Positions 1 to 64,000 of a stretch of 64,000 bases of DNA are shown piece by piece. The notes beneath the pieces were generated by a model. That model searched no databases and was not told the DNA's origin. It saw nothing but the letters and a program-made list of their open reading frames with translations. Origin of the DNA: Bryoerythrophyllum caledonicum (lineage: Eukaryota > Streptophyta > Bryopsida > Pottiales > Pottiaceae). The translations under genes were made by a program, and so were the position numbers. Each line of letters opens with the position of its first letter. The first letter of the stretch is position 1. The DNA is taken from assembly GCA_963971425.1 (NCBI GenBank), contig OZ020514.1:13397218-13461217 (forward strand). Reading direction: 5' to 3'.

Positions 1-56
1 AAAAGTGTGTTGAGGTGTGCTTGGGGTACACCTCAAGCACACCTCAACACGCTTTT
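1..56. repeat. Foldback hairpin at window edge
   Basis: The first 56 bases fold on themselves: the arm starting AAAAGTGTGTTGAGGTGTGC is matched by its near-perfect reverse complement ending at base 56, with about 23 paired bases, one mismatch and a short loop. It could be the end of a foldback or MITE-like element cut by the window edge. No product is implied. Confidence 0.7.
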
Positions 57-713
57 ACTTTTCTCATTGAATTTCAACCAAAAATGACTCTCAAACATTC
101 AAATCAATGTGGGAGGGGCAACATACTAAAAATGCACTATGTACATTTTTTTGGTTATAATCTCACACTTTCTACTAAATTTTGTACTTAAAATAGGAGA
201 GCATGACTATGGATTAAGGTAATAAGATTTGAAATTGCACAGGCTCTGATATCATCCACCGTATTCAAATATATGTAGCTTTTATATGTAACAAACAATG
301 TACATTTTTGAGGGTGGGCGATTTTAGAGCCCTATGCCACTTCAACTTCAAAATTTGATATCTAATTTTAAAAAGTTCCAAAAAATATGAAACAACTTGA
401 ATTAGATGCCATTTCCTCTTGTCTTTCAAGGTAAATTTAGTGAAATATATTTCAAAACAATCGGATTGGTTGAAATTTTGTTTTAGCTCTTATTTTAGAA
501 GAACTTTCCTTTCCAAAACAAAATTTTTCCATTTCCTTCCCCTTCCCGCCTCCACAACTGCCATGGTGGCGTTGATTGAGTTTTCAGGGAGGAAAATGTC
601 TCCTTGCAAAGCTGCAATTTTTGCCGAAACCGGGAGGTGGATGGCGAGACGCGATAGGGTGGAGTGAGGAGTGCGTAGCCGATTGGGGTGCGGCTAAAGT
701 TTAAATGGCCAGG

Positions 714-735
714 CCCGCCAAGAGCTGTTGGCGGG
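714..735. repeat. Short perfect hairpin in GC-rich patch
   Basis: CCCGCCAA is followed after six bases by TTGGCGGG, a perfect 8-bp stem. It sits in an island much richer in GC than the flanks, which may be a MITE remnant. No target duplication was found. Confidence 0.55.
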
Positions 736-1043
736 AGCTGTTGGAGTGGCGACTGGGCTTGCTCTAATGATCTAAATCAAATCATCATGTATTATTGGAT
801 CAGGCTCAACACAAAAAGAGTTGACACTATTGTATAAACCAATTCTTACACCTTGTATGTCAAATACACATAAAACATCATGTTGCAACCCATATGCGGT
901 TTCTTGGATCTTTAAGAGTTATCATTGTCTAATTTTAATGGACAACATATTTATGTAGCAGGGTTGTCACCTATGATTTCATTTTTTATTCTGTGTTTAA
1001 AGATTTTAACACATAAAGTTTGCATTTCAAATAACAAATCTAT

Positions 1044-1046
<3 letters not shown>

Positions 1047-1099
<53 letters not shown>
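1047..1099. repeat. (AT)n microsatellite
   Basis: About 26 uninterrupted AT dinucleotides. An open frame crossing it only encodes alternating Tyr and Ile and is not a gene. Confidence 0.97.
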
Positions 1100-1100
<1 letters not shown>

Positions 1101-2117
1101 TGTCAAATGTTTATATATACTACGTTTCTAAATACTATATTACAATTTATTTAAAATATATTATGTATTACAAATTTTTATTATATAATTTTTCAATAGT
1201 TGATACTATTTTTCTAAATACTACATATTTGTCAATATTTGTCAATATTTGACACTATATATACTATATAATATGTAGTATTTAGTATTTAATATATAGT
1301 ATTTGAAAACATGTATAGTAGGTTAGTGGTAATGTTGATGAAAGTAATTTATTTATGAATAGCTTAACTCCTAAAAGACCAAATCTCCTTATGAGGGGGG
1401 GGGGTATTTTCGATTTTGGATAGGATCCTAAAATTTGAAGAAAAAACATCCTTGGTTTTGGAAACTTTTATACTATGTTGTCTCTGGTTAGAGCCAGTTG
1501 GAGGTATTTTTATTCTTTTTGGATTTGTGGTTTGAAAGTTAGTACCACTCTAAGTGATAAATGGGGACTTTCCAATGACTCCGTTCTCCCCGTTTGAAAT
1601 TAAAAACAATGTCAATTTTTCATTAAATTTGGGAGGAAATTATACTTCCAATTTGAAGGTCTAAAATTTTCTTGATCTATAAGAAACATTTTGTAGAGGA
1701 AGGCTTTTTATTGATACCATGGGAATATGACCTAACCTTCAAGAAGTCATTCAGAGAATTTTTTCCTTTGGAGATTATTAGATTAAAGAAGAATGGAAAA
1801 CAAAGTAAGTTAACACATATACTAAGGTATACTATGGTAGATTGAAAGAAACTTAGTTAATCATAATTAAGATTTTATGTTAAAAAAATACTACAAAATG
1901 ATAGAATTTTATAAAGAAGATTTGATACTGAACTAAAGAAAAATACTAAGACAAATTTCATTGTAAAACAAAACATATGCAAACCATTACACTTGGTAGT
2001 TAAAACCACCATATTTATCTCTAAGCATGTTTCACATGGTACTTGCATATCCAAAAACAATACTTCTACCTATACTAGTACCTATAAATATATTCATTGT
2101 TCATTACGAGCTCATTT

Positions 2118-5112
2118 TTAATCCCCTCTGTTAGATGATCCCTCCAAGAAGCTCTTTTGGTGTCGTGTTCGATTATCACATTCGCCAAGGGGAAAAGAAG
2201 ATTGTGATGCTGGATGTAGAAGACCTGTAGAAGCTAAGGCTTGACGATCGATCAATTTTCCTCGCACAACGGCAAGATGGGCTACTGCACTCATTGCAAT
2301 GTCAGTGTCTTCCATGACCATACTTTCAATCTCACTCAAGATTTTTCTTGCCTCTTGAATAAACTTCTCATGTGTAGTCAAGATATGAGGCTGTCTAGAT
2401 GCATGATTTACGGATGTTTTCCCAACCTGACAATTGTCTCCCAACACATCACAATCATCACTCTGTTGGACCAATATACCTTTCTAGAAAGCATCAATTT
2501 GTGATGTGTCATATCCCCCCTCTGTAGTGCCACATAAAGTTCCCGTCTGCTTGATAATCATAGCATCCTCGACACACGGATGGATCATCTTTATAGCCTT
2601 TATGACATGTTTGCAAATATAGCCGCGTACGCCTTGAGGACAATCGCATTGCGCCCAATCAGAGTTGGGTGCCGTCACTGTCCACACATGTAGATATGAT
2701 GTCATGGACATCACTAGCACAATGTCTTTGCCACTAGAAAAAATAGAGACATAGTCATTCGGAATCTCACGAGCTCGTAAGACAGCACTAGCAACTATAC
2801 CCTCCATTTTTCTGTTTTTTGTAAATCCATAGATTTTACATTGGACACCATACCAGTAGTGGTTTAATACATCATTGACAAGATTGTATATTAACCAGTC
2901 CATTCGCCGTCCTAGAAGCCGATTTCTTGTGATTGCAAGAATAGATTTTAAATTGCAATGGTACGATTCCACAGCAGCCTTTGTATCCTGTCTAGAATGT
3001 GGAAAATTTCTGTTTCCAGTCACCCACATAGAAGTCTTTCCCATCCAATTAGCTTCAAAATACTCTATAAAACCTTTAGCATCTGGATACAACTGTGACA
3101 ATTCTTTAATCTTCACTTCTGCAGCCTTGACAACAGCTTCTCCTTGATTTAAATCTGATGAATACATAATGCATGCAACGGCATTCAAAACTTGTGCCCG
3201 TAGCAATGGATCTTGAATATTTCGTACAGCATTTTCATTCCAGGCCTTCCTCACATGCCATAAACAAAGCAAAATAGATATATCTGGCCACACTTTCCTA
3301 CAAAATCACAACCATTTCTTTAATCAATTATAGAGTTTATCAAAAGTTTAAAAAGAAATTAACAAGTAAAATATCAATGAACATAACTTTATAACAAACT
3401 TACTTGATAGCATTTATTTCGGCTTTGGCATTATCAACAACAAATGCCTTTGGCTTCCAATCCAGTTTTACAGTTTTTGCACGGGCATCAAGTTCTGTAA
3501 GCCACGGAGTAATATCTTTCTCTTTCGCTTTTCCAACAATAATGAATGCGACGGGAATACCATTTTGCCATTCATCAAATGCGAGGATAGTGTATAATGG
3601 ATACTGGATCAATAAAAACATAAACAATCAATCCATAATAATGAAAGGAAATAGAATTATAATTATACAATCTAAATATCTAAAAGCAAGACACTTACTC
3701 GTGGCTCGATAGTTCCAAATGTAGAGTCCATAGATAGGGCTCTATTATGACCATGTTGAAGCATCATGGTTTGTTGCCATGGAGTTTGTATTCCAAGACA
3801 AAAAGGAGCTTCCTCTTCAGTTTTTGGAATTTCATTCATTTGAGGAATACCAAATTCTTGATAATAGAAGACCATATCCGGATTTCCTTCAACCCATATA
3901 CGAACACTTTGTTCATCCTTCACATGCATCTGCCATAATTCAGATGCTCTTTTCTTTGCAATATTATAAACATCATCTGGCATGATGAACGTATCTCGTG
4001 TACATTTTTCACCTTTCATAGCCGCATCTAAAACCTCTTGTTTATGCTTTGCCATAATCTGAGAAGGAGTCAACCCTTGACCCAAATAATTACGAATCCA
4101 TATCTTTGTGCTTTCTGACAATCTAGCACCGACTGAATGTCTAAAACCTGCAAACGAACTTCCATGGCAAGGTTTTGATTGTTTGTTGATGTGATCGAAA
4201 CAATGAAATTGGATAGCACATAAAGTAGTATCCAAATACAATTGTTTAGCGTCAAACTTACAAAGACAACCTCTCTTCTTGGATAATCTAGCTTGAACTT
4301 TTGAAGCTCTCCGTGCACGTATAGATGGTTTTGGTGGAGATGGGGCGACAATAGGAGGCGCTTCAACTTCAAATGCTTCTTCAAAAAATGTCATATTCTG
4401 TGCAACCTTTGAAGCACTAACACTATCTTTTGTCGCTTTTGCAACCTGCTTTGCTACTCTCTTTGCCGCAATCTTTTGGTTTGTAGATAATTTCTTCTGT
4501 AAGTGTCCAGCAAAGATCTTTTAAACATCGTCCTTCATCTTGTATGTTTTGTCTTCAGGTCCAAATTCACATTGGAATCTGTTCATTTAAAAAAAACAAA
4601 TACATAAAAGTAAGAATCTTATACATAGAGTAGAAGAGAAACCAAAAATATTGAGACAACAACGGTTGTTAAGTTTGAATGAACATCAACAATAATCAAT
4701 AAAATTACACTCACCTAATCTTTTGAACGGCACTGTTAGCTTGGGGTTTTTCAGCTTCTCCAACCTTTTGTACACACTTTAGAGACGCCTCTAGGAATGT
4801 ACATGGAAAATCACGGTTTGTACTCTCACCCTCTACAAAGTCCCTCAATCTGTTCCAGGGTATAATGGCTTCAAAAGTATCAATTTTTTGCCCACCACCA
4901 TTGTTTTGCACGACTTCCAATTTCAAATCTTTCCTATCAAATGCTCCTGCATTTGGAACTTGCACCTTATCTCTCAATGCTTCTATTATTTCATCACGAC
5001 TACGACGTACGTAGCCTTTGGATGAACGTGGGATAGTAACATCGTCACTCAAAGGAGGAGAATCATACGGTTGTTGTACTTCTCCTTCCTTCCATGGAGA
5101 ATTCTCTCCCAA
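2118..5112 (-). pseudogene. MULE transposase gene A with SWIM zinc finger, decayed
   Basis: Minus-strand gene for a Mutator-like transposase, which would cut and paste DNA through an RNase H-like DDE core. Supported exons are about 4715-5112, 3699-4578, 3404-3603 and 2118-3297, with good donors (GTAAGTGT after 3699, GTAAGT after 3404) and AG acceptors. Candidate catalytic residues are D in MDSTFGT, D in VVDNAKAEI and E in AVESYH. A SWIM finger follows (CDCPQGVRGYICKH), then a C-terminal tail containing LHPASQSSF that is shared with the transposase at 18.4-21.7 kb. In-frame stops lie at 2484-2486 (TAG, before the tail) and in the linker near 4529 (TAA), so this copy is probably dead. Terminal repeats were not found. 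The MULE-SWIM family call is solid; autonomy is not. Confidence 0.82.
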
Positions 5113-5279
5113 ATAAATGCACTCTTCTTCTCCATCCAGAACACATTTTGATAAACCTTCCGTAGAAATGGGAATTTCTTGTTCATAGCCTCCACCATCT
5201 TCGAAATCCCTAAAAAAATGATATATATGAATTTTTGAAGACTAGAAGAACAATTATTGAAAATAGATATAGTAAGCAT

Positions 5280-7850
5280 TAGTTTTTCCTTCTATTACTT
5301 CTGCCACGTTTTGAGCAACGAGACTACAGTTTAAAAAAACCAATTAGAAGATTATACTTTGAATACGTAGCGAAAATATTCTTTACCACATGTGTAGTCA
5401 AAAAAGAAAGTAGTTCTTCCAAAATTACAAAAAAAAACTTGCCTTTTGACAATTCTTATAAACCTCCTATAACTCTAAGCTATAGTGGATTTTTTCTTTA
5501 AAATAAAAATAAAAAATAAAAAATACCCAATCCATACTGCGAAAATCATACAATGCACCACTCTTTATTATTCCATATCTTTGATATGAAAAAACATTAT
5601 CAATTAGAGAAAGAATTATTCAGAAGTCAAAGTGAATTGAGAAAACATTATCACATATTGTTGGATAAGGTAACATAAAACTTGTCTTACCAAGTAATGA
5701 TTAAATTAAAGGGAACAAAATAGTGACCAAAATGGACACCACTAAGTACTCACCAAAATGAAGACCATTAAGTACTAACCAAATTAAAGACCAAAAAGTA
5801 GTAACCAAAATGAAGTCCACCAAGTAAGGATAAAAATGAAGTGAAGTACTAATAATAATCAAGATCAACAAGTAATGACTAGAAAGCCATAAAATGTTAG
5901 AACCACCATGTCATATAATATTAAAATCACCATGTTATATCTCAAAGTCACAACCACAATGTCATACAAAATATGAACCCCCATGTCATACAAAAACAAT
6001 ATGAGACAAACCATAAACATTGAGTATTGTATGTAAGAGTCCAACATGGTTTGTACAGTACATGGAAGGAATTAAATAGATTTTGTATGAATTAAATTGA
6101 ATTGTATAAGTAAGGTTGTAGGCATGATTGTGAAAAAAGAAAATGCGTAAAAAACCCTAAGATTGCAAAAAAAGTTTTTCTAGAACATACCCTTGCATTG
6201 TCACTATTGAAAAGAAATGGCTCCTTCCAATATCTAGGCACCTAGGCTTGATGTAAATCGTTGTTGCTCCGCATTCACCTAGGCTTGATGTGAATTGTTG
6301 TCAATAATAATATATTGTTGTCAATAAATAATAATATATTGATGCAAAATGTAGTTGGCACAATGCAATATCCTAAACCACCTGCATGTCACAAAGTGCA
6401 TCCAAAAAATTAGATTTCCTAGTCATTGGTTGAAGCTCACTCATTGCTAAAAAGATGAAGCAATGCACTAAATTCTTGACGAGAAAATGAAGAATGCAAA
6501 AAGAAAAATTCAAAATCAAATCCAAAATTGTGAAATTGTGGAGTATGTTTTCATGAACAAGCTCTCTAATCAAGGTAATATGACTCTTCACAGCGTCACT
6601 TTCTGTTGAGGAAGTTTGATTCCTGCAAGTACAGAAAACCACGGTTTAGTTTATGACAGTAAACTATAGTTTAGTTCACAAAATGCATAATCTTCATCTT
6701 TACTCAGCCATACTTGCCTGAAATTTAGGATGAGGTGAGATGAGACAGCGTGCACATAGATAGCTATGCTAATGCTCAACATACCTATTATCTCTAGTAA
6801 CAAAGAGTCCTATGACCAATACATCTGTTGTTAACTCTTTTTAAAAAAAGGTTTGACATGCCAAAAACAACCATCTCACATTGATCACGACCTCGCAACT
6901 ACTAGAAACGTCGTGTATAATCTCGAAATGATGACAGCGAGACTAATAGAAAACTGGGATAAGAGAGTTGAAGAACAAGGAGCGCTTAAACTCACATGAA
7001 CATAATTGAAGTGCTTCATCAATGAAACAAAAGATGTCTCACTTCCATGGCCACTGCTACCGAAGTACCTACTACACATACATCATCCCAGCTAAAAATC
7101 ACCAATTAAAAGATCCTCAAATACTGCCATCGAAACTAAAAAAACTAGGGTTTCAACTTCAATTCGCCATCCAATGCGCCTCCAACAACAACTGAGCTTC
7201 TCTACGCAAGCTACAACAGCTTACCACAACGAACGCACTCAATCGAACCACTGACCTCACAAAGCAAGAATGCTCAATCCCTTGTCACCGACGACTCACC
7301 AAAGATAACTGCAAGCTACTAACCTTAGAACTTAGTACGTTCGCCTCTTCACGATTCAAACAAATAGTAGGTCCAGTCATAAATCGCAGCAAAGCTTGCA
7401 AACCTACATATTACAAATTAACGTCAAAATTCTCGACTTCGACGCTGTCGGAGATTCGCATGTTGCTCGACTGCTGCATTCAGATATTACAAATCTAGTG
7501 AAAGCACATGCACACAACACCAGAGATAGGTCGCCTAAACCGATCCAGGCCAGACCAAACATACACAACCGACAGGAGCTGATCAATACTCACCAGAAGA
7601 GGGTTGCGATATCCCGTAAGCACGTTGAGCTTCCCTGGTTTCCGCGGTCTACGCTGCGTGAGCCAACCAACCCCGCTGCAATGCCGCAAGCGAGCAACAA
7701 CCAGCAAACGATCCCCACGTTGTTTCGCAAGCAAGTCGTTCAGCATTCAGGATCAGGTCCGAGAAACAACAGCAGCGACACCAGAAGAAAGCTGTTCCGG
7801 ATAGGGTTTGGGCGGGACCTCTGCGACTGCCCGGGTTTCGCCCGGGTATT
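5280..7850. other. AT-rich spacer with degenerate tandem repeats
   Basis: No gene recognised. At about 5,690-5,850 a phrase like ACCAAAATGAAGACCACTAA recurs four or five times imperfectly. At about 5,900-6,010 a phrase around CACCATGTCATA recurs. At 6,225-6,345 CACCTAGGCTTGATG and TCAATAATAATATATTG are each doubled. From 7,400 GC content rises, ending in a CCCGGG-rich patch (7,810-7,900). Confidence 0.5.
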
Positions 7851-7852
7851 GG

Positions 7853-10800
7853 TCATGAGCGATTTTTTTTTTCCTGCAGCTGCCCGGGCAGTGATCCAGA
7901 GGGAGCTCCGCAACGACCGTGTGGGTGGAATACGGTGATCCCTAGTAATCCTCCCTCAGTGTGAAAAATATGCTCTGAAAACTCAAAACGTGTCTCCACA
8001 TCTTGCCCAGAATACTCGTTCCAAGGGGGAACGGCAAAGTGATCCGAAGATACATTGGGAATCACCAGGCCATCCTTGATATCCGCAGGGATGAGGTCAA
8101 AACCAATGTGAGGGCTGAATTTTAATCGAGCAGAGTCTATAGTTTCTGTCATGAGCTGCACAATTGCACATGCAATAAATTAAAAGCGGTTAATCAAAAT
8201 CTAATGAATGTTTTGCAAGACAAAGAGAGAGCAATCAGAAGCCAACAAAATTGGATAGATACCGCTAAAGCTGTTGTAAAAATGGCCTATGTGCTGAGTT
8301 TTAAAATATGAAGAGTTCTAAATATGAAGAGTAAGTATGATTCCAGACAATGCGAAATTGTTGAGCCTATTCAAAGTGGGATGATGGTCCGGCAACATCT
8401 CCATCATCCTGATTAAAGTGTTGGCTACAAAGACCGAGGACGGGCTCGTCAAAGCTGATGAAGACGACGACTTCTCAGACAGAACTTTCCACTTCAGTTT
8501 CTGCATTGTAAGGCATAGAAGATTGAAACATTCATATGCAATAGTTGAAGGAGATGCGTGGTTGATGGCAACTCTTCGTGCACGAGTAGATCGAGCCATT
8601 GCTTCGAGAACTTCCATGTCACAGTCAAAGATGGGAGAGGTAACCGCTGCATTTCTTGAAACGGTTTCCACAGCCTCAAATGGCGCCCTCATTTGTGTGT
8701 CGGCCGCTGCATTAGCTGGAATGGCAACTGTTACGACATCGGCCACAACTTTTGCCTTCGCCACGACATTGACCTCCGCTGCAGCTTTCTTCTTTGCAGC
8801 ATCCTCCTCGTGAACCTTCCGCTTGGAGCCCCTTGTTTTTTTGCTTGAGTACTAGTGGCAGTGGTTGTGACAACAACTTCGGTACCAACCAAGTCCGGCT
8901 GGATACAATTTTGCAGGTCAATGTCAAAAGAAGGAGGCTTGGTCAATGGACAGTCAGTATACCACCTTCATTTCATCCAATGCTCTTTTTTCGACTTCGC
9001 GGTGATGGCATCAATAATCATGCAGTTCTCAGCATTCTTGTCACGAAAGCTAGTGAAAAAAGCTGGGGACTTCGTCGTAGCCTTCCTTGGATACAAAACG
9101 TACAAAAAAAATCTATGCAGCACCAGGGAAACAACTTGTGATAAACAGAGGGAAGTTCTTGTAAACGCTCTTCCCCGAGAACTCCTCAAATGCCAAGTCC
9201 CATAGCTGAACATGCATTTCCTCAATGAAATCCACAATCGTCAGAATGGAAATTTCTCTTGTTGGATGAAAGCCGATAGTGACATCTAGTTCATGTAATG
9301 TTGCTTCAAATAGCGCCACAAACAATGAAGATTAGCAGGGAATTATTGTAAATGAGACGCAATAAATAAGCGAGAGATATGTGGAAGGGAAGTACCTGCG
9401 ACTACCATGTAGCCTTATTCAGCCATTCTGGGCATGTGTGATCAGCAAACTTGATTTTTGGAAACCGAACAGCTTCTCTAAGAGATGCAGGCTTGTTCCA
9501 GCGCTCGAGCCACCTCACCTTCATTGTAGTGTCCATGGCCGAAGTGACAAGATACCATTGCTTCTCCTAGGACATTTCTGGATCATCGTCCTTGCTCTCA
9601 TAATGCTTGCGAACTTGTTCAAGAAAGAGAGGTGAATGCCTTGGATCCGCAATGGGGAGCTCTTTCTTTAGCTCGGAAGACGTCTCCTTCACTCTGTCAA
9701 CTGCTCTCCCGATGGCCTCGTGCAGTTTCCTAGAAGTCCATTCGCTCGACTTCTCTAGATACCTGTCCTTGAATTTCCGTGTTGCATGAGCTACAGCATC
9801 GCCAAGTATTTGCTAACGTGTTGAAGTATCAGAGCAAGATAAAAACCAAATCATAATGATACCATACGAAACGTGGCACAAAAATTGAATTGCCGCCGCA
9901 TCCAGAGGGACTAAAAAAAATACATCAAGAACATATGCCCTTTGAAATGATGCAAGCAACACCCTCCTCAGAAGCGTCGATGTCGGCACTCCTTTTGGAA
10001 GTGCACAAGCCTGAGGGTTTGTGCACGTCCAAAAGATTGCCGACATCGGAATTCCTAAGGAGAGTGCCGCCTCTGATTGAACGGTCACTCCCGAAAAGAG
10101 TGCCAACATCGGCACTCTCGAGGCGATGTCGCCCCTCTTGCAAGGATGACTCCCCTCGAGAGTGCCGATGTCGGCACCCCTTTTGGGAGTGCACAGACTC
10201 GAGGGTCTGTGCAGTCCCTAAAGAAGTGCCAACATCGACACTTCCAAGGGCGTGCCGCCTCTGTTCAGGAACGACTCAATGAATCAATAAATTGCAAATG
10301 ATATAGAAATCACATCGCCGAAGTTGTACCTAATACATGACGCCAATTGATGCATCTAACATAAGTGTATACCACGACCCATGCTTCGACTTCTGCTTCT
10401 TCTTAGAGTCATTCAGCTTCGTTTATTGGACCAAGATTCTCAAAGTATGCAAGAGGGTGGGCAACAATACTTTGAATCCTGTAGAGTTTGTGGACGAAAT
10501 TCATCTTCACATGGCATTTCTGGTTTTGCCTGAAGAACATGATGATGTTTGTCCAAAAACCAGAATATCGATGAATGAGAAAAGGAAGATACTATTGTGT
10601 CGTGCTAGTTTACTTGATGAAGTGCTGTGAGAAGTGGTCCGACTTGACCATTGATTTCCAACACAATTGACTCCACTGCGCAATGCCAACTAGGACCATT
10701 GAAATGGTGTTTGCTAATTATTGGCATCCACGCTGCAAGACAATGGTTTCCGACCCAGGCGTGAAACATTTTTTCGGAGAGCAATTTCCACTCATCCTCT

Positions 10801-11253
10801 TTCTGCAACTCCGCTTCAAAAGCTTTGTTTGCCAAAATCCATAATGGGCTCCAATTATGAGTATCCTGTTGGGTGACATCGCGATATTTGCCCTCGTCAT
10901 CCTGAAGAGCAACGTAGAATACACCATGCCCGTCCATGTAGCCCGTGGTCACAAAATGAGCGCCAAGTGCCATCACATCATTCTTCAGGTGTGGCCTCCC
11001 TGTTGCTAGTGTCTTCATCGGGCATAAGGAAATTGATAACTTTGACTTGCTCCTTGGCTAAAAGCGAAGCTTGTCCAACACAACATTTGTACTGGCTAAA
11101 TCCTTCACAACCATTGCATCCAGTGCCTTTAGAAATTCCTCCGCAGACATCTGTGCAGTGTCTTCCGCTTCGAGCACCATCGGTCGAGCAACCTCGCCAA
11201 GAATGCCTGCCCCGTCTCCAACACTGAAGTTGCCTGCGCAAGATCATGATCAC
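7853..11253 (-). pseudogene. Unrecognised multi-exon gene relic, ParB-like motif
   Basis: Several minus-strand frames with natural protein character follow each other: about 10605-11253 (ending LLTALHQVN), 9113-9325, 8318-8764 and 7853-8161, plus an open stretch between about 9440 and 9810 containing TTMKVRWLERWNKPASL. The first piece holds MFHAWVGNHCLAAW, reminiscent of the GNHRLAA core of ParB/sulfiredoxin-like folds; that resemblance is weak and by eye. One in-frame stop lies in the 11 kb exon, another in the 9.5 kb piece, and a hairpin cluster interrupts the gene at 9,978-10,236. I do not recognise the family. It could be a decayed host gene or cargo of an unseen element. Confidence 0.35.
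9978..10236. repeat. Cluster of three overlapping long hairpins
   Basis: Three dyads share the motif GTGCCRAYRTCGGCAC: 9978-10048 (CGATGTCGGCA paired with TGCCGACATCG, with GTGCACAA/TTGTGCAC inside), 10100-10177 (outer arms of about 24 bases, one mismatch) and 10167-10236. Arms of neighbours overlap or are related, so alternative foldings are possible. This looks like a foldback repeat array. Confidence 0.75.
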
Positions 11254-11259
11254 AACACT

Positions 11260-12486
11260 TCAATACACATACTCCCAAGAAGTCTAATCCAAAATACACG
11301 GAATCGATATCATACTTGAAACACTGATATCGGGTTGCGACGACTCCTATTGCTCGGTGGGCATATCAACCTTGGACTTGCGACCTTCTCGTGACTCTGC
11401 AGATTTTCACTCAGCAGATTATAATGTCAAAATCATTACTTCTCGGAGACTGTTTTGATCGTCTTGTATCGTGCTGCGGGGGTCTCGTTGCAATACACTG
11501 GGACTGCAATGATCCTCCTGCTTGTGTCGAGGACGGTTGCCTGCAAGTGCACAAACAACTAAAACCCTAATCGAATGAGTTTTGCGAGCTCTCGAACTGC
11601 TCAATCGCCTACTCCGTCAACAAAATGAATAACAAAAATCGGAGATGTCATCATGATCTCACTCGCTAGCGCTACCCAATATTCTCCATCACCCAATAGC
11701 TGCCGCACCACCTTGCGAACTTTAGTCAATTTATCTTGCGATCGCGACTCACTATATCAAGTTACCTCCCAACTTCTCTAGACAGCTCTTAGTCCACCAA
11801 AATATCTAATGCACATCAATTCAAGTTCTTTCTCGATTGATTGGCAAGGTTGGTCATTGAAATGATTACTCCTACTTCAAGCGCCGACAATTGGTTTGAT
11901 GATTAACTTAAGGTTAAGGGGATCAACACTAAAGGTCCAGCTCAGGATAACTTCACATCACCTATGTTTGGTGGATCCTTTTGCCTCGGTCCTTCTGGTG
12001 TTCCTCTATCACAACCTCCTTCAATGCTCCTACTCTTGCTAACCATAGGGCCAAATAACTCAAGATGCCCTGTGCCATGACGTTCTCCAGTTTACTCTGC
12101 AAATCGGATGATGTTTCATCTTGCAATCTTGGAATTCTGATTGGATCTAGAAACCTAAGTGCTCTCACCATCTCTCCTGCGGCCTGAATCCTTGAGTTGG
12201 ATCTTAATCCCTTTATCTGCCTAGATCTCTTCAACTGCCTCGAGTTTGTAAAGTAAAGGGCTTGTCTCTTTCGCTTCGTTGGCATGCTACAGAAATTGCT
12301 TGTTCTTCGTTCTCTAAAAATAGGCTCCCTCCATAACCAGAAGCTGTAAGTCTTCCTTTAATTCCTTTCAAATTAGGTGACTAGAGCTATTCGTGTAGTT
12401 ACGGCCACGCTAGTAGAATATATTATACCACAATATCTCTAAGCGGATCATTTAATGACATCATCTGTTGTCAACATGCAAAACTC
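11260..12486. other. Spacer, nothing recognised
   Basis: Mixed-composition sequence between the gene relic and the MULE. A 107-residue basic minus-strand frame (11962-12285) exists but has no recognisable motif, exon neighbour or repeat copy, so I do not call it a gene. Confidence 0.4.
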
Positions 12487-12495
12487 AGCACATAT
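12487..12495. repeat. Left target-site duplication of MULE B
   Basis: GCACATATG lies directly outside the left terminal inverted repeat and matches GCACACATG outside the right one at 8 of 9 bases. A 9-bp duplication is typical for MULEs. Confidence 0.8.
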
Positions 12496-12861
12496 GGGAT
12501 CTGGCTAATTCACCTCGACGAGCGTTGGCCCAAGCCGCAACCTCGTCAGGGTGGTTGCCTTCAGCCCCGACTCTCCTTCTCGGACCCGGCTAGCCCAACC
12601 CGGTTTCCCCCGCCTGCCCAGCCTAGCCCGATCTTCCTCCCGCCCGCGCATGAGCCCGGCCATCCCTGCCCAAACCCTTCCTTTTTTCCCCCAGCCCATC
12701 TTTCCCTTCACCGGGCAGCCTACGCGTCGTCAACCCTGACCGGCAGTAATGTAGCAGCCGAAAAAAAGATCTTGACACCTTGCCCAGCCTGCCATAGCCG
12801 CCCTCGACATTGATGAGGGTTTGGGGTTTGCACCATGCTCTTGTAGGCCAGGGAATATGTT
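12496..12861 (+). repeat. Left terminal inverted repeat of MULE B
   Basis: Reverse complement of 22119-22485 with moderate divergence. Shared landmarks include GGATCTGGCTAATTCACC at the tip and GGGTTTGGGGTTTGCACCAT near the inner end; similarity fades after about 12861. MULE arms usually carry the promoters and transposase binding sites; none was pinpointed here. Confidence 0.92.
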
Positions 12862-12895
12862 GTTGGGTGTTCTGCGAATTGCGATGGTTGTGTGA

Positions 12896-13005
12896 GTTTA
12901 GGGTGAGGGTTAGGGTTTGGTTTTTGTGTGAGTTTTGGTGAGTTTTGGTGAGGGTTAGGGTTTGGTTGTGTGAGTTTGGTGAATTTTGGTGAGGGTTAGG
13001 GCGCG
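12896..13005 (+). repeat. TTTAGGG-like tandem repeat inside MULE B
   Basis: About three imperfect copies of a unit containing GGTGAGGGTTAGGGTTTGG separated by TGTGTGAGTTT. The GTTAGGGTTT core resembles plant telomere repeat, but the array is short, interspersed and internal to a transposon, so it is not a telomere. Confidence 0.75.
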
Positions 13006-13480
13006 GCAGACCGCGAGAGAGTTTAGGCAAATTGCGAGCAGGGCGCGTGAGACCGCCAGCAGGGTGTAACGAGAAAGCGAGCACAACGCGAGCTGAGCGC
13101 GGGAGAGCTAGCAGAGCGCGACCAAACACCACGACCAGAGAGCGCGAGCAGGGCGCGACCATAGCGCGAGCAGGGAGCACGACCAAGGTTTGAAGGAATC
13201 GCGACCAGGGTTTGAAGGGAGTGCGAGCAGGGTTTGATCGGAGCGCGATCAGGGTTTGAGTAGAGCACGCGCAGGTGCGGGAGAGCGAGCAGAGCGCGAG
13301 CTGGGCGCGGGAGAACGCGAGCTGGGCGTGAGCTGGGCGCCGGAGAGCGCGAACTGGGCGTGAGCTGGGCGCGGTTTAGGGTTTGAGCTGGGCGTGACCT
13401 GGGCGCAGGAGAGCACGAGCTGGGCGCGAGCTGGGTGTGGACGAGCGCGACCTAGGCGCGAGCTGGGCGCGGGAGAGGTC
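13005..13480 (+). repeat. GC-rich minisatellite, GCGCGAGCTGGGCG family
   Basis: Degenerate repeats of phrases such as GCGCGAGCTGGGCGCGGGAG, changing by a few bases per copy, directly inside the left subterminal repeat. Open frames on both strands here are low-complexity by-products. The position between the terminal arm and the zinc-finger gene would suit a promoter or leader, but no promoter element can be assigned. Confidence 0.75.
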
Positions 13481-14505
13481 GACTAGGGCGACGAGGACCG
13501 CGGGCAGAGGTTGCGGGTGGAGTGCCGATCGCGTGCAGTGCCAAGGCGAGGTAGAACGCGACAAGGGCATAAGGTGAGCCATTCCAGGGTTTCGGGTTTT
13601 TTTTCGTGCCTTAGTTTCTTACTGTCATGCTTTCTGTTTTGTTGTCTTTGGATAGTTGGCCGTGGATGTGTTTGTTTAGGTTGGGCATTTAGGCGGTGCA
13701 TGCAATATGGAGAATTGTTAGGCGCGTGGACTGTGGTTGTTTTAGAGTAGGTATGGTTTTTGTTTTGGTTGCGCAATTAGCTTATAGGAAGGCCTGTTGT
13801 GTTACGGTTTCGTGTTTAGGTGGATTATTGGATACGGTTAAGGTGGAGGTCAGGGTCGCGAGAGCGCTAATTTGCAAGCCAATTGCGAGCACTGGCTTCT
13901 GGTTTCCATTGAGGGTTAGGTGTGTTTCGGGTAAGCGTCTCTTCTTTCTCCATGTCAGAGTTTAGTGATTTTTCCTTCTAGTCTCTTATATTTCTCCCAT
14001 CTGACATTTTCCATGTTTTATTTTTTTAATTTTTTTTCAACCCTTGCTGTGATTGATAAGTGCTGTCAAACCTCTTGTGCCTTAGTAGCAGCAGGCCAGT
14101 TTTTGCAACACCGCTATCTCAATAGTTGGTTGCTCTACCATCACCATGCTACACCAGATGATGCAAGCCAAGATGCACCTCCCATGGCCATAGTAACATT
14201 GTTCATGTTAAACTTAGTTCATGGTTTAGGGTAGGCCAGAGTATTTTAGAGTTAATTCATATGTAGGGTGTATGGTTTAGGGTTTTAGAAATTCAGATCT
14301 GGCTTTTGAAGAGTATTGCCAACCTTTATCATCATGGCCATTGTGATTGAAAGGTTGGTGAGAGTCTGTGACCACATTACTCGTGTATTTTGCATGTTTC
14401 ATTTAATATATTCATACATAGGCCAAGATCTACTTAGACCAACTTCTTCCATGTTTCTATTGTGCTGGCCTGCCTTACGCATACTTGATTGTGGCTTGGG
14501 CTTAG

Positions 14506-17500
14506 GTGAGAGACCCGGGTGTCTCAGACCTAAGGAATCTACGAATTGAGGATGTTGTGGAGGTGCTCAGGGCCAGGGCCAGGGCCACGATATTGGATGA
14601 GGCCTCACTAAGTGCTTATTGGCGGGACTATATCAAACACTACAAATCTGGCATTGTTCCCCAGGTACGTGTAGTCCTGCCCTTCATTAAATGTTTGCAC
14701 ATATTCTGGCTTGCCCTATTCTAATAGAAGATGTCCCATGTGTAGCTTACGGTGGAGGGTAAATTCAGTGAAGAGGGGGTTATAGTATGCCAGAGCCAAT
14801 GGATGCGCTGCATTCCAAACCGTAGCGCATTCACCATCTCCGAATACGAGTTGCTAATGGTAGAGATCAACACCCTCTGGAGGCGCGAGAAACCACGGGT
14901 GGGAGGCTCCACTGCGCGGGCGAAGGTCCCTTTCTTTTGCCGGTACTGTGGCCAGGACTTCATCGACAAGTCGGCACTCGGATATCACCGGCAGGAGCGA
15001 CTTTGCAAGGAATTCGATTACGAGCAAGAAGGGGACTTGGAGATCTATCCTTCGCGTAGAGTCGACGGCAATAGGGAGGCCCGTCATGTTTTCCAGAAGT
15101 ATTACATTCCCATTCCTTTTGTGATGACAGGCAAGACAACGAAGTGGACGAAGGACACAGGTACCAGCCCGGCCCCTCCACCACTTTCAAATCCAATAGA
15201 GGTCCTTAGTTCTGAGGAGGACGATGGGCCAAACCGGAAACAGAGACCGGGGATTCACTCCACTTTCTCGAATGTAGCCATGGCCGGTATGTCGATTGCG
15301 GATCTCATGGCTGCGTCCCGGAGTGCAGGGCAGAGTTTGCAGCCAAAAAGGAGAGGACTTAAGCGTGAGGGAGACAACCGCGGTGAAGCTGGCCAGCATC
15401 GAACTCCACCGAGGGCTGCCAAGCGGCAGCGTGCTCCTGCGGCGGCCACATCCACACCCTCAACGTCCAAGCGGAATCTCCGACACAGGCCACCCCAGCG
15501 TTTGCCTCCGGAGGCCACAACCCCACTCGGGGGAGCTCATCCTCCCCATTCCAGCCATCATGCCGAAGCTCTTGTACACGGTTCTCCCGGTGATCCAGCC
15601 AATGCTCCACTTCTACTTCAGTTTAGGGCTGTTGACCCTCTTCAGACACGCCGCGTTCCGGAGGACACCCCCCGCCAAGCAGTCCAGGATATGTCGGGCC
15701 TATGCCGAACAGCCCAGCGCAGGACAGTCCAGGCCTTGGGGGACCTGCCCCGGACAGTCCCCACTGCGGCCAGACCGAAGATGGCTTTCAGCGCGAAGTT
15801 CCAGATTGGCGGGCAAGCGATTCGAGGGCCCGGGAACTCGCGAAGATCATATGAGAGGCCAAACTCAAATTTCTGGATGTTAATCCAGATTTGGAGCCGG
15901 ATGCCCTTGCAGCGGCTCGTGGATTATATTTGCTTGTGAAGTTGACAGATGATGTCATTCCATTGACGGAGTTGAACGAATTGGAGAGGCTCGTATCCAC
16001 GCTACGGGCAATGCACGGCAATGGACGATTGCCAAAGTTACTTTTCCGCGCTTGGGGAGCAGTCCACTGCATCTTTCAACTCCTTGGAAGTTGCTGGCCA
16101 CGTCTATTTCCACTTTTGTACCACACATAACAATTGTGATTGATAACAATGCATGTGTCCAATTTGGATTTTGCAGGACGCGATTTCTACCCGTGACCTG
16201 GATGCCATCGATGCTTGTAAAGATGTTTTCATGCGGCAGACAGAGGCCTTGATGGAGGAGGAGATCGAGAAGTTCTACCTCCACCACGATGAGGTATTTA
16301 CCTACGAAGACCGCCTCCGACATTGGTAGGCAAAGGTTGCAGAGACCGCGGAAGGGAGGAGTGCATATATTTCTCATTCCATTGGCGCATATGATCATCG
16401 CGTCGCCATCGACTTAGAGAGTTCTCAGTGGGCATGGTCTCCACTTTTTCTTGTTTTTAGTATGCTACCGATTCCACCTGTCATAGAGCGTCCCTTTTTG
16501 CATTTTGACGTGGAGTTTGATGTGTTAACATCATGGATGTTAGAGGAGGAGCGGGGCGGCAAGCTGAATATCACACCGCCACCGTTTGCACGCACTCTGA
16601 AGTTGCATTCGTGCAATGTCAGAGGCTACAAGGTGCCCATGACGTGTCCTGTGCGTGGATTACCGGCAGATGGAAGTGTGGATGGACCAGTGTCTAAGGT
16701 GTTCACAGCCATGCGTGAACTCGTCCGCATGGGGAAGATTTATTTTCCCGACATGGTTACCACCAGACCAGATTTCAACGCTTTTCGAGATATGCAGGGC
16801 GATGCGAGACATCAGCTCCGAGCTGCGCAGTGGATATGTTCACTGGTTGCGGAAAATGTTTGTGTTCGCGTGCTGTGACATCTTGCAAGCGAACATGGCC
16901 GATGAGCTTTGCAAGTTGTGGATCAAGGATGGGTCGATTGTGTTGCCATTGGAGAGTCCTAGGTTTGAGCATGTTCTCCTCTTGCGTGAGAATATCTCTT
17001 TGGGCTATGCTCTAGGTTTTGTAGAGGCTATGGGTGAATGGCCAGCAGGTATCCAGGAGTGGCTGCACCTTGTGTCCAGAGATCTGATGGTGGCTAGTGT
17101 TGCAGCTTGCTGTGCGAAGTTGGACAAGATCATTGTAGATGGTGACCAGGCGGAATTCACTGGCTCCATGGAAGCTCAGCTACCCAGCTCATTCGAGGCG
17201 GCCAATGACTCGTTCGCGGAGGCCTTGGTCGTAGCCAAAAACATTTTGGCTGCAGGTTTTGGGCGTGCGGAGGAAGCACAGTTACTCTCCGGAGTGACAT
17301 TGGTGGCGGGCATGCCCAATACTGCCGTGGGCACATCAGAAGTGACTTCCGTTGCTGCGTACTCCACGGCTGTCCTGGCAGCTGTAGGCCCTCCCGCGCT
17401 GCCACCTGCAGTCCCTCCCGTAGTTCCTCTGGAGGTGACCTCTACGGTTGGCCTGACCACGGTTCTGGTCGATGTTTCCATTGATGGAGAAGGCCATGCA

Positions 17501-17518
17501 ATTGTGACGACATATTAG
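14506..17518 (+). pseudogene. MULE B second gene, C2HC zinc-finger protein of unknown role
   Basis: Plus-strand spliced gene facing the transposase. An exon ends at 14664 (donor GTACGT) and the next begins at 14746 after TGTAG, in frame across the junction (GIVPQ then LTVEGKF). The second exon holds one zinc finger, CRYCGQDF...YHRQERLC (C-x2-C-x12-H-x5-C), near residue 60 of that exon, then a basic, Pro-rich linker. Coding signal then changes frame between about 15.65 and 15.89 kb, with a TGA before KLKFLDVNPDLEP. Further exons start at 16176 (after TTTGCAG) and about 16460; the last open frame ends at 17518 with a Val/Ala/Pro-rich tail. It sits where mudrB sits in MuDR, but I see no sequence kinship. 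It may be a second element gene or captured host sequence. Confidence 0.6.
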
Positions 17519-18430
17519 GCTGCGTAGAAGTCTGGATAGTTCGTCCAATTTTTGTTTTGATTAGACTTAGTAAGTATGGAGGTTCATATTTTTTTTTGGA
17601 AGGTACGCGTGTTCTAGTGCAGGTGTACTTATGATTCCCGTTCAGAGTACATAAACGGGACTTACTCTACATTATATTTTAACGCTATGTATTTACGGTT
17701 TTAATTTTTTCCCACACCGTTGTTAAAACATGAACTTTTTACAATGAGTAGTATTAATCTCTCAATGCATTTTATATATGATGGACGGCCTATGGTTGGA
17801 TGGAAGGCCGGGAACATTGCCTTGAACCTGGCCTAAACTCTCTGGTCCCACTTAGGAACATGTAAAGCATTAATGTTGGACTAAATGATAAAAGGAGGAG
17901 GGAAATCGCAAGGGACAACTAATACCGGAAAGAAGGAAAGAAGGAATCAAATGTTTACACATTTATGTAGATTTACAAAACGTTCTTAAATATTAAAATA
18001 ACCGATAATCTAGAAAAAGAATTCAGAATTTAAACATGAATTAAATAAGATAAGATTTTCAAATAAAACAAACATGAGACGGAGAAGAAAAAGGACATTA
18101 AATGGTCTTAAAAAAAGCTAAATAAGGAATAGAGTGAGACGGAGAATATGGAAGAGAGGGAGAGTGATGGAGATATTTTCATGGTGCTTTGTTATTATAT
18201 AAAATGTAATTATTGAAATATTGGAGCTATCCTTCACAAAATTAAACTGAAATTGAAAAAATGATGGGGAGGGGTGATCCCATTTCAGAGTTTAGTCCAA
18301 AACGACATTAGTTTAACAAACATCAAACTTCCCGTAGTCAAACAACGTACATAAGGTATATAGCTCGTAGTAGAAATCCAAAAGACTGGGCGGGAAATGC
18401 CAGAACTACTATATAGTTATGGCAAAATTG
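17519..18430. other. Convergent intergenic spacer of MULE B
   Basis: AT-rich sequence between the two converging genes, where both transcripts would end. No coding frame. A Purine-rich stretch (GGAAAGAAGGAAAGAAGGAA) lies near 17,930. Confidence 0.6.
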
Positions 18431-18438
18431 AGAACCTC

Positions 18439-21400
18439 CTATGAGCCACATGTTCGCCGTCTACCTGGCCTCATGGATGATCCAGACTTATGCCTACCTA
18501 ATTCACTACATGCTTTGAATCGCCTTTTGGTGTTACTCCCCTCATTTAAGTAAAAAGACGGTTGAGATGCTGGATGTAGGATGCCTGCATCAGCTCTCGC
18601 CTTCAAGCTTGAGACCTTGCCCTTCAATTCATTGAGGCCAGCCAACAAATGTCTCCGCAAGTCTTCGTTCTGAATCGCAAAGTCATAGAGATCAGCCCAA
18701 GTGGACGTGATATCCGCCAATTGTTTTTGCGGATTTGATGTGTCAATGTCTCTGGCATTTTTACCTTGGGTCTGTGTTGCGCCGGGCACTCCACCCGCCT
18801 TAGGAGGTTCTAGGCCAGCAGGAATTCCTCCCACAACAATGGTACCCCATAGAGTTCTGGCGTACTGTGCAATGGTCGCGTCGTGCACTCCAACATTGAT
18901 ATTAAGCTTAAACACCTTCACAACATGTTTGCAAATGTTCCCCCGCATCCCCAAAGGACACGTACAACGAGCCCAGTCTGTGTTAGGGCTTGCCACCACC
19001 CACACCATTGGGAAGTTCGTCTGACTGGCCACGTATGCTATGTCTTGGTCCAAGTCCATGAAGACATGCCCGTCCGGAATCTCCCTAGCTCGGATGACGG
19101 CGCTGGCCACCATACCTTCGGCCTTGCCGTTCTTGATAAAACCGAAGAGCTTGCACTGAACCTCGTACTAGTAGTGAGTGAGGACATCCTTGACCAAGTG
19201 GTGTATCAACCAGTCCACGCGACGGCCGTTAAACTCTGCCTTGAAGTGGACAGTATGGACTTCACATTAGCATAATAGCTCTCCACAACGGCGTTTGTAT
19301 CCTGATTTGCATGTGGAACGGATCTGAATCCTGTAACCCACATTTCTAGCTTTGAAATCCAAGTCTTTTCGAAATAGTTGAAGAAAGTCTTGGCCCCGTC
19401 TTCATACATATTCTGCAGCTACTGGAACCTGGCCTTGGAATTCTGCACTACAGATTCGCCCTCCAGAATTCCATTCTCATACATTAAATCGGCACAGTCC
19501 TTCAAAATGTGAGTACGTAGGTAGTTGGCCTTGATTTTCTGCATAGCATTTTCAAGCCAAGCCTTGCGTACATGCCATAGGCAAAGAAAGATCTTAACCT
19601 CGTCAATGCCATCCCGTTCAGGCCACACCTCCCTACACAGAAATCCCGGCAAGTTTAGTCCTATGGCCAGTACTACGCGTGTTCGGGCCTCAAGCTACTT
19701 AAACCATGTCAGGAAGGGCAGCATGATACGTGATGGCATTCAGTTCAGCCTGGTCATTGTCGGTGACGACAACATTAGGCCGCCAACCTGGTTGTACTGA
19801 GATACATCGATCTCTAAGCTTCTTGAGCCAAACAACAATGTCCTCTTGACGGCTCTTACCCTGAATTGTGAATGCCACTGGAATAACTTCTTCCCACTCA
19901 TCAAAAACCATGACTGTGTACAAAGGATACTGCAGGCCAGGCACAATCAAATAGTTAGAAGAGCAACCAGAAATGTGGATGCAGCATCATCTTGGCAAGG
20001 TTTAGGTGATTGGATACCTTAGGCAGATTTGTACCGAAGGTGGCATCTATCCCAAGTGCACGTCTATTTCCGTGTCTTACCATCATTTGGAGCTGCCACT
20101 CAGTTTGGATGGCGATGGAGAAGGGGTCGTCATTTGCTAGAGGCTCATTTAAATCTATGTTCCCATATTCGTTATAATGGTAGAATGACTCAGGATTCTC
20201 CTCTTTCCATATTCGAACACTAAGGGCATCTCGGGGGTGCTTCTCCCAAAGTTCCTTAGCAAGGGTTTTAGCAATGTTGTAGACATCTCTAGGCATGACA
20301 AACGTATCCCTAGTCAGTGGTACGTTTAATGTAGCACAACAAAGAACCTCCGCTTTGTGGTCAGCCATCACTTGAGCTGGAGACTTTCCACTTCGCAGGG
20401 AGCTTTGAATCCAGTCCTTCCTGGCATGTGAAAGTCGACCGGATAACCCTGCCCTCTGGCCACCAAAATCTAGACCATGGCAGGGGTTCCCCTCATTGTT
20501 GATGTGGTCCATACAATGGAAGTGTATCGTGCACAAGGTTGGATCGAGCAAAAGTTGTTTTGCAACGAAGCAACATTGACAACCTCGTTTGATTGACATA
20601 CGTGCCTATATTATGCCAACTCGGGTCTTGCGCCTAGGTGTAGCGGCTTCGTCAATAGTATTCTGTGCGGCTAGAAGCTTGGCCTGGGCCTCCTCAATCG
20701 TGGCCTGCATTTCATCATCCTCTTCCATGGCCTCAACGTTCAAATCAATTTCCTTCTCGGTTGTGCTCTCTAGTTGTGACCGACTGTGTTTCGTACCCTT
20801 GCCTTTCCCCGAGGCAGCCATCACATACTGTTGAATGATCTTCTTCGCCCTCTGGATAGTTTTGTTTCGATTGGTGGACTTCCGCCGATCCGTCAAAGTG
20901 TGGGCAAATACTCTTTGAACTTCAGCTTTATACTGGCTTGAGCGGTCCTTCGGGCCAAATGGGCAAGTAAACCTGAAGAAAGGAAAGCCGGGAATGTGAG
21001 GATTGATCCCTATTAAGGGGGCATGTAATGTAAATCAGTAATTGTTGGCAAGGAATACTTACTTGATTTCTTGTATGGCAGATTCAGACCGGGTTTGTGT
21101 TCTCTCAATGTCCTTTTTGTTGCTCTTGAAATTGTGATTGTTGTCCTCAAGAAAGGTACAAGGGTATTGTTGAGTACTCATCTCACCCTCAAGGAAATCC
21201 TCCAATCTGTCCCATAATATTGTGGCCATCTTAATGGTTTTTTTTTCCTCCCCCTTGATTCACTTTATCGCTCCATTGAAGATCTGCACGATCGAAGGGT
21301 CTGGGTGGTGGCCTCTGTACACTATCGCAAACCTTCTCCAAAATATTCCTTGACTAAGGCTTGTTGAAAGATTGTGGGGGTATGTCAGTGGCAGCTAGAC

Positions 21401-21720
21401 TAGGGCATTTGAAGTCAGGTGGGCAGGGCACAGATTCAGGCACGTGTTCTGGTACAGGCTGACTGCCCGGGCCAAGGTGGAGAACATTCGAGAGGCAGTG
21501 ATGAGGTTCACGGCCATGCAGGCCAGGTCCTATAGGGGCGGAGGGAAATTGGCACGGGTCATCTGTACGGCAATAGTCGTGCTCAGAACAGGGGGGGGGG
21601 TGGCCTAAGTCGTCGAAGGCAGTTCCAGCGGGCACAAATGATTCTCTGAGGAAGTGATATCTGTGTAGTCCTGCCCTGCAAGGTCGGGTTCAAGTTCTAG
21701 ATCTACATTTGGTTCCATTG
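18439..21720 (-). pseudogene. MULE B transposase with SWIM zinc finger, decayed
   Basis: Minus-strand MULE transposase, a paralogue of the gene at 2.1-5.1 kb along its whole length. Pieces in order: N-terminal exon about 21,060-21,700, central exon about 20,000-20,970 (linker, then KRGCQCCF and IDATFGT), exon 19,699-19,950 (YPLYTVMVFDEW, VTDNDQAEL), then LCLWHVRKAW (19.6 kb), VVESYY (19.3 kb) and the SWIM finger CTCPLGMRGNICKH (18.95 kb). The last part is a tail with LHPASQPSFYL. D, D and E of the presumed catalytic triad are visible. In-frame TAG codons interrupt it, for example before ARMSIKRG near 20,610, before LQNMYEDG near 19,420 and in HYxYEVQC near 19,170, where gene A has Trp. Promoter expected in the right terminal repeat. 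Confidence 0.85.
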
Positions 21721-22118
21721 AAACACTAAACCGCACACTATATAGATCTTAATAAAACAAAACGGAAATCAAGATCCGAACAAAATGAAATCCAAGATCC
21801 AAACACGAAAATCTCCACGGAAGCTATTCATTGTAAGCAACTTCGCCAAAACAGCCATGGAACTCAATGCACACTAAGATATGGTCTAGATTCAGCATCA
21901 ACTTCTTGCCTTTCAAAAAAACAACTTGGAGGCATGCAAGAAACCGCATTCCATTCGAGCATGATTGACATACCCTAAACCACGCTTTAGCACCATGCTC
22001 TCATGCAACTCTGCACATATGTGTAGAAAACAAAGCAACACAAAAACCTCCAATCTAGAATGCCGATGGCAAGTTCAATATCCTTGTTGTTGCACCCCAA
22101 CGACAATCCCTATATACG
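21721..22118. other. MULE B right subterminal spacer
   Basis: AT-rich sequence between the transposase start and the right terminal repeat; probably leader and promoter-proximal DNA of the transposase gene. It lacks the tandem repeats seen at the left end. Confidence 0.5.
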
Positions 22119-22485
22119 AACATTCTCCTTGGCCTGCAATAGCATGGTGCAAACCCCAAACCCTCATCAATGTCGAGGATGGCTATGGCAGGCTGGGCAA
22201 GGTGCCAAGATCCTTTTTTCGGCTGCTACATTACTGCCGGTCAGGGTTGATGACGCGTGGGCTGCCCGGTGAAGGGAAGGACGGGCTGGGGGAAAAAAAA
22301 GAAGGGTTTGGGCACGGACGGCCGGGCTCATGCGCGGACGGGAAGAAGACCGGGCTGGGCTGGGCGGACGGGGGGAAACCGGGTTGGGCTGGCCGGGTCC
22401 GAGAAGGAGGGTCGGAGCCGAAGGCAACCACCCTAACGAGGCTGCAGCTTGGGCCAACGTTCGTCGGGGTGAATTAGCCAGATCC
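22119..22485 (-). repeat. Right terminal inverted repeat of MULE B
   Basis: Inverted partner of 12496-12861. It ends GGTGAATTAGCCAGATCC directly before the duplicated GCACACATG. The arms differ by many substitutions and small indels, suggesting the insertion is not recent. Confidence 0.92.
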
Positions 22486-22494
22486 GCACACATG
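22486..22494. repeat. Right target-site duplication of MULE B
   Basis: GCACACATG, matching GCACATATG at 12487-12495 except for one transition. Confidence 0.8.
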
Positions 22495-23087
22495 TTGGAA
22501 ATCAGATTCGCCGCCTCTAGTACACAATTCTCGTCTGTTCATCCTTACTGGTGATTATAATTTATTTCTAAAGTTCTTGGAAATCAAGAACGCCATCATT
22601 TCTTAAAGACACGTCCATCATCCACTGCTACTCTATCAAATAAGATATTTTGTAGATACAATCGATGGCCTCCAATAACAACTCCACGCTGGAAAAGCCG
22701 GCGTGACCCTCTAATTTGGTCACTGCCTGCAGGAGTTTCTTAATTTATAAATCAATGGGGCCCACTTGAGCTTCCTCCCTCCTCTGCCTCGTCTCACCAC
22801 CCCACTTATTTTTTTCATTTGTTTCTCATATTATGTTCAGGATGGCAAGCATGCGGTGCGAGCATATAGACACTGTTGTTTTCCATTGGGATTGGCAAAC
22901 AATGCCCATCACTTTTGATGTGGGAGAGGGTGGCCACGCGACAGTTAGTAGTTGACGATTATCTCCGCGGCTGCACATCGTAGAAAACAGTTTCCATGTA
23001 GATACGGATGTATCTGACCCTGTCACCAACAAGGTCACATATACAATTGCTTAGTTGTCATGCACTTGTCCTGATGGTGAAGTTTAG
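22495..23087. other. Spacer right of MULE B
   Basis: No gene recognised. Ordinary mixed sequence; the last part may already belong to the transposase-like relic that follows. Confidence 0.4.
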
Positions 23088-24560
23088 TTGTTAAAGCCTG
23101 GGATTTATCGTGTGCATGGAACCAAGGACAATTCAGCGGATATGGCATCAAACACTTTAACTCCTAGAAGATCTACGAGTGCTATCAATGTCACCCTATT
23201 GCTCCACAAGGTAAAACTAGAGCCTCAAGGTATTCTTGTAGTTCTTCTTAGAAACAATTCCGATAACTACTACAGCCGTTCCACCCCAGATACTAGTTCT
23301 CTTGTGCCTGATTCTACTCCGACTGCTCGTCACTCCGATCCCTCTTGTTGTCCCCATCCGGCTAGTTCTAAACCTCCACTCCCCCTCGTTGATAGCATCA
23401 TGCAATGCCTCCGCCAATTGAGCACAACCCGGAGTGCAAAGTTATTCCTTAGCAAATTAGATTACAATTCGATTCCAATAATGAAGGTGGATTATCTCCC
23501 TCCAGACTTCGATGGGAGCGTCATATTTGAACTACCACCAATGGGGAAGTATCCGCCATCACGTACGATTGGTCACCTGCTCGGAATGGATAAGAAGGAT
23601 GACAGCAACGCATGGACTCGAACAGTCACGACGCATATCCAACTCAAGTTCCACCTTACGTTTAGGACGTCAGCCTGTTTGGAACACCTTCGGTAGAACA
23701 GTCGTTCTTGCGACTATTTGAGGGAACCCCATTGTTCGTCATCTATAAGTGAAACGGAATGGGAGGGTACTGACAATTTAGGAACTATTCCCTGTCATTG
23801 ACAAGTTCAAGCACATGTTCTCCCCTAATATTTGAAATGTAGTGACCACTTTTCGATATCTTTGTCTTTTTGGAGTAATGGACATCATTACCAAATTGAG
23901 AGTCTGTAGTAATTGGGCCTTTGTCTGCGAGAACCATTTTCTGGACAACGGTCAGATTTTGATAAGGTCTTCATCTTTAAGATGGCGGAAGTTGGTTATG
24001 GAAGCAAAGTTGATCTGGTCAAGCGGATGCAAACAGAGGTGACTTGGAGGACGCTTGGATGATGTTCAACCATGTCTGACGCGTAAATTCTTGGACCACC
24101 ATGGCATGCCATGAGTACGATTCAAAACTTATTGTCCTGTTGTGACTTTTGGGGTTGGCGACATGCAATCCAAGGATGTGGCAGCCCAATAGGTGTTCTG
24201 GAAGAATCTGAATGCAATTGCAAGTAGGCATGGCATTCTCAATCCTAATTTCAAAGGATTCATGGTTGACAGCGTACAAGCAAACATGAATGAAGTTTGT
24301 ATTGTGTACGGTACTGGTGACCGCGCACTCCCATTGTTCAATCGAGAGAAAACGTGCCTTTTTCTACAGAACGCAGTTAATCAGGAAGCATACAAAGGCG
24401 GATATGAGAGGAGACTTGCATAACCAACATCATTGTGTTTGCAAGGAGTACAAGAATTCCATCTTCTTGGAGGAAGCATAGAGTAGGTACTTGGCAATTC
24501 AAGCATGGTGGTTGTCCGCTGGAACAACAATATATGAAGGACAACTAAGCCTTGAGTTGT
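23088..24560 (+). pseudogene. Degenerate transposase-like gene relic
   Basis: Plus-strand pieces in shifting frames. 23088-23696 includes KVDYLPPDFDGSVIFELPP and a WTRTVTTHI stretch; about 23,842-24,020 reads TTFRYLCLFGVMDIITKLR; 24193-24423 reads FWKNLNAIASRHGI and GFMVDSVQANMNEV, followed by RENTC-like and tRxLAIQAWW-like sequence near 24.5 kb. I recall this order (YLPP, FGVMDGI, GFMADSAQANW) from a repeat family in plant genomes that appears transposase-like, possibly MULE-related; that recollection is the only basis. The AD/VDSxQAN stretch may contain a catalytic Asp. Several stops and frame changes make it a relic. No ends or duplications were found. Confidence 0.45.
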
Positions 24561-24951
24561 GGCTAGCATTCTGGCATTTGAATATCGTCAGTGGGACGAC
24601 TTCATAGAGCTAGTATGTGCGTGCATTACATGCTTGCTATTCATTCACTTATTTTCAACAGTGGTCGGACTGTTGACATCAATAGTGCTTATTTATTGTT
24701 CCTAAAATCTCCATTCACTTAGCCTTGAGCGGTGCAAGTTTAGTCCACCGCTTTATGTGCTAAAATATTTTTTGATACCAATCCACTAACAACATTGGCA
24801 CCACTTACTTTAAGGCTGCCACATCTATCTAATTGAACTATTCTTTGCAATTACTTGGAGTTCTTTGAATTCTACTTTTTCCAATCAATCTTTTCCTTTC
24901 TATTAATAACTTTAACATATGTGTTCCTTTGCAGGTTTTCTAAAGGTGAAC
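24561..24951. other. Spacer before the 5' LTR
   Basis: No gene or repeat recognised. The base string immediately before the LTR is GTGAAC. Confidence 0.5.
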
Positions 24952-26069
24952 TGTAGAGCCAAAATGACAAAAATAGCTTTTTTTCAAAAATTAAGTGTAA
25001 AAAGGGTTATAGATATATGAAAAATTAAAAAACTAATGATTAAATTTACACTAAGTAGTTAATTCATTGGAAAATACCTATTCATATCCAAGAATAAGGA
25101 AATAATGGAAAAAGGGTTGAACTCACACCCTTTGGATAAGTTGTACCTTTTCATGAATAGATATGAAGAGATGTGAAGATTTAGTGGAATTAATCTTAAT
25201 GGTTAATACTAGGAAAAATCTCTTGCCAAGAGGTGTACCTCTTGGATGTTGAGTAGAATGACTAGCTTGAATTTTTAGCATTCTTGGCCATTACCATAGA
25301 AATTCCTTGGAAGAAGATTGGAGTGAGCCCTAGCTTTAGGTGAAAAAGCTAGTTGATGACTCTTAATGTTGTAAGAGTATTTGATTTTATATATGAATAT
25401 ATAATTGTTATTGAATTTGCATATGTAGAATCTTGTGTGTGACTTGAGTCATATGTATAATTGCAATAATATGTGATCTTCATTGAATAAATTTGACATT
25501 GTGTGTTGTAAATGCAAGTGCATGCATTAGGTATTAAGTGTGGATAAAATTCCTATGCATGAATGCATTGTATATTTATTCTTTATGGAATAAGTTAGGA
25601 AAATACCCTTACTACTAAGGTCGTGTGTGTGATCTTGTGTGTGTTGGAGCATTAACCATAATTGTGAAGATTTATGGAGATAATGTGAAATTAAGTGACT
25701 TAGTGCATAAGGTGTGTGGTGCATAAGCACTTAATAAGATCTTAAGTGTGAGTGAGTATAACTTGAGTATCATAAGAATAGGAGTGGAGTTCTTATTCAT
25801 ATTAATGCAATTTATGCAATAAACATCAAGAGTGGCATACCTTGATGCATGGCAAGAGTGTCATATTATGCATATAAAAAATTAGCATTAAGTCTAACCT
25901 TAATAGAAGGGATTCTCTAAGGTAGGCTAAGTTGTAATATTTAAGAATCTATCATAAGAGAGAAAATAAGGAACAAATCCCAAAGAAAGACTTAAGATAA
26001 GAACATAGAAACTTAAGAATCTTAAGTCAAAGTTTGGATACATAAGCTTATGAAGGTTGAGACCTTAAG
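24952..26069 (+). repeat. 5' LTR
   Basis: Direct copy of 58656-59773, starting TGTAGAGCC and alignable to GAGACCTTAAG. Similarity may extend a few bases further (CAGGAGAC is present after both copies), so the inner boundary is uncertain by about 11 bases. It is AT-rich, and its last 150 bases hold several CTTAAG and TTAAGAATC motifs. Confidence 0.93.
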
Positions 26070-26829
26070 TACCAGGAGACCCATAGGTTTAAGGGCTTGG
26101 ACTTAAAGGTTTGTATGAGTGTGAATACGGGACAACATTTAAATTTAGTGAGATGCACTCCCGGTTCCGGAAGTCTTAAGACAGAAACTTAAGAACACTG
26201 TAGGGTTGAATTGGTCTAGACAATGCAAGTTCTTAAGAATCAGTCCTAAGTGAGTAGGTGAGTGCTTAAGAACTAAGGGCCAGAGACTGTGTCCTTGAGA
26301 ACATGGAGACGACCGAGAATGAAGTCTTAAGGACTAGTCAGAGATCTTAAGAACTAAGTGGTACGAGTAAGTGTAGAACACCGTAGTCTTTAAGGATTAA
26401 GTGTGGATAAGTAAACTTAAGTGGAGACTTAAGAGGTGAACTCTTTAAGACTTAAGTTAACTTGTATATGTGATTATTTGAAACTAACCCTTGTCTTAAG
26501 AACGTGATCACGTGGACCGAGTGGACGGACGTGACAAGTGGAGCGATTTTGCATGAGGTAAGACTTTGAATTCTTAAAAGCTGTAATAAAGGAACCAATG
26601 CAATGAGACTTAATGGAATCTTCCATTAGCCCAATGTGGCAAGTGTTTAAGAATTAGTGGCATAAGCATAATCTTAAAAGGACTAATATTCCTTTTTGAG
26701 GCACGAGAGATCTTTTGGGGTTAAACTTTGATTGTGGATCCCTTAAGAGTGATGCTAACAGCCCTAATTTCCTAAAAATAGATAGATAACTTTAAGAATT
26801 AACCAAGAGGATAGCTTTAAACTACACAA
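26070..26829 (+). mobile_element. Leader of the LTR element, left of the nested insertion
   Basis: Non-coding sequence after the 5' LTR, dense in CTTAAG-type words (for example TTAAGAACTTAAG-like strings) that recur in the LTRs, at 51.8-52.2 kb and at 57.4-57.8 kb. This shared texture ties it to the LTR element. A convincing tRNA primer-binding site was not identified. Confidence 0.7.
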
Positions 26830-26833
26830 TTAA
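26830..26833. repeat. TTAA target duplication, left
   Basis: TTAA directly abuts the inverted terminus AACGG; the same TTAA abuts CCGTT at 43235-43238. Confidence 0.8.
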
Positions 26834-26861
26834 AACGGATATTTAACGAAATATGGACAAA
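26834..26861 (+). repeat. Left terminal inverted repeat of TTAA transposon
   Basis: Starts AACGGATATTTAAC and ends ATATGGACAAA. It matches the reverse complement of 43207-43234 at 27 of 28 positions. A further TATGGACC occurs shortly inside, a possible subterminal repeat. Confidence 0.88.
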
Positions 26862-27100
26862 TCGATCAATTATGGACCAAAAAAAAACTTAGACTCGGAT
26901 TTCATTTCCTATATCATACAAAAAACAAGAAAATATGGGCTAAATCCTAAACATATACATTCGAAATTGCGTGCCACCAAACATTGTCCCACACAAAACT
27001 ATAATAACTGTCTCATATCATAATAAAGCCAGAAATAAAGGTTCAATGAGAGGTGGTCAACATGAAAACGAAGAACGTGGTTTGTCCTACGAGTCCAGAC

Positions 27101-27117
27101 GTCGGCCGGCAGCCGAC
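27101..27117. repeat. 17-bp palindrome copy 1
   Basis: GTCGGCCGGCAGCCGAC, 16 of 17 matches to GTCGGCTGSCAGCCGAC; about 270 bp inside the left end of the transposon. Confidence 0.85.
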
Positions 27118-27291
27118 GGACAACAGAGACTGTAGTGGACTACAAACAAAGAAGGCTCCCGGCAGGCAGCTCGCAAAAATAGTAGCAGATGGCAGAATGA
27201 TCTCCTGAACAATTAGGGAAACACTAAGAGAGTAAAGGCCCGAGTAAGAAGGGCAAACAAATGATCTCCAAACTCGAAATAAAAAAAGGTT

Positions 27292-27308
27292 GTCGGCTGG
27301 CAGCCGAC
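27292..27308. repeat. 17-bp palindrome copy 2
   Basis: GTCGGCTGGCAGCCGAC, exact consensus; T and A flanks extend the dyad to 19 bases. It lies beyond the 3' end of the transposase gene. Confidence 0.95.
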
Positions 27309-28499
27309 AAGAAGAACTTCAATGAAATAGAATGAAATCCTGCCAACAGAATGTTGTGAAAAAACATCCATCAAGTAAGTCCGGCAAAGTGGGTAAAGCA
27401 ATACAAGTGATCAATTTGAAGACAGAAACAAAGAAGAGGAAGTGGGTTTCATAAAAAGATGACTGCCAATTGGCAGCACGTAAAATATTGAAAATATATA
27501 AACGACCATCAAGAGAATACATTGATAACAAAATTCTATTACACACAGCATTCTACAAAGCACAACATCAAAACAGAAAGGTAAAACAAGCTTGACTAAA
27601 ATAAAGTACATCAAGGATAAGATCCGAATAGAGCACGATATTTTAGTCAAAATAAATGTTACATTTGGAGGTGCCCCATAGATGGCAGCAGTCTGGAAAA
27701 TCGATTAGAGAAAAGCAACTGCAGGGGACTATTTACAAGCTGAACTACACTTCACATCTACCAGTTCTTGCGCCATGCAGGAGCGTACATATCAGAGTCC
27801 ACGTCCGAACCGGTGTCGCATCCGGTTTCAAATGGATTACTCGAAAAGCTTGAAAACGAATCGCTGTCAAAGTTTCCGGTAGCCCACAAGTCCACCTCGT
27901 CCGATCCATTGCAGTGGAGGTCATCTTCATCAGAGCATCCCAACTGTGCAACGACATGCTGACCGCCATCGTGGTCTGAATCGCCATCATGGTTGGACTC
28001 CTCCTCCTCATCTTCCTCGTTCCAATTCTCCTCATGAACGTCAGTAGACGGAATAGTGCTATCCACAGAGTTTTCAGACACTATACTATTCTGAGACTCT
28101 GCCTCCCTGGCAACTCTGGCCTCATTTGCCTCCCTCTCCTCCCTTTCCTCTCTTGCTCTCCAGACAACCGCCATACTACGAGTCTCAACCATGTCGTCGG
28201 CTAGAAACAGAATCAGACTAAGAAAAGAAGAAATCACTCCAACCTGTGGCAAATATAAACCAAGATACACAAAAACAACTGAACACAATGAGATACTTCA
28301 CATACAGTGAATCCGTGAATTTATAATTCACTTGCCGCAAATTGCGCACCAACAATAATTACTCATGTACAACTACCCATCTACTCGTCATTCTGATACC
28401 GAGCAACACACGTGCCACAGATTTCAGTCTTTCCTTCACACGTACAAAGACTTTGACCACAAAAAATGGATCGAACTGCATATGCAAAATACAGAGGCT

Positions 28500-28516
28500 G
28501 TCGGGTGGCAACCGAC
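28500..28516. repeat. 17-bp palindrome copy 3
   Basis: GTCGGGTGGCAACCGAC, 15 of 17; in an intron of the transposase-like gene. Confidence 0.75.
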
Positions 28517-28667
28517 AAGAATAACACCAACTACTCAGACTGAGATCATGATAGATGAGTTACTTGAAAAATGTATCAATGGCCGAAAGACCGGCAGATA
28601 CTACTGTTCCAGGGAGCATTCAAATTAATATATGATGAACGAATTACATTACAGAAATCATCAACCC

Positions 28668-28684
28668 GTCGGCTGGCAGCCGAC
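28668..28684. repeat. 17-bp palindrome copy 4
   Basis: GTCGGCTGGCAGCCGAC, exact; intronic, 168 bp from copy 3. Confidence 0.95.
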
Positions 28685-29668
28685 CAAGAAAATGCAATCA
28701 TTCGCTACTGCCATGAACAGAGATGCCACTAGCCTCCAAACAAGCCATTGCAGAGCTCGCAGCTTCAGGTGGGATACGGTGGGTCTTTGGAGGCCCACGC
28801 ATATTATGAGACGGGTAGCGATGCGAGAAGAGAACGATACTACAGTTCTGAACATCTGGATCCCTGTGCTCACGCTCCCACCGCCTATTCTAGCACTCCT
28901 TCCCGATGATCTTCTTAGAATCTTTCTTGGTCGTGAGTGGAACCCACCATTCAACCTTAAAGTTTCCGTAGGAATCCCTAGGACTGTGGTTGACGCACTC
29001 CAGTACCCGGCCCATCCACACAGGAAGGTAATGCCCAGTGCAAGGTCGGGAGAGTACAAAATCACCAAGGAGAACATCACGAAATGGATTGAAGGATAAT
29101 TTTGGACGGCTCATCTTGGGGCCGCGGAAAGGGTAAGCGTCGGGTTCATCTTCTCGTGTGACATCCAAGCCGGAAATAATTGCATCCGGTTGTGACGTTG
29201 CGCGAGCATGATCACGCATCCAGTCTGATTTCGGCCAGAATCCTTCTTGCAGACAGTCGGGGTTTGGCGGGAGAGGACCAGATATTAGTTGTAAAAGACA
29301 CTCCCAATAATCAATGAAAGGCTCCATATCCGCGGCATATCGTTTGTCTCGAGCCATGCCCGTCCTCTAGAACTCAATATACTTTGCAATACCGTTTTTG
29401 ATAAAGGACTGCTTCTCGCTGTTTCCAGTCGCTCTTGCAACCTCCTTCTCCTTGTTTCGCTTCGATTCGTTGACATGAACGTCACCCCAAAGCGGCTTAA
29501 AGGGTACTGGTTTTGGATCACCAATCCGAAGGTTAGGATTCCCGAATTCATCCGCCGTCCACATCTTCACAGGCTTATCTGAATGCAATATACAAAAAAG
29601 TTATTCAAAGACAAGAAAGCAATGAAATGGAAGGAATGAAGGACAAAAGAAGCACAAAGGTAAAATCC

Positions 29669-29685
29669 GTCGGCTGGCAGCTGAC
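29669..29685. repeat. 17-bp palindrome copy 5
   Basis: GTCGGCTGGCAGCTGAC, 16 of 17; in an intron of the transposase-like gene. Confidence 0.85.
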
Positions 29686-30937
29686 AAATAAGTAACAAGA
29701 AAATCAACAGAAAATGAATGCAAACAGAACGATGACAAAAACAAATGAGCCTCATCCGGAGGGAGCCATGATGAATCCGTCCCACTTCTCTTGTATCTCA
29801 TGACCAGCCATCCCGCATCTTCACCTTCCTCTTCAACGTAAAATTTGAAAAGGTGCATCTCACCAAGGCCAACAAGCTTATTCTTGCCTTTGTGATGGTA
29901 ATCAGCAATGTAACTTTTGAAATCAGCAACCTCTTGAACAAGTTCAGGAATAAAGGCTACTGTCTTCTGAGAGTCCATGAAAGATTTCATGAGGTCAGTT
30001 AAGCAGGAAATGTTTTTCCGTTTGATGAATTTTGAAAGGTAACTAAAATGCGCGTCAATGTCCTCATGAGTGTGGCCGACAATCAAGAATCCCACAGTCA
30101 CTTCCTTAAAAATTTGTCTGGCTGTGAGAAGCGAACAGAAGGCCATGACGAACCTGTTCTTATTATCCTTTGCAGAGTTATCAAGTTGGAGATACAGCTT
30201 CCGAGGAAGCTTAACTTCCGGTTGAGCGAGCGAAGAAACTGGAAGGGGATCGCCCCTAGCTTCTGGAATCGACGAACTACATTTAGATTTACCACGGAGT
30301 AAAGATTCAAAGAATGAATTCTGAGGTGGACATGTAAAAAGCTGCTTTGACTCACGCACAGGTCGGCGATCCAATGCCCGAAGAACACGGCAAATGGACG
30401 AAATTGTGAAATTGGAGTCCCCAGGCTATAAGGATGTGGAGTAATGTGCATACGCACGGTCGCCGTGATCGTGAGTAAGCATGCCAGTACATGAAATAGG
30501 AATCTGTCCAAGACCTGCTGTTGCTTTCGTAATCCGCTGCATTCTTGGAATGGCCGTCTTTGAAGTGTCCATCTTGTCGTGAATAATGCAGAGAAACTCA
30601 GACGGGTAATTAATGGACTGAGATGTCCATCTGGAGTACACATTACGGCAAGCACTTTGGTAGTTGAGATGCCTCGCCCGATCATCATGTAGTGCTTGCC
30701 ATTCGTCGGACCCGCGAGGATATTTGGCTAGAAACTCAACCAGATAGTCACTCGGTACATCTCAAAAAGTTGCTACCCACGGCCTTCACTTCAACGTTCC
30801 AAAAAACTTCCGTTTCGATCGACTGTCAGCAGATTGCGAAATCAGCTTGACACAGCATTCAGAGTTCACCTGGAATCGAAAGAGATAGCGATCAAGACTA
30901 ATGAAGTAGAATTAATGAGATGCAAAAATAGACATGC

Positions 30938-30954
30938 AACGGCTGCCAGTCGAC
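30938..30954. repeat. 17-bp palindrome copy 6, degenerate
   Basis: AACGGCTGCCAGTCGAC, 14 of 17; between two large exons of the transposase-like gene. Confidence 0.6.
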
Positions 30955-31954
30955 ACAATGGGTTATATGAGCAAGTCAAATGTACAAGTAGTAATAATGT
31001 TAAACCATACCAGGTTGGACATATGACGGAGATGATTCCAGTCCATCGCAGTAGGAAGAACTATCAGAGATGCAACCCTCTTGTTGCCGATGACTCGAAA
31101 CTCATTTGGCATGTGGTCTGCATTATCGTTGATGATTCTGGAAATGGTCCCACGAGCCTGAACAGTCTGAGACCTGGGGCGTAGAATTCCCGCATTTCCA
31201 TGACCACCATTTACGCGTCCGTTCAATGAATCCGATTTATACTTGTAGTATGCAGACTTGGAGACGCCATGAATGCGAAACCACGCAACTTCGCAAACAT
31301 CGACACCATGTAGAGTTATGAAGGGTTTCCGGAAGCCAGGAACATCGTGGAGCTGGCCCTGAACAGCGTACGTAGTTTCACGCCGTTGCTCAAAGCTTGA
31401 GGAGTAGAACTGCTGGCGGATTCTACAAGTGTCCACCCAAAGAAAAATCTTACAGCATCGTCTCGAACAACACTTTTTCGAAATAACAAGCTGACAAGAA
31501 TCTTTGGACTGGAGGAGTCGAAACTTGGTAACAGAAACATCGCACTTCTGCTTAAGCTTCCATTTCATACCTCTGTATGGATCCTTGGCCACCCCCTCAA
31601 GCCCGTCATTTTTACATGTGGCTTGATTGTGCTCAGAGCAGTAGATGAGGCACTCTCACAGTAGTGGACCACCTTCAAGGCGTGTGTGCAAAATCTTCCA
31701 GCGCAGTGTCGTCATCTGAAGATCCTCATGCTCAGAAACAAAGAGTACACCAACGTCAGTGTCACCCAAAACATCCGCATCACATGCTTCATGCGGGAGA
31801 CAAACTTGAATCATCGCCCGCCCAACTAAAGCGAGATTATTGTCGAGCAAATGGCAGTACTTGTTCCTCCATTGTGGTCGATCCGGATACTGAAATTGAT
31901 CACAATTGACCCCAGGAGGGAAGGTTGCTTCAATCGGTGGTTGATTAGTTGAAC

Positions 31955-31971
31955 GTCGACTGCCAGCCAAC
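31955..31971. repeat. 17-bp palindrome copy 7, inside coding frame
   Basis: GTCGACTGCCAGCCAAC, 15 of 17; falls in the open linker region of the transposase-like gene. Confidence 0.6.
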
Positions 31972-32821
31972 GGAACGTCCTCATATCGCTCTTGACATGC
32001 TTTGGAGTCGCTTCCTGAATCCGCATTGAATCCTGTGGACACTTGAAAAGTGCTATCATCATAGATCCTGTCCCTGCGATCGTCGTCATCCGAAGCGCCT
32101 GACATCTTACCCACTGAATATTCATCAAATGAGGAGTATCCAGTGTCGTCACCGACACGCATGGGGCGAACTCGATAGCCACTCCAGAGAACAAGGTTAC
32201 CCACCGTGTCACCAAGCGTGATCACCTGAGGGAGCTCGCACTATGCGGTATGAGTGAGGAACTTAACATTTACTGTTTGGACTCGGACAACCAGAAAAAA
32301 CTATGAGGAATTAGGAACCCTTCCCACGATCCCTTTGGTGAGCACTCGTCGATAACTCCAACGCCTGCACAACATTTGTGACCCATGACATCAACAAGGA
32401 GGGCAACCTTCATTCCGTCACGAAGGTTCAGAAACGACAGAACTGGTTTGATATCCTCAACGGGTTGCAATATGGATTCTGGTTGATCCTCATTGAGTTC
32501 GTCGATGATAGCGAATGGACGCAGGTCAGCTGCATCCCAATCGATTGACCGGACAGAGCATTTGCGAAGCATGGATAGTCCATCAATTGGGAACGAAATG
32601 GGCATTTCCATCGAATCGGAAACATCGATTACCTTGACACGAATAATCCATGGATTCCTCAGAATGATTTTTTGAACAACTGCGCGTCCAGCATAATAGA
32701 GACCTGAGTGAGTTAGGGCGACTTGAACACCTTTGCGTGGCTTCCATCGACCTGATTTTCCGTTCTTCATAAACGATAAAATGGGTCCGCAGTCCATGAT
32801 CGAGAATGCCAACTAGGCTTC

Positions 32822-32838
32822 GTCGGCTGGGAGCCGAC
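32822..32838. repeat. 17-bp palindrome copy 8
   Basis: GTCGGCTGGGAGCCGAC, 16 of 17; just upstream of the first ATG of the transposase-like gene. Identical on the other strand to the variant at 41009. Confidence 0.85.
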
Positions 32839-34186
32839 AAAATTTGTCGAAGATATCAACCAATGGATCCAGCTCGAGAACAGCTCACAAATAGGGAGTG
32901 TGTGAATGCATGCGTCACAGAGTCAAAACTGATGCATTAGGTTTTTGGATTAGGGTTCAGGATTAGGGTTTTAAGTTTCGGGTGAACTTCCAAAGGATTT
33001 CAGTGCTTTTGCATGAGACTTGGGAATTTGTGATTCGGAAAGAGCATGTGCGTGATTTCTTCGAATGCAGACACAAACTGGGAAGGAGCACTTTTGTACA
33101 CACATTCGGTTTCCAGTGTTTAGGGTATCAAGACTTCAGGTAGTCAGGTGATCAACGCAGAATCAACGTTAAGGTGAGGCAACAAGGTCGACTTACATAG
33201 TATCAAATTGCTACTCAAAATCTAGAAAGCTGCAGGACAATACAATGAGTTTACTGAACATGGAATCTGAGCTCTAACCGGAGAAAGCATTGGACTTAAT
33301 TGAACCAGACATGATCGCCTACACCATAAATGAACGCCTACTTCCAGAAAGTGCTTGTCATCGCGCAACAGGTAGAATGCTTGAATGCTAAATACAGCCA
33401 GTGCAGAAAAGTGCAAAGCGGACGATCTAAGCTCAGACAATAACTATACTACACGAAAGTGTGTGAGAGCAAGTGCAATAAAGAGAAGCAGACGAGAAAT
33501 GACAGAGGATACGGAGTAGATGCTTTGATATCCCTCTCTCAGCTGAACAATGTGCGCGAAAGTCGATTTTGAAATTTTGCGCCAGAAACACCTTCGTGGA
33601 TTTGCGCCCAGAAATTTGCGCGCATTCATTCTCGGACTTCAAATTCAAATTCGAACGGAATCGAATGTGAAATTTCAACACGAAACTTCCTTGCGAAATT
33701 CGAAAAGATTTTTTCAGAGAATCAAAAACAAAATATAAATGACGAGGAAGAATGAGTCGAATCCGAAAGCCAAACTAAAAAGAAATTTCAAAAAATCAAA
33801 GAATATAGAAAAGAGACATTTAAGAAAATCTAAATTAGAATATTAAAAAGAAAGTTACATCAGATCAAAAAAACGACAAGTAAATCTGAATATTGGAAAA
33901 TTATAAAATAAATTTAAATGAAATTGAAAATGCTAACTGCAAAACTAGCCAGTTGGATGAAAACTGACAGACTACCGAGACTATCAGACAGTCAGACTAC
34001 CGAGACGCTTCGATGGCCTTTCGATTAAGGACGAAAGTTGATCGAATGGTCGCGGCGTTCAGATTGTAGGACGTGTAAAAGGTCAGGCTTCCACCAAACC
34101 GGGTCATTTGCAATCTACTCTTCCTGGTTTAGTTAAGCAGCTTCAGGAATAGGTTGTAAGACTTTTCCTTGTTTAGGACTGAATCC

Positions 34187-34203
34187 GTCCGCGGCCAGCC
34201 GAT
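34187..34203. repeat. 17-bp palindrome copy 9, degenerate
   Basis: GTCCGCGGCCAGCCGAT, 14 of 17. Half-sites reading CCAGCCGAC and ACAGCCGAC follow near 34,295 and 34,315. Confidence 0.55.
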
Positions 34204-34360
34204 GTAGTGTTTGCGGAAGTTGAAGAAAGCAGTGGAGGAGCACCCAGCAGGCGGAACGAGGCGGAGGAGCTCGAGCGCTAGAGTCAAAGTGACCAGCCGA
34301 CGGGTTTTTTCCAACAGCCGACAAAATGACGTCAGTCGATAAGTATAATTCTCTTTCACC

Positions 34361-34377
34361 GTCGGCTGCCAGCCGAC
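34361..34377. repeat. 17-bp palindrome copy 10
   Basis: GTCGGCTGCCAGCCGAC, exact; 167 bp before the cargo gene start. Confidence 0.95.
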
Positions 34378-34480
34378 AGCAAGCTGTATATATTTTGGAT
34401 TTTTCAATTCTTAGTTCCATTGAATGAAGTAATGTTATATATTGTAGCAATTGTGCTCTGTTCCAATGGTAATCTTTAGT

Positions 34481-34497
34481 GTCGGCTGCCAGCCGAC
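34481..34497. repeat. 17-bp palindrome copy 11
   Basis: GTCGGCTGCCAGCCGAC, exact; ends 30 bp before the ATG at 34528, 120 bp after copy 10. Confidence 0.95.
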
Positions 34498-35911
34498 GAC
34501 GTTCTACTCGGATGTGGCTCACGAGCAATGCTCGCTATTTTGTTGCGTAGGTTGAGTAAGCTGAAGTGGCTGTTTGGGCCTTGTATTAGTGAAGACGAGG
34601 CAGTCTGGCTCGATAATCAGGTACCGAATGCGACATTCGAGGCTCGTCCTGAATTGACCGAATGGGGCATTACCTGGAGGCTAGGGGAGGTGACTGAAAT
34701 GGGAATCAACGGGAAGCACTTGGGCAAGAGTTTTCTTGGTGGAAACCTTGTCGCCGTGATGGATATTATAGAAGATCCTGAGGACGATGACTGTATTCGA
34801 CTCCTACTAAAGGTGAAGGTTCGAGTTGCCGACGACGACCCGGAGTCCTATGCTGTTCGAATTCGCTGGGCCCTCTACTCACAGGAGCTTTGCACGTCAG
34901 CACAGGAGGTGGGCATGCAGTATACCGACTTGCACCCAGAGAGCCGCGCGGAATTGGTGGAATGCTTTATGCAGGCGAAGGACCAGAGAGTGGCACTCAA
35001 TGGCGGATCTGAGGGGAATGGCAGACGTAAAGCTGCAAAGAAGCCTAGGGCTTCAAAAAAGGCTAGCAATTCTGCGCTGACTGTCGTTGCTATGGCACCT
35101 GATCCGGCTCCCAATAAGCGGGCGTCTAAGAAAATTGCGAAGGTGAAGAAGGTGGCCGAAGCGCTGGTATGTCTGAACAACCTCTCATCCAATACCAACA
35201 GTAAGGAGGTCGAAGAGATGTACAACACGGTCGAGAAAGGATTAGGGCGTTGTTATCCGTTTGGGCAGTAGGTTCTGCCAGTAAAGATTCATTCGTCAAA
35301 GATCCACCTTGCGCCCCATGGAATGGTTTACCGTGAACTCATCGAAAGGTGCCTCGACCAGCTTCGAATCATCTACAAAGCTGTTGGTCCTTGGCGGGCA
35401 AAACCGCCACTATACTGCGTTCCTCTGCGTGCTCCACCAGGTTCTACTCAAGATGGCAAGGAGTTAAAGGGTATGGAACTTCTTCGCAGGAGCGTGCCAA
35501 AAATGATGGAGGACCAAGTTCATTTCGGCGGTCAGATGTACAAGTGGTATGAAGAACCAAATTATCATTGGTTCATCATTGGTGGGCAGCACACATATAC
35601 TGTGTGTAAGGAGCTCGGAGTGATGGAGGACCCCAAATCGTCGAAAGCTAAGTATTTCATGGAGTGGGACATTATTGTACTCTGGTCGAATACTGAAGAC
35701 GACCTGGTGAAAATTTCGAACCTCTTGAACGTTGATGTTGCCGAGAAGAAAGCGGAAGAGACCTACGTTCCCTAGCTTCGTAGAATGAGGGAGAGGTGGA
35801 TTGAGCTTCGTCGCGTTGACAAGCTTCAAGACCATGCTGCCTGGAAGGTACTTTTAGTGCTCACTTGTTTGTTCATGCTCATCTTGTTGTTTGGCTTCAG
35901 TGTATCTGACT

Positions 35912-35928
35912 GTCGGCTAGCAGCCGAC
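35912..35928. repeat. 17-bp palindrome copy 12
   Basis: GTCGGCTAGCAGCCGAC, 16 of 17; in the middle of the first intron of the ParB-like gene. Confidence 0.88.
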
Positions 35929-37351
35929 GGCCTTACATGTGTTGGAACCTGACTCTATTCATCGTGATTGTTGCAGGATTTTTGCAAGAATCGCCTCACT
36001 GTGATTATGAGTAAGGCTAAAGACGTGGAGACCCAGAAGCTACCCCTTGTTTTTGTTCCTGATGATCTCTACAACAAGTGGCAAGTGGTTTTCACCGCTT
36101 GGAAGATGGGTTAATTACTTGGGGAGAACGGTCAACCTCCTCTTCAGATTCCACGAATGCCGCAGCGGGACATCACGCACACGGACCTTTCGTACCTCGT
36201 CAACCTACGTGATGAGGACTCCATGAAGCTCGCGGAGGCGATTCTCGATAAGAAGGTGTATATTAAGGTGAACGCAGGAAAGGAGAAGGGGGCTATTGGT
36301 GTGTCAATGAAGTCGTGGGTAAAGGATGTAAAGATGAACTACATCGTCAAGAACGAATTGATGCTGAAGTACCGCGATTATCCACTAAAGAAGCCTGGAG
36401 AGTCCGCATATGTCCCTTGGGCGTATGAGCAGTTTACGTTGCTTGCCGCTGAGAAGGGTATCAACGATGAAACCCTTGATAACATCCGACGCGAATTCGA
36501 GTAGTCTGATGCTGGCTCAGCATTCTTGAAGGGGAGGAACAACGGGATTACTCCAATGACCAACGAGGCCCCGCCCGAGTTCTAGACGGCAGTAAAGAAG
36601 TACGCCTGTTTTTTGTGATGAGGATCTGGTTGATGAGTTTGCTATTTGCTTTGATATTCGTGTTGCAAAGGGGCTTGTCGAACTGGTGAAGAAGATTGAC
36701 GACAAAGGAGACATGCAACTCAAGAAGGGAGCTCGCGAGATGTTTGTTGTGTTTGGATTCGACGAAGCCGGGGAATCGATCTTTATAGGCAAAGACGGGC
36801 TCAAAGCAGTTGTGCAGAGGGTGCTGCGAGTGAGTGATGATGAACAGTCTGAGATTTTCGCTCCTACAATTCTTATTACCGACGACAACTCTAGTTTCCA
36901 AATCGAGTCGGAATGTCGCAGTTCGACAGGAATATGTGCCGTCCACACAATTCGCTACCTCCCTGACAGTAGCCGGAAGTTCAAGGTGTCGGCCATGCAC
37001 GACAGACCTCTGGCTAACTTCGGAATACTCTACAACAAACCTAGTGATGAGCGTGAAAGATTCACCCAGTTCAAGAAGGTGACGGGACTGACGAAGCCTC
37101 TTAATCCTGTCTATGACGACGCTGCTTCGCCCTCGACCGAGAGCTAGTGTGGAGATGTGTGCAATCCATGCATGGGTTTGCTCACCGCAATATTGAGTTC
37201 CACCTTAGCGGTGAAGGAATCAAACCTGACTGTCTTCAATGCATGGGGTGGTGGTAATGTCACTGCCTTGGCCTTGGTTGGTTTCCTTAACCCTTGTTGT
37301 GCTTGCTCTTTTTTTTTATCCTGCATTTACCAATTCTTGTCATTGCATGTC

Positions 37352-37368
37352 ATCGGCTGGCAGCCGAT
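37352..37368. repeat. 17-bp palindrome copy 13, paired end change
   Basis: ATCGGCTGGCAGCCGAT: both outermost bases differ from consensus yet remain complementary. It lies in an intron that ends TTTTTTCTCAG at 37416. Confidence 0.88.
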
Positions 37369-38467
37369 AGTTTTTTGCAGCAGGTTTCTGACTTATCTTC
37401 TCGTATTTTTTCTCAGCGGGCGAAAGCAACTGTGATTGAGTTTGTGCGTGAGGAAGCTGACATTGCTATCGCGAAGGAGCGCGTTAAGAACATGTCGTTT
37501 CTCCCGCAGCCGTCTGGTGTTTCTAATCGAATCACCTGGCCTCAGCCGTCGAATTCGACATTTGTTGTTACCCAACTTGGAGAGACTTCTGGGCCACCGC
37601 CAAAGGTTGTGGAAGACGATGAATTTTCTCGTCTTGCTTGGAAGGTTGTGGATGAGTTTGTGGTTCAATCTACCCAAGCATCCATGTCACGGAATTCGTT
37701 GGATGTGTATGATTTATCGGACGACCAGACTTCTGATCGTGATGTCCAGATAAATGAAGAGAAGACCAATCTTGACCATCTGATTACCCATATCGTCCAA
37801 GGCCCTCAGTCATCCATGCCGGTTGTTTTGCCTACAATAGTGGAAGAGGCGATGCCTTCCGGGTCTGTGGTCATCAATTTGGCCGAGCAACCGCAAGTCG
37901 AAACAGTTGTCCGGACTGGCGTCTCATCTGTAGCGGGTACTAATGCAAAGACTGTCCATCCTCCGAATCTCGCAACGGACCCTACTGCCCGAAGATCGAT
38001 TACTCGAGATTCTCGAGTTGTCCCGCCGGGACCTAAGAATGAAGTTCCCGTAATTTCAACGGGTACTGGCGTCCCTCTTGGAAGCCCTAAAGCAAAGAAG
38101 GCAAAGACTACCAGCAAAACTTCAGGGAAGAAGCGGGCGACATCACCATCGGCAAAGACGAAGGGTTCTGCTGCAAAGCGTGGTTCAAGAAGCTATTCTT
38201 CTTCCAGACCGAACACCCCAATGATCCCCGAAGGGGAAGATCTCCCAAACGAGTCCCTGTCTCATGTCGTGGATCGCGCAGGCAATCCATCTGGAGGTTA
38301 GTTTTATAGTTAGCTTACAGTAGGTTCAGAATTTAGTGACCTAGCGTGCAACTAATTTTCTGAAATATTTATAAACCCATCATGATTTTGTGCTGGGGTA
38401 CACTGCTAATTTTATGTTTGATTTTCTGAATTATTCTCTGACCTTGTCTAATCTTCTGAGTCGGTTC

Positions 38468-38484
38468 GTCGGCTGGCAGCCGAC
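38468..38484. repeat. 17-bp palindrome copy 14
   Basis: GTCGGCTGGCAGCCGAC, exact; in the intron or spacer between the basic tail of the ParB-like gene and the first FCP1-like module. Confidence 0.95.
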
Positions 38485-38532
38485 CACGGATCTAATGTCC
38501 TTTAATGGTCTTTCTTTAAATCAACTGATTAG

Positions 38533-39504
38533 GGGACTAGTACTCCTGTACTTGCTGCTTCTGGTGCAGTGGAGCAGGTTGGTGCAGATCGAGAATCCGA
38601 AGCGTTTGAGCACATGGTTCAGGTGGATTTGACACCCCTTAAAGATTACTTCCTTGTACTTGAATTGAATGGTTTGGTTCGCACGCATGGCGCTGACCGT
38701 GTTACAAAGTTCCGGCCTCACACCCAAGAATTTCTCAAGTACTGTGTTGATAATTTTACTGTCGTGATTTAGAGTTCCGAAAGTCCGGCTGGAGTGGGGA
38801 CTCTTCTTAACGACCTGCAAGATCAGTTCAAATTCATTCTTCAAAGAATCAAACATGTCTTCATTAATACCCTTTGCGACGTAGCTCGGTATTCTATCGA
38901 TGGCAAGAAGTTCTACCTCAAGAGGCTATCAACATTATTTCTTCGTTATGGGGATTTGATAGGGAAAGGAGCCAATAGCACCAACACCCTCCTGATTGAC
39001 GTTCATCCGTACTCGAACGTCAAGAATTCTCCATATAACGCCATTCATCCCATACCCTACACTCTCACTTCAACTGAGACTGCCAAAGAGAGTAGGCAAG
39101 CCCTCTCGGTGATAACTTCCTTTCTGAGTGCGATGAAGGAAGTGGGCTGGACTATACCCTTGTACACCTCAACTGTGGACCACCTTATCGTGGTGAAGAA
39201 GTTTGTCTTGCCCTTTCAAAGTGACAAGCATCGTCGTCCTCGTCCTCAAGTTGCGAATCCGGAGTTGAATGATGGGCTCTCAGCGAGTGTAGACGTGGTC
39301 TTGCCTGATGTTGTTGTCGTCTCTCATGTGCCTTTCGGCCGCAGGGTGACCTTTCTTGAACCTAAGCCTGTCGACCCTTATAAGACTCGGCTAGTAGCCG
39401 TCCCGGGGAACCCTCGGTTGCTTCCTGGAGAACCCAAATGGGAGCAGTTTGTTTGGTCCTTTCCAAGCGAGAAGCGTCCAAGGTCACTTCCAAGTAGACG
39501 TTAG
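38533..39504 (+). pseudogene. FCP1-like pseudophosphatase module 1
   Basis: HAD-fold module of the FCP1/NLI-interacting-factor type. It reads YFLVLELNGLV (about 38,645) where active enzymes have DxDxT, then KFRPHTQEFLKYC, a Trp-loop position and TLLIDVHPYSNVKNSPYNAIHP (about 38,985-39,055), matching the usual DDSPxxxxxNPxNAI motif. Both motif I Asp are absent (E and N), so phosphatase activity is unlikely; a binding role is inferred. A TAG at 38770 stands where sister modules have Trp (VxxWS). A tail with GEPKWEQFVWSFPS follows and recurs in modules 2 and 3. An acceptor TTAG lies before 38533. A palindrome and an AATAAA follow the stop at 39504. Confidence 0.7.
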
Positions 39505-39512
39505 ATCAATCC

Positions 39513-39529
39513 GTCGGCTGCTAGCCGAC
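39513..39529. repeat. 17-bp palindrome copy 15
   Basis: GTCGGCTGCTAGCCGAC, 16 of 17; nine bases after the stop of module 1. Same variant as 35912 on the other strand. Confidence 0.88.
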
Positions 39530-39630
39530 GCTTAAATTCATTACATTTCTTTTCATGACATTCGTCACGACTATGGAATTATATTTTTTGTTTGCACATA
39601 GATATTATCTTTGTGTGAATGTTTACCCCT

Positions 39631-39636
39631 AATAAA
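39631..39636 (+). promoter_or_regulatory. Possible poly(A) signal after module 1
   Basis: AATAAA about 130 bp after the stop of module 1. A single hexamer in AT-rich DNA is weak evidence; it matters only because the same order recurs after module 2. Confidence 0.3.
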
Positions 39637-39716
39637 CATCGATTGTAATTATTTCAAGTTCCTATGCACTTGATGGATTCTTAATTCATGCATCGTCATC
39701 CATTCATTTCTTCAGG

Positions 39717-40429
39717 TTGACTCTGGAGTTGGCGACGTAAGTGAGTGGTCTTTATCGCTCCGCGCCGGACCATCTGAGAAGGTCAATAAGTACTTCCTTG
39801 TCTTATCCTTGAACGGTCTCTTAATGGCGCAAGGTGTTGGAGCCCACAGGAAATGGCATACCATCTTTCGGCCGATCCTGAAAGAGTTTCTCGAGTTCTG
39901 TGTTTCCAACTTCACTGTGGCAGTTTGGAGTGACCAATCCAGCTCTTTTCTGAAGTTACAAATGATAGCTCTCAAGGGACAGTGTAGCATCGTTAGAGAA
40001 ATTAGACATCGTTTCCACAACAATTCCTGCGACACAGCGGCGACATCGTTCAACGGCCGGACTCTTTATATTTGAAGGCTTTCTACTCTGTTTTTGCATC
40101 CGTCCGGCCTGTTAGGCACTAGAGCAAATATCCTAAACAATCTTCTTCTCGACTGCTGTCGTTTTGCTGATGTCCGGAACAGTCCCCTCAATGTCATGCA
40201 TCCCTTGACGTTCGATCTGACTTCGAAGGAGACCCTGAAGAATGTCGTTCTTCCTACTGTTGTTCAGTTCTTTTCCGGTTTGGTTTCTTCGGGATTGCCT
40301 GTTCCTGAGTATGTTTGTGAGAAAATCGATTCGACCGGATATCCTAGACTTTGGCCCGATGACCTAAAGTGGGCAGATTACGTCGAAGCTTATCCCAGCT
40401 CGATGCGTCTTAGTATTTCTTCTTCTTAG
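39717..40429 (+). pseudogene. FCP1-like pseudophosphatase module 2
   Basis: Second module, preceded by a TTCAG acceptor. KYFLVLSLNGLL begins at about 39,788, FRPILKEFLEFC follows, then the conserved FTVAVWSDQSSS and LLLDCCRFADVRNSPLNVMHP (about 40,140-40,203). Motif I lacks both Asp (S and N), so it is predicted inactive. An in-frame TGA at 40073 lies before RLSTLF, a block identical in module 1. The tail WPDDLKWADYVEAYPSS parallels module 1. The stop at 40427 (TAG) is followed by a palindrome and AATAAA. Modules 1 and 2 are clearly duplicates; their divergence shows the duplication is old. Confidence 0.72.
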
Positions 40430-40438
40430 GATTGTAGC

Positions 40439-40455
40439 GTCGGCTGGCAGCCGAA
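40439..40455. repeat. 17-bp palindrome copy 16
   Basis: GTCGGCTGGCAGCCGAA, 16 of 17; ten bases after the stop of module 2. Confidence 0.88.
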
Positions 40456-40515
40456 GCCCTCGTATGTTCATTTTGTCTGACCTTTCTTGACATGCTGTAA
40501 ATGTAATTTTTTGGT

Positions 40516-40521
40516 AATAAA
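40516..40521 (+). promoter_or_regulatory. Possible poly(A) signal after module 2
   Basis: AATAAA about 60 bp after the palindrome that follows module 2. Weak on its own. Confidence 0.3.
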
Positions 40522-40597
40522 GCTCTTTTGTTTTATGAACAATTATTTGTGATTGGTGCCTCACTGAATCTATGTATGTCTGCTTTATTGACTTCAC

Positions 40598-41819
40598 ATG
40601 CAAAATTTATTCCTTGAAGTCGGAGTTCCTGGGGATATTTCGCACCAATTTGTAGTTGCGATTGATCCAGGAGACGTTGACTTGACGGATATCTCCCCGC
40701 GCTTCAGCGGCTTTCACTCACTGTTGGGAGACTACGAGAGACTGGAGCATCAAGAATTACCTGATGCCGCTAGCGGTCTTGGATTTCATGTCGATTCTGG
40801 CCAATGTTCACTTCAGCGTGTCGGGGAGCCTGCAGTTGTAATCAAACCTGCTGTCGTAGTTGAGATCGTGTCACCGATGCGTCCTGGGAATGTCGCATTC
40901 CCAGGACCCGCTGTCACATCCGCTGTCACATCCACCCGCTGTCACATCGAGGTGGTAGACACCGACAATTTAGTTTTGAATGGTGCTTGTCCTATCAGTG
41001 TCAATGTCGTCGGCTCCCAGCCGACACCTTCGTCTGCTTCAGTTCCAACAGCCGACCTCAGCTCCGATTTGGTTCACAGGAACATTCAGGTGGGTCCTTC
41101 AAGCTACTACCTCGTCCTTGAACTAAGGGGGCTTCTCTTCGCCGAAAGTTTTGTTTGTCGTGGCAATGCTAAGAAGAAGAGCTTTTATCAGAAATCCAGG
41201 CCTGGGCTTCGAGAGTTCCTTGCTTTCTGCCAGTCGTCCTTTTCGTTGGCCTTTTGGTCTACCGATAATTCCATAGCGATCCATCGACACATGGATCACT
41301 TGTTCGAAGTTTTCCCTGACTTGCGAAAGAACACAAAAGTGTTGGGCACTACCTACTGTGATTCCTCTGCGGCCAAGAATCCCTCGACTTTAGGTGTGCC
41401 GCTGCTGAAGAGGTTAGCCCGAATGTTTTCTGATAGACGCTTTTTAATCGGGCCTGATGCAAATGAGCGGAACACGCTTCTCGTTGATTCCTTTCATCTC
41501 CAGAATATCCTCAATAGCCCCTATAATGCTGTTCATCCTTCTCTATTTCAGTATAATATTCCGGAGATCTCAGTTCTCGGGATGTAGCCTTATCTATTGA
41601 GTGCGTTAGTTCCCTTTCTCTCGGGACTTTTGAAGTCTCGAGTCAATGTTCAGGAGTAGTGCCATGCAAATTGGGAATTTGGAACTTCTCGACTTTACCG
41701 TGCGTCGTTTCAGCATCAAAAGTACAGGGAGGTCATCTATCCCCAGGCCTTGGGTTTCGACGCTCCATACTGTCCCGATGAATTGGAATCGAAGTTGTTA
41801 ATAACCTACTCGAACTAAG
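40598..41819 (+). pseudogene. FCP1-like pseudophosphatase module 3
   Basis: The best preserved module. A long N-terminal linker (40,598-41,090) contains a palindrome read in frame as VVGSQPT. The FCP1-like core then runs from SYYLVLELRGLLF (41,102) through RPGLREFLAFCQSSFSLAFWS to NTLLVDSFHLQNILNSPYNA (about 41,470-41,535). RPGLREFL and the VD...LNxPxNA end motif match the family well, while motif I reads LELRGLL instead of DxDxT. TAG codons at 41585 and about 41,657 precede a tail (YRASFQHQKYREVIYPQALG) that parallels the tails of modules 1 and 2. Predicted to be a binding rather than catalytic domain. Confidence 0.75.
41009..41025. repeat. 17-bp palindrome copy 17, inside coding frame
   Basis: GTCGGCTCCCAGCCGAC, 16 of 17; read in frame in the linker of module 3. 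Confidence 0.8.
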
Positions 41820-42030
41820 TATTCATCTATTCTTGAATGGGCTTTTTCGAGTTTCTATTCCTCTTTATTGCTACTGACAATCAGAAACTGATCCTCCTTT
41901 CTTTGTAATTTCTTAATTTTTGTGATTTTATGATATATTTTCTAATTCCAGCTTTCTTGTGTGTATGTATTGCCTTTATCACATGTCTGTGCTTCATCTC
42001 TAATGATGGTCATGTGCTTTGTTATGCCCC

Positions 42031-42047
42031 GTCGGCTGGCAGCCGAT
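42031..42047. repeat. 17-bp palindrome copy 18
   Basis: GTCGGCTGGCAGCCGAT, 16 of 17; in the spacer or intron before module 4. Confidence 0.88.
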
Positions 42048-42114
42048 TGTACAGTGTTTTCATCTATCCTTAATATTCGGCATCATGACGATTGTCTTCT
42101 TTTTGATTTTCCAG

Positions 42115-42870
42115 GGGTCATCCTTTTATTTCAAATGCTTATATGGAACCCCTTCACCGTATCGAAAGTGTGTTGTCCTCTGTGTCAATGGGCTCCTTTG
42201 CTTTGTAAAACCGCGTGTGCCAACTTCTGGTTCTTGCACTCGTGAGAATATAGTTCGCCAGTCGGGCCTGAAGAAACTTTTTGATATGTTGCTCCCTTGC
42301 TTTAACGTCGAGCTTTGGTCAACGTTGCCGATGGAGGAGTTACAACTTGTCTTGCGGCATATTCTTCCGGTTGGTGTTATGGATAGGCTGTCATTTGTCT
42401 ATAGCAGACGTGACTTAGCGCAGAACAAAAATTTTCCTTGGAGTTACAAAACGATGTCTATTCTTTCTAAGAAGAATCATTCGCGTTCTGTCTGCCTGCC
42501 TCATCAAGTTTTGTTCGTGGATGTGAACCCAAGGTCTCTCAAGAAAAACCCCGACAACATTTGTTTTATTCCCTGGCCGTTTTAGGGTCATTTGAGCCTT
42601 CGAGACAATGACCATGTTATTCCTAACGTGGTGACCGACATCCTTCCCTTCATCCATCCGTTCCACAGATTTTCAAGCGTGCCTGAATATTTGGAGTAAG
42701 CACATCGACCTATCAGGCTCATTGGACAGTTTCAAAGGCACGTGAGTGTGGGCGCACAGTTGTCCAATGGGACGAAATCGATTGGTACTATCGAATGGTC
42801 TTCTCCTTCGGCTGCCAGCCGATGGTCTTCAAATTAGTTTTTGTCCGTGATTTGAAGGATGCATTTTGTA
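42115..42870 (+). pseudogene. FCP1-like pseudophosphatase module 4 and C-terminal tail
   Basis: Most diverged module, after a TTTCCAG acceptor. It reads RKCVVLCVNGLLCFV (about 42,160), LKKLFDMLLPCFNVELWS, then VLFVDVNPRSLKKNPDNICF (about 42,510-42,570), the HAD end motif. A TAG at 42583 separates it from a tail. That tail includes HWTVSKARECGRTVVQWDEI (about 42,725-42,785), conserved in the second element at 63.6-63.8 kb as HWAVSKALEFGRTIVEWDKI. Comparison with that copy shows one missing base near 42,710 here. The last codons run into a palindrome. The end of the cargo block is taken at about 42,870. Confidence 0.6.
42807..42823. repeat. 17-bp palindrome copy 19
   Basis: TTCGGCTGCCAGCCGAT, 15 of 17; at the end of the last exon. 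A decayed counterpart sits at the same place in the second element (63648-63664). Confidence 0.8.
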
Positions 42871-43012
42871 AAGTTCATGAAAGTGAACATTTGTGTTGTA
42901 TAATTTGATTTTGAGGGTTCATGTACGTGTCATTAGTTTCCGTTCAACTTTATTATAGGATGGTTTCTTCTAGGAAGTTGTATTTATTTGTTCTCGAGAT
43001 GTTCACTTTTTG

Positions 43013-43029
43013 GTTGGCTGCCAGCCGAC
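43013..43029. repeat. 17-bp palindrome copy 20
   Basis: GTTGGCTGCCAGCCGAC, 16 of 17; about 205 bp inside the right end. A more decayed copy (about 13 of 17) lies near 43,137-43,153. Confidence 0.85.
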
Positions 43030-43048
43030 ACTGTAATTTGTTCTGATC

Positions 43049-43054
43049 AATAAA
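43049..43054 (+). promoter_or_regulatory. Possible poly(A) signal at the right end
   Basis: AATAAA shortly after copy 20 of the palindrome, in line with the end of the plus-strand cargo block. Weak on its own. Confidence 0.3.
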
Positions 43055-43206
43055 CGTCTGTTTTTTGCAACTGGTATATGTTATTTTGGGACATCGGATT
43101 TGTCGATTGAGTTTTTCTTGCTTTATTACTTTTGGCCTCTACTGCCCGCCGACTAAATTTTTTCTCAGTGACTTGTTTTTTACTCGTTTTTATTTCTGGA
43201 CTTTGT

Positions 43207-43234
43207 TTTGTCCATATTTAGTTAAATATCCGTT
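43207..43234 (-). repeat. Right terminal inverted repeat of TTAA transposon
   Basis: Ends GTTAAATATCCGTT directly before TTAA. It matches the left end inverted except at one position; the neighbouring 20 bases inside (AAAGTCCAG on the other strand) are shared with the element end at 63,187. Confidence 0.88.
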
Positions 43235-43238
43235 TTAA
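43235..43238. repeat. TTAA target duplication, right
   Basis: TTAA abutting the right terminus, as at 26830-26833. Confidence 0.8.
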
Positions 43239-43576
43239 GCTTTAATTACTTAAAACTAGGCGTATGATCATTCCCGTAACGAATCCTATGAGGTGTGGGT
43301 ACACTTGGGTGGTTTTTTAGAGTGGTGAAAAACCACTCTACATTTTTTTGGCGACCATGCTAGGGATGGTACCATCAAGTTTTTAAGTATTTTTTAATTT
43401 AGGAAAGCTGTCAAACTTAAGTCAATTACTTAAGTAAACTATCATGGCATTTAGTTTTGTGTGAAGTTATAAACTTTGGAATTAATGAAAAAATTATTTA
43501 AATTTTTTATTAAAATTTAAATTTTTAAAAAAAAAAAAAAAACTTTTAGTGAAGAGTGAAGACATGTTGTTACAAC
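43239..43576 (+). mobile_element. Leader of the LTR element, right of the nested insertion
   Basis: Continuation of the leader after the nested transposon, again with CTTAAG words (CTTAAGTCAATTACTTAAG near 43,419). A TTTTGGCGACCATG stretch near 43,348 recalls the TGGCGCC-type leader sequence of plant Ty3/gypsy elements. It includes a hairpin at 43318-43340. Confidence 0.65.
43318..43340. repeat. Perfect 9-bp hairpin in LTR element leader
   Basis: TAGAGTGGT and ACCACTCTA separated by GAAAA. In retroelement leaders such stems may act in RNA packaging or dimerisation; here that is speculation. Confidence 0.6.
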
Positions 43577-45775
43577 ATGTCTACTTTTCCATGGGAGGTC
43601 TTTGAAGAAGCATTGAGTGACTTCTTTAGTGGTCCATATTTGTTTTGTGCCCTTTATCGTGTCTATAGAGGAACGTATTACGGACAAGGATTTCAATTTT
43701 ATGGGGTTCACTCAAAAATTGATCAATCATTTAATGAAAAATTTGGACAATTACCCTTAGAAATTAAACAATTAATTTTAAACAAAGTGTGGAGTAAGGG
43801 TGAGGGTTTAAAGGAAGTAATTGTCAAGAAAAAAACTTTATATTTAAAATATTAACTACACTACCTTTTTGCCCAATATGGTAGGTTAAAACTTCAAACA
43901 CAACCATTAATTTCTAGAGGTATAGGGGATTGGAATGGATATAAGTTTAATCAGGAAACTTATATCTTTGTTTATAGTAAACAAAACTTTGAGAGTAAAG
44001 TATTCTTTTCCGACTTCTTATCTAAAGATCCAGAAGTTCCCGTTAGTGTAGCCTTTGATTTATTATGTATTTATAAAAATGAGTTCCTCAAATGAAACTT
44101 TTAAGGAACAACAGACAAGGTTGAAAAGATTATTAATAATTTATTCTAAAATTCAATACAATGAGAGAAAATTATTTTGACTTTTGGGGACAGAAATAGA
44201 ATGCATTAAAGAAAACAACCAACATTCCATTAATAGGAAAAAAATCATCAATACTTTCTTACAAAAATTCAATTACCCAAGAGAATTAATAATAGAACCA
44301 TTGTCACGAGAATTTAAGATAGAACAATTTACACTGACTGATTGGCATCACTATTGTTACGTGAATGGAGCAAATGAGAAAAATTGAACGCCTAGATTCT
44401 AAAAGTGAAAGAAATAAGTCCCTTAAATTCTTGTATACAAGAATAGTTTATTATGAAACTTTTATCAGTCATGATAGGAAATATTCGGATATAGTAGAAA
44501 CTGAAATAGATAAATTAATTGAACTGTCAAAAGAAAGTGATCCTTTATGTACCCCAATTAATGGTGGAAAAATAATTAGGAGATTAATCACTACCATTTG
44601 TGCGTATCACCCTATAGGTCCTTATGATGGGGAATATATGAAAATGGCCGAAAATGAGATAGATCTTTTGATAGGTATAGCCAGTGAATGGTTGGGAGAA
44701 AATGGAATGGGAGCCCTGTTAACTATGTATATGTATCCAAGAAACATTGCATGGGAAGTTGAGGGAATGAATCTTACAGAGGAAGCGATTTATCTTTGCT
44801 TAAATTAAAGATCTAAAAATTGAATTCAAATTAAGGATAAAAATAAAAAATCTATGGGGATTATTAATGTCAGGAAAAGACAAAGAGAAAAGAGAAAAAC
44901 AAAAAGTTGAGAGAGCTCAACGTTATAAGAAAAAGGTAGAGAGGAAACAACCAACCATAGTGTTAGGAGTACATAATCCCACCTTTAACACTGTTACAAC
45001 TCCTTCTCCCTTTAAACTAGATGATGAAATAGAAATAGCCTTAGAAAAGGCATTGAGACAAACAAAAAGGGAGAAAATATATAAAACACTATCCGATCCT
45101 CCAAATTCTCCTCAGTCAGAAACAAAGACAGCACAGCTTACCCCAGAAGAGTTGGTACTTGCAGCCTTAAAAAATCATAGAAAGAAATATATTGGAAAAA
45201 GAAAAGATAAAAAATATACTACTCACTCTTGTTGTTCTAATAGTCCAAAAGAAGAAGATTGGGAGACTCAAAGCGAGAAAGCTTGGTCTACTTCCTTAGA
45301 ATAGGAAGAATCCTCAAAAGAGGGGGAAGTGGATGAAAAACTTAACATTAACGCTTAACAACTTGATGAGTTAGAGCAATTGTTTAGAACCCCCATACCC
45401 CATTCTTTAACAATAAATCGTACCTACGAAGTAGATAACTCCTCAAACCAAACAAACTTTGAGACTCCCTATCCAAGTTCTTTTGCCCAAAAATTTGAGT
45501 CAAAATTGGAAATACCAATATTTACTCATAGTGAAGCCAAAGAATCCATTGACCATTTTCTGAGTGACAGACCCTTGGAAAATGAAGAAGAAAAACATAA
45601 GTTTCGTAAGGAATTATTAGAAGCTTTTAGCCAAATTCTTAGACCTACCACCTTAAACTTTGACATACAAGAAGAGATTGACCAATCTAGTGTGGAAGGA
45701 GAGGAATTTAAGTATAATCATATTAAAGAGGAAAAGTTAGACGTAGGTGAGCAAAGTGAGCCTAAAGAAGGTTAA
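43577..45775 (+). mobile_element. LTR element: coding region upstream of gag
   Basis: AT-rich coding-like sequence on the plus strand before the recognisable gag, first a segment starting MSTFPWEVFEEALSDF, then a Lys/Glu-rich segment. I recognise no domain. An extra open region before gag is known in Ogre/Tat-type Ty3/gypsy elements. The region is broken. Confidence 0.55.
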
Positions 45776-45959
45776 AGTTTATTTAATAGTGAAAGTAAAG
45801 AAGAGGAGCACTCCGAACCACCAGTAAGAGAAGAGAGTCCAGCTGGACATTCTTCACGTACTTATGGGAGGGCTTCTCCTTTTCACTCTTCTTCTGCTAA
45901 TTCTACCTCTAGCAGGTCCTCATAATTCTGACCACCTTCAACCCCTTCTACTCCTAACG

Positions 45960-47260
45960 ACCCTTTGATTGATCCCGTTGCTATGGTGCATCATAGGATG
46001 CTTAATATAGCTCCATTTCCCATATTTTATGGTGATTTAGGAAAAGATCCAAATTCCTACTTAGAAAGATTCCAAGTAGTAGCAATAGCTAATAATTTAG
46101 AAATTGATAAGTATATCACTAGTTTTCCTGGTAATTTACTAGGGGAAGCTCATCGGTAGTATGCAGCATTAGATCTTCAACCTGCAAACTAGAATGCTTC
46201 AAAAGAAGCATTTTTGACCAGGTTTAGACCCCAGTCTTATCATAATACTTTGCAGGATCAGTTGCAAAGTTTTCAAATGTATCCTTCTGAAACTATAGCT
46301 GGATATTATACTCGGCTTAGAAACCTATTGAATAGATGGCGAGATCATGATATGCCAGAAGCATGGATCACTAATACCTTTACCAGAGGTTTATTAGATC
46401 CCATGTGTAAATACCAAGTCAAACTCTCCAACCCAACAAATTTAAATGCAACATATGAAGCTGCTAGAAATTGGGAAGTTGCTATGCAGCAATCTAATAT
46501 GTTCATACAGACAAAAATAACTCCATATCAGGATCCATATCTTTTACCTGTATCTACTCAGTATGGAATGGATAATAGTGGACGAGATTATTATCCTTGG
46601 TCAATATCTAGTCAACCCCAATTAACTATGCAAGGACCACCCCATCCTAGAGAGCAACAACTTGCGTTGATGCCTCCAAGTCATGAGGAAAATGAGCTAT
46701 AAGCCTTCCAAAAACAATTTAGGGAATTGTCAGTCCAAGTTAATGAAGGTAGAAATAAAAGACCTAAGGCTATTAATCAACAAACTAATATTTGGTGTAG
46801 TAATTGTAAGGGACATGGACACTTGGCCACTGAGTGTAAATACCCTATAGGAGGAACACCTAAGCTTAAATGTGCTTATTGCAGTGCAAAGGGCCATGAT
46901 ATAACTACTTGTAGAATTATCAAGGAAGTTAAGGCCCTAGTACAAGAGAAACCTTCTCAAAATAATGACCAAAAACAACCTTATAGAATAACATCCAAAC
47001 AACCTTTTACCAGACCAGGAAACAATAATAACCATCCGAGAGGAAATAATGGTTATAGTCAACACCAAGTTTGGAGAGGACCTAACCAAGATAGAAACAA
47101 AGAAGTAGTATGTTATAGATGTGGAGAGCCAGGTCATTATTCTAGGGAATGCACAAATGCACGCCAACAAGTTGGTTTTAATCCCTTATATGGAAGATGT
47201 GGACAAACGGGGCATGTTTCTACCTTTTGTACAGCCATAATTACCGAGTTTCCTAATGTT
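45960..47260 (+). mobile_element. LTR element: gag with zinc knuckles
   Basis: A retrotransposon gag (capsid) region is marked by FYGDLGKDPNSYLERF and YYTRLRNLLNRW-type sequence. A nucleocapsid part follows (about 46,790-47,240) with CCHC knuckles such as CSNCKGHGHLATEC, CAYCSAKGHDITTC and CYRCGEPGHYSREC. Part of a broken element. Confidence 0.85.
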
Positions 47261-47939
47261 AGGAAACAAGTTCAAATTCAAGAAGTAGAGTCTTCTAATA
47301 CTAGAAATGTAAACTATATGGCAATTGATACTCCTCAAGATGTCTTTATCACTAGATCACAAGCCAAGAAGGCCCTTGAAAAAGAACCCGTTAATAGTTC
47401 AGAGAGTGATTATAGCAAAGTAAAACTTAATCATGTGCTTGCTAGAGATATGCCAACTATACTTAAACGACCAGAAATTCTTAAACCATCACCACAAATA
47501 ATAGAGATGACCAGTAGTGATTCTCAGGAAAATCCTACTCAAGCACCTATAACACCTACTTTGCCAGAGAAAGTTGTACCCATAATTCCAAATGTGGAAA
47601 AAACAAGTACTTACATGAAACCATTGGATCAACCTACTTTTTATAAACCTTCAAAAAAGACAGTAAAAGAATCATCTATGTCTTTAAAAAAGAGAAAACA
47701 TAATAGAATTATGAGATTAGCAATGGGTATGCATCCATATGATATCCTCACAGATTTAGATAGATTACAACCTCAAATTTCTTTGAGACAATTACTTGCA
47801 TTGTCACCTTATTGTAAAAATGAGTTAACATCTTCTCTAATTAGAAAGAGAGCAAAACTACAAGAGGAGGACAATGTTAAAGAAACTAAACAAAAAATAA
47901 ATAAGGAAACAAGTAAATCTCAACCCGAAATTGTGAACG

Positions 47940-48330
47940 TTCATGATATCTCTCTAGATCCAGGTGCACCTACAGTCGATGTATTTATAGATGGAACTTT
48001 AATTGATGGAGTCCAAATTGATAGTGGGAGTAGTGTCAACCTTATGAATGTTGATACTATGGAAGAGTTAGGCATAACTAACATAGCGCCTACTCCTATT
48101 ATTTTACGAATGGCTGATCAAAGTAGAGTTAAACCTTTGGGAAAATTGATACAATTAAATACAATAATTGATGGAATTGATTATAAAATTCCACCACTAC
48201 ATTGTCTTTAAGGTGAGTGAGTCTATTTCTACATATCCTATTCTCCTTGGCAGGCCTTGGTTGTCATTAGCTAAAGCCAAGGACGATTGGGGTAAGGGAA
48301 CTTTGACAATTGGGAAGGGCAAAAGTAAAA
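47940..48330 (+). mobile_element. LTR element: aspartic protease
   Basis: Retropepsin-like region with the active-site motif QIDSGSSVN (about 48,018-48,045) and the later LGRPWL that typically closes the domain in Ty3/gypsy elements. Part of a broken element. Confidence 0.85.
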
Positions 48331-48719
48331 TTATTCTTCCCATGTTTCCTGCAAACTATCATGGTGAGATCCAGGATGATGCTTCAGATTGGACTACTGA
48401 TCCAAATTCAGAATCTGAGCCTGAAGATATTAATGTTGTCCAGGACATGCCTACATTTAAAGGCTTAGGTCCTGGAGAGTATTTTGTCCCTCCTAGTCAA
48501 GTTGATGACTCGGATGCAGCTATTGAAGCATGGCAAAATGCTCCTATTTTTAACATTACTACCGAGGGAGAGTCAGATAAGGAAATTCCTTATGTGTCAG
48601 ACTCGGATCACTTGCTAGGTGATAAGAAAATACCTAGTGTTCGACCTTTAGTAAAAAATACTACAGAAATAAATATAGGCACTACGGAAGATCCTAAGCC
48701 TATTAAAATATATGATGAA

Positions 48720-50120
48720 TTAAGTTCTAAAGAATATGAAGAATGGTTGGAATTCTTTAAAAAGGAGAAAAATGCCTTTGTTTGGACTTATAAAGACTTG
48801 AAAGGCATACCTCTTGATGTTTGTCAACATCGAATTATCCTAGTAGCGGATGCTAAACCTGTTAGGCAAAGGCAATATAGGATGAACCCAAAGTATTCTC
48901 TAATGATTAAAGAGGAAATTGATAAATTACTGGAGTGTAATTTCATTTATCCCGTATTATTTAGTGAGTGGATGTCACCTATTGTCATAGTACCTAAAAA
49001 GAATAGTAAGATCCGTATTTGTCAGGATTTTAGACAGTTGAACAAAGCCACTAAGAAAGGTTTCTTTCCTTTACCATTTTCTGATGCAGTCCTAGATGGT
49101 GTAGCGGGTCATGAGTGTTATTCCTTCCTTTATGGATTCTCGGGTTATAATCAAATGCAGATTGCCCCAGAAGATAAACCATTGACTACTTTCACTACGG
49201 ACTGGGGGACTTTTGCATATAATGTCATGCCATTTGGATTGTGCAATGTTCCGGCAACATTCCAAAGGGTTATGACTCAAGCCTTTACAAAATATCTTAG
49301 AAAATTTATGGAGATATTTTTAGATGATTTTTGTGTGTTTGGTTCTAAGAAAGATCATGCACAAAATTTAAAGAAATGTTTTGATCAATGTAGAGAGTAT
49401 GGCATCTCCATAAATGTTGCTAAATCCAAGTTTGCCACTATATGTGGTAAATTATTAGGTCATGTTGTTTCAAAAGAGGGAATATTGGTTGACCCAGACA
49501 AAGTAGACATTATTCTTAAAATGGAAATACCTAAACATCTCACAGGACTAAAAGGCTTTCTGAGTGCAACAGGTTATTATAGAAGATTTATTTATAAGTT
49601 TGCTTTTATAGTGGCACCTTTGAATGTCTTAACAAAACAAACTTTACTACCAGGGGTATGGACAAATGATTGCACTAAAGCTTTTAACAAGTTAAAACGT
49701 CGCCTTAGTAAAGCACATGTCATAATTCCCCCAGATTGGACAAAGCCTTTTGAAGTGTATGTTGATGCTTCTAATATGGCAATTGGAAGTGTCTGAAGTT
49801 AGAAAAATTCTAAAGGTCATGATAGACCAATTTACTTTGCAAGTCGTTAATTGAGTGCCCCAGAAAGGAATTATTCTGTGACTGAAAGAGAAGGTCTTGG
49901 CATGATTTTCTCAGTTCAAAAATATTGACATTATTTATTGGGATATAAATTCACTTTCCATATTGATTATGATGCCTTAAAATATATGATCAACAAGCCT
50001 CAATTAAGTGGTCGATTTGCAAGATGGGTTTCGTTATTACAAGAGTTTGATTTTACCATTCATGTCAGACCAGGGAAAATACATCAAAATGCAGATTTTT
50101 TATCAAGACTTAGTGAGACT
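48720..50120 (+). mobile_element. LTR element: reverse transcriptase and RNase H
   Basis: RT motifs in order: RICQDFRQLNKAT, FSGYNQMQIAPED, NVMPFGLCNVPATFQR and the catalytic FLDDFCVFG (about 49,315-49,345). LKGFLSATGYYRRF and an RNase H region (FEVYVDASN, then HIDYDALKYM to ADFLSRL, ending near 50,110) follow. Order and wording are typical of Ty3/gypsy. Part of a broken element. Confidence 0.9.
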
Positions 50121-50379
50121 ATAAATCCACAGTCCATAGATGATAACTTTCCATATTCACACATCTTTTCTCTTAAGGAAGGTGTGGAGGTACTTGATGT
50201 AATTCCAAAAGAATATGCCGACATCATCTACTATTTAACTAAGGCTACTTTTCCTATTGAATATACTAGCAAAGATAAAATTAAACTAGTCCATCAATCT
50301 TTACCATACACTATGATTAGTGGTGTTCTCTATAAGTGAGGTAAAGATGATGTACTTCGACGATGTGTAAATCCTAGTG

Positions 50380-51460
50380 AAGTGTCAATGATTTTAGTAG
50401 GATGTCATGATGATGTTCGTGGAGGGCATTTTGTGGGTTGGGCTATCGCTCAAAAAGCATTGCGAGCAGGATATTGGTGGCCGACATTTTTTGCCGATGC
50501 CACTAATTATGTTAAAAAATGTGATCCTTGTCAACGAGCCGGTAAGCCGACAGCCACTAAGGCTATGCCATTAACACCAATTTTAGCACAAATTCCTTTT
50601 GAAAAATGGGTAATTGACTTTGTAGGTCCCATTAAACCACCTAGTCGTGAGGGTCAAAAACGTTATATCTTGGTTGCAACAGAATATGTGACTAAGTGGG
50701 CAGAGGCCCTTGTTACTAAAAATGATGATGCAGACACTGTGGCAAAATTCATTTATGAACATATCATCACTAGGTTTAGGTGTCCAATAGAAATTGTAAG
50801 TGATTGTGGGCTCATTTCATCAATGACACTATTGAGAAAATGTTGCAAAAGTATTTTATTAAGCACCGTAAGTCATCACCCTACCATCCTAGAGCTAATG
50901 GCCAAACTGAGAAATCTAATGGTATTCTTTGCAAGATCATCACTAAGACATTACAAGGCAATGCATCTAATTGGGACTATGAGTTGAATAATGCATTATG
51001 GGCATATAGGTGTACAATAAAAACTACAACTATAACAACCCCTTTCCAATTAGTGTATGGATTGGAAGCTATGCTCCCAATAGAAGTAGCATTAACTTCC
51101 CTACGCGTGGCAGTTTCTGAAAGATTAGATGATGAACAATCTTTAAGAGAAAGATTAGATAATCTAGAACGTCTAGATGAAATTAGAGGTCAAGCCTACA
51201 TGAATATGGAAGCTATACAAAAACAAAGGGAAACTTATTATGATAGTAAATTACAACCAAAAACTCTAAAAGAAAATGATTTAGTCTTACTCTATGACAA
51301 TAGATTCCAGAAATTTCCAGGGAAATTTAAAATGAGATGGTTTGGACCATACAAAATACTTAAATCTTATCCTAATGGCTCTGTGGAATTACAAGATTTT
51401 GCAAGTAATGTGCATGCAACACGCTATAATGGCTACAGGCTCAAAAAGTATGTAACTTGA
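50380..51460 (+). mobile_element. LTR element: integrase
   Basis: HHCC zinc-binding region (GGHF to CDPCQRAG, about 50,420-50,540), integrase core with WVIDFVGPIKP and SPYHPRANGQTEKSNG, then the LWAYRCTIKTTT and PFQLVYGLEAMLP block and a C-terminal region. No chromodomain was seen, fitting the non-chromodomain Tat/Athila side of Ty3/gypsy. Part of a broken element. Confidence 0.9.
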
Positions 51461-53020
51461 GGGCAAGTTACACTTTTAAGAGGGGGCCTACATCCCTATT
51501 TAAGGAAAATAAGGAAAATCTTAAGGAAAAAAGTTTTTAAGTGGTCCGGAATGACCCTAAACTACCAAAGGGAAAGTTTAAAATATTGTGTTTTAAGTCA
51601 TAGTTAATTTGTGATCATTCACAAAAACATTCACAAAAAACTTTCTTGAGAGAAACCTTGTCATAAGGTATTATTGAATTTTTTTTTATAAAAAATATAA
51701 AAATATAAAAATATAAAAATTTAATCTCTTAAAAACTAAACCATTTTTGCATAAAGGAACAGTACTCAAGAAGTCATGTCAAGTTAAGTCACAGAATTAA
51801 AGTCATAAGTGTGATGTCATACAGTTGCCTTAAGAACTTAAGTGTTCTTAAAGACACAAGTGTCTTAAAGAACTTAAGCTGTCCTAAAGCACTCGAGAGA
51901 CATGAGAACTACAGTTGCCTTAAGAACTCAAAATAGTCTTAAAGACAGAAATGACTTAAGAACTTGAGTTGTCTTACCAAATTCGAGGAGACGTCAGAAC
52001 TTCAATTGTCTTAAGAACATGAGTAGACACCTTAATACAATAAGTCACGGGTTGTCTCTGAAGTTCATCTTAAAGAGTAAAAGTGGGAGACAAGAATAGA
52101 CTTAAGCAAAGAGATGCCTTAAGACAGAAGTAAGCCGATGCCAATTATGAAAAATGGAAATAGTTAAGAAAATAAAAATGATGATTAAGTTGGTAGGAAA
52201 TCTGTGGGAAGCGACCTTGTCATAAAGTGGAGAAATCTCATCATGTCGAAAGATCAACTAAAGTGCCATGGAAGGGACAAAAGTGGGCACTTCACTCGAG
52301 GGAACAACAATCAATCACGTCAAAAAGATCATTGCAATGACTTGAAAAAACGTGATGATAAGGACGAGTGGGGGCGGGACTTAAAACCAAGTGGCAAACT
52401 TGATGAGCCGTTAAGAAAACGAGCTGCCAAACTTGGCTATGGCTCATCAGAGAAAATTCACAAGTGTATTGTTCAGTCGCTGAAGTAGAAGTTGAACGAT
52501 CAGTTTGCATTGTTGAGAGCTAGAGTGTGTCGTGAAAAATTGTTGTAAAGTTGTGAGTTTTGTGAAACTCTGTGCTTGGGAAGCGAGGTGTGACCAAGAG
52601 CGAAGGAAGAAGTCGTCACACTTTTGCTGGTAAGTTCGTCGTTTAAGTTGTTCTGAATGTGAGTTTACAGAGAACAGAGAAAATTTGGATTATGCCATTT
52701 TGTTGTGAATGAGGTTGCTTAAGACAGCAGAATTCAACTGAACTTCCTTGCTAAGGTGTGAAATTAAAGAAATAGAATTTACTGAGAGTAGATAACTATC
52801 TACGAGAGTAAAATCAGAACAGTTTGTTAAGAAAAATCAAGAAACGGTATAACCGTTGTAACCACCTAGCATTTAATCTTAAGACATAAGTCTGCACAGA
52901 TGGAAGGGAATTCTATGAGTGTAGATGCATGACTTAAGAGTGTTTGTAGTGTAAAGAAGACTGCGAAAACGAAGTAGACATTATAGGGAGAAGAACTTTG
53001 CTTTGTTGCTGGAAACAGGT
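51461..53020 (+). mobile_element. LTR element: spacer after pol, CTTAAG-rich
   Basis: Mostly non-coding. At about 51,820-52,140 words such as CTTAAGAACTT recur every 20-40 bases, the same texture as the leader and LTRs. A short plus-strand frame (52204-52488) has no recognisable domain. Confidence 0.6.
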
Positions 53021-56000
53021 GCAAAATGGTGAATCCGAACTCACAGAGTGGCATTGGTTGTAAGAGAACAGTAGACACAGAGGTCAAGATGAGCCAGATA
53101 CGGAAGACGAAGAAGGATTTCGAGATCGATCCTTCTCTGCTTAGGGAGTTGCCAAGGAAGGTGTATGAGGGCAACCGCAAGAATTTGGAGAAGGCAGGTC
53201 TCTTGCAATTCATCGAGCAACAATGGCTGTAGGCGGATCTACCGCGAGTGTTGGCCTTCATGCTGGGCTCCAAGCGAGGTGCGGAAGACAAATTTTTAAT
53301 CAACGGTGAAGTGGTTCGCTTCGACGTGGAGATTGTCCAGCAGCGTTGTCCAAGCTTGCCAAAGACGGAACCTATGTTGGTGGGATTGCCTTTGTTAACC
53401 AAGACTGAGCTCAGTCGTGTGTTCGAGAGACCAGAAGACGCCAAGGTGGAAAGGGGATATTCAATCAAGAAAGCCAAGGCTTCGTGGAAGGAATGGTTGA
53501 AATTTATCAACCTTCGACTCTTGATGGCTTTTGATGGAACGGAGGTATTATCGCCCAGCGCATTAGCTGCAGCTTACAAGAGCTTGAACGGAGAGCAACT
53601 CAACTGGTCCAAGATCATGTACGCGCATCTCCGATTGGAGCTGGCAGGGAAGAATACCCGCCATAATATCTTCTTCCATGGAACCACTTATTTTTCAGCA
53701 ATTTGTCCCCCAATGAGGAAGAGCTTGACTGGAGGAGCACAGGAGGTGGAAGAGGAATCATGGAGGAGTGCCAAGAAGAAGAGACTGCGCAAGATGGTGG
53801 CAGAACCGGAGGAAGAAGACGAACCAGAAGAGGCTTCTGAAGAAGAAGAAGAAGTAGGAGATGAAGACATGACAAGTCTAGCAAGGGAGGACGCGGAAGA
53901 GGAGACACTAGGGTCACCTGAAGCCCTTGCACCAGTTAAAGATAAGGGGAAGAGACCGCTGGCGGAAGTGCAGAAGAAGAAGGTGAAGCACCCGATTTCC
54001 ACTGGAGGTGTCTAAAGTATCACCTCAAGACATGAACCGCGTCCACCAGCACCAGCAAAGCTGCCCAAGACACCATCCAAGCAGATCGTTCCGTACACTG
54101 CTCCCGAGGCTGTCACAATAGAGGACCCTGAAGATGAAGCTCCTATCAAGCAAATAGAAAAGACATCGCAGGGAGCAGATGGCACCAAACATGGTGAGGT
54201 TCGGGAGTTGAACAAGGCGAACATAGAATTGTTGGTGTTTCATAAGGATGATCTTGTGGCGTAGTATCAAGCCACCAATAAGGATATCTTGTTGGCCAAG
54301 GATCAGATGCAGAAGGACTTCCAACGCGAGAAGCTCCGGTTGGAGAAGTCGTTGTTGGAAGCAGAGCGGGCTAGAGAGCTACTGGATAGGGAGCGGGGTG
54401 AGCTGCGAGGGAAGTTGGCCCAAACAACTGAAGAGGTTCAGCGTTGGGAGACCTTGTGCAACGAGCAGACGACAAAGGCACATCAATGCGAGGAGTTGCG
54501 GAAGAAGCTGAGCCACATGGAGCAGGAGTACCTTCGCCTCAAGGCGGAGCCGGAGAAGGAGAATTCGGCTCTAGCTGGAGACAAGGAAGCACAGGTGCGA
54601 GATTGGCACACGTTGCAAGAAGAGCTCCGGCAAGCTTCCAGGAGCGCTGCCCATTGGAAGGATCTTTACACTACGAAGGAGCGATAAGTTGAAGAATATC
54701 TGCTTGAGATTGAGAGTCTTAAGACTCAACACTAGCAGGTGTAGGAGCAGTATCAGGTTGAGAAGAATTTGGCGAAGGAGGTGGCGACCACCTTCGCACA
54801 ACAGAAGAAGGAGGTGCAGGCGAGCAGGGAAGCATCGACCGTAGCTACGCCCGACTCTTCACAAGTAGCAGAATTGGAAGGGAAGGTACGGGATGTCACC
54901 GAGGCTAATGCCCGGTTGACTGCATAGACAACCACAAATAGAGAGTTGAAGAGCAAATTCCAAGAGGCAATTTGGCGCGAGGACTTACACAGTCCGCCAA
55001 CCTTTGCACCCTTCCGAGCCTATGAGTTGCAGAGGAACGCTTGTTTCAACATGATGTGTTTGAATCATGGAGACAAGTTGAGTCGGGCGGAATTCCAGAA
55101 CCTGTGGATCGCAGTAGCGAACTTCGCCAACATGGAGAATTTGATCTGCGAGATGATCGTCAAACAGAATCTTCAGTTGAAGGACTTAGGACACCAGACA
55201 GTTGCTGGTGCCGATCAATGATATTGGAGCCAGAGTGTTACTATATTACTGGTGCTTGGAGGGGCTGCTGCAGTTGCGGCGGTAGTATGATCAACCGGAT
55301 GTAACTCAACGAATGGTAGTCATTCCTCAGGTTGATCTTAAGACTGTCCCCGTCACCTCGGAGTACCTGGGAGAATGGAAGAGCCAGATGGAGAAGCTGA
55401 CAAAGCTATTACAGAACGAGCAAAGCTTCGTGGGATGCATGACTCAAGTCTAAGAGTGCGAGGACTTGGCTGAGCGAGGTGAGATCACCATGGGGCAGTA
55501 TCTTTACGCCAAGGTCCGAGATCACCATCGACTTAAGCGTGCAATCGAGGGAGCGAAGAAGAAAATGGTAGATGTGGCTGAAGCGGTTCAGATGGCTACT
55601 TTTATGTCACCACCTCCAGATTATAGACACACAATATGGGGAGCCTTGCCACTACCAATGACCGGATCGTTGAATAGGCAGCAATTCCTCGGTGAGTACG
55701 AGATCATGTTTAACAGCAAAGAAGAGGTGCCATTTCCCTCATGGCAAGCCATAGATTGGTTGTTGGAGGACTTCGGCCTGTCACCACAAGTCTGGAGATA
55801 GTGGGATCAGCTGTATCCCAAGGCATCCCAGACGTGGTCAACGGTGCCACCAGCAGCGATCACGATGAGTTACCACCAGTGTCCCTTGAAGGGATATCGG
55901 CGTTATAAGTGGGCGCCCTGGAGTAAGCTCGACACAGTGCCTTACAACTGGCCACAGATTCCAAGGAGTTTTTCTTCTCCTCAGGAATGTAGTGATTCCT

Positions 56001-56510
56001 ACAGGGCATTTTTTAAGATTCATAGAAGACACACGGATCCTGTGTGTTTTTGAGCTGCAGTATTTTGCAACATCTTATCTCACATGTGTATGCGATACAA
56101 GTGCGTGGTGAACGTCAACAGGTTTGATGAAACCAAGCCCGAGTTTCACCTATGGACGAAGATGCAGCAGATGCCAAGTTGCCATATGATAACTTTGAAG
56201 TGTATGGTAATTACCAACTTTCTCCACGGTGCGAGCTCGGTGTTTGCCTTGGAGAATTCCAGCGAGCGTCAAGAGCAGCTCGTGGCATGGCTGAGTTATC
56301 AGAAGGCGCACGAGACGTATCTCTTCAAGCATGACGAGGATGTTCGTCGAAATATGGAGATGGCTGAGCTACAGTTGATTCTCCAGGAGTGTGAGTTCAA
56401 GGATGCGTACAAGCACAAGCGCCCTCGACTAGAAGCCAGACCAAGATCTTTAGTAGACATGAGGTTTTTAGGAGGAGCTCTGTATAGACAATGTAAGGAT
56501 TAGGATGGAA
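53020..56510 (+). mobile_element. LTR element: additional open region after pol, coiled coil
   Basis: GC-richer than its surroundings, with long plus-strand open stretches. A first part has LPRKVYEGNRKNLEKAGLL and WLKFINLRLLMAFDGTEVLS, then a Glu/acidic run, then a strong heptad-type coiled coil (about 54,290-54,690, LEKSLLEAERARELLDRERG) and a final part with PPDYRHTIWGALPLP. I do not recognise the family. Its position matches the extra 3' frame of some Athila/Tat elements, but no membrane or envelope character was seen. It could be captured sequence. The region is broken. Confidence 0.55.
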
Positions 56511-58640
56511 TTTTGTGATTGCAGCTAGAGCTTAGACGTTTGCAGCTTCGAGACTCAGGATATGGGTTATTGCGGAAGCCAAGATAATGAGCTGATGGCT
56601 GATTTTGGAAGAGTGGACAAAGAATTATAAAGTTGCAATCTTCTTCTGGAAATATTAATGACATTGGCTGCATGATACGGTGTCATAAGATTGTGAACAC
56701 AAAGAAATAGAGTCAACAACTAATTAAGAAGAGTAACTGTCTGAGAATGAAGAACAACTATGAGTTCTCTACAAAAACCATACAAGTGGAAGTATGCCGA
56801 AAGTGTTCAGTGAATTGGAAGTTGTATATACGAAGAAGGAAACATTGTGTAGCAAGTTATGAAAAAAAAAAAAAACCCCATGTTGAGCTGCCTGTTACTA
56901 TAGGAGACAACACTCTAGTCAGACGTGGTGGGATAAGCCACGTGTGATGGATACATACCCGACACTAGCACCCGGAGGTTGCCACGACAATATGTATCCG
57001 CGGCACACGTTAACCGACCACCAAGGCCTGCTAGATGAAAGCTAGGGGTTAGCTAGCCTATATATCGTGAGCCGCAGGAGCCTTACCAAACGATATGGGA
57101 CAAATGCTGAACCTGGTATGGAAAGAAAGTAAAAATTCCACCTACTGTTTCGATCCTCTGGAGAGATAAGTACAACAAATTTTCACAATGTGAAACACAA
57201 TAAAGCACAAGTCATGAACAAAGCAGTATGAAGAACTTAGGGAAGAAATGGAAAAGAAAAATGGATTTTTAGACTAAGACTTGCGGAAGAAAGCTTGTCA
57301 ATACAGACGAAGCTCTGTCTATACGTGGTTAAGAACCAGCTCCGGAAGAAACAACCAAGATGAAAATCCCTACTTAAAATCAGTACGTAGTAAGTTTACA
57401 CTTTAAAGTAAAACTCCTTAAGTTCAAGATTTTAGAGAAGATCTCTTTAAATATAAATTTGTAAGAATCTTTAAAACACTATTTTGAGTAAGATCATCTG
57501 TTCCTGTGACTTAAGAGTTTAAGTTACAACCTTGAGCAGACTAGAACCTTAAGAATTAGACAAGCAAGAGAAATTTAGTTCCTTAAAGAAAAGAACAAAT
57601 ATGTAAGATCCTTATTTTCCTTAAGTAGGTCAGTTCTTAAAAAACCTGTTATGAGTCAATTTCCATAAGAACAAAACCAAAGTTAGTTACAATTTGGATA
57701 AAACAAAAATCTTAAGACTTAGATGTAGTGTGAGAATTTTAAGAATATGTGGGGGGATAGTGTCTTAAGGAAAGAACAAATTCAATTGAATTTGTAAAAA
57801 AATTTAAAAATTTAAAAATAATAAAAATAATAATAATAAATAAAATAAATAAATTTAAGGCATATAGATGAAAGGAAAAAATAAGAAGGAGAGAACATGA
57901 TAATTCTAATGAGAGAGTATCATGAAAAGGAAAAATAAGAAAGAACATGATAATATTAAGAGATAAAGCAAAGAGGCTATGAAAGTAAAACAATGTGAGT
58001 GATGTAGATAACACGATTAGTGGTGAAGTAATATACACACTACTTAAATTGTATGATAGGATAGCTCACATAAGTTAGAAGAAATAGAAGAGTGTGAAAA
58101 GAAAATTAGTAATCTAGGATTAGTAATTAGTTGCTACTAATCTAATAATCAAGAGATGTGAGGACTAATGAGTGCTAATTTTCTAAATTTGAAAAAATTT
58201 GAATGAAAAATAAATAAATAAATAAATAAAATGATTGCAAGTGAAGCATAGAGGAAGATAGAGAAGAAAAATTATAAATAAATAAATAAATAAACAAATT
58301 TGAAAAGAAATTAAAATGAAGATTTAAAAGAGAATGGAAAATTCAAAGCTAAAATGAAAAAAATATATACTATGGAAGTCTAAAATGGAAGACTTAACTA
58401 AAAAGAGTTAAGTTAAAAGGAGAAACTTGAAGCCAAGTATGTATGAAACATACTTATTAAAGAGGAGAACAATAGAAAGCGAATAAAGAAAATCAACAAT
58501 TCTTAGAAAAGAAAGACAAGTGAGAAAAAATGCTATATGGAGCTTAAAGAAACTACAAGAAAATGATAGAAAGGAAGATGGAGTGCAAAAGATCAAATTC
58601 AAGGACAAATGTCGTTGAAGTCGACGAGGACGTCTCCAAG
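56511..58640 (+). mobile_element. LTR element: 3' non-coding region
   Basis: AT-rich, with CTTAAG words at 57,400-57,780 and (AATA)n/(AAAT)n low-complexity runs at 57,800-57,850 and 58,210-58,300. No gene recognised. Confidence 0.65.
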
Positions 58641-58655
58641 CTAAGAGGAGGGCTA
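58641..58655 (+). promoter_or_regulatory. Polypurine tract before the 3' LTR
   Basis: CTAAGAGGAGGGCTA immediately before the TG that starts the 3' LTR; the purine-rich core is the expected plus-strand primer site of LTR elements. Confidence 0.7.
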
Positions 58656-59773
58656 TGTAGAGCCAAAATGACAAAAATAGCTTTTTTTCAAAAATTAAGT
58701 GTAAAAAGGATTATAGATATATGAAAAATTAAAAAACTAATGATTAAATTTACACTAAGTAGTTAATTCATTGGAAAATACCTATTCATATCCAAGAATA
58801 AGGAAATAATGGAAAAAGGATTGAACTCGCACCCTTTGGATAAGTTGTACCTTTTCATGAATAGATATGAAGAGATGTGAAGATTTAGTGGAATTAATCT
58901 TAATGGTTAATACTAGGGAAAATCTCTTGCCAAGAGGTGTACCTCTTGGATGTTGAGTAGAATGACTAGCTTGAATTTTTAGCATTCTTGGCCATTACCA
59001 TAGAAATTCCTTGGAACAAGATTGGAGTGAGCCCTAGCTTTAGGTGAAAAAGCTAGTTGATGACTCTTAATGTTGTAAGAGTATTTGATTTTATATATGA
59101 ATATATAATTGTTATTGAATTTGCATATGTAGAGTCTTGTGTGTGACTTGAGTCATATATATAATTGCAATAATATGTGATCTTCATTGAATTAATTTGA
59201 CATTGTGTGTTGTAAATGCAAGAGCATGCATTAGGTATTAAATGTGGATATAATTCCTATGCATGAATGCATTGTATATTTATTCTTCATGGAATAAGTT
59301 AGAGAAATACCCTAACTAATAAGGTCGTGTGTGTGATCTTGTGTGTGTTGGAGCATTAACCATAATTGTGAAGATTAATGGAGATAATGTGAAATTAAGT
59401 GACTTAGTGCATAAGGTGTGTGGTGCATAAGCACTTAATAAGATCTTAAGTGTGAGTGAGTATAACTTGAGTATCATAAGAATAAGAGTGGAGTTCTTAT
59501 TCATATTAATGCTATTTATGCAATAAACATCAAGAGTGGCATACCTTGATGCATGGCAAGAGTGTCATATTATGCATATAAAAAATTAGCATTAAGTCTA
59601 ATCTTAATAGAAGGGATTCTCTAAGGTAGGCTAAGTTGTAATATTTAAGAATCTATCATAAGAGAGAAAATAAGGAACAAATCCCAAAGAAAGACTTAAG
59701 ATAAGAACATAGAAACTTAAGAATCTTAAGTCAAAGTTTGGATACATAAGCTTATGAAGGTTGAGACCTTAAG
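58656..59773 (+). repeat. 3' LTR
   Basis: Same length as the 5' LTR (1,118 bp to GAGACCTTAAG) and collinear without evident indels; about 20 substitutions by eye. The sequence after it (ATGCAGGAGAC) resembles the sequence after the 5' LTR (TACCAGGAGAC), so the true boundary may be up to 11 bases further. Confidence 0.93.
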
Positions 59774-59805
59774 ATGCAGGAGACTACCACATAGTGGTGT
59801 CTCAT

Positions 59806-59892
59806 GCATCTTGTAAGTGGCTTCTCAAGCAACTTGCAAATGCCTTCTAAAGTATCTTGCAAGTGACTTTTCAAGCAACTTGCAAGTCCCTC
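59806..59892 (+). repeat. Imperfect 23-bp tandem repeat, about 4 units
   Basis: Units follow the pattern CAAGCAACTTGCAAATGCCT with small changes per copy. It begins right after the LTR element flank. Confidence 0.65.
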
Positions 59893-60329
59893 TATGCAAA
59901 TTCATGGCCACCCACATGTCCAACACTGAGATTGGAAGGAGTCACTAAAAGTCCTACAAGAAGACACAAAGACCAAGTCATAAGCATGATGAACAACTCA
60001 TTAAAGGAATTTGAGCAACCTAAAAAATGTTTAAATTTGGACAAGTTTTCAATAACCATAATACACAAAAACAAGACAATATGGACACTCAAAGATGTAC
60101 AGAGAAATTTTGGCACTAAATTATATGGAGATAAATGCATATTTATAAATTAAGACCTAGAATAAATCATTACATTGAAACGAAAACACATAAATACATA
60201 CAATTAAATTGCAGAAACTAAAATGCAAAAAGATAGCTGAGAAAATTGCATAACTATAGAGGCAACAAAACATAGAAAGAAATGCATACATGGACATGTT
60301 TGATCCATAGAAATGCACTTACAAAATTT

Positions 60330-60480
60330 TACATACAAACAATGTGCACACACATACAACGTACATACACTCATGTGCATACACAATATGCACACCTACA
60401 CAAATCCTGAGCATACATGTGCACCCAAACTCTAAACACACACGCACCCGGGCATAGGCACACACACATGCATACAATTC
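60330..60480. repeat. CA/TG-rich low-complexity stretch
   Basis: Irregular ACACAC, CATACA and GTGCA words; frames across it are compositional artefacts. Confidence 0.7.
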
Positions 60481-61157
60481 AAGATGACATTCACAAAAAT
60501 ACAGTCCAAAACATAAAACATGCAACTGAATTGAAAGTGAATCACCTTCTTAAGAGTCCTATGCAGCACTCACTTGCAATGTGGCCTCCCAAATTTGTCT
60601 TTTGCTCCTCCTTCAACACCTCAATAGCTCGCAATTGTTTCAAAATCCCAATTATCAATAACGGCTTCCAAACTCTAAAGAAAGTTAGACCTTCTTTGCT
60701 CCCTCCCACAACCTAAGACGTTATCTCACAAAATCTCTTTCTACTTTAGACTTAAAACCCCAATCACAGAACACCTTGCAACTCCTTCGCCTCTCTTACT
60801 ACATTTCGTCAAAGCCAAAACACCTTAAAATCCTAGATACAAAACTATTACAAACACCTTTTAACCCTAAAGCCAACGAGATACTACATACAAAGATGAA
60901 CACAAGGGGCATTGTTGTAATGTGGGCCATTTAGTTGTTGAAAGTATTTATTTAATTGTATTTAGGACTAGTTAATGTGTGGTTGATGTGGGGTTGATTT
61001 TTATATTAATGTTACGGCTAGAGTTTAGTTTATGTTGATATTATGGTTAGCTTGTGGATCATGTTGATGTTGTGGTTGAGAACTAGGATTTTTAATTGTC
61101 AAGTAAACAGATATTTAGTTAGAGAGATGTTTAGTTGAATAGGGCGGCGCAAAGAAA

Positions 61158-61342
61158 GAGGCTTGTTGTTGGACTGACCTAAGAGAAGACTTTGAGCCAA
61201 CCATTTGAAGGCTTATCATTGGACCTACCAAGGGAATGTTTTGAGCCAAACATGTGGAGGCTTCTTATTGGATCGACCAAGTCAATGATTTGAATTGGCG
61301 ATGTAGAGGCTTCTCATTGGGCCAACCTTGCAAGAACCTTCT
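61158..61342 (+). repeat. 49-50-bp minisatellite, about 3.7 units
   Basis: Units begin GAGGCTTNTTATTGG and include a TTTGAGCCAA-like block; lengths are 50, 49, 49 and a partial unit of about 34. Units differ considerably, so the array is old. Confidence 0.75.
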
Positions 61343-63339
61343 TTGGGTAGCCTAGTATGTGGTGGTTTCTTATTTGTCAGAGCTTGAGTGTAGAGTATAA
61401 ATTGGCTAGGAATTTAAAGTTTAAGCACTAGCAATGAGTGTTTGGTGAGTGATTAGAGTGTATAAGCTTGAAGTTGGAGTTTGAGTATGTTTCTAAGTAT
61501 TTTTTAGTATTAAGTGGCTTAGAAGGTGTTTAGGTAGGTTGGAGGGGTGAAGAGATGCACAAAGCATCGAGCTTGCATCTTTTTTCTTGAATAATAAAGA
61601 GGCCAAAACTTTGTATCTTATGTTTTTGAGGTGTATCTTTTTATTAGAGAGGTTTTTTTAGACAATATTTTGAGGCGTGTTAGAGAGAAAAATAATCTAC
61701 GTTTGAGTAGTGGTTTGAAGAAAAAAGATATCTAAAGCAAGGAGAAATGAAGGCCTAAAGCAAAGGGGGTCTAGGGAGTTGACAAGATCGGAGCAGTAAC
61801 TTTGAAGGCTTGGTTCTCAATCCATTTTGGAACTATATTAGTGAGATTTAAAAGCAATACTCTTTAGTAAGTTAGTAATTTTATATTTAGATTTCAAATA
61901 CAAATCGTCTATAAGCTAATAATTATGCTGGTTGGAATAAAGGAAATTTTGTAGGAGTGTTGAATTATAGAGGGTGATTGAACTTTCACCTACATAAGTC
62001 ATATTAACTACCGTACATTTAGCCTTGTGCTTAACTAGATGCACAACAATCTTTACAACAATGCAATACACAAATGACCACACTTGAAGGAGACAAAAAC
62101 ACTATGAACAAAATAGAACAGAAAGAGAGGATTTTGAGGCATCCGTGCAGTGGAAGTGGGAGGCCAAATTTGACCTATGACCGTGGCCGTACCCCCTATA
62201 ACCGTTCGCCAACTTTGCAACCCTTGCCTAATGTCCTACTTACGTAATTAAGAAAGAAAAATGTTCTAAAATTTCAATTTTCTATAACATCTTATAGGTA
62301 ATACCCATGTATTGCCAAGGTAACACTCGCATAATCAAACGATTATTGACTAAGGAAAGGACATTTTTGGTGGTGAATGAACCCTGTGTATGGTTCCTTT
62401 CAGACCATAGATATAGTTGTGTATTTAACAATTGAAACACAAAATGAAAAATATAATTAGCAAGAAAAACCTTTAAATCCATAAGTCATCAAAACCTAAC
62501 ATTTGACATTTGGAGGACATTTCTATATTTGATTCTTATCATGTGCGTTAAATTAATATTCTAAATCACATGGCCTTTAGTGTTATATTCAAATATTCAA
62601 ATTAAACAGATTGTTGTATGTAAATTGTGTAGTATTTTGTATATTTCAAAAAATTGACAACAATTCCTATATATTTCAATTATTATAGATAATGCAATAA
62701 ATATTTTTTTATTCTTCATAATAGATTTCGAATCTGTATTTTATGCTCATTCTATATTTATAAATATAAAAATGGTGCAGGCTCTTAGATAATATATTTG
62801 AAACAAAATATTATTGTTACCATTGGATTATGCATGTCAAGTATGATAAGATCCAAAAATAAAAGTATAATTCATGTGAGTTTATAATATTCCACGCCAA
62901 TAAATGATATGTGAATATAAATCTTTAAAAACTTGAGTTGTGGTATTTAAATATTTTGTAATACAATTGAGTATCGAAACAAAAAGGCTGTATTAATCAT
63001 ATTTCAAGCATGATGACATCAAAGAGAGAATAACCATTAATATCATTCAACCAATAGACATTTATGCATAAGATTGGATCTCTTTTCTAATCTCACTATT
63101 TTAGAGGATGATTTATAAACTCATTGATGCAATTATGACAAGCTGGAAATTTGTCATGAGCAACTTAAACCATATGTGATAATTAAACAAATTTCTCTAA
63201 ATCTAGACAAATCAAAGTCCAAAAATAGAATTAACATTCATAAAATGTGCGAAAGCTTGAGTATAAATTTGTAATAACATCAAGATGTTGTAAATAGTGA
63301 GGAAGGAAATATACTATATTGATAAATACGGAATATGAT

Positions 63340-63356
63340 GTCGGCAAGCAGCCGAA
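63340..63356. repeat. 17-bp palindrome, second element, copy a
   Basis: GTCGGCAAGCAGCCGAA, 14 of 17, about 155 bp from the element end; corresponds in position to 43013 in the first element. Confidence 0.7.
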
Positions 63357-63511
63357 GTAAACTTAGTTAAAATACCAGCAAGAAGTTTTATGCTAACATC
63401 AATCGCTCTCATGTACTCAAAAATACTATTTTGCTGATGAAAAATGACTTTAATACCTTGAACTATTCTAATGATGAAAAATATATTGTATCGATGAAAA
63501 CATTATTCAAA

Positions 63512-63528
63512 GTTGGTGGGCAACCGAC
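63512..63528. repeat. 17-bp palindrome, second element, copy b, degenerate
   Basis: GTTGGTGGGCAACCGAC, about 13 of 17 to consensus, yet still largely self-complementary: GTTGG/CCGAC with one G-T type pair and an altered centre. Confidence 0.5.
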
Positions 63529-63626
63529 AATTAATCAGTAGACTACCCCATAGAAAACTACAAGCTAACTACAACAATGTTGAAGTACTCATCTTTGTTC
63601 AGTAGTAAATTCTTTACTTCGATACT

Positions 63627-63830
63627 CTAAGAGAAACCATGACAACCATCGATTGACAGCCAATGAATATAGACCTCGTCACATTCAATTTTGTCCCATT
63701 CGACGATAGTACGTCCAAACTCGAGCGCCTTTGAAACCGCCCAGTGCACTTGCTCCGTTTGTTGCGCTTGCTTCAAATATTTTTGAAAATCTGAGAGCGG
63801 GTAGATCAGCCAAAGGATGTCAGTTGCCAC
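63627..63830 (-). CDS. Last exon of cargo gene in second element
   Basis: An open minus-strand exon whose core, HWAVSKALEFGRTIVEWDKI, matches HWTVSKARECGRTVVQWDEI at 42.73-42.79 kb in the first element. The preceding FQKYLKQAQQ matches PEYLE near 42.69 kb, where the first copy has a stop and lost one base; this copy reads through in one frame. The reading continues upstream of 63830 without ATG evidence, as expected for an internal exon. The exon ends beside a decayed palindrome (63648-63664). Function unknown; it is the C-terminal extension of the FCP1-like array. This copy may be less decayed than the nested one. Confidence 0.6.
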   Translation of the reverse strand: MATDILWLIYPLSDFQKYLKQAQQTEQVHWAVSKALEFGRTIVEWDKIECDEVYIHWLSIDGCHGFS

Positions 63831-64000
63831 ATAAGAGATTACTAGATCTTCATTTTGAGGAGTCGAATGACCCTCGAATGTAGGGAAAATTAAAAACGCA
63901 CTCAGGGTTACTTTGAAGTGATCAGAGTTAACATCAACAAAAAGAACTTGATGCGGGTGGCAGACTTTGGGAGAATGCTTCTTCTTTTGAAGGATAGTCA

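Follow-up and report, generated by a model that had tools for sequence, protein, structure and literature searches.

The window, the whole 64-kb stretch of moss DNA that was analysed, contains a 16-kb DNA transposon at positions 26834-43234. Its ends are 28-bp inverted repeats flanked by a 4-bp target duplication, and it carries a DUF7869 gene along with phosphatase-like modules. With the DUF7869 frame lying between inverted repeats that are bordered by a target duplication, the element is a DUF7869-encoding transposon. The window also holds the end piece of a diverged relative, called E63 here. The features other than the single palindromes are as follows:

26830..26833, no strand: left target-site duplication TTAA (4 bp), with TTAA on both flanks
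26834..26861, plus strand: left terminal inverted repeat, 28 bp
28890..32797, minus strand: probable transposase gene with the DUF7869 domain in frame 29601-30425, inferred introns, and in-frame stops
34528..37147, plus strand: gene 1, function not assigned, with lysine-rich stretches and, in the window copy, five in-frame stops before the last
37417..38301, plus strand: another conserved open stretch, basic, with inferred introns at its borders
38573..42783, plus strand: four tandem NIF/FCP1-phosphatase-like modules
43207..43234, minus strand: right terminal inverted repeat, 28 bp
43235..43238, no strand: right target-site duplication TTAA (4 bp)
63183..64000, minus strand: end piece of E63, comprising its inverted repeat, the final coding module, and three palindromes

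The 28-bp inverted repeat has 349 + 361 matches in the genome at up to 3 mismatches, compared with 0 for a control. In all five full copies with both ends readable, the 4-bp flanks match each other while differing from copy to copy (TTAA, ACAT, ATAC, CAAT, and GTTA). The CACTA (En/Spm) superfamily has CACTA termini and a 3-bp target duplication, and membership was ruled out because the element has AACGG termini and a 4-bp duplication. PMC9587614 describes the target duplication of Kolobok and piggyBac as TTAA-specific; both superfamilies were ruled out as TTAA is one of several duplications in the five full copies.

The DUF7869 frame matches profile PF25273 over residues 67-203 (E=4.1e-39). 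Its stops vary among copies and many copies have none, which rules out a variant genetic code. Three of the phosphatase-like pieces match PF03031 with 23.9, 31.2, and 22.2 bits, above the cut-off of 21.8, and the first piece stays under it with 15.0 bits. DUF7869 and NIF alone gave Pfam matches above cut-off in the scanned frames. Two structure predictions for gene 1 reached a mean pLDDT of 33 and 44 and delivered no usable model. Relatives were also sought in viral contigs, in bacterial and archaeal genome contigs, and in phages, where none could be established and one search returned nine single motif matches.

Palindromic sites of the element

Within the element, 20 sites lie at up to 3 mismatches from the palindrome GTCGGCTGSCAGCCGAC. 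The window as a whole holds 21 such matches, the 21st at 63340, whereas 100 shuffles gave a mean of 0.04 and at most 1; with 20 sites against 0.04 expected in the whole window, a chance origin is ruled out. Between 27101 and 43029, five sites are exact, nine have one mismatch, four have two, and two have three, which agrees with the original prediction of five exact and about fifteen near copies. The sites, none of which is assigned to a strand, are listed with those of E63:

27101..27117: 1 mismatch, left end
27292..27308: exact, left end
28500..28516: 2 mismatches, non-coding gap
28668..28684: exact, non-coding gap
29669..29685: 1 mismatch, in an inferred intron of the gene on the minus strand
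30938..30954: 3 mismatches, in an inferred intron of the gene on the minus strand; has a counterpart in family 2 at offset 0
31955..31971: 2 mismatches, within the frame of the transposase; copies C, E, and L031 have it in exact form; has a counterpart in family 2 at offset -1
32822..32838: 1 mismatch, upstream of the transposase, 24 nt from its presumed start codon
34187..34203: 3 mismatches, central intergenic region; degenerate in every aligned copy
34361..34377: exact, central intergenic region
34481..34497: exact, upstream of plus-strand gene 1, 30 nt from its presumed ATG
35912..35928: 1 mismatch, inferred intron of plus-strand gene 1
37352..37368: 2 mismatches, inferred intron
38468..38484: exact, inferred intron
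39513..39529: 1 mismatch, in the non-coding gap that separates phosphatase-like modules 1 and 2
40439..40455: 1 mismatch, in the non-coding gap that separates modules 2 and 3
41009..41025: 1 mismatch, within the frame that codes for module 3; family 2 and the 63-kb element have a counterpart at the same coding place
42031..42047: 1 mismatch, in the non-coding gap that separates modules 3 and 4
42807..42823: 2 mismatches, 24 nt beyond the last conserved codons
43013..43029: 1 mismatch, inward of the right inverted repeat by about 180 nt
63340..63356: E63, 3 mismatches
63512..63528: E63, 4 mismatches
63648..63664: E63, degenerate, place equivalent to 42807

A position matrix ranks the element sites 1-20 in the whole window and the three sites of the related 63-kb element 21-23; because the matrix was trained on the same 20 element sites, independence can be claimed only for the ranks at 63 kb. 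C>T or G>A changes account for 14 of the 23 mismatches. The flanking bases had been described as unshared, which turned out otherwise: in oriented copies a pyrimidine precedes the motif in 20/20 cases and a purine follows it in 16/20. The flanks are thus partly shared and the unit comprises about 19 bp.

On a coding map drawn by ourselves, 18 of the 20 sites are non-coding (P=5e-7), and they occupy inferred introns, the space between genes, and the vicinity of both ends, as had been predicted. Coding frames were said to hold the motif twice or more; they hold it twice (31955 and 41009) and not more often. Sites are separated by 120-1440 bp, mostly near 1 kb, with the centre in both orientations. 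All 12 non-coding gaps of at least 129 bp contain at least one site, and this, together with the inverted symmetry, would suit RNA hairpins of the form GUCGGCU-GSC-AGCCGAC that act from introns or untranslated regions on splicing, stability, or small RNAs. Sites also occur near the ends and in gene-less miniatures, and for this and a further reason given below we regard such hairpins as very improbable.

The transposon could also have captured binding sites for a dimeric host transcription factor and use them to enhance its genes from dispersed positions; sites do lie 24 and 30 nt upstream of the two presumed divergent start codons. It also fits a host factor that searches against Pfam, NCBIfam, and PDB recognised no known DNA-binding domain in the scanned frames. 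On balance a host factor is unlikely, as it does not readily explain the family restriction of the exact places listed, the end sites of gene-less miniatures, and the family-specific forms of the motif that are described in the following.

Distribution among copies and families

The 437-Mb source genome contains the motif 2725 times at up to 2 mismatches, as against 10 times for a reversed control, so that it is far from equally frequent in unrelated DNA. Among the 2725 counted, 68 exact places were listed, and all 68 fall in copies of the element or in miniatures of about 330 bp. The masked flanks of 66 of them match element or miniature copies; the remaining two are a miniature matching copy L011 and a site of the window for which aligned copies exist. 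As far as the 68 listed exact places reach, spread into unrelated DNA is ruled out and other copies of the element carry the motif. The predicted confinement to one element therefore holds within the window, the 63-kb relative excepted, and fails for the genome, where the motif marks a repeat family. Copies of a DUF7869 element, whether full or miniature, can be recognised by it; a literature search by that domain name yielded no described element, so that none was available for comparison.

The gene-less miniatures have kept one palindrome inside each end, 19-36 bp from the inverted repeat. Their retention of just these parts would be understandable if the sites served transposition alone, i.e., synapsis or protection of the 16-kb element, and took no part in its silencing or expression. 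This is improbable given that most sites are internal, occur in every longer non-coding gap and near both start codons, and are in this respect unlike transposase sites that are found at ends only.

Seven of the 15 near copies (29669, 31955, 35912, 37352, 39513, 40439, and 42031) look decayed because one or more of the other aligned copies have them in exact form; the other 8 of the 20 window sites are off-consensus in every aligned copy. In copies A-G a site (up to 5 mismatches) is present wherever its neighbourhood could be aligned, except for C at 27101 and 27292 and F at 31955, and the older copy L033 has no recognisable site at 32822 and 34481. At three sites the centre is swapped between G and C among copies. 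With flanks 0.75-0.80 identical (n=8), the cores reach an identity of 0.87 and retain 11/16 CpGs, compared with 20/51 in the flanks. At a flank identity of 0.90-0.94 (n=20) the cores (0.88) are less conserved than the flanks (0.93), and the same applies at 0.94 and above (n=55; 0.92 vs 0.96). The lower core conservation in these less diverged copies is what CpG decay after insertion would give and shows no positive sign of constraint.

In a second family, of which one copy was analysed in full, 25 sites were found (shuffle mean 0.03), and most arms read GTCGGCG instead of GTCGGCT. The modules of the two families are 41-74% identical in protein. By raw count, the nearest family-2 site lies within 45 bp of the expected place for 18/20 window sites and within 10 bp for 8/20. 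The T7>G/A11>C form occurs at 1003 places in the genome at up to 1 mismatch, as against 0 for the control. Motif type tracks the transposase group (11:0 and 0:8) in the 19 of 24 copies that could be scored, five being unscorable; the association rests on two groups, within which copies are not independent. Two groups that share one genome and carry different versions, with no mixing in the 19 scored copies, argue against a host factor. E63 was considered as an outgroup and then dropped.

At positions 7 and 11 the family-2 arms match in 12/22 sites, where 12.1 would be expected if they were independent, and are mismatched in 10/22 (G with A or T with C). In this one copy paired substitutions beyond chance are not seen, which speaks strongly against an RNA or DNA hairpin as the conserved property and favours half-sites read by a dimer. 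In DNA fetched from the genome, with the sites found as exact omitted, the spacer is 3 in 41/41 inverted pairs (spacers 0-32 considered), and the centre base is G or C in 72/77.

The third role that had been offered besides a dimeric protein and hairpins was a tiny selfish palindrome spreading inside the element; functionless homogenisation by short gene conversion can be considered with it. Where a mixed family-2 site is centred on G or C, it has one form up to strand in all seven cases, and this, like the centre swaps, could result from copying or inversion of the palindrome. On the other side stand the matching places in two such diverged families, the near-complete retention in copies A-G, the family restriction of the 68 listed places, and the fact that no target duplications were noticed at individual palindrome sites. 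Selfish palindromic repeats of the GC-cluster type spread to unrelated loci. For these reasons we consider spread or homogenisation of this kind a poor prospect. That a related family has the palindrome at matching places with the same arm letter changed suggests docking sites for a paired protein made by the element itself.

A putative element-encoded dimer and known systems

The role of binding sites for a dimeric element-encoded protein, one of the three originally offered, fits best because the family-specific change affects both arms, the arms are independent in the family-2 copy, the spacer is fixed at 3 bp, and the miniatures retain the end sites. We therefore favour, as the probable explanation, that the palindromes are targets of a family-specific and probably element-encoded dimeric protein that works like VANC of VANDAL or TnpA of Spm. 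Such a protein would dock as a symmetric dimer, with one subunit on each half-site (YGTCGGCT or YGTCGGCG) 3 bp apart, and each transposon family would most likely encode its own version. Sites beside the inverted repeats may help to assemble the ends for transposition. Through the sites upstream of both start codons and in nearly all non-coding gaps, about 1 kb apart, the protein could cover the element and turn it on or keep it on, in the manner of VANC on VANDAL and TnpA on Spm. Against the dimeric protein it counts that no DNA-binding domain was recognised in the scanned frames, that the cores of less diverged copies are less conserved than their flanks, that eight window sites are off-consensus in every aligned copy, and that a concerted change of dispersed sites could also come from gene conversion.

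According to Hosaka et al. (2017; PMC5735166) and Sasaki et al. (2023; PMC10398659), VANC21 and VANC6 of Arabidopsis VANDAL recognise a short motif that is abundant in their own family and rare elsewhere, lies mainly in non-coding DNA including introns, and differs between related families. The VANC21 sites are described there as 9 bp long (YAGTATTAY), dense, in the same orientation, and arising by tandem repeats. The moss element is similar in that its motif is enriched in its own family (2725 vs 10; 68 listed exact places), is mainly non-coding (18/20), and has different forms in related families. In contrast to VANC21, its sites are 19-bp palindromes that are mostly single, keep their places between families, and form no dense same-orientation tandem arrays. 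Pfam recognised no VANC-like protein in the scanned frames. If the dimeric protein exists, it would add to the cases in which a transposon recognises itself by sequence, and its code would be cleaner than that of VANC, since the dimer site has a fixed length of 19 bp, corresponds almost one-to-one between diverged families, and differs between them by one symmetric base pair. How a transposon protein co-evolves with some 20 target sites could then be tested directly in vitro, and a reason why a large transposon keeps introns would be suggested.

Bacterial ParB-parS comprises several dispersed palindromic sites, and those of the moss element are likewise dispersed and of similar length. It is conceivable, albeit doubtful, that the element coats itself, with its own protein loading at the palindromes and spreading over 16 kb as ParB does from parS. 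Introns would then be docking platforms, the same protein would assemble the ends, and family-specific half-sites would keep the coat off relatives. By eye, the stretch IIGGQHTYT of gene 1 resembles the ParB/sulfiredoxin signature, which is a lead only, as neither Pfam nor NCBIfam matched a ParB/Srx domain in gene 1 and its structure models were unusable.

In En/Spm (CACTA), TnpA is a second element-encoded protein that binds repeated sites near both ends and also activates the element; its sites are short and subterminal. The moss element equally has repeated sites near both ends, which its putative protein would bind. It differs from Spm in its AACGG termini, 4-bp duplications, DUF7869 gene, and internal palindromes.

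Palindromic sites within one DNA transposon

Allowing up to three mismatches, the 17-bp palindrome GTCGGCTGSCAGCCGAC has 21 matches in the 64-kb window (mean of 100 shuffles 0.04), 20 of them within 27101-43029 and one at 63340, which agrees with the original prediction of about twenty copies in one 16-kb element. At five mismatches, ten further weak matches appear, both within and beyond the element. A position matrix built from the 20 element sites places those sites at ranks 1-20 in the window. Ranks 21-23 (63340, 63648, and 63512) all fall in E63, a diverged relative at 63 kb that had been expected to carry the motif; the third-best score of this stretch was equalled in none of 2000 random sequences modelled on the same 830 bp. 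The palindrome had also been taken as the whole repeated unit, with unshared flanks, which has to be amended because the motif is slightly longer: a pyrimidine precedes it in 20/20 sites and a purine follows it in 16/20. C>T or G>A changes make up 14 of the 23 mismatches among window sites. Among the 15 near copies, seven sites show the exact palindrome in one or more of the other aligned copies, and eight (27101, 28500, 30938, 32822, 34187, 41009, 42807, and 43013) are off-consensus in all of them. At 34361, 35912, and 40439 some copies have G at the centre and others C, the pattern that an inversion of the palindrome would leave.

The transposon has the following features:
26834-43234: DNA transposon with 28-bp inverted repeats and a 4-bp target duplication
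about 32797 to 28890, minus strand: DUF7869 gene, probable transposase (PF25273, E=4.1e-39)
34528-37147, plus strand: gene 1, with five in-frame stops ahead of the last in the window copy
37417-38301, plus strand: further open stretch
38573-42783, plus strand: four tandem modules resembling NIF/FCP1 phosphatases

All five full copies with both ends read have 4-bp target duplications (TTAA in the window; ACAT, ATAC, CAAT, and GTTA elsewhere). Introns were deduced from breaks in the conserved frame and GT/AG signals, not from RNA. The name DUF7869 retrieved no paper from the open-licence literature. Its match at G000:C1:27006974 lies inside a stop-free frame of 738 residues, and many other matches are also stop-free; some copies may therefore retain intact protein-coding capacity. 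When gene 1 was used as a protein query, four relatives turned up (sources jgi, lgn, and ena), none with a Pfam domain; a ParB-like signature seen by eye in gene 1 has no profile or model support. Against PF03031, three of the four module pieces score above the cut-off and the first below it. FCP1-type enzymes carry catalytic aspartates where the modules have LELNG, LSLNG, or similar, and the modules may thus be binding modules rather than enzymes. Copies B, D, and E have about 320-360 bp at the left end, including one more palindrome, that are missing from the window copy (27022-27028).

The sites were said to lie in introns, between genes, and near the ends, which holds for 18 of the 20, and twice or more in coding frames, where the number is exactly two. 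Conserved coding stretches, as drawn by the analyst, hold 2/20 sites although they make up 65% of the element (P=5e-7). Each of the 12 non-coding gaps of at least 129 bp has at least one site, and the sole empty gap measures 29 bp. The presumed starts of the transposase gene and of gene 1 each have a site upstream, at 24 nt and 30 nt respectively. Neighbouring sites are at most 1440 bp apart (P=0.0004 under uniform placement, a test picked after the data were seen), an evenness partly explained by the presence of one site per intron.

Genomic distribution and two transposase families

The source genome, which we infer to be that of a land plant, was searched across 437 Mb in 894 contigs. As predicted, the motif is far above background, with 2725 matches at up to two mismatches versus 10 for the reversed pattern; the inverted repeat has 349 and 361 matches versus 0 for its control. 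Contig C1 accounts for all 68 distinct exact places among the matches listed. Their palindrome-masked flanks (~800 bp) match an element or miniature copy at 66, with self-matches removed for the window and miniature L010 only; three places (L031, L033, and copy E) may be self-matches, but these loci match the window element independently. The other two are L010, which matches miniature L011 at 95%, and a window site with aligned copies. Among the matches listed, the motif therefore marks copies of the element or its miniatures and not unrelated DNA at 68/68 exact places. The short stretches fetched last were likewise all element copies (19/19; best matches 79-97%).

Genomic DUF7869 matches (151 reported; 150 of 3207 candidates scored) fall in tiers, and two groups were defined by the reach of the match in the query (226-228 versus 222-225). 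The palindrome also has two forms, T/A (arms GTCGGCT) and G/C (arms GTCGGCG), differing at positions 7 and 11; the latter, at up to one mismatch and with mixed forms included, occurs at 1003 genome places versus 0 for the control. In the first 30.09 Mb of C1, for which the lists of exact places of both forms are complete, 11 of 12 window-group matches have T/A sites and one has none, while eight of 12 second-group matches have G/C sites and four have none. None of the 24 has both (Fisher P=1.3e-5, omitting two matches ending at 198, one with T/A sites and one without sites). Motif form follows transposase group. Because copies within a family are not independent, the association is descriptively strong but does not amount to 19 separate tests.

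The one copy of the second family that was read (C11:24806501-24824500) has module proteins 41-74% identical to the window's, a DUF7869 piece 81% identical, and inverted repeats with 2 and 4 differences over 28 bases. Searching it with GTCGGC[G/T]GSC[C/A]GCCGAC at up to three mismatches gives 25 sites (shuffle mean 0.03, maximum 1). One lies within 45 bp of the exon-interpolated place for 18/20 window sites, and within 10 bp for eight; two pairs of window sites have one common counterpart, and the distances are given without a null model. The coding-frame site of module 3 is present there too, as the G/C form and with a changed peptide.

Half-sites and a putative dimeric reader

Two readings of the symmetry were weighed: a nucleic acid hairpin and two half-sites read by a dimer. 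A hairpin would disfavour mixed arms, and separately read half-sites would not. The second-family copy has 22 sites with G/T at position 7 and C/A at 11 (10 G/C, 2 T/A, and 10 mixed), so that arms match in 12/22 versus 12.1 expected under independence, and the hairpin was rejected as a conserved property. The best reading of these sequences is that a dimer would recognise the two half-sites. Mixed sites whose centre is G or C number seven (two with further mismatches), and all seven have the same form when strand is disregarded; this copy yielded no site of the alternative mixed form.

Exact inverted half-site pairs with spacers of 0-32 were sought in 335 kb of fetched DNA, many stretches of which had been chosen by exact motif matches: 101/101 have spacer 3. 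Centre bases number G 73, C 59, A 3, and T 2. Excluding sites picked by exact match, the spacer is 3 in 41/41 pairs, and the centres of 77 sites are G in 40, C in 32, A in 3, and T in 2. A symmetric reader would treat centre G and C alike.

Miniature copies (four elements of about 330 bp in loci L010-L012, one cut by the locus end) each have related inverted repeats and two palindromes 19-36 bp inward of the 28-bp repeat. L010 and the second L012 copy have common flanks and are thus one insertion; both ends can be read in two independent insertions, L010 and L011, which have 4-bp duplications ATTT and ATGT. Since miniatures resemble the window element in the repeat and palindromes only, a cis-role of these at element ends is suggested.

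The best account of the sites is that a dimeric protein, specific to each family and encoded by the transposon itself, would bind them. This putative dimer would use the end sites for transposition, and through the sites in promoters and introns it would regulate the element or relieve its repression. By analogy, the nearest precedent is VANC, whose 9-bp motif is described as strongly enriched in VANDAL21 and mostly non-coding, the motifs of VANDAL6 being different (PMC5735166, PMC10398659). Unlike the VANC motif, the sites here are palindromic, solitary, regularly placed, and positionally conserved. No such palindrome system was among the matches listed for open-licence titles and abstract openings on transposon palindromes, ParB, Kolobok/TTAA, Sola/Academ, and MITE/introns/moss.

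Conservation and distant relatives

Of 172 site-neighbourhood alignments, 106 were kept after removal of 53 whose site had been located through an exact match and 13 with a gapped core. Cores are better conserved than flanks only in the older copies, a small sample. We read this, with few old copies, as CpG-rich sites decaying fast after insertion and being preserved in the lineage that still jumps.

Core conservation by flank identity (flank identity; n; core identity; CpG kept in core; CpG kept in flank)
<0.75; 1; 0.88; 0/1; 0/3
0.75-0.80; 8; 0.87; 11/16; 20/51
0.80-0.85; 10; 0.89; 17/23; 45/74
0.85-0.90; 12; 0.88; 19/24; 45/64
0.90-0.94; 20; 0.88; 30/38; 92/109
>=0.94; 55; 0.92; 93/111; 282/328

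Counting cross-module matches, the modules of E63 share 28-56% identity with those in the window element, and its last coding part has 66% DNA identity to that element. Its DUF7869 is seen as short pieces (42-63% identical) on the same strand as its modules, the window layout being divergent. Six sites are recognisable: three lie past the last module and two others between modules, and the sixth occupies the coding place of 41009. The second family is about equally distant from the window element and E63, so the comparison does not polarise the change between T/A and G/C.

Elsewhere in the window, about 24860-26260 and 58750-59760 have stretches of sequence in common, among them a 17-base palindrome that is the same at 26011 and 59715, and are perhaps two ends of a larger repeat hosting the transposon and gypsy-type insertions. 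By eye, open frames at 45359-51460 read as a Ty3/gypsy retrotransposon (zinc knuckles, protease, reverse transcriptase, and integrase), and two frame sets at 2484-4520 and 18439-20605 resemble a SWIM-finger MULE/FAR1-type transposase.
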